A DNA stretch of 64,000 nucleotides from Panorpa germanica (lineage: Eukaryota > Arthropoda > Insecta > Mecoptera > Panorpidae). The notes below the pieces were generated by a model. That model was given only the letters and a program-made list of their open reading frames with translations, searched no databases and was not told the origin of the DNA. The stretch spans positions 9,642,721-9,706,720 of the forward strand of contig OY783223.1 of assembly GCA_963678705.1 (NCBI GenBank). Direction: 5' to 3'. A program made the translations under genes and the position numbers. Shown piece by piece: positions 1-64,000 of the stretch (the stretch's first letter is position 1; each line of letters starts with the position of its first letter).

Positions 1-1390
1 CTACAACCGTTTTTTTAAATATTTGTTTGTTATAAAGTTACAAATTTTTTAACAATATTCCGTTTTTTCCGCGTTTTTTATTATTTGTGAATTTGTGAAC
101 TTCTGGACCATGTAGTAGACACTTCAAGAAGTAATCCAGAATTGTTTGAAAACTTAGAAAACTCTAAAAACTCAACTGTTCCCTCAAAGACCCACGGAGT
201 TCACAAGGAGGGTTAAACTTGAAACGAAATCAGTATAGAACTATGAGTTCAACCTATGCTACCCAATCAACAAATTGATGAAATGGTTAGGCTTTGTAGA
301 GTGAATGAAACTAGAAATCGAATAAGAATGCATAACATAGATACAGTGTGTAGCCATGCAATAGCGCAATAATTTCTCATTCAACTACAAGCCGATGAAG
401 ACAGGGATACTGTTGTCCTATGGGAATCCAGGCTTATAATCAATTTGTCGCGGTCCGACGACAACAAGATTATACAGCTGGGGCCTTTATCCTGTCCCCT
501 CTTCATAACCAAAGTGCGCCACCATCTATGTTGGCAGTCCATGGTACTATCATGGGGTTCTAGTATAACTATATGGTATATTGCCAAGCCCGTAGTATAC
601 GTAATCTAATGCCATGCTTTAGTAAGGTGCTGAACATTTAACAGTAGCATTAATTCCCTATTGTTAGATAAACAATGAAGAGATTTCACCATAGCAAAAC
701 TTTCAAATAATCGAGTTACCTATATGTGCTGATAATTCAATATCTTAGCGCATTGAATTATGTTATAGACTTCAAATAAGATGAGGATAAGATTGTAAAG
801 TAACTGGAGAGATAATAAGTGCATAACAACGCCATGCCGATCTATCGACGGCTATCTTTGAACGTAACCAAAATTTAACTTTTTTAGACGACTTCCACTC
901 ACTGCTTTAATTTAATTTTGTATTTAATTTAAATTGTTTAGTATATGGCAATACGCGTAGTCTTTCACAGTACCATTTTTAATTAAATTTATTTTTTAAG
1001 TTTTCTTAGTTTTTTTAGAACCTTACAAGTTCCAATGTTTTAAATTAAGAAAAACTATATTATATTATAACCTCCAAACTGTGACAATTTGTCAAAATGC
1101 AGTAGGATTTACTTTTAAAAGAAGTTTAGTGTTAGTTTTTGAAAAATATAGAAGAGAAAACAATTTCTATTACTAAGTGTTATTAAAAATAGCAATTTTA
1201 ATTATTTCAGATACAATTTTGTTGAACTCTCAAAATTTATATTACTAACGATGCATACACACCACTAAATAAACTAAATTTAAATTAAAACACGAATGTG
1301 ACTAGGAATGCTTAAACGAAAACCTGAAATCTAGATTACAATATTAAATAAAAACAGTAAATTAAATATCAAAACAGTGAGTAGGAATGA
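1..1390. other. AT-rich flank without recognised gene
   Basis: No reading frame resembling a known protein, no structured RNA and no clear repeat was seen. A short open frame on the minus strand near 381-587 has no recognisable motif and is treated as chance. Confidence 0.5.
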
Positions 1391-1402
1391 GGACATAACC
1401 AA
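1391..1402. repeat. Target-site duplication, 3' side of LINE
   Basis: GGACATAACCAA here matches 6853-6864 exactly over 12 bp, and the match stops on both sides. The last two A bases could instead belong to the tail boundary, so the duplication is 10-12 bp. Confidence 0.8.
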
Positions 1403-1486
1403 TTTATTTTTTTTTTATTTTCTTCTTTGCCTTGACTTTCTTTAGTCATAGCCACCATCAAATAATTTTTTAACATCTTTTATAAT
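1403..1486 (-). other. LINE 3' UTR and A-rich tail
   Basis: Only about 84 bases separate the ORF2 stop from the target duplication. On the minus strand the last part is A-rich (a run of ten A flanked by T-interrupted A runs). No AATAAA-plus-long-UTR arrangement is seen; short A-rich tails are normal for this group. Confidence 0.7.
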
Positions 1487-4400
1487 TTATAATTCAATTT
1501 TACACATTTCTAAATATTTCAATAATTCACTAATTAATTTTGAATCACTTAACAAAAATTTAGTATTAACAGGAAAAGTTTTAATCACATCTAATATACC
1601 ACTATTCAATTTTGATCTTTCTAAACTATAATTTATGCATTCAAATATAATATGATCCAAAGTTCCTTCTTCACCACATTGACATCTATCGTCAGATTTA
1701 ATATTAATTTTGTACAGATGAGCTGGAGTTTTGCAATGATTACTTTTGATTCTGATTATAGTTGATATAATTTTGCGGGACTCATTTCTAAACCATCTCT
1801 TCTTACTTAAATTTGGATGCAACATATAATAATCTCTTCCTTTTAACTGACTTTTGTTAATGAAATCTGTGTTTCTTAAATTGAAGTTAAATTTTTTGAT
1901 TATATTAAAAATTTCATATGAAGGTAATTTCACTCTCATCTCAATTTCCAAATTTATTGATTCCTTTGCCAATTTATCCGCAATTTCGTTTCCTCTTATT
2001 CCACAATGTCCTGGTATCCACATAAATTTTATGGTATTATTCCTATTTATTATATTGAAATACATCTCCTTAATTTTGCATGTTAAAATATTATTATTTG
2101 ATTTGTTATCATTTGAATTTAAATTTTTTAAAACACTTAAAGAATCCGTTATTATTATAATTTTATTGTTGTTGATATTTTCATTAATTTCCAATGCTTT
2201 TAATAATGCTAATTTTTCTCCAGTGTAAGAGCAAACTTTGTTATTTAATTTATATTTATAATATCTTAAATTTATCTGTTCATATATAGCAAATCCTGCT
2301 TCATTTCTTTCTAAATCAATGGATGCATCTGTATATATTATTTTTGTAAAATTTATATTAAATTGATGCATTATATTTAAAAAATTTTCATTATTTATCG
2401 CATTATTAAAAGATTTTGACAATAATTTTGTGTTAATATATATATCCATAGGTTTAATTAATGATTCAAAAGGAATAGAGTATATAGGCGATTTCGAATT
2501 TCTTTGTATATTTAGATCCTTTAATTTCATGTAACTATTTATTAAAATAGGTTTATTCTTTTTGATCCAGTAAGAAGAGTTTTGAATATATGTAGTTAAT
2601 AATTTAATTTTATCAATAATTTGGAATTTCGATAATGTTTCACATTTAACATAAAATTTATCACTAAGCAGTTGGTTTCTAAATTGTAATGGAGCTATAT
2701 TAGATTCAGCTTGAAGTATATGAGTTGGAGTTGAAGTCATGCAACCTAAAGCTATTCTTAAGCTTCTATATTGTATTCTATCCAATTTTAATAATCTTGA
2801 TTTGGAAGCTGTACTAATTAATATACTTGAATAGTCTAAATGTGAACTTATAATTGCTTGATAAATTTGTAGTAAAGAGATAGGATGAGCTCCCCATTTA
2901 CTTCCTGCTAGACTTCTTAAAACATTTATTCCTCTGTTGCATTTAAGTATTATTTTATCAATTTCGAAGCTCCAAGTAGATTTACAATCAAACCAAATAC
3001 CTAAAAATTTTGCTCTATTTGATATAATAATATTTTTGTTATTATATATTATCCTCGGACTTGATATAATTTTGTGTCTAGTAAAAATGACAGCTTGAGA
3101 TTTTTCTACTGAGATTTCTAATTCAATTTTGTCTAATATATCTCTTAATTTGCATAATTTCTTGTTAATTCTCTTCCTTAAACATTCTATGGATGGGCCA
3201 ATACTATATAAAACAATATCATCTGCAAATTGTAAAATAAATGTGTGATCGTCTTTTAATTTAGAAATGTCTTTAGAATATATTGTGTATAAAAGTGGAC
3301 TAAGAATAGATCCTTGAGGTAGGCCTTTATTGCAGGTAAATGGTCCTATTAAATTTTCTTCATTTCTTACATAAATGGATCTCAATTTAAAATATGACAT
3401 TAACCAATTTGTAATTTTGCTGGTTATTCCAATTTCTCTTAATTTCAGTTGTAGGTTAGGATATGTAACTGCATCATAAGCTCCCTTAATATCTAAGAAC
3501 ACAGCTAGCATGTATTTATTAGAGCTGTACGTTTTTTGAATGTCCAGATTGAATATATTTAAGCTGTCATGCACACTTCGATTTTTTCTAAATCCAAATT
3601 GTGAATCTGGTAATTTATTGTTGTGTTCTAAATACCATTCTAATCTGTTTTTCAAAATATTTTCCATTGTTTTGGCTACGCATGATATTAAAGTAATTGG
3701 TCGATATGATGATGCTACTTCAGGATTCTTTCCAGATTTTAAAATAGGGACAATAATATGATTTTTCCAATCACTAGGAATTATTCTGGTATTAAATATA
3801 TTATTAAAATTGTTAATTAGGGCAATTTTGGCGCTTTTAGGTAAATTTTGGATCATTTCATATGAGATTCTGTCAATACCAGTACTTGTTTTCTTGTTAT
3901 GATTTAAACTGTAATTTAATTCTTCTAACTCTATTGATTTATCTAAAAATTCTACTACTTTAAAATTTTGAATATACGGCCTTGAAATGATATTGTAGTT
4001 ACCACAATAATTTCTAGCAAACTCTTCAATCCAATCATTATTCATACTTCTGGTGTTCTGATTTATATTCGGTCTTGATAATTTATGCACTACTCCCCAA
4101 ATTAATTTAGCTGGAGTTTTTGGCTTAATATTTTCACAAAATTTCTTGTATTCCTCCTTCCTTCTTATCCTAAAATACTTTTGTGTGTTTGCTTGTTCCT
4201 TTTTAAAATTTAGATAATTTTCCATATTAGAATTTCTATTAAATTTAGTTAAAGCTAATCTTCTTTTAGCAACCATTTTATTACAATTGCTGTCCCACCA
4301 TAGGGGTTTTTCATGTTTTGGGTTCTTATTATAAATTTTAGTGCATGGAATACTTTCCTCCGCTGACTCATTCATGGTATTAATTAAATGCTCATAGCTG

Positions 4401-5242
4401 ATATATAAATTTGAACCATTATCAAGTTTATTGGATATAATATTTTGATATTCATTCCAGTCAGCTTTTTTAAAATTTCTTCTAGTGATATAATTCCTTG
4501 TTCTACCTATGTCAACATTATTTGAATTTGTTAAATTAAAAAGTATGGGATAATGATCACTCCCCATGCTGTCACTTAATACCTTCCAGTCTATTAACAT
4601 GTGCATTATTCTAGGATTAATAAGGGTTAAATCCAAGATACTATCTCTTCTATAAGGATGGTGTACTCTTGTAGGACAATCATTGTTAGCTATATGTAGA
4701 AGTTCTTCATCAATAAATTTATTCAATTCTTGTCCTTCGTAATTTATTAAGTTGTTTATATTCCATGATGGATGAAGTGAATTAAAATCTCCCGTTAGTA
4801 TCACTGGTAATTTCATTTGTCTGTACATTTGTTTCCATTTTAAACTGTCAATTTTGTGTCCTGGAGGAACGTATATTGATGTAATACATATTTCAATATT
4901 ATTTAATTTTGTACTAATTGCAGTGAGTTCCATATTATTTACTGGTTTAGTTATATGTAATCTTTTATATCTTATACTTTTATGTATAATAATGGCTGTA
5001 CCCCCATGAGGATTTGCTCTTCCAATTTGAATTCTATCATCCCTTTCTAAATTATATCCTCTTATATTAAAATTTATATTTTCTCCCAAAAATGTTTCTG
5101 AAATCAAAGCTATATGAATATTTTGCGTTTTTAATAAATTTTGTAGATCGTCTTTTTTGTGTCTAATGCTCTGTCCGTTCCACTGTATAATATTTACTTC
5201 TTTAATTTTGTTGTGGAAGATATCAATTTCTACAAGAACTTT
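1487..5242 (-). CDS. LINE ORF2: endonuclease, reverse transcriptase, RNase H
   Basis: The open frame runs from just after a TAA (5243-5245) to the stop at 1487, 1251 codons. Numbered from the first open codon, an N-terminal IIQWNGQS motif opens an AP-endonuclease fold, followed by GDFN (about 151-154) and SDHYP (about 228-232). The reverse transcriptase follows with SYRPITL, FLDIKGAYD, GLPQGSILSP and the catalytic FADD (672-675). An RNase H domain starts at TDAS (about 971-974), with GEKLALLKAL, ITDS and the PGHCGIRGNEIAD stretch supplying the acidic and His residues. The C-terminus has a CQC-x7-H-x4-C cluster. The protein nicks target DNA and copies the element RNA there. No ATG occurs before the endonuclease core, so translation probably starts by reinitiation or at a non-AUG codon after ORF1. 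ORF2 is in the same frame as ORF1, but several stops lie between them. Confidence 0.93.
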   Translation of the reverse strand, partial: KVLVEIDIFHNKIKEVNIIQWNGQSIRHKKDDLQNLLKTQNIHIALISETFLGENINFNIRGYNLERDDRIQIGRANPHGGTAIIIHKSIRYKRLHITKPVNNMELTAISTKLNNIEICITSIYVPPGHKIDSLKWKQMYRQMKLPVILTGDFNSLHPSWNINNLINYEGQELNKFIDEELLHIANNDCPTRVHHPYRRDSILDLTLINPRIMHMLIDWKVLSDSMGSDHYPILFNLTNSNNVDIGRTRNYITRRNFKKADWNEYQNIISNKLDNGSNLYISYEHLINTMNESAEESIPCTKIYNKNPKHEKPLWWDSNCNKMVAKRRLALTKFNRNSNMENYLNFKKEQANTQKYFRIRRKEEYKKFCENIKPKTPAKLIWGVVHKLSRPNINQNTRSMNNDWIEEFARNYCGNYNIISRPYIQNFKVVEFLDKSIELEELNYSLNHNKKTSTGIDRISYEMIQNLPKSAKIALINNFNNIFNTRIIPSDWKNHIIVPILKSGKNPEVASSYRPITLISCVAKTMENILKNRLEWYLEHNNKLPDSQFGFRKNRSVHDSLNIFNLDIQKTYSSNKYMLAVFLDIKGAYDAVTYPNLQLKLREIGITSKITNWLMSYFKLRSIYVRNEENLIGPFTCNKGLPQGSILSPLLYTIYSKDISKLKDDHTFILQFADDIVLYSIGPSIECLRKRINKKLCKLRDILDKIELEISVEKSQAVIFTRHKIISSPRIIYNNKNIIISNRAKFLGIWFDCKSTWSFEIDKIILKCNRGINVLRSLAGSKWGAHPISLLQIYQAIISSHLDYSSILISTASKSRLLKLDRIQYRSLRIALGCMTSTPTHILQAESNIAPLQFRNQLLSDKFYVKCETLSKFQIIDKIKLLTTYIQNSSYWIKKNKPILINSYMKLKDLNIQRNSKSPIYSIPFESLIKPMDIYINTKLLSKSFNNAINNENFLNIMHQFNINFTKIIYTDASIDLERNEAGFAIYEQINLRYYKYKLNNKVCSYTGEKLALLKALEINENINNNKIIIITDSLSVLKNLNSNDNKSNNNILTCKIKEMYFNIINRNNTIKFMWIPGHCGIRGNEIADKLAKESINLEIEMRVKLPSYEIFNIIKKFNFNLRNTDFINKSQLKGRDYYMLHPNLSKKRWFRNESRKIISTIIRIKSNHCKTPAHLYKINIKSDDRCQCGEEGTLDHIIFECINYSLERSKLNSGILDVIKTFPVNTKFLLSDSKLISELLKYLEMCKIEL

Positions 5243-5329
5243 TTAACAAATAAACGCTACTTAGAAATTATATTTTTATCTGATCCTCTAATATGTATGC
5301 TGCTGTATTATTTTATATTTATAATTTCG

Positions 5330-6649
5330 CTATGTTTTTCCTCTATCTATATCTTCAAATATAGAAAATTTATTTGAATCCGTCATGAATTTATTCCTGT
5401 CATCATTTTTATTTTCATTAAAATTTTGGTTTACCAATAATTCAGTGTTGTGTTGAATTTTTGGTACTTTTATGGACCTCTGAGAATTGTTTTCTGTTTG
5501 TTCTTCTTCATTATCTTTTTCATTTTTTCTGTAATTGTTCCTTGTATTATAAGTTCTAGGTGTAGAATTTGTAATATAATTAATGAATCTTTGTTCTTTC
5601 TCATTCTGTTTATTTTCAATTTTATTATCATTTATATTATTTTGTTTTTTCATATTTTTCGTTTTACAGTTTCTATCTAAATATGTTCTTTTCCTAATGG
5701 GTGCTGGCTTATATGATGGTATACTATTTTCACAACTTGTTAAATTTTGAGGAAAGTCCTTGTCATAATTAGATAATATATCAAATCTATTTTTTGTAGT
5801 TACCGCATACGAATTTTTGTCTTTCCAAATTTGAGGTATTTCAATAGCGGCTTCTTGATAACTAAGATTTCTGTTTCCCATTAAAATTTTTATTTCTTGT
5901 TGCCTTTTTCTTTCTTTGCAATTTTTATCAGTCGCATCATGTTCTTCATCACAATTTACACATTTTATAATTTCATTTTTACATAAATTTAGCGTATGTT
6001 CATTTGAACCACATTTGCTACATCTACTTTTTCCTTTGCATTGATTGGCCGTATGGTTATATCTTAAACATTTATAACATTGTTTCGTATTTTTAATAAA
6101 TGGTTCACAGGGTAATTTAGCATTCCAAATATAAATATATTGGGGTAAATTTTGCCCTTCAAAGAAAATGATTATATTTCTAGAGTCCTCATACTTAATT
6201 TCATCTTCAAATTTCATTCTTCTTTTTAATCTCCTTATGGAGTGAATTTTATAAGGGTAACTATATATATTTTCTTTTAATTCTTTCTCCGAAAATTCAA
6301 TATCTACATTTTTTACAATTCCAATTCTTGTAGTCCAGAACATTGGTATAAACATATCAACTCCTGATGTTATCTTATTATTCAATTTCACTAACATATT
6401 AGCTGATTTTGCATTTTTGCATTCAGCCATTATTCTATTTTTCCCTATTTTTTTTATTTCTGAAATATCCTTTCCAAATTCTGAATGATATAACATTTTT
6501 GCAGTTTTTAGTGTACTGATCCCAAATTTTTCGTTTGTTATATCTTCTTTTTGAATCATAATTTTATAAGAAGATAATGATAAATTATCTTCATTATATA
6601 AATTTATATTGGGGTCAACTCCCACTTTCCCCTCAGAGTTCAAATTCAT
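5330..6649 (-). CDS. LINE ORF1: zinc-knuckle nucleic-acid-binding protein
   Basis: This 439-aa protein starts at ATG (6649) and ends in TAG (5330-5332). Three CCHC-type zinc knuckles lie in tandem, at residues about 191-204, 210-223 and 230-244; the third has slightly altered spacing. The segment before them (about 90-180) looks like the RNA-binding region found upstream of knuckles in I- and Jockey-type ORF1 proteins. The C-terminal third is Asn/Lys/Glu-rich and probably disordered. The expected role is to coat element RNA, act as a chaperone and form the RNP with the ORF2 protein. ORF2 opens 87 bases after the stop. No frameshift or internal stop is seen. Confidence 0.88.
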   Translation of the reverse strand: MNLNSEGKVGVDPNINLYNEDNLSLSSYKIMIQKEDITNEKFGISTLKTAKMLYHSEFGKDISEIKKIGKNRIMAECKNAKSANMLVKLNNKITSGVDMFIPMFWTTRIGIVKNVDIEFSEKELKENIYSYPYKIHSIRRLKRRMKFEDEIKYEDSRNIIIFFEGQNLPQYIYIWNAKLPCEPFIKNTKQCYKCLRYNHTANQCKGKSRCSKCGSNEHTLNLCKNEIIKCVNCDEEHDATDKNCKERKRQQEIKILMGNRNLSYQEAAIEIPQIWKDKNSYAVTTKNRFDILSNYDKDFPQNLTSCENSIPSYKPAPIRKRTYLDRNCKTKNMKKQNNINDNKIENKQNEKEQRFINYITNSTPRTYNTRNNYRKNEKDNEEEQTENNSQRSIKVPKIQHNTELLVNQNFNENKNDDRNKFMTDSNKFSIFEDIDRGKT

Positions 6650-6852
6650 TTTAAAAATTCAGAAAAAATTTGAATATTAAAATGATAATAATTTAAATAA
6701 TACAATTTTACTTTTACTTTAAATTTACTTTTTAAATAATTTTTATATATATATATATATATATATGTATTTAAAAATATTAATTCAATTAAATTATTTT
6801 TAGGAAACAGACAAAACACGTCTATCACGTATCGAATGACTACTCGATTGAC
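6650..6852 (-). promoter_or_regulatory. LINE 5' UTR, presumed internal promoter, with TA microsatellite
   Basis: These 203 bases lie between the 5' target duplication and the ORF1 ATG. Elements of this kind usually carry an internal Pol II promoter at their first bases; here that is inference, with no motif identified. A TA-repeat run lies at about 6743-6765. Confidence 0.5.
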
Positions 6853-6864
6853 GGACATAACCAA
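6853..6864. repeat. Target-site duplication, 5' side of LINE
   Basis: Exact partner of 1391-1402. It fixes the 5' end of the element at 6852 and shows that the copy is not 5'-truncated. Confidence 0.8.
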
Positions 6865-9800
6865 AATAGCTAGTTTAAACAGCGAAACAGACTCTATCCT
6901 GGAAATGACAGAATTTTTGCTTGCTCTCACGCCAAATTCAATTGTATCTAGTTTTAGCTATGTTTCCGAGCTCACCGAGACCCACAGGCTGGTGTTAAAG
7001 CATCACTAACAATAGCCAACTGTGTATATATATAATTTATGTACAAAACATGAATCATCATATTCTTAGAGCGCGTCGTATGCATGTCTCAGCCTTTAGG
7101 GACATCGACGTCGGCGTCGGCGTCAGCGTCACAGTAGCCGAACTCCCTAAGAGACCACCATTGTTGTTTATTACACGAAGTTTGTGTACACCATGTCTCA
7201 TTTTTCTTTACTTTATTGCTCACCAACACCAGGACCGTCGCAACACACTGTATTTGAAGCCACACTGTACATATATCTTGTCTGTGGTCCATAGGATGTA
7301 CACTGTACAGATATTGTGTCAACATGTTAATCACACGAACTTGTGTATTCCACGGAGGATCTCTGTGATCCAGAAGATCCTGGAGATCGCCGTCCGACAT
7401 GATAGAGATTTTTATACTTATATATATTTTTTGCTTTTTTTATACAGTCAACGAAGTTTAAGAAGAAAAATGAGGGTAAGATTTAATCAAGGTATAATGT
7501 CCCTTGAGGATGACGCGTGCTTCTAAAGCCTTTCATACGTGTGGCCTGAGGGTTTGTGTAGGGTAAGAGGCGAGGGTATGGACGATATGGGGCGAAGTAG
7601 TCTAATATGGTTACTTTGATATTTAGTGAATTAAACGAAGTGAAAGAAAAACCCTAAAATAAACAAAAAAGATCTTAAAAGATTAAAATTGAATTATAGA
7701 TAAAAGTCGGCTTTTATAAATATATTTATGTGGAATTTTGAGCATAGAATCTTATGAACACATGGCATAAAAGACGTCTGGTTCAAGACAAAACACAATA
7801 TTAGTCCGTTTGGAAATCCGTCATCGAATAGTGCATTTTAGTTTTAAGACATAAGATGAATAGAATGTTTATAATTTTTTATTATAATAGAAATAACAAA
7901 ATGTGATTAATAAATGTTATATGTTAGATAACAATACTATCAACAAAAAACTTTGAATTTATTTAAAATCTATCTTCCCCTCGTTTATCCACCTTCTTTC
8001 TTCTCCGAGAGCTACTCTTATTGTGCTCCAATTTCTCCTCCTCCTTCCCACATATCCTGAATGTTTTCTCGTCCTGTTTTCCACAATATCTGCTTCCTCT
8101 TTCTTCATTCCTTACACCCTGATCTGTTCATTCTTATAATAAACCATTAATTTTTCACTTACTAATTATTTTATTATTTGTTTCAGGTATGTCCGTTTTT
8201 AAATACTTCCAAGTACTATTCTCCAACAGACTGGTAAGACATTTCACTTATTAAATGAATAAATAATTAAAAAAAAGTCTATCGTGTAATACTGCATGAC
8301 GATCAGTATCGTTTAATTCAAACAGTTTTATTATTCTATTTATACACCGTGGGAATTGGAATATAATTTTCCATAGCTTATAACCATTTTCATTTAGTTC
8401 TAAAGTTATCGAGATGAATATTGGGTTGGGAGAGGAGGGGTGGTTGTAAGGTAGTGGGAGAGTTGATCTGCGGACCTATTTCAATATCAAAAGCACCGAT
8501 GAATGGTCGTTTTGGTCTGTCGGAGCCACTCATACGGGCAATCTCTGCAAAGAGATATTTTTAGGTTTCATACGAATCGAATAGATTTGTCTGTAGCAGA
8601 TGCATCTCAACGAGCTTACTGTCTTTGCCAGACAAACCGATCTCTTTCAGATAAAAAATTGTAAAGGTTTTTGATAACCTATATCATATAATTATGTCAT
8701 CAGATTTTATTTGAATTTATTATCATTCCCACCTACTGTTTTCGTTTAAATTGTAGTTTTTTATTGCGAGTTGTTATCCAAACTCTCTAAAATTTAAAGC
8801 ATCGCCTCAAATTTCCATTGAGAAGAAACTGTGTACTACACCTGCAGTAACTAGCAGTAAAATCCAGGTACATCATGATCCCGAGGGCTATTAGGGATAA
8901 CTCCTTAGAATTAAACAGTTCATCTCCCGAGGGACTATTAAAGATAGAACAGTGCATTAAGAAATGTTCCTCGTTGGCTACACCAGGTCAAGAATCAGAG
9001 AAAAGAGAGATAGAACGGAATTAGGGAGAGAAAGCAACGGAAATCTTTAGAAATATGTTCTGCTAAGATAACCGTTTAGATTAAAGAAGTTACTAACATC
9101 CATTTTGCTTAAGTGTGCAAGTTTAACGTCTTTATAAACCAGTATTTGTTTTCTTAACTTTTTTTAATGCATCAATTACGTCTTTACTTATCTTTGAAAG
9201 AAATAAGATTTGTGTTGATTTTTAAGCGATAAGACGCGGTGATTCCATCAGTACAAACTCTGATTACTATGATTTAAGAAACATCTTTCGCGTAAAATTA
9301 AATTCAGTTAGTTAAGTCAAAACAGTTTCGAACTTAATCGTTGATCTATCAACTGTATGTGGCCCTATAGGCATTCGAGTTAGGAAGTAGGAAGGGGCAA
9401 CAAATGGAGATAAAAATATCTCCCACCCCTCCACCGTGAACCCCCTTAACAATAGCTATAGAGATAGAACTCCTTTGTTCAAAATACATTTAATATTTCG
9501 TTGTGGCATTCCATTCTTTTTATTACTTTAATTTTAATATTTTAATGTATGTAGTCGTACTGTACTCTACTTGAGCATCTACTACCTTTTTGTTAAGAAC
9601 CTTTTGTGAAAAATATTACTGGAATGTTTTTTTTTTTATAACCTTTTTTTGCAGTCAAAAGTTTTTGAAGAACGGTTGTTCTTTACAGCTTTTTAAAATA
9701 CTAAACTTCTTAAGAATTTCATTTGAGAAATATTTTAGATTTTTAGAAATTATTGAAAGTTATATAAATCGTTTTTAATCCAGACATAGGGCAGTCGTAC

Positions 9801-11991
9801 ACTGGAAACATCAACGTCTTAAGACAGTTTCTTCTCTACATTTTTATTTTGTATTGACTTTGTTTCTATCTTTCTTACTTTATATATGCGGCATATATTT
9901 AGTACGAAAAATTTGAACTGTTAATCCATTGCATGTCTTCTACACAATTTCCATTTCTACGCAGCGTGCCCTGGGAATCATCTTGTTACAAATGCTACTG
10001 CAGCCTACGTTTAAAGAAGATTCCAATTGAATACCACCTTATTCCCTAACACGGAAGTTTTTTATACCTCCGTAGGTCACTGTTAAATACATAATGAGTT
10101 TTATTTCACACCCGTTTGGACACCCTGTATATTTTACATCAAGTAATAAAAAATGAAAGCTCGGGGCTCAGGACCTCCTGTACCAGATCCTCGTACAAGG
10201 ACGCAGACAAAATACCACTTAAGCATTTACAATTCCAATAAAAGTTATTTTTATTTCCAGTATTGTCGTTAACAGAGAGTGTAATTATAATTTGTTGACG
10301 TTAAACGACTCCCTTATTACTTAATTAGAAGTGTTTTTAATGGACATTACTTTATTTTACTTAAATTTCATAAATACAGCTTTCAAGATAATTAAACCTG
10401 TTGTATTATTACGTTATTGTTTAAACCTGGATTAAGCCTAAAGCTACAGACAAAATTATATTTAGACTGACTTTTGTTTGTCACGGACATACCGAAATAG
10501 CACCTTCAGACTTCGGAAGGTGTTTTCCTTAAGTGCGTCAACTGTTTGAGTAACATAGGACAGTTACATTTCCTCATGAGAAGTATTCCAGTCCCAGTAA
10601 ACATTTTAGAGTCACTTTGACATCATATTGTAGATGTGTATGATTTTTTTGTCATGTAGAGTTCAGTTTCTCACAGTCGTTCATATGAAATATCTACTTT
10701 ATCGGCTACAAAAGGCGAAACACTCCACCTGTTGGAATACAAATGAAGATAAAGTTGATGCGAACTATAATTGAAGTGTAATAGTGATAGAAACGTCACA
10801 AAATAGGACACTTCACCAAATTGTTCACACAGTAATAAAATAGCTCAGACTTAAAATAAGACGAGAATCAAGCGAGGGTCATATAATAATGTTTAGTATG
10901 AGACGAGGTTCACTTTACTGTTTTCAGGACGAAAAGAGAGGCAAAGATCCATTTTAGGATCAGGATAGGTGTTAAAATTCCGACTCGGAGTACCGAGTAC
11001 CACTTGTACCAATCCGACTCTGTTGGAGGGTAATCTGCAAACGTAACATAATGTAAAACCTTGGTTTTGATTTATACACCGATAAAAAATACGATCAAAA
11101 TATATTAGATATTGACAGGTGTACAATTTGTTTGACGTATGACCAAGCTCCCACTCGCAACCCTCTAAAATGCGTAACGACTGTCACATCACTATTCCTC
11201 AAATTACCCCTCACCTCCAACCCTCCCTCTCACTCTCTCTTAATCGTTTCCGCATAATTTACCTGTCCGGTACCGTATGTGTATGACATGGATGGTCGAA
11301 ACAAAACCGGGAGTGGGAATTACTTCTGGTACGAGAGGGAGGGAGTACAAATAATAACATTGAAAAATAGGGGGTGACATTTTAGAATATTGTTTTAAAA
11401 ATATCAAGGGGTTTCAATTGGATTTACAGTATGAAATAATATTATTGGATTGGGAGGGATGCTTGTTATTAAATAATTGCAGGTACTGAATATGGGGAAG
11501 GGATGGAGAGGGGGTTGGTAAAGCTGCATTGAAATCTAAAGTGATTGATTTACGTTCTGGAGTATCGCACCTCGAAATAATAAAGTTTTATTGTAATGGT
11601 TTTCATATATGCATACCAAACGTCAGAGCTCGACGTTTCCAAATGGGACACACAAAGAAAATTAATTTATATGAAATTAACAACAGTTACTAAAATATTA
11701 ATTTATTATGCAACATTACTTAATTTTACATAAAGAGCTTCATTACTGTAATGCAAAAGGTAAACTTTGTTATGTTTGTTTACTGGAATTATGCCTAATT
11801 CGTTTTGTCACCACCCAATTCGGCTGCGTATTTTTTCTTTTATTTCCCCGAGATAATCACCTGTCAACCACGATCTATAGAAGTGATTAGTACACATTAT
11901 TGATGTCCAAAAAGGGTTCTCACAAAGGGTGGGATAAATGAAGGGTAGAAATTTTTGTCACCTATTAAATGGAACATATGGTACCGTATTT
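6865..11991. other. Non-coding stretch, nothing recognised
   Basis: AT-rich sequence with scattered pyrimidine-rich and purine-rich tracts, for example pyrimidine-rich 11150-11250 and G-rich 11420-11520. A GTCGGC/GTCAGC hexamer-like run lies at about 7108-7131. No protein-like frame beyond the weak candidate at 7089-7400. Confidence 0.4.
7089..7400 (-). CDS. Weak small-ORF candidate, 103 aa, unknown
   Basis: An ATG-initiated frame of 103 codons in a segment less AT-rich than its surroundings. The predicted protein starts MSDGDLQDLLDHRDPPW and ends with an alternating Ala/Val-Asp run that merely reflects the hexamer repeat. A TATATAAG lies only some 20-30 bases upstream of the ATG. No family is recognised. 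The opposite strand is also open here (7050-7526), which argues that openness reflects composition. Probably not a gene. Confidence 0.13.
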   Translation of the reverse strand: MSDGDLQDLLDHRDPPWNTQVRVINMLTQYLYSVHPMDHRQDICTVWLQIQCVATVLVLVSNKVKKNETWCTQTSCNKQQWWSLREFGYCDADADADVDVPKG

Positions 11992-12007
11992 TGGTGTCAG
12001 ATGTGGT
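11992..12007 (+). other. Primer-binding-site-like remnant (tRNA-Leu type)
   Basis: TTTTGGTGTCAG followed by ATGTGG closely resembles the site just inside the 5' LTR of the Gypsy element at 28262-28280, where the word is TGGTGTCAGGTGTGG. It suggests the junction between an old LTR and its leader. No LTR partner or coding remnant was found nearby, so it may be a decayed fragment or a coincidence. Confidence 0.3.
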
Positions 12008-12189
12008 GAACAACAGGAAGCGGAAATGTGCTGAGAAGGGTGTCAGCTTCAGGATAGATAATCATTTTGATTTTGTTAGTAATTGGTAAAAATTGATAAT
12101 CATTTTTCAAGATGGAAATATGAAAGCTAGAATGCTGCACTTCTGGCTACATACATGGCTTATTACTATGTCTACAATCCATGCCTTAA

Positions 12190-12876
12190 GGGGGGAGTAA
12201 GGTCAAAACGATAAAAAAAATGCATATTTTCGATAATGTTTTTTGACGACACAGTTAATATATAATTATTTCTATAATTACTACATGAGAAAATGACATT
12301 TGAAGAATAATTTGTGAAATTTTCATAAATAAATATCAAGAAATGAGGCATTGACAGCGAATCTCCGCAGACGTCACAAAAAAAAAAAGTAACATTGCGG
12401 TGCCACTCATAACTCATCACTGGATTTTCTAAAATCGAAAAATCAACATGATTTCATTAGTTGATAAGTTTCTGCAGGTAACGCTGTCGAGTTTTTCTTT
12501 TTTTATAGATTTCATTCAATTTTTTACAGCACTTTTACACAAATAATCAGAAACTTTGTTATTTTAAAATACGTTAAAATTAAAAAATAAAAAAAAAACT
12601 CGACAGCGTTCCTTCGGCATTTATGTAAAGAAAGAGTGTGTAAATTTTCAAAAGAATTGGTCCAGTAGATTTTGAGCTAGAGAGGGCACCGACTCTGAAA
12701 AGCGACTCAAAGTACCACGAAAGCAGACCAGAGAGAAGAACACTTAAAACTCTATATCTCCGACAGTTTTACTCCAATCGACTTCAAATTTTTACACAAT
12801 AAACTTAGTATATTGTACAATAATATAAATAAATAAAAAAAATGAATAGAAAGAAAGTTGAAACCTTACTCCCCCC
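12190..12876. mobile_element. TIR element (MITE-like), family A copy 1
   Basis: Perfect 14-bp terminal inverted repeats, GGGGGGAGTAAGGT at 12190-12203 and its complement at 12863-12876, enclose 687 bp without coding capacity. The flanks read TTAA on the left and TAAA on the right, so the target duplication is TAA (PIF/Harbinger-like) or a mutated TTAA (piggyBac-like). Inside, 17-bp perfect inverted arms (12480-12496 and 12594-12610) hold a 97-base loop. A second copy lies at 38957-39552. Confidence 0.75.
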
Positions 12877-15371
12877 TAAAACGAAACAAAACACTGCAGT
12901 CTGCCTTGTTACGACATCTGCACTTTTACAATACATACTCGTACATTTACAATATCGCCACTGGCATAAAGATTTGTTATTTAAACAGCTTCATCCAAAC
13001 TGCTTCTTAGAGCGTAGACACATTTCTACTTTTAAACCGGTCTTTACCATTTTGGGAAATACTTGCCAGGCTAAATATGGTATTAGATTGTAAATATCTT
13101 CGGCTGGTGGCCTACTTATTCGAGTTCATTGCTTCCATACTACATATAATACGAGTATTTATTCGATTTCAAAATACACAACACAGCGCTATGCTGTGCG
13201 CAGCGATGCTTTAACGAACACAATTGTTTACTAACAGTAACTGTAGTAATCAAACGCTATGTTTCAGAGATGCTGTATATCTAAAAGAATAACTTACAAC
13301 TTCAATGCCTCCGTAAAGAACCTTAATTACGAGCGTCTTTTAACAAAAAAATTTTTGTTTTAAAATTATAAAAGAAAAAATACTAAAACGCTGTTTACAT
13401 AACCTTAAAAACCACTTGAATTTTAAAAAACAAGCACTTCACAAATGTTATCTCGGACTCTCCTTACCCCTGTGACTTCCTTCTCTATCCCACACCTCTA
13501 TTCTCTTCCTACCACCCCATGCTTGGATGGAGAGCAGCTTAAAGGAAAATGACAAACCTCAAAGAGCTTTATATGCACATTACACTACACCCTGGTGGTG
13601 GTCGCACGAACTGTGTTATCACCATGCTCATATCCACTACAAGAGGCAAACCGAGTCAACCAAGGGATATAAGTAACCCTTATGGCCTTATACTAGGAGT
13701 AACTTAAGGGCCCATTCTCATTAGTCAAGTCACTTGAAAGATTTCTGATAATTTCTACGTGTTATTTACTTCACTTTAAAATGGTTTTATAATTTTGAAA
13801 TGGTTTTTATTTATTTTTTCTTAAATGTCAATTTACTGCGGACGGCCTTACTCTACAGTTTTATTGCGTAGATAGAGTAAAAGGACTTATAGTAAAGTAA
13901 GCAAGAACTTTAGGTCAAGAATTTACCACCAGAATTGTTACGTATGTACGTATATATAAATTGAATGTGTAGGCATATTTAATTTGCATACAAAATGTTC
14001 AACTTTACGTTGCTTCATTTAAATAACGATCGTCCAATAATTTTCGTGTTAATCTTATTAGAAAATACACCGATATGTTTTTTATTGGAAATAAACAACT
14101 GGTGTAATCACAAAGGTATACTCTCTATAATTTCTCGTGCAAATGATTCAATTTTATTTTGAATCCGAAACGGTCAATCGGCTCCAAATTTTCAGTAAAG
14201 TTGGATAAAGTTATTCTTTATAATTAAACAAAAAAATGTATGACATTCTACACGACATCAATTTAAGTTTAAAGTGTAATACAACCCTTACCGAATTCTA
14301 TGGTTAGCTTATGCATTAAATAACTACGTGGCAAAGGGTTGAAAATTCCACCCCGTATACCTCATAGAACGAGTCGTATGACTTTGTCGAAAATTTCACC
14401 ACCTTCGCGCCGCAGTAAAACTGTATCCATCTATAAAAGCTTTTGTATGTATGTGTGTGTGTATGTACAACAAAATATCTAAATTTATAATACTGGACCA
14501 AAGGTTATTATAAAGCGGAGAATAATCTTGTTTGGGTCGTACAGGTAGTATCATGTTTCGTCGTAGTATGGCGCTCTCTTCAAAAAGGTTTTCATGCACT
14601 AGGGAGAATAGCGATTCATGTGGTTTGATGGGACGTAGTGACGTCACAGTACTCCTCACTGGCACCGCCACTTAATTACGTTACTAGTGAAGTAAATAAT
14701 TTCTATTAATTAATAATTTAATGGAGACGTAGGTTTAAATGTAAGTGTAAAGTTCGCTAAATGCATTTACGAAGTACATTACTACACTTTAACAGAGAGA
14801 AATTGCTTCACATTTTCTAATTGTGAGATATTACGTTATATAATTTACCTTCTTTTGTAATTATTATTAATTTGATGACATATATAGATTGTGTTCTGGA
14901 AGGTATATTCTAATGATTCGAGTTAACATTAAATGTTGTTTATAGGTAAATCAGAGGCAGCCTTGCTCTTGTATGAGGCTCGCATTCTCGCGCAACAACC
15001 CAAGTACAAAAATTCAATACTATATATGTATTTGATCCTATAGAAATCCCACTAGAATCACTGGGTGTATCTTTTAAGGCACCTTAGTTTATCATCAGTA
15101 ATATTTGTCGTCTTTGTGCTTGTTAAGTTTAATAAAACTTCCAATATAAAGTTGTATTTCTCGTCAATTATCATCAAAAATACTTACTTACAATTTACAT
15201 AAATTATATAAAGAACAAATGCCTCGCAAAGATCTGCCGCGCAATGGCAAAGGCCGCACTGTCCCAAATAATCGTATTTTGGTAAAAATAAAATGGACAT
15301 AGTGTCAGGAATAATTAGGATTTACTAATTACAAATCATAAGAACTGTATATAATGCTGAATGAATTGTTT
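12877..15371. other. Non-coding stretch, nothing recognised
   Basis: AT-rich with a few C-rich tracts (13450-13530). A TG/TA simple-repeat run lies at about 14443-14466. A ~70-bp segment ending near 14195 resembles 41535-41600, with the shared core AAACGGTCAATC and then CAAATTTTCAG. No gene-like frame. Confidence 0.4.
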
Positions 15372-15588
15372 TATAGTCCAAATCACGATAATTCGGCGGC
15401 GACTCATACTTAAAAGAGGTTATAAGAGTGGTATAAATCTATAATACGATAATGAATTTTATCTTATTAATTCTATACACATTATAGAAAAATAAGTGAG
15501 TCAGTGCTTTTTAGTTATATCGGCAGTTTATACCCCACAACTTGTTTTAAGTATGAGTCGCCGCCGAACTCTCTTAATTTGAACTATA
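15372..15588. mobile_element. TIR MITE, family B copy 1
   Basis: A perfect 24-bp inverted repeat at 15392-15415 and 15545-15568 (core TTCGGCGGCGACTCATAC) is extended outwards by an imperfect arm beginning TATAGT. The whole is about 217 bp with no coding capacity. The TA-starting ends suggest a TA target duplication of Tc1/mariner type. Copy 2 is at 19838-20057. Confidence 0.75.
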
Positions 15589-18500
15589 TTATGAATGTCG
15601 TCTCGCAGTGCCTTAGACCGATGCAAAAAGGCCATGTCAAAGGTTGCGTCACTGTCAAAGTGGGCTACATCAGGCAGAGCAGACTAATGTACATTCCAGA
15701 GTTGTTTATGTTAAGATAAGACTGTACTAGGAGCATTATAGCGCTATATCACTAACAATAGTGGCTGTTATACAGACATATAAACCACTATTCGATTTTT
15801 ATTCGTTTCTGGACCTCCTCTTGGCAACCACTGCTACTTTCAATATACTACACCATATGTATATCTGAAATAAGTTAATTACTCAGATCCCCAATTAATA
15901 TTTTTTTAATGACACCTCAGTAAACTGTTTGATGTCATTTGCACATTGACTATCCAACGACTAAATTCAAATCCATTTTCTTTTTTATTTCCGTATCAAA
16001 ATATTTAATTGCTTTACGTAATTCTCAGTAAAATCAGCCCCTGTTTATACAGTTATTTGCGTATATCCTTTAGTTCCGTTTCTACTCGATGTGAGTGGCA
16101 AGAGCGCTGCTACCCCTAGCATTTGTTTTCCAGCAATGTTCTTTGACGGTACTTTGGTATCCAACATTTTTCCAGTACTCGTCATTACATATCTATGAAT
16201 ATTTACATTTAGTAGAGTGAAATGGGAAATTTGAAAAACATGTAGCTTCACGTCCGATATAAAATGTTAAAGAATCATATACAGAAGAGTTTTGTATGTT
16301 GTAGATAAAAGTGTTTTGGGAAAATGACGATAGGGGGTTTTCTGTACTCTATACTCTGCCTCTTATTGCTAAAACCACTACTGAATATGTAAACAAGACA
16401 AAAATTGTTCTGGAAGAATAGGAATTGCATATGAAAGGATACAGGATAAAGGATTAAGGATAAATGTGTTTTACAATGCTGAACATACCAAAAAAATCGA
16501 GAATTATTCACTGATTTTGTAAGGTATTTACTTTTTTATGTCAGTTACTTTTACTATAAAAATTACTCCCATAATAATTTTTAAAAAATATTAAGAAGAA
16601 CTACGATGATATAGCTACACGATTGTTTACCTCCTTGTAGGTAAATTCGACCCTAAATAAGGCATAATTCATCAAATACCATTTGCGGAATGCTTTTGGA
16701 ATCTCCTTGTATATAACACAATAAAAAAGTTTTAGGTTAACTTTTAACAATTTATTTGAAAAACAAAGTTTCTCAATATTCCACAGTTTGTACATTTCAA
16801 AAACTATCTTCAGATTTAATTACAATATATTTTCTGTAGCACAGAAAAGTTCTCCATTTCACCCCATCCATATATATCCAGTTACGGATGCAGTTTAAAA
16901 CTTATACCGCACAAAAACTCATCAACAAATGAATGCCTAGTACATAATGTGTTTCACAGATGTCGCCTGGAGTACTAGACACAACTCTTTATTATATGAA
17001 AAAAGTTTCCTCCATTACACACGGCATTCTGTACAGTATGCGGGTTATGGCACAGATTTTTATTGACGTGAAAATGTTGCTATCACATTGTCATTTATTT
17101 TAGGGGTTAGGAAGAGGTGGTGGGGTCATCCGAGGTCGGGTGGAGACCTCACACGTACCTACAAATGACGGCACTATCGTATTCTAGTTCAATCACTGTC
17201 GGTATGTTCTTTTTTCTTATCAGTTTTGATAGAAATGTGTTTCCCTTGATTTTGGTAACTCTTAAATTAATAACAGGGTGTCTCTTTGAATGTATGCATC
17301 CATTTTCTGTTCAGGGAAACACTTTTATGTTAGGAAAGTCATGATCACGCCTATCATAATTATTTCCCAGAGAAAATCTGTGCCTTTTCCACTAAAATTT
17401 CTTATTAAAAAGATTTAATACTTTATAAATAATTTAATGTCCAAACAACCCTCTATTCAGCATGAAAAGTATCCGCTAATTTTAAATATACCCTTAAACC
17501 AAGGGCGCATTAACTTGTTCTTAAGTTTTGAGATTACCGCCCTCTGGCGTTAAACCGTTATATCAGAAATACACGTTTCACGCACATGGCACTTTGAGCA
17601 CGTATTTAGGGGAGCAAATATAGAAATGTTGAATAAGATTGGTTGAGATGGGGAAGTTATTTGATGTAGGGAGTTGGGGGGATGGGGGGGTAAGTACCAA
17701 AACGTTAAACTGGACAGGAATTTCATCTGTTGTGTAAATGACATGCCCGGATAGATACCAATGGCGTAATATTGGGGAAGAAAAGGACGTCGACATTTTA
17801 GAAGCAGAGGTTAGCTTATAATTTAATAAAGTTGTGCCCAAAGTTGCGTCTATTTTTTTCATCAAATTCTGTATCACCCTGTAATCACAGGCAAGTCTAA
17901 CTAGGAGAAACAGAGCGCAGTGCATCCTCATGCTCATGTTATGCATTGCGCTGCATATACAATATAAACTTGAACCGCTTGTTGTGCAGTTGTGTGGTTT
18001 ATAGCAAACTGCATACTCCACCAAGTTTTCTCCGAGCTACCCCTAGCAGCACCCCATCCCCTGTCATCCCATCTCATGTCCCACCCTGTCATAACTCTCA
18101 TCTAGAACACAACAGTCATAAATTTCTTAAGTTTCTTTATCGTTGCATAATTAACATCAAAATTATAGTTTAATTTGGTAGATAAATTTAATTTGTCGTT
18201 ATTGTTTATTACCCCATACTTTTAATGGTAATTTCCACTACATATATTTTTTAAAGTTGTTTTCCGATAATTTGAACAAGCGAGCCTAACATGCTAGTTC
18301 AAATGATTTTTAAATAGAAATTTTAAAACTTATGTTAAAAATAATATTTTGTTTGTAACTAATAATTTATTTAAGTTTTCCTCTAGAACATCGTTATTTT
18401 CTTTATTTTTATGTGCTTTTTACGTCCCAAAGTAGCTTTTCTTCCCTGTACAGGCGTATTAATTCGCTCCAAACTTTTTATTATTACCAAATGATATTAT

Positions 18501-19837
18501 TAACAGTAATTGTCAAGCCGGACTTCGATTCGAGCATGTTTGCCGAGCCAGTTACCAACCAATGGTTCCTTTCTCTCTCCCATACGCAGCTTGATGATCC
18601 CACAATATTTCGAGCTTTCTATAATTGCATCTACTGATAATTAGATGGCGCTGGTTTGATATTCACGTTCTACAACAAATAATTAACATATTTTACAAAT
18701 TTAATGCGGTACACATTGCTTAATCAAACGCGGTATTTATTTTCGTAATTATTTATTCAGTAATAATTGCCATTTTAATATAATAAATTAGAATTTAAAT
18801 TAGTAATTATAAACAAATGCATTTCAATACTTCGCGTATTTTAACAAAATAATAAATAATTACGAAATTATTTATTAATGCAATTATGGTATGTCTATTT
18901 ATTTAATAGAACCAATTAGATTAATTTATAATTAATTGGTTTTTAATTAATACACGTATAATGTATTCATAATTGATTGATTTTGCATAAAATAGTTTAA
19001 AACAAATTATTTTTCAGTGGTCTATTTGATAAATTATTTACATCGTATAATTATGTTACATGACCGAAAATATCTTGTGAGACTAAAACGGTATGATATA
19101 TTAAAACTATCACAAAGTTTTAATATTTAATGAGTGAATGAATTTAATTTCTGCGTGATTTTCGGTAAATAATAAAACGTCTTCCATCGTCTTCCGACTT
19201 GTAAAAGTTTTATTTATAACACTCGTAACTTAAGAAGAAGATTCACAAAAATACACAGAAGATACACAGTTGGTTGTTAAAAAAAAGAGCTCGTTTTTTA
19301 GTTCTCATAATAATAATAAAATTAATTACTCTTAAATGCATAAAACATCTTCAAGTAATATTAAACATTAATTAAAGCCGGCTATAAACATAAATAATAA
19401 ATTATATTTATGTTTTTTATGTTGTTACACTTTATTGTGTGAATCATATTTCCGTTATAACAGTTCTGTATTTCGAGTGTTGGTAGTCTGGTAACATTGC
19501 TAATATTCCCTTGCCAGATGGCGCTACTGCCATGAAGCAACTTCAGAGATAATATAACTATCATTATTTTACGGCGAGGGGTCGCTACTAATTTATGCAG
19601 AATAATTAAATTCGTACTGTTCTTTAAAAGTAATCGTTACAAACATAAAAATATTTATAAATTAAATTTTAACCTTAAAATCTCTTAACGCTTCCAATCG
19701 ATAAAATGATCAATTTCTTACAGCACACTTCACATTTATTCTCAAATAAACTTTAAGAATAAGAAGAGTAACTATCAAAATTAATTTTAAAACTATATAG
19801 GTACACAAAAATATAAACTTTATATAGATAATTCAAG
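15589..19837. other. Non-coding stretch, nothing recognised
   Basis: No protein family was recognised. Several short frames (for example 17578-18024 on the minus strand) lack motifs. A 17-bp perfect inverted repeat is listed separately at 18741-18867. CTCF-like words lie at 17537-17545, 18643-18651 and 19516-19524. Confidence 0.4.
18741..18867. repeat. 17-bp inverted repeat in AT-rich DNA
   Basis: TTTCGTAATTATTTATT at 18741-18757 pairs perfectly with 18851-18867 across a 93-base spacer. It may be a decayed MITE core or an AT-rich cruciform. No further arm pairing was established. Confidence 0.5.
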
Positions 19838-20057
19838 TATAGTCAAAATCACGATAGATCGGCGGTGACTTATACTTAAAAGAGGTTATAAGAGCGGTAT
19901 AAATTTATAATACGATAATGAATTTTGTCTTATTTGTTTCTATATACATTATAGAAAAATAAATGAGTCAGTGCTTTTCAGTTATATGAGCAGTTTATAC
20001 CCCACAACTTGTTTTAAATATGAGTCACCGCCGAACTCTCGTAACTTCAACCATAGT
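19838..20057. mobile_element. TIR MITE, family B copy 2
   Basis: Nearly co-linear with 15372-15588 in the same orientation, with scattered substitutions. It shares the TATAGT start, the GGCGG-GACT-ATACTTAAAA arm, the interior GAGTCAGTGCTTTT word and the inverted right arm. The arms have diverged more than in copy 1, so this insertion looks older. Confidence 0.72.
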
Positions 20058-21336
20058 TAGTTCTTCTTTAGGTTAGGTTTTTGTTTCCATGATTCGCCAC
20101 TAGATGGATAATATATATGGTTTAACAAAAGTTTTAATTGGATACAACAAGTTTAAATATCGTATTGATGTTTCAAATAAACTTTTTATATAAAATGAAT
20201 TTAATTTAACGGGCCTTTGGTTTTTATAATCTAATTAAACACACTCTAATGCGGCTCTGTATCTGTTTATTTGTGTGCCGCGCAACAAACACTTGATGTT
20301 GTAATGCTGTAACAATATTTATTTGTAAACAACGCTTATTACTATATTACGTATTTGTGTGATCGGCGCTGTAACGGATTAACTACCTCGTTAAGTCAAG
20401 AGTCAACATCGACTTGGCCCCAATATCAAGAAACGTTCAAAAGAGCCGCCTTCTGTATTGGTATTGGTTTATAATCTTCAGTAATTTCATCGATAAGATA
20501 ATCTGGAAGTGTCTTAAACTTGTTATTAATTTGTGGATGGGTATCTGTAAGTGAAAAATGCCCTAATTAATATTAGGAAATTACCTTAAATTAAGCTAAG
20601 TAAATGTAGGAGCGCATTAGGAGTGATGGGGGTCTACAACAATTATCTTGTATCTAGGTATACTTAATATATAATGTTCACATCTTCAGTTGGCTCACAC
20701 TATAGTTAAACATGTGTTAAGACATTTACTTCATCGGTATTTGTCAATGAGTAAGCGAGAATTAGTATAAGAGCAATTAGTATAAGAGCAAAAGATATAG
20801 ATATATGAGCGCTTAACTGAGATAGAAAAACATAGGTTGTGTCCAGAAATGTGCACAAATGCTTTTCAAAAGCGTTTAAATACAAAATGCAAATACCTCG
20901 TTATTTTCCTATTTCAAATACAAAATACGTATTTTAAAAATACTTTTGAGAATAGATAAATGTTATTTTTTTTAATAATTATGAAAATTCTCCTTGATCA
21001 AGACCGACTTCGTTTTGAAACATTTTTGTTTCATAAAAATACTACCTAGAATTTTTAAAAATAACAAAAGTAAGGGTTTTGTTAGTGTCGCATGTTTATG
21101 TCGCACTAGTCTGTACGTTAAAAGTACAACACATTTAGTACACTCATGTCTAAATAATGTCAACTTATGAATGAAAATATATAAATGTTGGATGTCGCAT
21201 GTGGGGGTAGTATTTACAAATTTCTACAGAGGGTGAACCGAAAATGTATTTGAGCGCCGCTAAAGTCATTCGCAAAGCTTATACACCGTGATGCATTCCA
21301 GCGATTGCGAATGACGTCACAAGCATAAGCGAACGT
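20058..21336. other. Non-coding stretch upstream of P-like transposon
   Basis: No gene-like frame. A CTCF-like word CCACTAGATGG lies at 20097-20107. Just before the transposon end repeats, CATTCGCAA and TTGCGAATG form a short inverted pair (about 21269-21314), followed by TGACGTCAC. The true transposon end may lie within this last 100 bp. Confidence 0.4.
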
Positions 21337-21470
21337 CCAACACCTCCTAAATATACAAGGCCTAACTGCGATTTTGTGACGTCATCACTTGTAGTCATCT
21401 GAACCAACACCTCCTAAATATACAAGGCCTAACTGCGATTTTGTGACGTCATCACTTGTAGTCATCTGAA
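21337..21470 (+). repeat. Tandemly duplicated left end repeat of P-like transposon
   Basis: Two adjacent 67-bp copies (21337-21403 and 21404-21470) appear identical. The same unit occurs inverted at 25297-25376 with substitutions and a small insertion. The duplication is therefore specific to the left end and recent. Confidence 0.88.
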
Positions 21471-21907
21471 CACCAGATGTTTTACACAATTCTACCTAAA
21501 TATACTTGAAATGTACTTTAAGGGTATTGATTTAGTACAATTTAGAATCTCTCTGTGCATTACGTATTGTATTTACTTCCATGTTATTTCGGTTAAAAAA
21601 ATCGTATAAAATATATAATTAATTAAAAATATAAATAATCAGTCTTAAGAGGGTGTATTTATAGTAACTGTGTTTGTGTTTTTTTTTTGTTTATATTTGG
21701 TTTAAACATTAAACTGTTTTAATCTAAAAATTAGTGTTGTGTATGAAAACCTTGTATGGTGTATGTGCTGTAAATGTTTTACTGATCATTACGTGTGTAG
21801 AATTTTAGCTAACTGTGTAATATATAAAACTAATTATAATATTCCACAATTAATAACCAGTTTGTCGAGTGAGTGACTTCTTAAAGTGTAAATTATTAGA
21901 CAACAAA

Positions 21908-24842
21908 ATGCCAAGTAGATGCTGCGTTCCACTTTGTAAGGGCAACTATCCTACGGGTCCAAAAGTATCTGTATTTGGCTTCCCTAAAGACGAATGCTTA
22001 AAAAAGAAATGGTGTTCTGCTATTCAGCGAAAGGCGTTTGTTCCGTCGAATAAATCCAAAGTAAGTAGATAATGAGAACGTATGCGTGAAAGATTAATTA
22101 GACAAACATACCGACCATCACAAGACTATTATATTAAACTATTTACAGGTCTGCGAACTCCATTTCAAAAGTGACGATATTGAAACAGAATCGAAAGCGT
22201 ATGACAACAAAACTGGTGTTCTAGTTTCAGCAACTCTTAAAGTCAAAAGACTAAAGAAAGGAACTATTCCTTCTGTATTTTCAAATTACCCCAAAAGTGT
22301 TGCATATTGCTCCTCAAGCAACACCTCGCCGGGCCCTTCAACAAATAGAGTATCTCCCGATTCAAAAGCCGAAGAAAGAGAAAATAGATTATTGAATTCA
22401 GCGATCATAAACAGTATAAATTCAGCAAATGCCTATAATACCGATCGTAGAATTAATAATATAAACAACCTTCTGGATTGTATTAGAAAATACGGTGTTT
22501 CTGAGAGATGGTCACATCAGTATTTGCCAGATAAAGAGCTTATTTGCATTTTTTATTTAACTGTTGAACCTGAACCCTTAATTCAATATTCTATTACAAT
22601 AGATAAACATTTGGCATTATCGGTCTTTATAAAGAGTACATTAATTAAGAAAATAGGCCCAAAATTATTACCACAGAAAATAACTAGCTACAATGAGATT
22701 ACTGATATTTTAGAAACCATTGTTTTAATCAAGGCAGACAGTAAGACATGCAAAAGAAGTGCTACATTTCATTTAATCGATGAATTGTTAAAGGACGTTG
22801 TAACCAACAAGAATGAAAATATTTTACATTTCTTAAGGGGGCAAATAGAATTGTGCATATGTCCTACAAATAATTTTAGATATTCCCCTGAGTTATTAGT
22901 ATTTGCTTCTTTATTAAATACAATTTCACCACATGCCTACAAGTTCTTAAGACAAAGTGGATATTTTATATTTCCGCATCCTAACACATTGAAGAAAGTA
23001 TGCAATGATTTACATGTAAATCCGCAGTTAGAAACTAATGATAAAAATTTTTTGATGTACGCTAGTAATAGAGTAAGCTATCTTCAAGATTTTGAAAAAA
23101 CAGTTATACTAATGATTGATGAGATACACATTAAACCATTTTTTGACTATAAGGGTGGATCTATTGTTGGTGCATCGTTTGATTCAAATACTGCGGCTAC
23201 AAGTGCCTTTGTTTTTATGGTTTCCAGTTTATTATCACAATTTAAAGATGTTGTTCATATTGTACCAATTAAAACAATAAATTATGTAACTTTATACAAT
23301 TTGATAAAAAAGCTTATATTAGGGTTAGAAAAGGCGGGATTCAAAGTCATTTGTGTTGTTACAGATAACAATGCAATAAATAGAAAAGCTATGAGTTGTT
23401 TCGCTGTTCCTAATAAAACATCTTTTCTTTATCAGCATCCCCAGGATGCTAATAGGCCACTCTTCTATTTAATTGATTCGGTTCATCTTCTTAAAAACAT
23501 TAGAAATAACTGGTTAAATCAAAAAAATATTGGACAGTGTATGTTTTTTCCAGATTTTGAAAAAGGTGATAATTGTAGAACTGCATCATTTTCTGCTCTT
23601 AAAAAGTTATATGAAATAGAAAATACTGCAATCATTTCTTATGCACACGGGTTAACATTTAAGAGCATTGCACCTTCAAATCTTGAGCGCCAAAATGTGA
23701 AATTAGTGTTGAAAATTTTCAACCAATTTGTAGTTCAAGGTTTGAATGAAAAAGGACGTCTGCATAATATTGAGTATTATAATGATACGTCAATTTTTAT
23801 TTCAATCATTTGCAAATGGTGGGATGTTATGAACGTTAAAACTGTATACAAAGGTTTACACAAAAGTAACATTTACATGACACCTTTAACAAAGGACAAA
23901 TCAGATCAGAAATTTATATTTTTAAACAAATTTATTGACTGGCTCGACGCGTGGCAACAAATGAATTTTTCCAGTGGTTGCTTTACTAATCAAACGCACG
24001 ATGCGTTAAGACAAACTACATACGGAATGTTAGAATTGTGTCGTTATTGCATAGACGAACTAAAATTTACTTATATATTACCAGGTAAAATTCAAACAGA
24101 TTTACTTGAAGATAGATTTGGCAAATATAGGCAATTAGCTGGGTCTCAATATCACATCTCCATGAGACAAGTTCTAGAGTGTGAAAAAAAATTACGTCTT
24201 CAATCAAATTTAAAACTAGAACTAATAATTAAAGATAGAGCAATGACAGTGCAAACATTACAATGTCCAGAAAATATTCTAGATAATATTGAAGATACTA
24301 ATGAAGCAATGACACCATTGCAATCGGTAGTAATTAGCGAAATGGATATAGCCAATGTAGAAGAATTATTACCTGTAATTACATATTTAGCGGGGTATTG
24401 TTGTCATGCTGTTTTAAAAAAAATTAAGTGTAGCAAGTGTAAAGAAATCTTAACAATTGATAAGACAATTTCTTTACACCAGTCATACAATTTAATAAAA
24501 AATCTTGATCGTGGAGGCCTGATTTGTCCGACACCTTCTGTAGTCAATTTAGTTATGTACAATTATTTAATAGTTGAAAAGTTGTCTCGTGATATAGATT
24601 TTTTCTCTCTCCAAAATCAGAGAAAATATATAATAGATGTTACATGCAAAACTTTAGAAGTTAAAGAAATGCTGTTAGAAGACCTTCTTGATCTCGAGTG
24701 TCATAACAACTATTATATATGCAAGTTATTAATTCATGTTTCAACTAATATTATGGTAAATAATTTATCATCTCGTAAAAATGACGACTTGCAACATAAT
24801 AAACAGTATAAGAAAAGAAAATTGCAAACTCTAACTACATAA
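21908..24842 (+). CDS. P-element-like THAP transposase (two exons)
   Basis: Exon 1 is 21908-22060 and exon 2 is 22149-24842. The 88-base intron has GTAAGT and TTTACAG boundaries and phase 0, giving a 948-aa product. The start is the ATG in ACAAAATG that yields MPSRCC, the usual THAP beginning. The THAP zinc ligands C5, C10, C53 and H56 are present, the last two (VCELHF) only after splicing. An RNase-H-like catalytic core follows, with MIDEIHIK (D375), VVTDNN (D457) and TDLLEDRFG (D702/E705), matching the D, D and D-x2-E pattern of P transposase. HLLKNIRNNW lies in the region that holds the GTP-binding insertion. The C-terminal LAGYCCHAVLKK-CSKC cluster (about 798-815) is also typical. The enzyme cuts and pastes the element after THAP-mediated end binding. 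No disabling lesion was seen. A domesticated THAP9-like gene is the alternative, but the flanking inverted repeats favour a live transposon. Confidence 0.92.
22061..22148 (+). other. Transposase intron
   Basis: The donor is AAA|GTAAGT at 22061 and the acceptor TTTACAG ends at 22148. Removing it joins the two halves of the THAP zinc-binding domain in frame, and the intron contains in-frame stops. Confidence 0.85.
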
Positions 24843-24908
24843 ATATGGTTCTAAATATAAGTATTGTTATTGTATACACTCGTATATTGTTAAAAGAAAT
24901 ATATGAAA

Positions 24909-24914
24909 AATAAA
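24909..24914 (+). terminator. Poly(A) signal of the transposase gene
   Basis: AATAAA lies about 67 bases after the TAA stop of the transposase. Downstream is T-rich, then a TA-repeat run (about 24958-24977). Confidence 0.55.
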
Positions 24915-25296
24915 GTTAATATTTTTATATAATACATTTTTATTATTATTATTTTTATAAATATATATATATATATTATGGAAGGTATACCATTTTCCTT
25001 TTTTGCATATGTGTGTTACTAGTCTATTTATTTTAATTTTTGTAGAAATGTTACGATTTAGAAATGTTACTTAGTTTAAAATTAAATTTTCGATGTATTT
25101 TACTTCTTTAATTACTCATTATAAAACCCTTACAAAAACCAATTCATAAACAAACAATTCATTAATTGCAAACTAATTAATAATTTAAAAATGATAGTCC
25201 TTAATAATTTGTAACCAGAAACTTTGTTCAATACCCTATATGATACTAACATTTTCAAACAAACTGTCTTATACCGATAGCAGAACTCAGCAGCAT

Positions 25297-25376
25297 ATGA
25301 CTACAAGTGATGACGTCACATACCATTGACTGAATCGCTGTTAGGCTTTGTATATTTAGGAGGTGTTGGAACGTCC
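25297..25376 (-). repeat. Right inverted end repeat of P-like transposon
   Basis: The reverse complement of this segment matches the 67-bp left unit at both ends: AACACCTCCTAAATATACAA outside, and TGACGTCATCACTTGTAGTC inside. The middle carries substitutions and a few extra bases. Confidence 0.8.
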
Positions 25377-27279
25377 CATTCAGTTGAATCATCGTCTGCT
25401 GGACGTTGTGACTCCTCGGTGTCCCAGCTACCTCCACAGTCTGGCTGGCATCCCACAACATTGTATTGTAAATCAGAAGGTTTTGTTGTCCAAGACTCAC
25501 TGCACTGTACTGCACTTAATGCAATCTGACCAGGGTATGGGTATGAAATAATGCAAATGCAATTTGTGAGACATATTTAGTTTAGTTTAGAATACACAAA
25601 TCAATTGAAGCGGGATTCTCAAAACATCGAAATTAACAAGCGTTTTAAATTAGATATGCATGTGACGTCACTGTATCGTCTTGTCACACATTGTGGATTA
25701 CCTTAAGAATATAATAAATGAATCTTGTCCTTTTTTTTTTAGTAAATACGAGTATTAGAGAATACACCTTTATATTTAATATGGAAATGTGTTTTTATAA
25801 ACTTTTGATTGTATTACTAAAAACTGGAGATAATAAAAAGTCGTTCAGTGGGCAGATCAGGTGGGAGGAGGAGACTATTGGCGATTGTGAAAGGAGAGAG
25901 AGAGACGAGTAATATTATTTGTTTTTATTAATGACAGTCATGAATGAATATATTACTATGGTAAATATATATATACTCGTATATAGTGATGTCATCACTA
26001 TTGTTTTATTTAATTAAAAATTATTTAATGAGGTCGTTTATAATAATCACTCGTTATATAATATGTGTGGCATGCTTATTATATGCTTCATTTAAATAAT
26101 GATAGGCCATAACCCCAGTAGGTGTTAAACACATTATTAATAGCTGGGGCTCATATATCTGAATCATCATTTTTATATTTAATTTACATAAATTATACAA
26201 ATGGTGACATTATTTGTACATAAATTATAGATATTTAGAACTTAGTATCTTTTTTATAAATTATCTACTATTATAATGTTCTAGGTGGCTCGAAAACGGC
26301 TTAATATGTTGATATCTCGAAAACCAAGACACGTCTATATAAAAATAAATTACAGATTTGTAATCAGCATTAAAAACTAAGATTTTTTTTTATGAAATTA
26401 TCAAGGCTATAACCTTTAAAATTTTCAAAAACGGTTCTTTTCTTTTACTCTTTATTTGTACATATTTTCTTAGGCATCTACATTTAATGGAGATGTAGTT
26501 TATGCAAGTTCATATGCTTCTTTCATATAGGCGCTGCTCCTTACTATCCAACAGTGTTGCACGCTCAAATAACTGTGAAATTAATCGCATGTTTTAATCA
26601 ATTAATTAAATTTAATGCTTGCACACATTTTCACAATCATCTGTTTTTCCAACACGCATTCCCTTTGCGATGCGGCACATTGTGGCGCACCCACAAACAG
26701 TTGGTGACACATTAGGTCAAAGACTCTGCCCTGACCTGAATCATAGTGTAGCGTTTTTTCACTAATTAACTCAAATTGCATTCAATCTATCTCTATACGT
26801 ATAGCTCTTTGAGTCACATCTATACAACTCAATACACTACAGCACAACTAGCCTAGTTTGATTCACCAGTTAAAGAGAGGTCAATGGGTTAACCTTATGA
26901 CCTTATAAAACTATGCGTTATTTATTTTATTCGAAAATTACTTTTACTTAATTCTCGTAGAATGACTAATACTGTGAGGTCACGGGGTCGAAGTATTTAA
27001 TACAGTTTGTTAAACATTAAGTTTATAAGAAAAATTAAGTAATTTTTATTATTGTTTTAATTGAAATATTTATGAAGGGTTCTGTCTAAAAACCCATGCG
27101 GGCTTTTATTGTAATGTGTAATATTACGCCAGTGTGGACGTGCCAATAGGTTTTTAAAATTTAATTCAATAAATCAAATATGTATATACTTTGAAATCAC
27201 ATTGACGTTCGTATTTGCAATGGGGTAGTAAAACTACCCCTACGATTACGTCAGTCTGTATCCCCGTGCTTTAAGATAT
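25377..27279. other. Non-coding stretch between transposon and Gypsy LTR
   Basis: No gene-like frame with recognisable motifs. A further TGACGTCAC lies near 25661. A perfect 8-bp hairpin with a 3-base loop (GGGGTAGT-AAA-ACTACCCC) is at 27222-27240. Confidence 0.4.
27276..27279. repeat. Target-site duplication, left (ATAT)
   Basis: ATAT immediately before the TGTAAC start of the 5' LTR; matches 38531-38534. Confidence 0.75.
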
Positions 27280-28261
27280 TGTAACAGTCCCATATAGATT
27301 CATTAATTATTGATAATATATTTTAACTAACTATTTAGGAACCATTGGATGGTTCAAATACAAAGTAGTTTTAATAGTTTTAGGCGTCTAAATGTCGCGA
27401 ACTTTGTTTAAATTAAGTATAGCTTTATCGATAGAACCATGTTCGTATATTAGTATAATATTCAAAATTGCTGACATAATATTTACAATAACATTTAAGA
27501 GAAATATTAATTAACTTCGTTTGTTGAAGGCACGTGTAGCTTTTGGGCGTGAAGCACGTGGAGTTTTAATTAATGTTTATGTTGGAACCAAATATGAAAA
27601 GTCCAAAGAACTAATGACGGAATGTCATCTGACTTTAGTAGTGATGACGAAATAACATTTGAGTTCAAACGAGTTCATATATTCAAACAAAGAGCTTTAA
27701 TCTATATAAGCTTAGTTTAAGAGAGTAGAGGGGGTCAGTCCATCAAGATCAATCAGCCAGTTAGTACGTCGAGACGTCAATCGAAAGGTCTGTCTAATCA
27801 GCCCCGTCTAATAAGGGAGTAGCGCCCCTTAGTCGGTGGTTCGGGTATTAGTCAGTCGCTTTGACATAAAGATTATTAAAATTACTAAGATTTGTATTAA
27901 TTAAGTTTTTGAATAATAAAGAAAATAGTGTTAATGAATCCCTTGTTTTAATTGTAAAAGTACTTAGAATTAACGGTCGTGTCGCGTTAAATAAAGTGAT
28001 TGTCCAAAGCAGAGGAAGCTGCCTGCAGAGAAAGTACAAAAAGTAAGTAAAACCTAATATATTTATGAAATATAATTAGATGAGGTAATAAGTCCTGAAT
28101 AATAAAGAAGCCTCCACAATTAGCATTAGCTTGGTCATCCGACTCAAGGGGAACCAGATCCTCATAAACGAACTTTCGCATGAGACGATTGTAGTATCGC
28201 TCTCATAAAATAAGTAACTACCACCATATATAGATAGTAGATATTTGGGGGTAGGGTTACA
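27280..28261 (+). repeat. 5' LTR (982 bp)
   Basis: The LTR begins TGTAAC and ends GTTACA, a 6-bp terminal inverted repeat with the canonical TG...CA. TATATAAG at 27703-27710 is followed about 30 bases later by an arthropod-type initiator TCAGTC (27735-27740), the likely start of R. AATAAA hexamers lie at 27915-27920, 27990-27995 and 28101-28106. It is direct-repeated at 37549-38530. Confidence 0.96.
27703..27740 (+). promoter_or_regulatory. LTR core promoter: TATA box and initiator
   Basis: TATATAAG (27703-27710) and TCAGTC (27735-27740) have normal TATA-to-initiator spacing. They would place transcription start at about A27737 and make U3 about 457 bp. The same pair recurs in the 3' LTR at 37972-38009. 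Confidence 0.6.
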
Positions 28262-28264
28262 TTT

Positions 28265-28280
28265 TGGTGTCAGGTGTGGG
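28265..28280 (+). other. Primer-binding site, tRNA-Leu
   Basis: TGGTGTCAGGTGTGGG starts three bases inside the LTR. It is complementary, apart from about one base, to the usual 3' end of metazoan tRNA-Leu (…CTGACACCA). Minus-strand DNA synthesis would start here. The tRNA assignment rests on remembered tRNA ends and was not searched. Confidence 0.75.
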
Positions 28281-29462
28281 GTAGTTTAAAAAGGGGTGTA
28301 TTGAAAAGAGGTGTATTAAAAGAGAAATATGTTAAAAGAGAGGTATTGAAATTGTGGGGTGAATTAAAAGAAAAAGGGTATAGAAATTGTAAGGTATTTT
28401 AAAAGAGAGATACGTTAAAAAAAAGGTATTAAAATTGTGGGATATTAAAAAAGGTAGAAATTTGATTAATTGGAAAAAGGCATTAAGTGGAAAATTTAAT
28501 TTGAGAAAATAAAGAGGTAAATCTTAGTAACTGGGAAAAAGAAATAAGAATAAGTTTTATTAATTGTGAAAAAAGGAATAAATTGTAGTAACTGGGAAAA
28601 AAAAAGGATTAATTGGGTAAAAGTAATATAGTTTATTAATTGCAACTAGCAACTGCATATTAATAATTAGAAAAAGAAAAGATATCAGCATAATTCAAGA
28701 AAAGGGAATATTTAAATAATCAAAGAGTGGGGTATTTTAAGTTTTTGTAAAAGGGAATAAATTTAAGGAACTAAACAGTAGATAATTTTTCTAAACCATA
28801 ATTTGTTAAAGTTGAATATTTTTGTTTTAACCGTAACTAAATAAGGGATATTTTTTAAATAGTTTTTGTAATTCACAAGTAAAGTGGCACGTTTTTATAA
28901 AGTATAAAGTTTTGAGTCATTGTAACAGGAATTGAAAAAATAAGTAGTTTTTGTTTTGTCGTAATTTTATTAAGTGATTGGAACAATTAAAAAATTTGTA
29001 ACACAACTTATTTGAAATTATTTTGAATTTATTTTTAGATTATATGAGAAAATATTGAGTATTACATAAAATAGTTTATTTGATTTTATTTCACTAATAA
29101 TTAAAAATTATTTTATCAATTTACAATTCGGTAATATACTTTTGTCATAAATACTGTTTGTCATAATTTTTATTTGAGTTTTTATTGTTCTAACTCAGTC
29201 TATATTAAATATACTAGCATTTTGTTTGACCTACTTAAAAATAATTTGTTTGTTTATTTTTATGTATATATAAACAACTAGACGTTCCATTTCGTTTCAA
29301 AAAGTAAATCACAAGAGTACAGTTTTGTTAAAATAACTAAGGCCGTGTAAGATATTGTTTACTTTTAAAAAAAAAAAAAATAGATTTTAAAATATTTGTA
29401 GTAGTTTATTGAAGCTTACTAAAGGTTTTTATTTGATTTAAAGTTTATTCCAAATAGTTAAA
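28281..29462 (+). other. Gypsy 5' leader with degenerate tandem repeats
   Basis: About 1.2 kb without a long frame. From about 28285 to 28455, units of the form GGTATTRAAATTGTGGGGT / TTAAAAGAGA recur with variation. From about 28460 to 28630 a TTAGTAACTGGGAAAAA-type unit recurs. The sequence is purine-rich on the plus strand. Packaging or internal translation initiation are possible roles, with no direct evidence. Confidence 0.6.
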
Positions 29463-30575
29463 ATGACAACTAATGAACCAAACGTAGATATTGCCCCAGA
29501 AATTCCTAAATTAAAAGGATTGAATTATATACCATTCTTTGACGGTACAGGTAGCATAGCAACATTTTTAAATGCGGTGGATCAAATGGCAGAATTGTTG
29601 GATTGGACCGATAAGGTACAATCAGTTACCGTATTTGCGAAAGTGTCGCCTGATGTAGCTGAATATCTTTTGTCTAATTCGGAGGTTCAAAGTGAGAACC
29701 GTAGTTATATGAGTATTCGTAATGCATTATTGTCTAGATATAGCAGAAAAGGGCCATCTGCTCTGAGACAAGCTGAAATTGAGTTCGGGGGTTGTAAACA
29801 AAGACATGGCGAGACTGTTTATGAATTTTCACAAAGGTTATGGGCATTAGGGTCAAAATGTGTACCAGAAGCAATTGATAAAGAGCAAGAAAAGAAGCTT
29901 ACGATTGAGTTGCAAGTAGCCGTTTTAAAAAGATTTAAAGAAGGGATATCGCCGAGATATTCTAAGTTTATTTGGGCCGCGGATCCCAAGAGTTTTAATA
30001 GTGCCGTTGAAATTGCGGAAAGAGTAGAAACCGATGATTTAGTCTCATCGAAGCAAGGCTACGTAGCAGAGATTGCTACAGGTGGTACAAACCGAATAAA
30101 TAGAACCGACCACTATTATGTAAATCGCGCATCTCAAAATAATCAATCGTCTATGCGACCTAGCAACTCGCGTAGCGGTTCACAAGGCCGTAGGTTTAAT
30201 AATAGGCAAAGAGATGGAGTAAGATGTTACAATTGTAACAGAGTAGGACATTTTCAGAGAGATTGTCGTAGTCGTCCTCAAAGGGAAGTAAGAGATCGAT
30301 TTCAAAGAAATCGCAGTTTAAATAGGTATGAAAACCGTAGTCAAAGTAATGACCGATTAGGGAGAGTTAGAGTCCTCCAAGAATATAATGATAGCCGTAG
30401 TCCTGCGAGAAATCAGAGACAAGTGACTTTCCAAAGTAACAGAAATATTCGCAGCATCGAAAATAAGCCAAGCGAAGTAGAAGAAAGAAATTTACGCGCG
30501 TCCAATAATTATGAGGGTAATTTAAACGGATTGATGGCTTCACTCACTACCCGAGACGTAGAAGCCATTCAATAA
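29463..30575 (+). CDS. gag: Gypsy Gag polyprotein
   Basis: 370 aa. The N-terminal part (about 1-195) has the helical character of Ty3/Gypsy capsid, with FFDGTGSIATFLNAVDQ early on and ISPRYSKFIWAADPKSFNSA later. A basic, Arg/Asn/Ser-rich nucleocapsid follows, with one CCHC knuckle, C255-x2-C258-x4-H263-x4-C268. The start ATG (AAATGAC) is the first in the frame before the conserved region. Gag assembles the particle and packages element RNA. Its last ~16 codons overlap the pol frame, and TTTAAAC at 30521-30527 lies in the correct register for -1 slippage. The frame ends at TAA 30573-30575. Confidence 0.93.
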   Translation: MTTNEPNVDIAPEIPKLKGLNYIPFFDGTGSIATFLNAVDQMAELLDWTDKVQSVTVFAKVSPDVAEYLLSNSEVQSENRSYMSIRNALLSRYSRKGPSALRQAEIEFGGCKQRHGETVYEFSQRLWALGSKCVPEAIDKEQEKKLTIELQVAVLKRFKEGISPRYSKFIWAADPKSFNSAVEIAERVETDDLVSSKQGYVAEIATGGTNRINRTDHYYVNRASQNNQSSMRPSNSRSGSQGRRFNNRQRDGVRCYNCNRVGHFQRDCRSRPQREVRDRFQRNRSLNRYENRSQSNDRLGRVRVLQEYNDSRSPARNQRQVTFQSNRNIRSIENKPSEVEERNLRASNNYEGNLNGLMASLTTRDVEAIQ

Positions 30576-30587
30576 GTAAAAAGGGTA
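30521..30587 (+). promoter_or_regulatory. -1 ribosomal frameshift signal (gag-pol)
   Basis: The slippery heptamer T TTA AAC (30521-30527) is in gag register. Six bases later an 8-bp perfect stem forms between ATGGCTTC (30534-30541) and GAAGCCAT (30561-30568). Loop bases TACCC (30548-30552) can pair with GGGTA (30583-30587), giving an H-type pseudoknot. The pol frame is closed by a TAA at 30518-30520, immediately before the heptamer, and gag stops at 30575, so slippage must fall within this interval. Confidence 0.85.
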
Positions 30588-33500
30588 ATCTTACACCTCT
30601 GTATGTACCGGCATTTCATGATAATCAATGGTTTCTTAATTTAGTAATTAATGGTCAAAATTGTAACGTTCTTATAGATAGTGGTGCAGGCGCCAGCCTA
30701 CTAACTAGAGAATGTTTAAAAACAGAAAAAATTACAGAATCGCAAAATATCTTGCGAGATGCACAAAATAATAAAATACATACACTTGGTAAAAGCAGAT
30801 TAAAGTTAGATTTATTTGGGGATAATGTGACTTTTGATTTTGAAATTGTAGAAAATATGGAAAATTGGACAGGTATAATTGGGTTAGACTTTCTTCGTAA
30901 ATTTGGGATAATTGTAGATTTTGGAAAGGGTATTTTAATATATAGAAACGTTATTTACGACATTAATCGTAATACTGTACATGATTTTCAGAGAGATAAT
31001 TTGAATATTAATAATATGATTAGAGAAAATGTAAAAGGTATCATTAGAAAGCAAAAGCGTATTATATCAAAGTCAGGGAAAATCGTAGAAAAAAATAGAA
31101 AAGATAGAAATATAGGTTGTAATGAATCGGAAAATATTGACGTAAAAAGAGAAGTAAATAATCAGCGAATTGACAAGATAGGGCACGAATATAAAAGTTT
31201 TGATGATTTTCTAAAATGGAAAATTAGTAGATTTCCAACGATAGAGACGTTGTGCAAAATAAATTATAATAAGGGAGATTTGTTTAATGCATCTAGCAAG
31301 TATGCATTGGGTCATTGTGTAGCCTCAGATTTACGTATGTCACAAGGAATAGCAGTTGAATTTAAAGAAAGATTTGGCAGAGTTGAGCAGCTTTTGAGAC
31401 AGAAACAGAAAAAGGGTGGATTAGCTATATTAAAAGATGAAAATCGTTTTATATATTATTTAGTGACAAAAAAGAGGAGTAACGAGAAACCTCTCTACGC
31501 AGATTTATATTCGTCAATAATTAAATTACGGGATCATATGTTAGAAAATAAAGTGAAATTTATTGCATTACCATACATAGCATGTGGGCTAGATAAATTA
31601 GATTTTACAATAGTGAGTAAAATGATTGAATATATATTTTCTGAAAGTAAAATAAAGATAGCATTCTATGATGGCGAATCGGAAAAAAATGAAAAAAGGT
31701 ATATGAACTGTGTAATAAGTAAAAATGATAATGATTTAAAAGATAACATTGACGGAAAGAATGTTAAATCCCAAGAACAGGTAAAGAAATGGAAGAACTT
31801 ACAAACAAAGTGGTTAAAAAGAATACACACAGCTGAGCGAGCTGAAAAAATAAACACAACTATGAATGAGAAATCTGAAACCACTCGAAAGCGAACAGAC
31901 GCACACATGTGTAGTAGTAATCGGTATAGTGTTAGGTTACTAGGTCAAGAAACGTTACCGCCCCGATGTACAATAAATGTTCATGCATTTCAAAAAGACA
32001 TTAAGGAAGGTCATGGGATTTTTAACCCAGAATTGAGCATAGATGGAGTATTAGTAGCAAGGAGTGTAAATTCAATATGTAAGGGTAGGTTAATATGTAG
32101 AATAACCAATGTTACGCAAAAGAATATTAATATACCAATAAATACTAAGATAGGTATAATAGAGCCATATGATGACGAATATACTGAAACAGTTGAATTA
32201 TTAAGAGAACACGTCCGGCAACGTAATAAAAATATTTTAATTGGTGCTGTACGATCAGCAGAAACAAACACAGGGTTTGAAAATATACAATTATTTGATG
32301 AAATAGGTTATAATAATTTAACAGCTAAAGAAGATAAAATTATACATGAAGTTACCAATCAGTGGAAGCAAAAAAGTCATAAGAATGATGATATAAATAA
32401 AACACAGAGAATAACGGAACTTTTTAGCAAAATAAAGTTAAATCATTTAAGTGCTAGAGACCAAAGTAAAATGGAAAATTTAATTTACGAATATCGCGAC
32501 ATATTTTTAACAGAAGGTCAAGAATTGAAAACTACCTCGATAGTTAAACATAAGATAATAATTCAAGATGTTCCTCCTATAACTAAACAACCATATAGAG
32601 TTCCGCATGCACAGTTACAGGTACTGAGAGAACAGATAGATCAAATGCTTGAAGATGGCATAGTAGAACCATCAATGTCACCGTGGTCCAGTAATGTTGT
32701 TCTTGTAAATAAGAAAGCAGCAAATGGGGAAAACAAGGTTAGAGTTTGCATAGATTACAGGGGTCTTAACGCGATAACAAAAAGAGATTACTTTCCATTA
32801 CCACACTTAGTAGACACTCTTGATAAATTAGGCAAAGCAAGTTTATTTACCAAATTAGATTTAGCATCGGGATTTTGGCAAATTGAAATGGACGAAAAAT
32901 CTAAAGAATTAACAGCATTTTCAACACCAGATTTACACCTTCAATTTAATGTTATGCCGTTTGGGTTAGTATCAGCTCCTGCTACATTTCAGAGACTTAT
33001 GTATGCAGTGTTAGCAGGTTTAACCGGAGTACATTGTTTAGTTTACCTAGATGATATTATAATATTTAGTAACGATGATGTAGATTCACATATTCAGAGA
33101 ATTAAAGAGGTTTTCGATCGCTTGAGAGAAGCAAGTTTGACATTGAAGCCTAGCAAATGTGAATTTATGAATAAAGAAACGCAATATTTTGGTCATATTA
33201 TTTCTAGTGATGGTGTAAAGGCAGATCCAGAAAAAACGGAAGTAATTAGAAACTATCCGCGTCCGAAAACAGTTAAACAAATCCGATCTTTTATAGGGTT
33301 AGCTTCATTTTATAGACGATTTATAAAGAATTTTTCAGAATTATCATCAAGCCTAACAAAACTAACTTGTAAAAATGAGTCATTTATTTGGGGACCTGAA
33401 CAAGAGAAAAGTTTTGAAGCATTAAAGAACGCGTTATGTTCTGAGCCAGTCTTAGCTTACCCAGATTTTAGTCAAGAATTTATATTAGGGACAGATGCAT

Positions 33501-35434
33501 CAGGAATCGCATTAGGCGCAATCCTAAGCCAAGTTCAGGATGGAGTAGAACGTCCTGTCGCATACGCTTCTCGTAAATTAAATAAATGTGAGAAAAATTA
33601 CTCAACCACAGAAAGGGAATGTTTAGCGATTTTATGGAGTTTATCACACTTTCGTACATATTTATATGGTAAGAAATTTAAGATTCAAACAGATCACAGA
33701 TCATTACGTTGGTTAATGACTATGAAAGATCCAATGAAAAGTAGATTAGCACGGTGGGCTTTAACTTTAGCAGATTACGATTTTGAAATTATTTATAGGC
33801 CAGGAGTAAAACACGGTAATGTCGATGCATTAAGTAGAATAGAAACAGAAAGTATTGCAGCCGTAGCAGCTGAAGAAGTTCCATATTGGGATTGGTGTCA
33901 AATTAAAAATGAACAAGCTAGTGATTCCCATATTAAACAATTAATAACGCAAACTAAGTATGGGGAGAAAAATGATTATTATTTAGATGATAGGGGTATA
34001 CTGTATAAGAAAAGTAATGAAAAAACAGATAGAAATGACTGTGTAGTAGCACCAACACGAATGGTACCGAATATATTGTATATGTTTCACAATACGCCTT
34101 CAGCAGGGCATAGGGCATTTGAAGGGACACTACAGATAATAAAGAAACATTTTGTATGGCCAGCAATGAGACAAGACATAAAAAGATATTGTGAAGAATG
34201 TTTAAGCTGTCAAATGAGAAAAACTTCACCTCATTTAAAACGAGCACCGTTACAGAAATTTAAACCGCTTACTTATCCATTTGAAAGAATTTCACTAGAT
34301 ATTGTAGGACCATTAGTACTCAGTAATTCAGGAATGAAGTACATTTTAACAGTTCAATGTGCATTCTCAAAATACTTGCAAGCGTTTGCAATACCTGATC
34401 AGTCTGCAGAAACGGTAGCAAAGGTATTTTGTGAACAAGTTATAGCACGTTATGGTACTCCTAAAGCTTTATTGACAGATAGAGGAACTAACTTTTTGTC
34501 CGAATTATTTAGAAACGTTTGTAAAAGACTAGACATTACGCAACTTTCAACATCAGCGTATTCTCCTTCGACAAACGGAAGTTTAGAACGTTGTCATCGT
34601 ATATTAAAAGACTATTTGTCACATTTCGTGGATTCTGATCAAAGGAATTGGGATTCCTGCTTAAACTACGCTGTCATGGCATACAATGCAGCTATACATA
34701 GTTCGACACAAGAAACACCATTTTTTCTAATGCATGGTCGTGATATGGTATTACCATATGGTGAGGTATTAAAACCTGAAAGAGTTAGATACGACCTCGA
34801 TGATAATTATGCCGCCGAATTAATTTTAAGATTAAAGAACGCTTTTAAGTTATGTACAGAAAGGTTAGAAACAGCAAAAGATAGACAAGCTAAACAATAT
34901 AATAAAAAGTCGGAACCGGTCAAATTTAAAATAGGTGATCATGTGCTATTGAAACATATGACGCACACACCAGGATTAAGTAGAAAGCTTGGAAAAGTAT
35001 GGCGAGGTCCTTATAGAATTATTGATAGAACCAGCGAAGTAAACTTTTTAATAAAGGAAATTTATGGAAAACGGGAAGAACGAGTGCATGTTAATCGCCT
35101 CAAGAAATTTAAAGGTAACACAGCTGAAGTATTTTCAGGAAATAATGAAGTTCATTCAGAAAGTGAATCTGAAGATGAAGAAAATGATACGAATCTAAAT
35201 ACAGGTTTCGGTAATTTATTGAATTTTGGTTATACTAGTGATACGAATAATGATATATCAGATGAGATAGAAGAAATAATCGAGATAGACACGAATATTG
35301 ATAATAATGACAATATAGAGAATATTGATATTGAGATAGAAAATCCAGTTGAAGATACAATTGGGCATAGTTACTCTTTGCGCAGCCGATGCGTTGCACC
35401 AAAACAACCGTGGATATCGAATAGTAGAATATAA
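30521..35434 (+). CDS. pol: Gypsy Pol: protease, macro domain, RT, RNase H, integrase
   Basis: The frame is open from 30521 to TAA at 35434, -1 relative to gag. The first ATG (30752) is not the start, because the protease active site DSGAGAS (Asp at 30677) lies upstream; expression is by frameshift. Numbered from that ATG: a protease tail with GIIGLDFL (about 41-48), a basic linker, a macro domain (about 170-310), a Gypsy-type connector (about 390-480), and the RT with LDLASGFWQ, MPFGLVSAPATFQ and YLDD (765-768). RNase H follows (TDAS D915, E956, D981, D1025). Integrase has H1113/H1120/C1150/C1153, D1183, D1243 and E1279 with the D-x35-E spacing, and a WRGPYR (GPY) motif near 1417. An acidic Asp/Glu/Asn tail ends in YSLRSR. 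No stop or frameshift breaks pol. Confidence 0.95.
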   Translation, partial: FKRIDGFTHYPRRRSHSISKKGNLTPLYVPAFHDNQWFLNLVINGQNCNVLIDSGAGASLLTRECLKTEKITESQNILRDAQNNKIHTLGKSRLKLDLFGDNVTFDFEIVENMENWTGIIGLDFLRKFGIIVDFGKGILIYRNVIYDINRNTVHDFQRDNLNINNMIRENVKGIIRKQKRIISKSGKIVEKNRKDRNIGCNESENIDVKREVNNQRIDKIGHEYKSFDDFLKWKISRFPTIETLCKINYNKGDLFNASSKYALGHCVASDLRMSQGIAVEFKERFGRVEQLLRQKQKKGGLAILKDENRFIYYLVTKKRSNEKPLYADLYSSIIKLRDHMLENKVKFIALPYIACGLDKLDFTIVSKMIEYIFSESKIKIAFYDGESEKNEKRYMNCVISKNDNDLKDNIDGKNVKSQEQVKKWKNLQTKWLKRIHTAERAEKINTTMNEKSETTRKRTDAHMCSSNRYSVRLLGQETLPPRCTINVHAFQKDIKEGHGIFNPELSIDGVLVARSVNSICKGRLICRITNVTQKNINIPINTKIGIIEPYDDEYTETVELLREHVRQRNKNILIGAVRSAETNTGFENIQLFDEIGYNNLTAKEDKIIHEVTNQWKQKSHKNDDINKTQRITELFSKIKLNHLSARDQSKMENLIYEYRDIFLTEGQELKTTSIVKHKIIIQDVPPITKQPYRVPHAQLQVLREQIDQMLEDGIVEPSMSPWSSNVVLVNKKAANGENKVRVCIDYRGLNAITKRDYFPLPHLVDTLDKLGKASLFTKLDLASGFWQIEMDEKSKELTAFSTPDLHLQFNVMPFGLVSAPATFQRLMYAVLAGLTGVHCLVYLDDIIIFSNDDVDSHIQRIKEVFDRLREASLTLKPSKCEFMNKETQYFGHIISSDGVKADPEKTEVIRNYPRPKTVKQIRSFIGLASFYRRFIKNFSELSSSLTKLTCKNESFIWGPEQEKSFEALKNALCSEPVLAYPDFSQEFILGTDASGIALGAILSQVQDGVERPVAYASRKLNKCEKNYSTTERECLAILWSLSHFRTYLYGKKFKIQTDHRSLRWLMTMKDPMKSRLARWALTLADYDFEIIYRPGVKHGNVDALSRIETESIAAVAAEEVPYWDWCQIKNEQASDSHIKQLITQTKYGEKNDYYLDDRGILYKKSNEKTDRNDCVVAPTRMVPNILYMFHNTPSAGHRAFEGTLQIIKKHFVWPAMRQDIKRYCEECLSCQMRKTSPHLKRAPLQKFKPLTYPFERISLDIVGPLVLSNSGMKYILTVQCAFSKYLQAFAIPDQSAETVAKVFCEQVIARYGTPKALLTDRGTNFLSELFRNVCKRLDITQLSTSAYSPSTNGSLERCHRILKDYLSHFVDSDQRNWDSCLNYAVMAYNAAIHSSTQETPFFLMHGRDMVLPYGEVLKPERVRYDLDDNYAAELILRLKNAFKLCTERLETAKDRQAKQYNKKSEPVKFKIGDHVLLKHMTHTPGLSRKLGKVWRGPYRIIDRTSEVNFLIKEIYGKREERVHVNRLKKFKGNTAEVFSGNNEVHSESESEDEENDTNLNTGFGNLLNFGYTSDTNNDISDEIEEIIEIDTNIDNNDNIENIDIEIENPVEDTIGHSYSLRSRCVAPKQPWISNSRI
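31259..31681 (+). other. TARG1/OARD1-type macro domain within Pol
   Basis: Residues about 170-310 (counted from the ATG at 30752) read NKGDLFNA, then HCVASDLRMSQGIAVEFKERFG, then GGLAILKDENRFIYYLVTKKR, then ALPYIACGLDKLDF. This order and wording is that of the ALC1-like macro subfamily represented by human TARG1/OARD1 (C6orf130), which removes ADP-ribose from Asp/Glu and hydrolyses O-acetyl-ADP-ribose. The equivalents of TARG1 Lys84 (K240, in VTKKR) and Asp125 (D281, in CGLD) are both present, so activity is plausible. The domain sits between protease and RT, where the basic linker suggests a separable module. Family assignment comes from motif recognition, not a search. Confidence 0.88.
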
Positions 35435-37533
35435 CTAATTATAACTATCAGAGTTTCAATAGGATATAAATTAGTTAAGGTCAATTTGAAAAAGGGATTA
35501 TTTTATCGTTAAAGTTGTTAATAGGGACTAATATAGTACTTTAATATTTTACGAGTAAAAGAAACATAAAAACAGAAAGGTCATGAGTTACAAAAATAAA
35601 CATATAATTAGGCACTAAAGTTATTTGTAACAGATGTATTGAAATTCGAGTCAGAAAGGTCATAGAAGAAATTAACACTTGAGAATATAAGTGAACATAA
35701 ATAAGACTTCTAACAGGGGGTTGGAGAACATAAATTAGATAAGGGTACAATAATATACAAATTAGACCAGAAGTTACAGATGTACGAAACATGAGTAACA
35801 ATAACGTTTAATAATTATTTTTATGTTTTTATTGAGATATACTAATGCTATATAATTTCAGATGGACAACCATATGATGAATACAGCAAGCAGAATAAGA
35901 TGACTTAATTGAAGATTTTATATAAGAATAAATTAAAATGTTTTTCTGTTCACAGATCGTTTTGGAAATTTTAATAGAGAAAGAAGAAGATTTTAAAATT
36001 GATAAGAGGTATTCATTGAAAATTTGAACACTTGTATTGTTAAATTGCATTGAGATATAATATAATATAGAGAAAAGAAATTTTATTTTGTGAAGCACAT
36101 GTAAAACTACATGCGAATATAAAGAAGTTGATTTAAATTCAAGTAACAAGTGTTGAAGTTTAATAATTATGTTTACCTTGACTATAGTATTTGAGTAAAG
36201 TATCTATAAAATTAAGATTTTGTTGTTTAAAAATAATAAATAGATTTAAAAATAATTTTTGATATAACCATGTTTAGAATAATGTTTTGATTTGAAAAAA
36301 AATAAATATAATAAATTTGTTAAATGAAAAATACAGTAAATGAGAATAAGTTCATTAAAACATTCGTTAATAAAAGAATAAACTAAAGTATGAAATATTG
36401 ATTCTAAATTTAAGAGAAAAGTTAAATTTGTATTTTAATTAAAGAAAAAAATATGTTTACATTAAATTTCATTATTATGTAGAATTAACAGTAGTTTGTA
36501 AGAGGTATGAAAATAATTTATGGCATAAATATTGCAAAGTTGGAAAATATATATACAACAATCAAAGGAAAAAAAGTAATAAGATTAAATTCAAAAGAGA
36601 TTGATGTTGCCGTAAGATATTTACATGTTGTGTTTAAAATATAAGTAAAATAACTAGAAATTAAGACATGCTATGAAATAAATTCATATTTTGTAATGAC
36701 TATAACTTCTAAGTAAAGTAAATCGAATTATTAGTAAAAGAGCTATACAAGAGCCAAATTTGTTATGTCAATTATAAGAAATTATAGAAAAAAAAGACAG
36801 AAAATGAATTTATAATTAAGATAATTACGTAAGGGTATACATTGCAGCATTTACCACAACGGAGAACTGAAGGATGAGACTAGTAGTTGATTTTCATAAT
36901 GCGTAAGACTAAGGTAATAAGTGTGAATACTTGAACGAGTCAATGATCGAATGTACGAGAGAAACTACCAGAATGCAAGTCGTTATGAGATGAAGATTCC
37001 GATGAAATCGATGCATATTGAAAGATGAAGAAAACAATACGAAATGACGAAGTCCGTGAATAATCCAGAAGAAATTAAGGGTCTAAGTGAAGCAGTAATC
37101 ACTTAAGAAGAAAACATATATCATATGTGTATTAATCTACAAGTATTGTAAACAGAACGAGAATTTACAAATGTAATGGACCATTAAAAACTATCAGTAT
37201 TGTTTATATGAGCTACGGAAATATGAAGCCAGATGCAAAGCAGTAGGACAAGGCCGCATTCGAAAACAAACCGAGGCAGAGCGTATTCGAAACGAAGAAA
37301 AGTATTCACTTATTTATCAAAGTTGGTTGCATGTTGTAATGAAACTATGAGAACAAAATCACCTACATAAAGCAGATAAAGAAGAATTATTTTGATTATC
37401 AACGACTATATATTATTGATTTATTGATTTAAATTTTAAATTGCATTTATTTTTAAGGTTTCAATTATGAATGAATCTAGAAATACGGGAAAGACTAATA
37501 AAATTATAATCATTGGATTATAGATTTTAATTT
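35435..37533 (+). other. Gypsy 3' non-coding region (env position)
   Basis: About 2.1 kb between pol and the polypurine tract, AT- and purine-rich on the plus strand. There is no plus-strand frame of note; the only open frames are short and antisense (for example 35829-36149) without motifs. An env gene would lie here in an errantivirus-like element; none is visible, nor any recognisable remnant of one. Confidence 0.6.
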
Positions 37534-37548
37534 AAAAACGGGAAGCAA
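37534..37548 (+). other. Polypurine tract
   Basis: AAAAACGGGAAGCAA directly abuts the TG of the 3' LTR and is almost entirely purine. It is the expected primer for plus-strand DNA synthesis. Confidence 0.75.
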
Positions 37549-38530
37549 TGTAACAGTCCCATATAGATTCATTAATTATTGATAATATATTTTAACTAAC
37601 TATTTAGGAACCATTGGATGGTTCAAATACAAAGTAGTTTTAATAGTTTTAGGCGTCTAAATGTCGCGAACTTTGTTTAAATTAAGTATAGCTTTATCGA
37701 TAGAACCATGTTCGTATATTAGTATAATATTCAAAATTGCTGACATAATATTTACAATAACATTTAAGAGAAATATTAATTAACTTCGTTTGTTGAAGGC
37801 ACGTGTAGCTTTTGGGCGTGAAGCACGTGGAGTTTTAATTAATGTTTATGTTGGAACCAAATATGAAAAGTCCAAAGAACTAATGACGGAATGTCATCTG
37901 ACTTTAGTAGTGATGACGAAATAACATTTGAGTTCAAACGAGTTCATATATTCAAACAAAGAGCTTTAATCTATATAAGCTTAGTTTAAGAGAGTAGAGG
38001 GGGTCAGTCCATCAAGATCAATCAGCCAGTTAGTACGTCGAGACGTCAATCGAAAGGTCTGTCTAATCAGCCCCGTCTAATAAGGGAGTAGCGCCCCTTA
38101 GTCGGTGGTTCGGGTATTAGTCAGTCGCTTTGACATAAAGATTATTAAAATTACTAAGATTTGTATTAATTAAGTTTTTGAATAATAAAGAAAATAGTGT
38201 TAATGAATCCCTTGTTTTAATTGTAAAAGTACTTAGAATTAACGGTCGTGTCGCGTTAAATAAAGTGATTGTCCAAAGCAGAGGAAGCTGCCTGCAGAGA
38301 AAGTACAAAAAGTAAGTAAAACCTAATATATTTATGAAATATAATTAGATGAGGTAATAAGTCCTGAATAATAAAGAAGCCTCCACAATTAGCATTAGCT
38401 TGGTCATCCGACTCAAGGGGAACCAGATCCTCATAAACGAACTTTCGCATGAGACGATTGTAGTATCGCTCTCATAAAATAAGTAACTACCACCATATAT
38501 AGATAGTAGATATTTGGGGGTAGGGTTACA
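37549..38530 (+). repeat. 3' LTR (982 bp)
   Basis: Direct repeat of 27280-28261 at a constant offset of 10,269, with no difference noticed. Its AATAAA hexamers (for example 38184-38189) would end the element transcript. Confidence 0.96.
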
Positions 38531-38534
38531 ATAT
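38531..38534. repeat. Target-site duplication, right (ATAT)
   Basis: ATAT immediately after the GTTACA end of the 3' LTR; matches 27276-27279. Confidence 0.75.
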
Positions 38535-38956
38535 GAAGACAGCCAGCAATCAAGCTGACAATAAAACATTTTATTTCCATCAGGATCTTCTGTTTATTTG
38601 CATGAAAACTATTAACTAAAACGCCATCTTCACCAGTGTTTCTGAAACGAGGGGTCGCTGCAGAATTAAAATAAAACAACCCTAGAATGTTTTTTTTTAT
38701 TTGCTTATACTGTGACCTGTCCTACAGAGATTTAAATATAGAGAGTAGTTTTTTTCTTGATGTCCAAATTTTATATTATGTATGACGACGCGAAGATTGC
38801 ACCTCTTGTCACGTCTTGTCAAATTTTGTGGGATAATGGTCGACTAATATAAAACAAAAAGAGAAAAAATACAATATTTTTAATAGACTTCATAAATTGA
38901 ATACAAGAAGACGAACTGGCCAGTCGGCTTCGTAATATTTTTGTCACGCTTTTTTT

Positions 38957-39552
38957 GGTAAGGTCAAAACGATAAAAAAGAAGTATATTTTCGATAATGT
39001 TTTTTGACGACACAGTTAATATATAATTATTTCTATAATTATTACATGATAAAATAACATTTGAAGAATATTTTGTGAAATTTTCATAAATAAATATCAA
39101 GAAATGAGCCATTGATAGCGAATCTCCGCAGACGTCACAAAAAAAAGTAACATTGCGGTGCCACTCATAACTCATCACTGGATTTTCTGAAATCAAAAAA
39201 CCAAAATGATTTCTTTAGTTGATAAGTTTCTGCAGGTAACACTGTCGAGTTTTTTTCTTTTTAAACTCGACAGCGTTACCTCGGCGTTTATGTAAAGAAA
39301 GAGTGTGCAAAATTTCAAAAGAATCGGTCCAGTAGATTTTGAGCCAGAGATTGCATCGACTCTGAAAAACCTAAGTGTGAGAAACTGCATTTAAAAGTTT
39401 CAGAGTAAGACGAAACCAGACCAGAGAGGTGAAGACTTAAAGCTCTGTATCTCAAACAGTTTTACTCCAATCGACTTCAAATTTTCACACAATAAACTTA
39501 ATATGTTGTGCATATAAATAAATTTAAAAAAAAAATTGAAACCTTACTCCCC
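38957..39552. mobile_element. TIR element (MITE-like), family A copy 2
   Basis: Same orientation and order as 12190-12876. The left tip has lost its G run (only GGTAAGGTC remains), and the right end reads ACCTTACTCCCC followed by TTAA. The internal hairpin (39235-39252 with 39263-39280, one mismatch) has only a 10-base loop against 97 in copy 1. Confidence 0.72.
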
Positions 39553-42500
39553 TTAAGAATTCGGGTTACGAAAGAGGGTTGACAAACACTGCCTTAAAAC
39601 ATTTTCTTAGTGTCGCCGTCATCAGACAGTTTATGTGTACTAGATTTAAATAATAATTGTTTTTTTATTTATTTTTAACATGTTTTGTGTCACACACACA
39701 TACATACACACACACACACAGGCAAACAGAGAGACATGTACACTACTTACTATAATGCAAACAAAGTTTTGAAGAACTAGTGATCATAAAACAGAAGTAA
39801 TTTGCTTCCGCTAGGACTCGGAATGCATCAAAACGAATTTAATTATATTGAGTGCTGTGAGTTAGAAAGAGATAAATATATATTTGTGTAGACGTTTTAT
39901 TTCTTTAAGTTTCTGTATAAAAGGTATACTATGTAAAAATGTATAAAATGTATGTATACAACGTATTTGATAAACATTATATGGTTTACATAAACCAGAC
40001 TAATTATTTTTTAATTTAAATGACATTTTATTATGTTTTTGTTTTCACAAAAATGTTTAATTGAATTGTTTTATTCAATTTCATTTACATATCCGTTTTA
40101 ATGGTTGTAAGCATATGTTTTATATAATTGTTTTTGCTTTTGTTTTTGTTTATGAAAGTGGGCTTCAATGGGATGTAGGAGTGTCCCAAAAAACAAGTTT
40201 CCAATACTGAGTTGCGTGGGTCGGGAAATTAAAAAAAACGGGAACATTTTTTGAATTACTATTATTTATATATTTATTTTTGTTACAGGTAAGAATCTAC
40301 TACATACTTTCTTAGTGAAAAGACGAAAAATGGTTTAATATATTAGCAACAGATGGCAGTAAGTGATTTTTAAATATTTGTAAATATTCATGTAGTAGTT
40401 TGATGCGTAGTTCAACGAAATTCTCATCGTGTAGATATTTAACAGATATTTTGATGACTGCTGCATGCAATCGTTTCGCCCCGCCTTTACACCTTAATGG
40501 CATACTTCATAAATAATCTTCATTCCAATAGATGTACACACACGTATGTATTTCTACATGTGTTTGTACATATATACATTTATTTGTAGAGAAAGTCCAG
40601 TAAACAGGTGTGTTATCTTCCAAGACACGTGTACGAACGTGGGACGTGCCAAACGTTACAACAAGTAATAGAAAATATTATTTTATTTATGTGACCCATA
40701 ATTTCAAATTATCAAAGAATTCTTTGTTAGCTGAAATGCAATAATTTATAATTTTTGTTTGAAATATTATTCTATTAAGAAAACAACACTTAACAATGTA
40801 AATAATTAGCTGCCATCTGCCGGAAAATGTGGGAAATATAATGAAAAATGTTCTAAAATGTTGTTTAATACTTGTTTAATAATATCTTATTAGTATCTTT
40901 AAAGCAATCATCGGTACACGTGTTGCTGTCGTTAATTCTCGTAGTATCAATGACACGTGTGTAAAACACATTTTGAAATACGTATGCATAGGTGGTTTTT
41001 AAAAACCGGAAAACACAGAATGAATTGTGTGGTGAGTAAATAAATCTAACAGTCTGGGAACACAAATGAATGCTGTAGAGAAATATCGATAACGATGAAC
41101 ACGTGGAATGCATTGAACTGCGTACGTCACTTCCTGTGTAACGGTGAAACGAAGTAAATTAACTATGAGAAGCTAAGTAATTGTTGCAGTAATATAAATA
41201 TTCATTATGCCAGTAAATGAGTAGCACGCAGGCAGCCATGGAATTTACGGTAAAGTTCACAAAAAACATGTTTTTTTGTGTTTAAATCGTTTTATGTAAG
41301 TAACTATAAACGCGAATCAAAATCTAAAGCTGCAATTAGTTAGTGTCTACATTTTAAGCTTTCTTCCACTGACTTTTAATGAGTTGGAACCGCAAAAATA
41401 AGTTTTGAAAATGAATATTGCTATATTTTCTAATTAAATTCCAATTTCTATATGACTGGTAACATTTCTAAGTGTTTATCATAAATTTTGTAATCTTTAT
41501 TTACTTTATTCACTCTCATTGGTTTTCGTTCCAATGATTCAAACTTTAATTAAATTTATCTCGAGTTCAAAACGGTCAATCAATTTCAAATTTTCAGAAT
41601 AATTAGATATTTATATACTTTATGATTGTATAAAATATAATTGTATACTTATAGCACGACAACTACCGTAAAACTGTTTACCTGAGAGGTCAACCTGTCC
41701 GGTAAATCGTTCAGTAAAATCGCTTTGATCTGTCACGTGACCGTAATGAAGTTAGCAGTATCAATCCTAGTCCTATTGCTTTATTAATTTCAAAGAAAAC
41801 GCATTCAGTGTTTATTTTAGTTATTTCAAATATATGGTAACCATTTCCCCATTGAGGTTTTCCACGATGCATTTTCCATAAGGTTTTAGGGTTTTGGACC
41901 TTCTGTGTTCGTCTACAAATTGATTTAATGTATAGAACGGTCGGTTAACTCGTTAAAATAATTGGAATGATTAATTTACAGGCGTTCTAACCTGGTGAAT
42001 ACCACCCTGTAGTTGGTGATGTATAAACCTGCAATCCACCCTCAATTGTGGACCGTGAATTGTAGCCGTAGGGATCAATTATAATTTAAAATGTACAAAC
42101 AATACGAAAATATAACTCAAAAGGGATAGGAATTATTTTGAAGCGATTAGGGGTTTCTGTTATCGTGAAAATTTTAAGACGATTGACCATTTCGAGAGCT
42201 CGTTTTAGGCAAACATTAATTTATAATAAATTAACTATTATTATTAAAGTTTTCAAACAAACATACAAACAAGCGAACATTATTTCAGATTTATTTCTAA
42301 TGATAAGAAGATTTATTTCACTAATTTTATTGTTGTAAAGTTTTGCAGCAATTTCCCTCAAAAACACATAAAATAATGTTATCACAATCGCTGCCACTAG
42401 GTGGCTATTAGGCCCATTACGCCATTACAGAAAGCACCAGCGTTAGCACTGGCTGTGTACAACATTCGAGCGCTAAGCCGTCATAAAGAAATGGCGGAAT

Positions 42501-44632
42501 TATAATATTAATAGGTGCCATAAAGCAAAAGTATGAGATCTTATCTAGCGATTAATAATGAAAATAATTGTTAGTGTCAGAAGTGAAAATATGGGCGCCA
42601 GGCGTTGCGTTTGAAAGGCTAAGAATATATTTTTCGTATATAAGATGTTTCAAATGAGCTGATACCTTAATTATATTATGCCATTTTTGTTGTACGCGTT
42701 TTTGAACGTTCATATTTAACAGAAGTGTAGAAAACACATTTACAATTTGTTACTACATCGCACATAATTTGACAACATGTCTTAATTAAAAAGAATTATA
42801 TAATTAGCGATGTAGTATATATTTTTTCGGACATTTCTAAATCTACAAAATATGTTCTTACTCATTAAAATATACGTCACTGTAAGAGTATTTTATAATG
42901 TCAGTAGTTTAAAATTTAATAATGTTTATTATTTCGATGGCCATAATCTAATAACCATAAATTTCAGCACAATTAAGTACTTTAAAAGTTAGGTACTTTA
43001 CAACCGAAAAAAAACAAACTTTTATTAGATAAAAGAAATATTATATGCCGTGTCCTCTCTGTACATTTGGTCCAGAACCGAAAATCCAAGCGACACAACG
43101 CAGGACTCAGTGAAACTTGCGGATGCTGTGGTGATACGTTCGCCGAGATGATTCTAGTCATTTAGAGTTGATCAGGAGACTGTGAGGAGAGGTGGGGGCG
43201 GATTAGAAGACGAACACGATGCTCTGCATAACAATCAGGGATAATGATAAGTTGGCGGAAATACTTTAGACGGAATAAAGTAACCGTCGGATCTCGGGGT
43301 TCTCTTATCGAAGGACTAACTCGCATTAATATAATAGGTGTATAGCTCCAGTTATTCGTAAAGCTGCACTTCGTTTGATAGCTTACTAAAATAAGATTAC
43401 GGTATAATTGGTTGGCCCTGTGGTAAAGGTTAAAAAGATTTGGTAAGCCCTACATGATTCTTTGTAGATCATAGAGAAATTCATCAGAATTCTATACGCT
43501 TCTATTTAAGATATATAAACCAATATTTAGCAATATAAAAGACAAACTTTTATCAGTAGATAATCAAATTTATCCGCCACCATTTTGACCAACATTCTTG
43601 TCCGGTTATTTGTCCGTAATGTTTATCCATGACCTCCCGCTCTCTCCATTCCTTTTCTTTCCGTTGAAGTTATTTTCCATTCCTTCACATTGGAACGTAA
43701 CGGGAATGTGAAGGGATGATTGGGGAGAGGTTAGAAGAGGAAGGGGTCAAACTATGAAGCACGTCTGAACCTTTTTGATCGAACAATTCCAACGGACGTG
43801 CGATTTAGACTCTGTCAAGAATTCCACCTTTTTTTTTACCACTCCTCTTATATGTCCATTTTACTGCACCCAGTAACTGCACCACATCCTGGGGGAATTG
43901 TATTAAACCCCTATACTATTCCCAAGACAGCTAGGTAATAATTCATATATATACAATCAACTGGAAGTAACTCAATGAAGGAGACATCATTTCGAACCAC
44001 TTATTACGAGTAATCATTTTGTAACACAAGAGAATTTAAATTGCTTATTAAATGTTAGTTGAATTAATTTTTTATGTATTCAACGACCGACAACGAAGGA
44101 GTACAAACAATTAAATATATTCCAAGATTGTTTCTTGTTGTCTCGTTAATTTGTCTTAAGTTTCACTCATCTTATTCTGCGTCAAAGGATGGCAACAGTG
44201 AAACACGATATGTGTGTCTTATGAGAAGCAAGTAAGAAAGTCAAAGGCGTCGAGTTACTTTACTTTTAAAGGACTTTAAATTAAGGCAAGTAAGAAATTG
44301 CGATCGCAGTCCGGAATAGAACAAACGAAGGGTTGAAAGCGATATGATCCTTAGAGCATAGATATATGGAGAGGGAATGCTGGACCTGAAAGTGTGTCCA
44401 AAATATGTGCGAGAGCGAAAGGTATATGTTCCTACGACCCAATGTTAAAACTAGATGAGATTATTCGGAAGAGGGGGCGCTCAAAAACACATTTCTGCAA
44501 ACAATTAATAACAGTAGCGGTGTTACCTTTGCGTGTAGCTACAGGGCTTGTACCATAATATCTTTCTACGAATTCACCCACCTTTAATAAAACCAGAACC
44601 AGTAAACCTCACATTGTCTTTGAGAACAAAGC
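39553..44632. other. Non-coding stretch, simple repeat and CTCF-like words
   Basis: A CA microsatellite with TACA interruptions lies at 39691-39720. CTCF-like words lie at 40346-40359, 40810-40823 (reverse) and 42394-42405. No frame with recognisable protein motifs. Confidence 0.4.
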
Positions 44633-44638
44633 TTTATT
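44633..44638 (-). terminator. Poly(A) signal for candidate minus-strand exon
   Basis: AATAAA on the minus strand about 57 bases after the TGA of the candidate exon, followed by a G/T-richer stretch, as at a normal cleavage site. Confidence 0.35.
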
Positions 44639-44694
44639 CATCTTAAACACAAAGTTTAGCTTCTCCCAGATTTTTTCATCGTATGTCAATTCCC

Positions 44695-44908
44695 TCAGGC
44701 GTTCTTGGCCGCAGCGCCCATGACATCAAATATTTTGAGTTTCGAGGTGCGTGAGGCATTTGGTTCAAGTCTTAGCTTAGCTCTCCAAAGTTGTTTGTTC
44801 TTAAACTTAACCCCTCTCCCTCCCACAGATTCTCCTCCACCATAACTTACCTTCTTCCTTACTTTCGTCTTATTTCTAGCACTCCTGTTTTTGATACATC
44901 TCCACGTA
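44695..44908 (-). CDS. Candidate 3'-terminal host exon, unknown protein
   Basis: Reading the minus strand from a possible acceptor (AACACAG at 44914-44909) gives 70 in-frame codons ending in TGA (44695-44697). The predicted peptide is basic and ends SKLKIFDVMGAAAKNA; the last 30 codons are much more GC-rich than the surroundings, as for conserved coding sequence. A poly(A) signal follows within about 60 bases. No ATG starts it, so it would be the last exon of a gene lying to the right. The family is not recognised. Against it: an internal AAG|GTAAGT looks like a donor, and the acceptor's pyrimidine tract is poor. The true exon may be shorter than drawn. Confidence 0.38.
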
Positions 44909-47900
44909 CTGTGTTTTTAAAAGACTTTTACGAGTGAAAGAGGAGGGAGGAGTAGTGGGAAAGGGGTGGTTGCTACGAAAGTTAAGAAGCTTGTTGATTA
45001 GGGAATGATGTTAGGTAAAGTTTGAGCAGCGGTAGTTAGAAGGAGGTATATACTGTAGAATGGGGTGCGCTCTTTTAGATCAAAATTTAATTTATTTTCT
45101 TGTATTTTCTTCTAATAAATATTTGACCTTTTATACAACAAAATTGGATATAATTATATTTTATTTATATATATATATATTTATACGTATATTATTGGAT
45201 ACAGGTTTTGAATTTCAAAGAAATATTTACCTTTGACAGTCATATGTAATTTTATTGCTTATTTCATATTATCGAAGTGATATACCTGAGAAGTCGCTGT
45301 TCTCTTTCAGAAAATATGACAACTTTAACAATTAGATATTCTTTATTCTGTTTTCCACAAAAGTAATAAATATTTCTGCTTTTCAAGTATCCTAAAGTAT
45401 TCTTAAATTATTTGTTAAAGTTCAAAAGTTGAGCAACATTCAAATATACTTTTTACTAAAAAAAAGGAACATCATTCTTTATTTTTTGATAGATATTGTT
45501 TTGAATTTTGTTTTAAAACTTATAAAAAAAACGTAATATGTATAAGTTTGAAATGGACCGTACAGGATTTGAACCACATTTCATGTACACCTACTACCCC
45601 TTTCCTTTTCTCCCCCTTCCAACTTAGTTCTTCAGGAACTCTTCCAAAAACTTCTTCTGCTTCCAAGTTTTGTACAGTATGTGTATTTAGCTTCGAAGAA
45701 AAAAATATTGTGCTACAAAATCTTATTTGGGTTCTGCAGAGAGTCCTGATTTTTCACCGACGTGGTGTTTGTTGTTTTAAAATTTATTTCATTTCTATTT
45801 GTTTTAGAATTGGTATATTTTATTTAATCTATGTAGAAAGTTTCACAACCATTTTATTTTGTATCGTAGAACAAAATTAGTTCATCGAAATTTAATTTTC
45901 ATAAAACAAATGACTCGCAATAATTATACAATCATTCAAATTAACCCAAATAACACAGTAGTGTGGATCTATGTTCTCGTTTATCACTCAACATAATGTT
46001 TCCTTCTCTCTTCAAACCGCTGAATTTGTACAGTATTGTGCGAGAGAGACGTTTTGTAGGATGTAATGCAATGCAGTATGCGATTCATTAGTTCCCATCA
46101 TGGCCAGAACTGCACTCGAACAGTCGAACGGCGTTCAACGTTCACTAATCGACTCCAGTGAAGTGGGGAAGCAATGAATGTTTGGTGGGTGTTAAGGTGG
46201 GACAAGGGAACGCGGAGCGAGTGCAGCGGGGAGGTGTTATCAGCCACCAAATATTCACGAATCCCACAGCATCCAGTCGAAACGTGTTTTACTTGAATAT
46301 ATTATAATAACAGTGTGCGAACGGTGAAATATGTACATTCGGTTTGGTCGGTTACTGCAGGGCACTATATTACGATAGAAATTAACAAATTTTGAAAGTT
46401 TGCGGTTCATAGTGGGACTCACAAGAAGTTTGTTAGCGTTGGGTCAATAATAAATAATAGAGAAGTTAGTTTTGTAGCTGAAAATATACTAGTCATCGAC
46501 CTAGATGTATGTTTTTTGGGCCCCTGACTTTTAAAGGGCTCACCCGCATAAACAAATCCCGTCCTAAATAAATCCTAAATTGGGAGAAAAGAAGAAGAGG
46601 TTTTTGTCAGAGCTTCTGCCAATATATTCAGCTTTTTATATGTGAGGCCTGTCAATTCCATAGCGTGGTAGAGGAGTTTAAAATATTGGCTATACTTTTT
46701 GCCTATTTTGATAATTTATATTTTCTGTACAAAATTATTCCCTTGATGTGTACAACTAACAATTAAATCTCTATGCATTTCCATCAAGTGCTTTCAAGAA
46801 TGATTACAATTCGCTAATTAGATATTACCTAATTAAATTAACCAGAGCAGCGCAATGCAGCGTTGTGTGAAGTGGCTAAAGTATCTACAACTACCTGATA
46901 TTATTTATCGATATTGGAATAATTTGATACGCATAATTGTCTGTTCATGTGTGGCATTACTTTGTTTAAATTAATTATGAATAACACTGATTAATGAATG
47001 GATTGTAATTAAATTGTTTATAATTAGCTTTTGGTAAAATATAATGTACTTATCAAATGTTTCTGTTGTTGAATTAATTGGTTTTTGACATCACAAATGC
47101 TTTCAGATAGAACGGTGAATAGTTTACAAACCTCAGAAAATTATTAGGTATGATTATACCATTTATAATTGTACAAGAATGTATACAACATTCTACCGAT
47201 GAGCTTTATAGTACGACAACTATCTTAAGGTGAAACATTACTTCATGGTTATATAGTTAGATATAGATGGTAACAGTGTACTAAAATGACAATCGATTTG
47301 CAAATGTTTTCAAATATAAAAACGTTAATAACTTTGCGCACGATTAAACTATTTAAACCAAATAAAAGTTAGGGTACTTTTAGTGTTCTCTTATTTATGA
47401 ATACCCTGTAAAGCTGCTCTGATTTTTGGTACTCTCTGAAATTGATATATAGTTTTATTTCAGCACGAAACCTTGTCAAAACTGAAGACCATTCCAATAA
47501 ATAGTCAGCATGGGTTTTCTGTACTCTCCTGCAGTTATTTCAGCCATTTCTTTTGCCATTATTTTTAAGCATGTCTCGCACCACATGTTTTATTTTTTCT
47601 TTATATTGTTGGTACTCATAGTTCGTTGTTTTTTTCTCTGGCAGCCAACATGACGTGAGTTCAACCGTTTTGCCGTTTTGTTGGTTGGCCATACTGCGAA
47701 TAGAGCGAGTATTGGATTGGCAATGCGTAGCAGTTTTAGGTAAACAGCATTTTGTATTCAGCAGGGTTGGTTCGATCTCGGTCTCTACACTTCACTCAAT
47801 GTTGCTTTGTTGCAGGTGTTGCCAACATGTTTTTAATTATTGAAACAAAATATTAGACTATTCTGGAATGAAGCTATGCTTGTGGCTAGGTTTTTCTCGA

Positions 47901-48094
47901 TGCATTTGCCTAATAAACGGTTAGGTTCACTTCCCCTGCTCTCAGCCAGGCCTCGTGAAAGCGTAGATATGATAGAATCGCGATCGATAAGGCGAGTGAG
48001 TATTGGCATCAGCATCATCAGCATCGTGGCATTGTGTTTACGTTATTGCTTTATTACCATCGTTCTATCATTTTCATTGTTACTTCCACTGCAG
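44909..48094. other. Mostly non-coding; possible promoter-like GC-richer patch
   Basis: 46020-46400 is less AT-rich than its neighbours and contains initiator-like words (for example TCCAGTCG near 46274), but no motif-bearing frame. A dispersed repeat occupies 47224-47374. The rest shows nothing recognisable. Confidence 0.35.
47224..47374. repeat. Dispersed repeat family C, copy 1
   Basis: About 150 bp beginning AAGGTGAAACATTACTTCAT, closely matching 63506-63668 in the same orientation. Copy 2 has about 15 extra bases (TTGTACTGTACTCC…) before ATGTTTTC, where copy 1 lacks them. No coding capacity or clear terminal repeats. Confidence 0.7.
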
Positions 48095-48257
48095 AGTTAA
48101 ATCCATTGAGAATTGTTGCCACAGCGTCAACAATGTCATGCCCATACTCTTGCACAAGTGTCCTTGCAACTACCCTATTATTGGAGGAGGAAAAAACGTT
48201 TATTACTATAGGACTCGTACTTGTTGGCATAGTCGTTGCAAACTACCAGGTTATTAG
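48095..48257 (+). CDS. Weak candidate Cys-rich terminal exon
   Basis: A strong-looking acceptor (pyrimidine-rich tract then CCACTGCAG ending at 48094) precedes an in-frame stretch of 54 codons. It contains ENCCHS, HKCPCNYPIIGGGKN and RTCWHSRCKLPGY, then TAG. The density of Cys and aromatic residues is unusual for chance translation of AT-rich DNA. No zinc-finger spacing could be assigned and no family recognised. AATAAA occurs only some 255 bases later. Confidence 0.22.
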
Positions 48258-51200
48258 GTTTTTCTTTTTAATTTAAATGAGAAAATGGTCAAATGGTTCC
48301 GGAAGTGGTGATATTGCTCCAGCGAAGCATTGTTTAACAAGGCTATACTCGTTGTTATTAAAAAGTCGAGTATTTACTATCAGTGGCGTCCGCTGAGAAG
48401 TCAAATAAGGTACTACGACATAAAATGGTTTGCGTCGCTTGCTACGGGAGTAAACTTTATAATTGTACAACAATTTTATCAATGAAATTTATGAAAGGAT
48501 TTATTTCACAAAATAAAATATGTGTTGTTTTGTCTTGTACATATTAACCCTATAGATCTACCCTTTTAAATTTTCCACCCTGTTTTCTCCCTTGTAAGAC
48601 TTCTCTCCATGCATTTTCTTATTCTTGAATAATTTTGTCATAAAACATTGAAATGATTCTTTATATATTTGAGACAAATTTTGAACATATTTATTGTTAT
48701 GTTTGAGGGATGTTTTATATTCTTAGTAGCGCTTTGTCCCGTTGATGAACGACGAAGTGTATACTGTAGGTTCTCTTTAACCGGCAGTGAATGGTTCGTC
48801 ACGTTATGTAGTCTATTTTGATTGAACACTTTTTAAATTAAAAAGAAAATGTAATGTGTTTGATTTGATTAAGTTTTAAGAAACATGTCTTTAGAAAATA
48901 TTGAGTAGTTAGCTTCCTTAGCTTCAGTGATGGATTAGAAAATGGGAAATGATGTTCTTAACATACTGTGGTTGTTATTTTCCAAATATATCTCATAAAT
49001 TTACTTTTAAATATACTTGCACTGCTCTAATAATTTTCTAACATAATTTACGATCCATTTTAAAAATGACTGGTCTTCCTCTCTTCTCCCTTTACCACTT
49101 CTCCATCGTTGATCATTCCTTTTCTCGGTTATTTCGAGACAAGCGATATTTTTTTAGTTTTCTATTTTTCTTATATTATATTACACGTTTCTTCTCGACA
49201 CAACTGTGCCAATAAGTTTTCCACTTACTGCCGCTTACGCGCGTCACAATTGCCCGTTAGAATTTTCCATCTTTCCCACTCGTTGTTCCGTTGTCGTAGT
49301 CGTAGTCGTTGTCCCTACAAAGGGTGGGGACACTTATACTCAGAACAGTTGAAAGAGAAGGGTGTACAACCCTTACTTGAGTTCCCATCCCCGCATCCCC
49401 GCCTGCCTCTTACAATTCTCTTTTCTTTTAACTTTATTTTTTATGTCTGGCTCAGCTTTTAATTTTTTCTATAATTTCTGTTTAATTCGATTTATTTTTA
49501 AATAATTTCATTGGTGTGTTCTTGAAATTTGAGTGACTATTAAAATACTCCTATTACGTTATATCATAAGTCGACTGTACCTTAAAAAGTTTTTAGTTTA
49601 ACATTTGTATTTGAAATTCGTTAAAATAAGACGACTCCCTTAATTACCTAAGCATGAATTTAATCTTTCAACTTTTGACCTTATTTAAACCACTCACTTT
49701 TAAATAAATTACACATTAAAAGTAATCTAGCTCCAAATTCAAATGATCCAAAAAGAGAACGAATGTAAAACGGTCGCATTAGACAAAAAGGTTTTGTAGA
49801 AAATCCGGATTAATTGTAATTACAAAGGAACTTTAAATTTTAAATCCTAGAACAACTATAAAAGTAAATTAGATATGGATATATGTAGAGATAGTTTGTA
49901 ATACACGTTGCAGGGATAAGGTTCTTGCTTCTTCTTAAGATAAGATGGGAACTGCATTACAAAAACATTAGGGAAAGACAAGATGCTCCCTAAATCCGCG
50001 AGGTTAATTTAAATATTTGCACTTCGAGCTGGAAGTGATACTTCACGAATGATGTTAAATTTATAAAGACATAAGCACCGATTATTCGAAAACTGTAACA
50101 GATATAAGTAAGAAACTGTGTTAAAAAATTTGTTGTAAAGGATCAAAGTTCGAAAGGTTCGAACACACCGCGTACGACGTCAACTATCGTTAGTAGGGTG
50201 TATTAGACTTGTTTCGCATTAACATATTTTATCATGAGAGCTATGTAGTAGTTGTAGTTAAGGAATTATTGCTAGAAACCGAGGTCGTTCAACATAAACA
50301 CAGAGAATATTAACACAAATAGTTCAAAACCGTGTCAAAACTGAATTGTTAATATAAAACGAGATAATGCATTGTAATAAACTTAACACCTCCCAAAGCG
50401 GCCATGTTTCTTCCGCTATTACAACAGCATTTTGTCATATTGCGTATTTGTAACAGACGTATCATTTGTAAGAGTAACAGACTTCAGACCCAGTGCAGAC
50501 AAAATACAAAATGCATGCAAACTACCAATGTTATGGGTAGTTTCAAGAATTACATTGCACCAAGAGTTTCCAGCACTTGGATTTACGTATACATACCCCC
50601 CACCCCCCGCCAAGTCTAGTATTCTATTTCACAGTACTTCTTAAACTAAGAGTCAGTGGAAAATAATTGGATTGTGCACCATGTCTTAATTTCTGTAACA
50701 GTGCGTTAAAAAGGTCAATATCGCGTTTGTGCTTACAGGTTGAAAAAGACGCATAATATTTGCATTATGCATAATATTTGGGAACCTCTGGGCCCTATTT
50801 GCATTACAAAATGGTATATTTTTCGTCGTGCGCTTACAATCCGGCTGTCGTTGTGCACGGTGTAATATCATCATTGATCCCTATAGATATAACAAACCGC
50901 ATTACGGGAAAACCCAGGAAAAGCGGGAAAGCCAGTCAACGATATGTACCAATTTCATTTGCATTATAAGCTTGTGTATTTTGTTGTATTTTGAAATATC
51001 AAGTTAGGTGTAATATGTAAATATGGTCACATTTCTCGGTCGTTATATTACTCTCTCGTTCATTCAACATACTATTTGTAATCTTCTATCTCTTTTTATC
51101 TTATATAAAAATGATAACTGGTGTGTAGATATATGGTAGATTGGTGTAATGGTGGAAATTAAAAATTGCTATTATTCAAATGTATATAAATTATATATAA

Positions 51201-54200
51201 TGAATACAATGGAAAGTGGAACAAAAGGAAATGCCGGAAAATCATGATGTACATAATGGAAAATCATTTATGCGACTTTATTAATATATAAATATTGAAA
51301 ATGATAATATTAATATTTAAATGTTGCGCTGATATATTTATATATATTTAAAAAGAAATTCTGCATGTTTTTTGTGTGTATTTTTGCAGATTATAAAATG
51401 AGAAATAGGGAGTTATATATAGTGCATTTTTTGTGTAACTATTCATAGCCAAACTCCTGAAAAGAAAACGCCATTATTCGTAGTTCAAAGAGCCCAGTTC
51501 TAATTCTAATAATAATATTAGGCGTATTTAGTACTTAGAAAGTTAATATTAATCCATAGAAGCAAAACATCTAATAATAAAAATAAAATTCCACTTACTG
51601 AATAGAATTTATTTATATACTAGTATGTACTCCTACATCAAAGTAACATTTCAAATGATTTAATATCTAAAATATTTCAAGATTTCAAAAACAGATGTCG
51701 TTAAAATTAATTTTATAATTTATTGATATATAATAATTCAATTACAGTCAAATCTACCTGTCAGATATATAAATGTAAAATAAAAAATAAAAAGAAATAA
51801 GAAGTATAACTGTCTCACAACGCCAATTTGAATTCACAAGGGAGAAGTCAAAGTTATCACCCTTATTTCAACATTTCTACGTTTCTACGTTTACCCACCC
51901 TTAAAACAAAACCCTAAAGTAATAATAAGAATTCTGTTATGAAAGTTCAATCTAGTATTATTAAAAAGGTTTATTTTAAGTTGACAGCATCGCTATGTTG
52001 AAGAATTCTTTACTTTTGAACTTATGACTATTTTAACATTCGGATTATTAAAGACATTTGATAATTTTTAAGTGTTTTCCCCATCTATTTTATCAAACTT
52101 TCTAATAGCGGTTTGTGTCTCACTCACTCTTTAATAAAATACTGCAGTTAAAATGAATAAGGTATATTTTAAGATACTTTTTCTATATCAAACGCTGTCT
52201 GACGTCATTTTAGCAATGTTGGGATAGATCATTTCATAGTTGATACAACAACTGAGATCGTCTACCCATACGACGTCAAAACCTCGTTGGCAATGTCGAC
52301 GATAGCACATTATGAGTTGCCATACAGATAACACAAAAAAACCTTAGCTGTCACTGCATACGCTTTCTTTCTCGCTTTCCTTTTCTTCCACGTTTGATAT
52401 GATAGACACTTACCATTAAATTGTCGTAACGATGTCTATTTTTAATGCCCAATATCTTCTCTTGATAGTTGAGTTTCAAATAGTTAACTGTATCAATATA
52501 TAAAGTACAATTCTATGAAATTTAAGACTAAGTACACAACCCAATTCTGCAACTTTGTTTTGGTGTTTTCCCCTCATCGATATTTCTCACCCCCTGGGAT
52601 CCTCCACCACCAGTACTTGGTAGAGTAAACATTACAAATAAATTACAGTCTGATTCATGAAATAAATGAATTTGGCTTACCAAAAGAATCTAAATTTAAA
52701 TTCCGATCCTTTTATAAAAATGTGGTGTTGCCAAATTCGAGTAAGTTTGCCAGATAGGACGACAGTTTTATCACCCATCCGGTTCCTTCTTCTTGAAATG
52801 GAATAGGGAATGCATTCCTTGTACTCCCCTTTCTAATGTATTTATTGAAACCCCATTTTACGTATATGTACACTATATTGAAAATTCCAATACTGAAATG
52901 TGTTGAGAAACTGCATTCTCTCTCTCTTCAGTTCTAAGACTTTGCTGTCGATGGAATCACGTGACATAGACTACACATTGTTGGCGTTAACTTATCAGAA
53001 GTTCTCGGATGAGATGCACTCGGTTTTCTAGAAGAAAAAGGCCGTACTTAGAATGTTATAGATTTTATTCAAAGAAATTCTTTCTAAACACGTGAAGTTA
53101 CAACACTTTTTTAATTTTAATAGACATGATACACGGTATATTTTCTTACAGAAATAGCTGAGCATACAGCGATAGTTTCTACGTATGTATAAAAAAAATC
53201 AAAAAGATTGACCGTGTCGTTACGGCCTTTACGAAGCACCAAGATTGTCCTGATTGTCTTTCGTCTCTTTAATTGCTGTCAAAGGGGTTAAATTGTTTAG
53301 TAATTATTGTTTAGTTGGCTATTCTGGTTTCTAAGATATCAGAACATAAAGTTCTAAATAATTATTTAAACGCTGATTACTTGAAAACCGTAACTAATAA
53401 AAGAAAATGGTTTCCATCAAGAACTACGTTAGAAAACATATATATCATATAATAAATTCTAAAGAACATTGAAAGCATTTTCACTCCTAAATTACTAGCA
53501 AAATTAATCGTATAATTAGTGATTCTTCAAATAAGCAATCCCTATAATAACAATGCAAAATTAGGGGAGGCTACTACCCTATATATCTACAGATGACTTT
53601 CAGTTTTACTTGTTAAAATTAAGAATAGGAAAAAAATATTTTTGAAACTGTATGTAAAAATATCATCGTTATTTTTCTTATGTTCTTAAAATAATTCAAA
53701 AGGCAGAGGATCTGGTCTCATAAATCATATTTTGTCTGAATTATTTTTTGCGTGAGTTTGGGTTTTTATCGACGTCAAGTTTTGTGACGTCATAACTAAG
53801 ACAACGTACCAATTTAAGTGATAGCTGTTGTATATAGATAGCTGGAATAAGACTATCCTTAATCTGAGGCTTTAACATCGTTTTAGGCACGTTTGCCAAA
53901 TATTTAGTGTTAAATTTTTTAACAAAAATATGTGTCAGCTACCAATACAAAGCATGCGTCACACGCAGCAACAAATGTAAATAAATTATTGTCATTATTT
54001 CCACTGAACGTAATTTTATTCATTTAACCATCAGCAGGTGAATTAATAGCAGGTGTAGTCTGCTGTGGCAACTCTGCAGTGATGCATCTGCGTCAGACAC
54101 AGACTAATCTTCCCATTCATATTGGGATTGTTTCAGATAACCCCACAAACAAAAACGTAATAACTTCCTAAAGAATTATTTACGCGTCAATAATTTTGAA

Positions 54201-54540
54201 CTAAAACCATCTGTAACAAAAGTAATTGCTAATGCTACTTCGTGATTTTGAGAGATAACAGCTTACCTGCTATTGTTACAATTTAAAGATATATAAGTTT
54301 TTAAATTAATATTTATTTTAAAGATTATAACCATTTAGCAATGATTCAAACCTATTGATCGCGGCTACCAACATCGATTTTCGATCTACTATTAAAACAA
54401 ACAATAGTTCATTAAAACCATATTAATAACTTAATTATATTATTTAATAATATGTATTTTAAAACTATACACTAGATTTTTTATATAAATCTGTATTTCT
54501 TTTATAAGATTTGTAACTTAAAATATATTTTAATCCATCG
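48258..54540. other. Non-coding stretch, nothing recognised
   Basis: AT-rich. A GTCGTAGTCGTAGTCGTT triplet run is near 49291-49310, and a short repeated CATAATATTTG word near 50752-50780. Short frames here overlap each other on both strands and show no protein motifs. Confidence 0.4.
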
Positions 54541-55188
54541 GGTAACACGTTAGGCGGCCATGTTGCTAAACGTCTCCCGTCGTTATCAGTGTAGTTGTCG
54601 GCAGCGTAGCTGTTATAAATAATTAAAAAAGAAATATTTGTTGTTAATTACAAGTGTTAAAAATAATTCAATATTGCAATTAAAGTGTATATACATAGTT
54701 TTCATTATTTCTTTTTGTGCCATCGTGCTAATGTCTTTTATAATTTATGTACATTTGCTCCAAGCAAGTTGCTTCTGTCAAAAACTATTACAGACGGAAC
54801 ATTGATTTTAAAAACTAAGTTTTCTATAATATAAATTAATTGAACTGTGCTTTTAATTGTTTTAAACATATAGTTACATACATAAACACTCTATGAACTT
54901 GTGAAGTTAAAATTTGTGTTCAATTGATTCTATTTTTAAACATGTGTGGTTATTAAAATACCTTGTTTTTTTAATTAGAGTGATCTGATGTACTTTTAAC
55001 ATTTTCCGTGACAATTATTTACATGTTATGTGCTAATAGTTTATTTTAAATAACTGTAGAACTGTATTGAGTGATCTATTAAAACTTTGACATACAAGTG
55101 ATGTGTTAATTAGTGATTCTTTTAAATTGCTGTGAGTGTCATTTTGTCATCACCTTTGTGCAGATATGTCAATGGAGCGTAACAACAG
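54541..55188 (+). other. Possible first exon (5' UTR and start codon) of a host gene
   Basis: A GC-richer patch with an initiator-like TCAGT (54586-54590) is followed by about 575 AT-rich bases. Then ATGTCAATGGAGCG (ATG at 55166) begins a short frame reading MSMERNN before a possible donor, CAG|GTACCG at 55189. TTTGTGCAG just before the ATG could instead be an acceptor. Nothing confirms transcription, and the remainder of such a gene was not recognised. Confidence 0.22.
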
Positions 55189-55622
55189 GTACCGTGCTAT
55201 AACCATTTTAAAATTTTGTATATACTGCATAGCATATTAAGGAATTTGTATATAAAACATTTATCTCAAAATGAACGTGAATTTAGTATACATATTTAAT
55301 TAATGCAATATTAAAAGAATCTTGATGCTTCTAACATTTAACACGGTAATGGTTCCGGGTTTGGTTTAAAGCATAGTGGAAACTGCAAATACGATTGTTT
55401 TGAGAGAATTCTTTGTTTTGTAGAAAGACTTTTGTAGACACCTTGCCTTCTGTCTGTTTTTAATTTTGTTAGGGCCCTTGATGTTAATATTGTCAAAAAC
55501 ACACTGATGCATATCGTTCGTCCAGTTCATTAGTGAGACAACTCCGTCAAATCAAATTACACAAGACAAATTAAGTTTTCAGATGACTATGACAAGTTTA
55601 TTTGCTTTCCAATTTTGTTTAG

Positions 55623-55682
55623 TTGCATTTATAAGTTGTTTTGAGTCTTAAATTAGATAGAGGGTACACTTTTACATATAAC
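55623..55682. repeat. Short dispersed repeat family D, copy 1
   Basis: About 60 bp containing AGATAGAGGGTACACT, resembling 60233-60292 in the same orientation with scattered substitutions. Confidence 0.5.
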
Positions 55683-56782
55683 TTCATATCAATCTGACAT
55701 TTAGATGTTGCATAGATGTCTTAATGCATGTATACATTTTTCATAAATATGTGGTTTTTATATTTATAGTTAAAGTTAAAACAAATATTTCCTTTTTAAA
55801 AATGAATTAGCAACTACTAAACCTAAAAATATACGTTGTGTAACATAAAACATAATGTTATTATTTCGTTCCATATATGTAGTCGAACAACATACATATT
55901 TACCATGAAAAATCCCAAACACTTATTAAATTTCCAAAATATATACAAAAAGCCAGAGTTGTTACTAGGGCTCTCTTCCGGATGTCATTCAGGCTGTTAG
56001 CCTGTTACAACTCGTTTTAGATATGTAGATAAGAGTCGTATTAGTTAAAGCGAGATGAATAGAATAAGATAAAAAGAGATAGAAATAAAGAATAGTGTAT
56101 GAGAAAGAGGGATAGGGATTATGGAAACAAATAGGTTGTATAAAATAAACATACAAATACAACATGTCAGGAAATTGCCCGTGGTCCAGGCGCTTGGGAT
56201 ATGAACACGTGGATTTAATGAAAATTCATCTACAATGTTTATGCAGGACTAGGACGACGCTCATAGAAATATTTAGATAGAATATATTTTATATACAGCT
56301 CTAGTCATTATTGGAGTCAGAATTAAACTAATAAATAGTATTGTTAAGGGTATCACAGTATTTCCCTCATTTCACATATTCTACATATTGTCCTTACTTA
56401 TTATATAATGGTTTCGTTATTAAAATAGGTGGTTTCTGAAGACGACAGTACCGCCACAAGGGATATGAAATTTTATTAAAACTAAATTATTTTACTTAAT
56501 GAGATTTATATACTGAAACAATAACTGAATACGGAGATGTACTGTGTTTAAACTTTAATAAAATTATTCATACTTAAAATAAAGGTACATAATCGGTTTT
56601 TAACGTAACTAAGCTTTATTTTAAACCGACCGCGTTTTAATGACGGGCTATACCTGAAAATAAAAGCAGAAGATTTTTCAACGTACCGATTAAAACTTCA
56701 GACCCCTGTTTGTGACCAACTTGAATATTGTATACAGATCATTTGCACAATCAGATTCAGACTAAGTCTAAACTTAAATCTA

Positions 56783-56998
56783 GGCCCGTATTCCTGAGTC
56801 TTGTGAACAATGGTCGTGATCGAACAGATCTGATTTATATGAGTGAAACATTTTACGAATCACTTTTAAAAAAGTATTCCTGTACTTTCTGAAATTTTAT
56901 TATTTATTATTGTTAGAGTTTAGAAATAAAATGTTTCACTTATATAAATCAGATCTATTCGATCACGACCATTGCTCATAAGACTCGGAATTCGGGCC
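56783..56998. mobile_element. Hairpin MITE with ~71-bp arms, family E
   Basis: The left arm 56783-56854 and right arm 56928-56998 are inverted repeats with few mismatches, sharing GGTCGTGATCGAAC/TAGATCTGAT cores. They are separated by about 73 AT-rich bases. CTA flanks both sides (56780-56782 and 56999-57001), suggesting a TA or 3-bp CTA target duplication. No coding capacity. Confidence 0.8.
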
Positions 56999-57001
56999 CT
57001 A

Positions 57002-60000
57002 ATCCGAAAATATGCGAAGACAAGACTTTTCAGATTTTTGTTTGCATCTTATGTGTAAACAAACGCGTCGATGCGACCGATTTCTTAAAAGTCAAAGTAT
57101 AATAATCTAAACCCCCTTCATCCAGTGGCTTAGTTCCAAAAGTACTAATGACGAAATTCCACATTTCGGACCGAGATGAAACTTTAAATGAATTACAAGT
57201 CTTGACATTGTTATTCACATATTTTATCTCAAGTTTTTTATGTCTTAAAATGCAATAATCTTCGCTGTGGAATGTTGCATCTACATAAAAAGTTAATCTA
57301 CTTTTTTTGCAACAAAAATAACATTGTTCTACGAATATAAAGTATAAAATGAGTTGTCAATTAACAGTGTAATATCTTCAGACTGTCTAAAAAGCCATTA
57401 TAAGTATTTAATATGCATACGTTTTTATATTAATCTCATTTACATTGTAGATTTTAAATTTATGCAAGATCTTAAACTTCCTTAAAACTTTTGGTATTAA
57501 AACTTTTTTGATAATCTTCTCATCTTATAATTAGTGCTATGAAAATTTCTAAAAAATATATTAATTCATTTTGATTTTAAGATTGGAATTACGTTTTCAT
57601 GTTTAGGTACATTTTATCTTATCATGATTTTCGGCGAAGATGTTATTTATTCATAATTGCAATTATTCTCAGTAGTTATTCAGTGTACATTATCATTTGG
57701 TTGTTTTTAAAATCTAGTTTAGAATGTCATAAAATTTGGGCTCGAGATAAATTAATCAAAGTTCGTAACAGCTGGTAAAAGAAAATCTGCAGAGCGTAAC
57801 CTCTTAAATTTCAACACAACTTTTGAATGTTATTGTAGCACGCCAACGTCTTTCTGGTTGATGAAAGAAACAAGCCTAATATTTCTAAAATTCTAAATCC
57901 TAAATAATAACACAATGGAAAATACACCTCAACAATTCCAGCAATTAATAGGATTATTAGTGATTACGCAGTACATCATAATACACACATTCCCCCTCCC
58001 CCAACCTTCCCGTCACCCTCATCTTTCAAACTGTCACTCCTCGTAATCCCAGGATATTAAGATATTTTTAAGCTTTGGTAATCTTTTTTCATTTCATTAT
58101 TTTCCGTTTTGTTTTTCACGTTTTTTTGTTATGTCGAACACTGGATATTTTATAATAATTAAATCAAAAACATGCCACGCGGTTTTTTGGAACCCTACTT
58201 TAATATTCCGCTATTGTAAAAGTTTTTCAAGGTTTTTCTTTACTTTGAATTTGTTTAAGGAAATATAATTAATCTTAGCGAGATGTAAAAAAATAAAAAT
58301 TATTTATCTTTTTGACGGATTAAATATTTTTCTTTTTTTTTTTTATCTTAAGAATTATTTTTGTTTGTTAGTTGATTCTAATGATTAATTATGTTGCTTA
58401 ATTGGTTGATGTAATTGTTTCATATTTGCTCAAAGCATTAGAATCGTTAAATATTGGGTTTTTAATTTTATATTAGTGGATAGTTTTTTATGCCTAACTC
58501 ATTGATGACGACACAGTGACGTTAGATAAAAAATATTACGTTAAATGCTACATGTGTTTACGTTTTGTGTTAAGCGGGATAAACGCTTTTATTATATAAT
58601 CATTTCTTTGTATAACTTTAATTCAATCATGTCTTTATGCTTACTACTATAACCCTGCTTTTGTAGTGATCAATTTTACATCCTTCTGTATAACTTGCCT
58701 TGCTCTATTTTGTAAACGCATTCATAAGGTGATTCTTAGTTCCAAATATTTAGAAAATTTAAACTAGGTGTTGCAAAGTCCACGAAGTGGTTTATTCTCA
58801 CATGTTTTGAATAATTTAAAATACATGTAATCGCTTTAAATTGAAATAGTTTAATTTTTTTTAGTAAAAACTTTGTTGTAGATATTCTAGAACACCCTGT
58901 AATGTGTTTCAAGTACACGTCTGCACTTAGACCAAGTTAATAATGAAAGTATTGTACTCCTATAGTGCATATACTTCAATTTAAAAAGAGATCTCATCAT
59001 TTATTCTTAATACTTTTAATGAATAAATAACATTGTTTCTGTCATTAATTACGAATTACTCGACGTCAGTTTCTGAACGATATCCACACTCATACTTTAG
59101 AGCAGTGGTTTCCACACTACGGTCTTTATCTTACAGTCTACATTTACTACATCGCATATACGCATAGAGATATAAGAATAGAGTGTGCAAGAGGCTGAAT
59201 ACTGTGATAAAAAAGAGAGAGATAGCCGCGAAAGTCCTCTTTCGAGGCGAGTACTGTGGTTGACTGCTGCGCTACAGAAAATATAGCTATACTAGAGCCA
59301 TGTTGCGTCCGAGTGGGGGGCTGTCGGTGTCTTTATTCATTCTTTCTTTATTCATTTGGGGTTAATGCAATCACACATCACAGTAGAGACATACACGAGT
59401 CAAACCATCACAAATCATAATTTTTTTAATATTTATTTAGTGCATCAATTTTCAAAAGTTATAGCACTTAAAAAAATATATACATTTACAATACATAATT
59501 TACAACTTATAGACACGAGTATGGGTACTTAAAATAAAGAGATTAAATTAGTTTCATTGATGATGTTTCAATAATGTTTTTCAGTCTTTCCCTGCTTTGA
59601 AATATCTGTCTATATTCCTCAGGGATATTACAGCCTTGTCTGTGAGATGAGTACCTTGAGCATTGAAGTTTTATATAGTGGATTGTTCACATATTGGTTG
59701 TGGTTCTCTTTTGAACAAGAAAATATGCGTGAGATTTGTATGACCTATCGTAAGTCTACATATTACTACTTCCAGTCTTTTATTTCGTCCGACCGGTAAC
59801 TCTTGTTTACAAAACAAATCATATTGAATTAGACCCTTGTTTCTCAGAGATTGGACACCTCTGATTTACTATACAGCACTGTTATACAATAATGATGTCA
59901 CGGAAAACACTGAAACTTTTAATTAAAAAGTATGTTACTTAATACTCGCAAAGAAAAATGTTTATGTATATATTAGAGTTTATTTTTTAATTTGTATAGT

Positions 60001-63000
60001 CTCGTCTCGTCTAGCCTGGCCTTGTATATAAGCTTGATGCTGTAAATGAAATTCATTATTAAAATAAATACGGGCTTAATACCAGATCTATATTATTGCT
60101 GTACAAAAATATACGGCTTGCTTATTAAATCATTAAATCTTAATATTCTTTATAATCAACTCTCATAATTAAATAAGAATTTGTTAGAACAAAGTAAGAA
60201 AATTTTCGTTATAAAAAAAATTCGTATTCCCGGTTGCGTTTATGAGTTATCTGCGTATTGAATCAGATAGAGGGTACACTCTTACTTATAACAGTATACT
60301 CAAATCGATTTATTCTTATAATTAATTTTATCAATAGATTACTTTTTCGATGATTCCCAGTGGTTGTTTATAAGTGATTCTTAACATTTTTTTCTCTTGT
60401 GGTTTTATTACACCGGGCATTTGTTGTGGGTGGACGGTATACCCTACGGGCTGACATTGTTTTGCTCTCACAATCACATCGTCTGCATCGTCAGGGGACC
60501 CTTAAGGGAATGAGTTCGTTGTATTCCTCCGTTAGTACCTCATATGGACGCTCCAGAGCGCCGCAGGGCTCCTTCCTTTGAGAGAACCCTATGAAGACTG
60601 AACTGATCTATTATAGATTTTACAATAGAATTAATTTCCTCCGCCACTGGATGTCTAAAAATTTAGTATTTTGCAAATCGAGTAAACGTTAATGCATTGC
60701 TACAATCGGCTATTAGAATTTATATAAACCGTTGATTATGCATTTAATTTTAAATATTTGATTTTTAAATTTTAATTGGTTAAACCGGTATTTTACATTT
60801 ATGTAAACTCTGTATTATAATCTACTTATACTTTACAATAGTTGACGCAGTGCATTTTGTTATTAAATAACCTAGTCACATTATGATTATAGTGGTGTCA
60901 TTACTTATTTTTCTGTCATACTTATTTCAAAGCAACATAAACGTTCAACCTTTTTTTATTACAAAAAAGATTATGTCGTACATTTACGAAATATAAAATT
61001 TGGTAAACAAAAATCTGTTAAATATTTTATTTTATAATTTTGTCTTTTACAATATTTTGTAGTCGAACGGAAACGAATGTTTTAAGAAAAATAAATGTGA
61101 ATATAAATTATTTACAATGCGATTGTTTGAAGACATTTTAGCCTTTAGTTGCCGCAAAAATGTCGTTGAGAAAAAGGCCGGGATTAAATGAAAGGGATGA
61201 TGCATTAAGTGAAATTGAACCAGTTGATCAACTGTGTATAAAACAAATTCTTCAAAGTTTAAATTTTCTTTCAAATTTGATTTGAAAAGACGATATGCTT
61301 AGTGTGTGAAAAATTTAGAATAAAAAAAAATATTATCCAAAATCTTGTTATGAATGACTATCTTAGGAGTAAGTTCTCACAATAACGAGATGTGACGAGA
61401 CGAGACAATTTTAGATATCGATTTTTCTATTAAATCTTGTATATTCTATTCCTTAGTTATATCGATATATTATACCAATTCACAACCCTATATATTTACA
61501 CTGACCATTCCACATACTCCCTCACACATACACGTGTATTAAAACGTCTGTTAACGTTTGATAATGCCAGTAATACCACTCTGTATGATTATCCTATGTA
61601 TGGTTCTCTGCAGTTGTTACAAATATTATAATATTATTTGTATCATGTAATCCACCCTATATTACCAACATTTACTAGTAAATTTATACTTACACGAACG
61701 TTATTTGTTTGTTGTTTCTGTTATCTGTGCTTTCTCTCTCTCTCACTCTCATGTGATTGAAATGATTTTGTTGCAATCTGTATTGTCTTGTACTCAGTGA
61801 AATTGTATCCATTAGCTTTTTGTCCCGTTGCAAAGTATTATTTCACATTAGTTTTATTCTGATTCAGTTATGAATGTTGTAAATCATAATTCATATTGTG
61901 AATATGCAACCTATAAACTATAACGCTTGCGCTTAATTAATAATTTAGAAATCTTTTTACAACTTGAAGAATTACTGCAACTAAAATTGTTAATGTTCTT
62001 TCAGTTTGTTCCACCTTTTCAAATGGTTTTATCTCAATGCTTTCTGCTTGAAGTGTGCGCCAGTTTTATATTCTCACTGATTCTAATAACGTAAACTTAT
62101 TTCTATTTGTTTAATGTTAGTTTCTTTAGGTACATAGATATAGGTTAAGGAATTTGTTTTTTAAAACAATTAAATGACCTCCTTGGTGCGGTATTCACTT
62201 TATGAAATGCTTGCGTACTTGTTGGCTATCCCGGAATTACTTGTCCGCTTCCAGTATCTGTTAAGAAATGAAGAAACCTTGCGGAGCATCTCGCGTCTTG
62301 CGTCTTGACCTTGCCGCGGGGTGAATGCCCTTTTGAATAGTCTGACATCGACTTAATGCTAACTTATGTTCTTACTTACTTGTATTACCGTTTAAAGCCT
62401 AGTTCTCAGTGGTAGATATGTTATTAAAGGCAGAATCTGTTTATCGCTAATTTGATTCTGCTTTTAGTAATCTGTATAATCATATAGATACCTCCCAAAT
62501 CGATACAAGTGGTCTAATGCAGTTTTTATGTGTGTATTTGTATATAACACTGTTGTATATTTGTATCACCTGATGGAGGGGGATGAGAGGGCACGAGAGG
62601 GGTGATTTCAGTGACTCACTTGCAAATAATCAACTGCAGACAGTTGGCGCCATCACTTTCTCTGCATCGCAATCCATATATGGAGAACTTAGATTTAGAA
62701 ATTGTTAATTAAAGGGCCCAATACACACTCGAATGTGTAGTGTTGGTGTGGTTGCACTCTAGTTCGGCTCGGCTATCACTGCCAACACGAGCTGAACACC
62801 AAGATGCATGACAAACTCCAAGTCTGTATAGAGAATATAGAGGCAATTTGGGATGTACAACAACAAGAATTTAAAATACGACTTACAAAAAAGTACGTAA
62901 CGCACAAAATATCATTTTCGAATAAATAAACTTAAAATGTAGATAGCACAAATTCAGAATCAAGTAAGCAAATTCTATAAAATATTCGTATGTAGATAAA

Positions 63001-63505
63001 AGAATTTGAACAAAAAATGTTGAATATCACACAATACCACCGGAACAATGCGAATTGCGGTATAGTGGGGTGCGGTTGGTCGATTGGCGATATGCCAGGT
63101 TACTAGACCGGTCGAATGCAACTTCCGGTAATGTGACATGGTTGCCAACCACACCAAATAACTTTAAACAAGTAACAAGCCAAAAGCACTTGTTATATGT
63201 TTGGAAAATACTCGTAAAATGTTGTTGATTTCAAGTGGATTGTCGCGTTCAAAAATAAAAATCATATACATGAAATAATTCAAAATAGTATGCATAATAG
63301 TAGGGCAGCATAGCACATCTGCCTACCGGCATGAATATAGTCACGTTTGCCGGGAGACTAGTAGTTAGAAAAGCAGAATTTTAGCATTCATTTGTGTTAA
63401 CCTGCCCCGCTATAACTTCCAAAAATTGGCTAACATAACATTGACTAAGTGCACTAGTTACATTTTAATTCCACGTTAAACACAAAACACAACCTCATGT
63501 ATTAT
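57002..63505. other. Non-coding stretch with one GC-richer island
   Basis: 60395-60600 is markedly less AT-rich than the flanks, but neither strand gives a recognisable protein. A short ATG frame at 59300-59365 encodes a hydrophobic 21-residue peptide. Small CT repeats are near 61733-61750. Nothing else recognised. Confidence 0.35.
60233..60292. repeat. Short dispersed repeat family D, copy 2
   Basis: Partner of 55623-55682. The core AGATAGAGGGTACACT and the following TTAC.TATAAC are conserved. Confidence 0.5.
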
Positions 63506-63668
63506 TTAAGGTGAAACATTACTTCATGGTTATCTAGTTAGATATAGATGGCGACAGTGTACTAAAATGACAATCGATTTACAAATTTGTACTGTACTCC
63601 ATGTTTTCAAATATAAAAACGTTAATAACTTTGCACACGATTGAGCTATTTAAACCATATAAACTTTA
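63506..63668. repeat. Dispersed repeat family C, copy 2
   Basis: Partner of 47224-47374, same orientation. The remaining ~330 bases to the window end are AT-rich with nothing recognised. Confidence 0.7.
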
Positions 63669-64000
63669 GGTTAATTCAGATAAATGTTCAAGCTTTGTTT
63701 ATAAATAGATCATTAATTAGTATATTAATTATTTCGAAACATATAGCAAATTTAGTAATACTTTTTACATAGCATTACGTTTTATTATTTATCGAAGTTT
63801 AACATATTTCTGTTACACTATCATTAAATAAATACAAAATACAATTAATTTAATAACTAACATAAAATAATTTTGCATTAAAAACTTTATTGCTTACAGA
63901 AAATATAAATTTAAATCGCAAGATAACTTTTATTATGTAATTTTACATTATGTTAACCCTAAAAAGTTTATGTAAAAGGTAATTTTTCATATAAATTATC

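What the first reader, a model, noticed from the sequence alone, without database searches (positions are those of the whole stretch)
31259..31681. Gypsy retrotransposon Pol with an embedded TARG1/OARD1-type macro domain
Directly visible: pol residues about 170-310 carry GDLF, HC…RMSQGIAVEFKERFG, YYLVTKKR and CGLDKL in the order of ADP-ribosyl-glycohydrolase TARG1, including the Lys (K240) and Asp (D281) equivalent to its catalytic pair. Standard Ty3/Gypsy Pol runs protease-RT-RNase H-integrase without such a module, and I know of no standard family that includes it. Inference: the element captured a cellular de-ADP-ribosylating enzyme, perhaps to reverse PARP-based host restriction or to act on ADP-ribosylated Gag/Pol or nucleic acid. 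The position between protease and RT resembles how some retroviruses carry dUTPase.
Basis: partly seen in the sequence, partly recalled or inferred. Interest (0 to 1): 0.93.

Follow-up and report, generated by a model that had tools for sequence, protein, structure and literature searches.

The report
Retrotransposon Pol carrying a TARG1-type hydrolase
A Ty3/Gypsy jumping gene with identical long terminal repeats, in a 464-Mb and probably insect genome, carries inside its polymerase polyprotein a domain of the TARG1 family with the family's two catalytic residues intact, and related elements carry the same kind of domain at three different places in the polyprotein, so these elements likely use a predicted de-ADP-ribosylating enzyme against a host ADP-ribose-based defence.

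The parts
27280..28261 (+). 5' LTR, 982 bp, begins TGTAAC, ends GTTACA
   Evidence: identical to the 3' LTR, 0 mismatches over 982 bp
37549..38530 (+). 3' LTR
27276..27279 (.). target-site duplication ATAT, left
38531..38534 (.). target-site duplication ATAT, right
28265..28281 (+). candidate primer binding site TGGTGTCAGGTGTGGGG, 3 bases after the LTR
   Evidence: read by eye; primer tRNA not identified
29463..30575 (+). Gag, 370 aa, one CCHC zinc knuckle
   Evidence: zf-CCHC E 2e-6
30521..30527 (+). TTTAAAC heptamer, in register for -1 frameshifting from gag, at the first codon of the open Pol frame
   Evidence: frameshifting itself is inferred
30521..35434 (+). Pol open frame, 1637 codons without stop
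30641..30898 (+). aspartic protease (DSGAG)
   Evidence: gag-asp_proteas E 1e-6
31256..31669 (+). TARG1-type macro domain (MAC) with K240 and D281
31880..32401 (+). region after MAC and before RT, also found in family C
32711..33202 (+). reverse transcriptase
   Evidence: RVT_1 E 8e-37
33464..33778 (+). RNase H
   Evidence: RT_RNaseH E 6e-42
34052..34228 (+). integrase zinc-binding domain
34277..34567 (+). integrase core
   Evidence: rve E 4e-12
35006..35107 (+). integrase C-terminal p58 domain

Best explanation
This Ty3/Gypsy element encodes, inside Pol between protease and reverse transcriptase, a TARG1-family macro domain that keeps the catalytic Lys/Asp pair, is predicted to fold as TARG1 and likely works as an ADP-ribosyl hydrolase packaged with Gag-Pol that would strip host-added ADP-ribose from the element's nucleic acid or proteins. 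Shown: sequence family, frame, order of domains, catalytic residues, presence in several element lineages at three Pol positions, and purifying selection in family B. Predicted: the fold. Inferred: Gag-Pol is made by -1 frameshifting at TTTAAAC, so the domain enters particles at RT stoichiometry; it acts near RT and integrase, on cDNA or RNA ends, Gag/Pol, or host proteins at the integration site; the selective reason is host PARP-type ADP-ribosylation that restricts the element.
Against: No activity was measured. Family C, the RT sister of this element (100/98) with MAC at the same position, has R and C in place of K and D in 5 of 5 loci and lacks five residues of the substrate loop in 4 of 4 aligned rows; family F has D in place of G123 in 2 of 2 loci. 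So hydrolysis is dispensable in some lineages. Open frames in other copies show that the domain is compatible with activity but do not show need. The share of related elements without the domain could not be measured. No host PARP target is known for this species, and the species itself is not identified.
Confidence: 0.6

Rival explanations
1. Reader, not eraser: the domain binds ADP-ribose or PAR and tethers the pre-integration complex to ADP-ribosylated chromatin or strand breaks, in the way that chromodomains guide chromovirus integrases (recalled).
For: MAC sits between RNase H and integrase in families B, D, E, F and P0025, and C-terminal to integrase in P0021, P0023, P0024, P0027; family C keeps a macro-like domain without K/D.
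Against: In this element MAC is far from integrase, next to protease. K and D are kept in families A, B, D and E, which binding alone would not need. Families C and F also changed residues of the likely ADP-ribose pocket.
Confidence: 0.2
2. Structural spacer or passenger: a captured fold kept because deleting it harms polyprotein folding or processing, not for ADP-ribose chemistry.
For: Family C has lost the catalytic pair in 5 of 5 loci and its MAC is 29% identical to A where RT is 57%.
Against: Presence at three positions, kept K/D and constraint equal to RT in family B; Pols without MAC between protease and RT are shorter there, 234-247 residues in four of four, so no spacer of this size is required.
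Confidence: 0.15
3. On history, not function: the domain was gained once by an ancestral Gypsy element and later moved within Pol and between lineages, instead of several captures from host genes.
For: The AU test does not reject one clade of all 14 element domains (p 0.258); D, E, F and P0025 share one MAC clade (98/90) and one RT clade (97/93).
Against: The free tree needs 4 changes; B and P0023/24/27 differ in position, and B's MAC (48% to A, 49% to human, 51% to a beetle protein) is no nearer to P0023's (45%) although their RTs are 66% identical.
Confidence: 0.35

Closest known systems
TARG1/OARD1/C6orf130 (human, 4j5r, 4j5s)
   Same: 47% identity over the 138 aligned columns, same predicted fold, Lys/Asp pair
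   Different: TARG1 is a free cellular enzyme; here the domain is a segment of a retrotransposon polyprotein
Macro-domain ORFs of fish endogenous retroviruses (Basta et al. 2009, known to me only through one passage of review PMC4977317)
   Same: Retroelement that acquired a macro domain
   Different: Described there as additional open reading frames in vertebrate retroviruses, not as a segment of Ty3/Gypsy Pol; the subfamily of the macro domain is not given in the passage
dUTPase of lentiviruses and some retroelements (recalled)
   Same: Accessory enzyme built into Pol, including the RNase H-integrase position
   Different: Unrelated fold and reaction
Chromodomain of chromoviruses (recalled)
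   Same: Extra domain attached to Gypsy Pol, at integrase
   Different: Histone-mark reader, not an ADP-ribose fold
Macro domains of RNA viruses: alphavirus nsP3, rubella p150, Kadipiro virus VP8
   Same: Same fold in viral proteins; Kadipiro VP8 is the nearest BFVD model, 47% identity
   Different: Alphavirus and rubella domains are only 8-14% identical and not in retroelements

Membership tests
Ty3/Gypsy (Metaviridae-type) LTR retrotransposon | LTRs with TG...CA ends and short target duplication | tested here: met
   TGTAAC...GTTACA, ATAT duplication
Ty3/Gypsy (Metaviridae-type) LTR retrotransposon | Pol order protease-RT-RNase H-integrase | tested here: met
   MAC lies between protease and RT
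Ty3/Gypsy (Metaviridae-type) LTR retrotransposon | Gag with zinc knuckle and separate Pol frame | tested here: met
Ty3/Gypsy (Metaviridae-type) LTR retrotransposon | RT placed among named Ty3/Gypsy references in a tree | not tested
   the RT tree holds only MAC-bearing elements
Errantivirus-type (env-bearing) Gypsy | env open frame after Pol | tested here: not met
   longest stop-free run on the + strand between Pol and the 3' LTR is 57 codons
TARG1/OARD1 macro domains | Sequence homology and macro fold nearest to TARG1 | tested here: met
   (fold predicted, not solved)
TARG1/OARD1 macro domains | Catalytic Lys84 and Asp125 equivalents | tested here: met
   for this element; not met in family C
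TARG1/OARD1 macro domains | Hydrolysis of Glu/Asp-linked or nucleic-acid ADP-ribose | not testable with these tools
   needs an enzyme assay

The most novel reading that the evidence does not exclude
Insect and other Ty3/Gypsy retrotransposons have repeatedly recruited TARG1-type ADP-ribosyl hydrolases into Pol, at three different sites, as a packaged counter-defence; this would reveal ADP-ribosylation of retroelement cDNA, RNA or particle proteins as an unrecognised host arm against retrotransposons, with families C and F marking lineages that escaped or switched to another strategy.
Probability: 0.4. Interest if true: 0.92.

Novelty: new variant of a known kind. Interest (0 to 1): 0.87.

Why it matters
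Macro domains are known as counter-defence enzymes of RNA viruses (recalled), but a de-ADP-ribosylase built into retrotransposon Pol, at three positions, would imply that hosts use ADP-ribosylation against retroelements inside the particle or at integration. It makes the question of whether PARPs restrict retrotransposons testable with one small purified domain. Pfam at its curated cut-off misses the window's domain (18.6 against 22 bits), and of the five database Pols with the domain only P0023 reaches that cut-off (22.3 bits), so it may be more widespread than annotation shows.

Tried and rejected

A single-copy host TARG1 gene as donor: searched with flea protein P0003. I did not single out a host gene among the 132 scored matches of 567 candidates; the top rows are places already listed, and I did not check every row. 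Six-frame search ignores introns and scores only the best candidates, so absence is not shown.

P0022 as a LINE carrying the domain: its upstream part does not clearly match the window's LINE, so I make no claim. A frameshift-stimulating structure downstream of TTTAAAC: the 161-nt fold is no better than shuffles (z -0.34). The first dN/dS run was wrong because minus-strand loci had not been turned; one search replaced it. In one search the integrase-core query was in the wrong frame and gave nothing; one search used the right one on seven loci. Share of Gypsy RTs in the genome that lack MAC: the search did not complete, so it is unknown. A first search with the window's domain in Pol context found no Pol (2 hits of 327 candidates). 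A scan of viral contigs gave one relative, not examined further (L051).

Literature: ten searches were answered, two of them with no paper; one search listed 12 of 5,669. I saw listings, and passages of PMC4695847, PMC4977317 and PMC7712786; other listed papers were not opened. What I saw describes no macro domain inside an LTR retrotransposon Pol. Most subscription papers are not held.

Full report
What is there. The window carries a complete-looking LTR element, 27280-38530. The two LTRs are identical over 982 bp, begin TGTAAC and end GTTACA, and are flanked by an ATAT duplication. Gag (29463-30575) has a CCHC knuckle. The Pol frame is open for 1637 codons, 30521-35434. It starts at TTTAAAC (30521-30527), a heptamer in the right register for -1 frameshifting from gag; the downstream RNA fold is not better than shuffles (z -0.34), so frameshifting is inferred from the frame offset and the heptamer only. 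Pfam finds protease, RT, RNase H, integrase zinc domain, core and p58 C-terminal domain in the usual order. No env frame was seen; the longest + strand run between Pol and the 3' LTR is 57 codons.

Not a one-off in this genome. A search of the window's own assembly (464 Mb) with the domain scored 150 of 597 candidates and listed 150 matches. By my count of that list 57 rows, some partial, are at 87% identity or more (family A, the window's own included), 8 of them in frames of 1636-1638 codons; 18 rows at about 45% identity lie in frames of 1389 codons (family B; two of these 18 were fetched, the rest are assigned by identity and frame length). A second search with a family-D domain (150 of 557 candidates scored) brought families E and F. 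I fetched 24 stretches (20, 4), chosen from the listings, and mapped Pol pieces onto them. The one fetched stretch of family A (L045, a broken copy) and the five of family C have protease-MAC, followed in C by RT, RNase H and integrase. Twelve of 13 family-B stretches have RT-RNase H-MAC-integrase; the thirteenth (L050) showed no integrase match. D (L040), E (L054, L056) and F (L055) have the same order as B; in L056 the domain is cut short and in L057 (F) RT and RNase H were not matched. Family C has R and C where A has K and D (5 of 5 loci), and F has D in place of the G123 equivalent (2 of 2). The others keep K and D: 29 of 31 A loci (one KE, one broken copy with Q), 13 of 13 own-genome B loci, 3 of 3 D loci (two of these are the same place), and E in the one locus that reaches the Asp.

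Not a one-off in databases. Searching with family B's domain in Pol context returned 13 proteins of 397 candidates. Five carry protease, RT, RNase H and integrase (P0023-P0027; P0023 is marked partial) and one is a ground-beetle integrase-containing protein (P0021, Carabus). The domain is between protease and RT in P0026, between RNase H and integrase in P0025, and after integrase in P0021, P0023, P0024 and P0027; all 6 keep K/D. Six are beetle proteins with no Pfam domains listed (P0015-P0020), and P0022 is unclear. The earlier search with the window's domain in Pol context found no Pol: 2 hits of 327 candidates, neither with element domains. P0023 is filed under a powdery mildew, on a 6.5-kb contig; its true host is uncertain.

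Spacing. From Pfam coordinates, protease to RT is 604 residues in this element and 506 in P0026, but 234-247 in P0023, P0024, P0025 and P0027. RNase H to integrase is 390 in P0025 but 90-127 in the other four and 91 here. The tail after integrase is 214-219 in P0023, P0024 and P0027, against 108 here, though P0026 has 183 without a domain there. For the first two sites the spacing is long only where the domain is; for the tail the contrast is weaker.

History. The RT tree of 12 rows joins A with C (100/98), D, E, F with P0025 (97/93), and B with P0023/24/27 (100/99). The domain tree of 36 rows keeps D, E, F and P0025 together (98/90), but its deep forks are weak. All 14 element rows lie in a 23-row part together with the beetle, flea, P0001 and P0022 domains (74/95); 4 changes between element and other rows are needed, and one clade of all 14 element rows is not rejected (p 0.258). 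B and P0023 have RTs 66% identical, yet their domains are only 45% identical and sit at different places; B's domain is as near to the human (49%) or a beetle (51%) protein. I read this as one old gain co-inherited in the D/E/F/P0025 clade and more than one placement overall. The number of captures from hosts is open. No host donor gene was identified.

Selection. Among 13 family-B rows, dN/dS is 0.265 for the domain, 0.285 for RT, 0.246 for RNase H and 0.363 for the integrase zinc domain, with linkers at 0.397 and 0.497. Among 30 family-A rows it is 0.395 for the domain, 0.533 for protease and 0.694 for part of RT. Family-A loci came from the top of a search with the domain, which favours well-kept domains; family-B stretches were chosen by me from the same listing. 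The nearly equal values in B, with broken copies included, are the better evidence.

How it likely works. Shown: a TARG1-type domain with its catalytic pair, in the frame of Pol. Predicted: the fold. Inferred: as part of Gag-Pol it enters the particle with RT and integrase; its common feature across three positions is being in Pol, not being next to one particular enzyme, which points to a substrate inside the particle or pre-integration complex (cDNA or RNA ends, Gag, Pol) or at the integration site. TARG1 removes ADP-ribose from Glu/Asp and, like DarG, from nucleic acid (recalled). Host ADP-ribosylation as the opponent is plausible but indirect: in Drosophila lacking PARP-1, eight mobile elements change significantly (five up, three down; three of the eight are Gypsy superfamily) and ten more rise without passing the false-discovery limit, nine of them Gypsy superfamily; the authors allow an indirect effect (PMC7712786, passages). 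A catalytic change in a coronavirus macro domain attenuates that virus (PMC10499221, title and start of abstract in a listing), and a TARG1-like domain sits in Kadipiro virus VP8. Families C and F speak against hydrolysis being essential to all carriers.

Known or new. Ten answered literature searches showed me no report of a macro domain in an LTR retrotransposon Pol; most listed papers were not opened. One review passage says that some fish retroviral sequences include additional ORFs for macro-domain proteins (PMC4977317), citing Basta et al. 2009, for which the identifier I tried is not held. So the kind (retroelement with an accessory macro domain) has a precedent, and the form (TARG1-type, inside Gypsy Pol, three positions) is new as far as these searches show.

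Host. The species is not identified. That it is an insect is an inference from the relatives found; nothing here proves it.

Noticed in passing
window 1490-6658 (-): Non-LTR element: ORF2 frame of 1251 aa with endonuclease, RT, RNase H and a weak zf-RVT match, preceded by a 442-aa frame with zinc-knuckle-like motifs seen by eye but no Pfam match.
   Followed up: partly
window 22098-24839 (+): P-element-type transposase frame of 914 aa (Tnp_P_element, TNP-like_RNaseH_N).
   Followed up: partly
G000:C98:616407-631541: Four family-A macro copies 4.8 to 5.1 kb apart on one strand, looking like a tandem array grown from part of the element.
   Followed up: no
G000:C5:16555185-16568380: Three family-B copies exactly 6361 bp apart, as if tandem elements share LTRs.
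   Followed up: no
L038, L039, L041, L042, L046 (family C): Macro domain kept in Pol without the catalytic Lys/Asp and without part of the substrate loop; a possible change of role.
   Followed up: partly
L055, L057 (family F): GCGLD pocket motif changed to EFDLD while K and D remain.
   Followed up: partly
BFVD A0A8E0KJF2: Kadipiro virus VP8 holds a TARG1-like domain 47% identical to this one.
   Followed up: no
phage records H1-H10: TARG1-like proteins at 32-39% identity in Lactobacillus, Bacillus, Lysinibacillus and Fusobacterium phages; 12 records matched, 10 listed.
   Followed up: no
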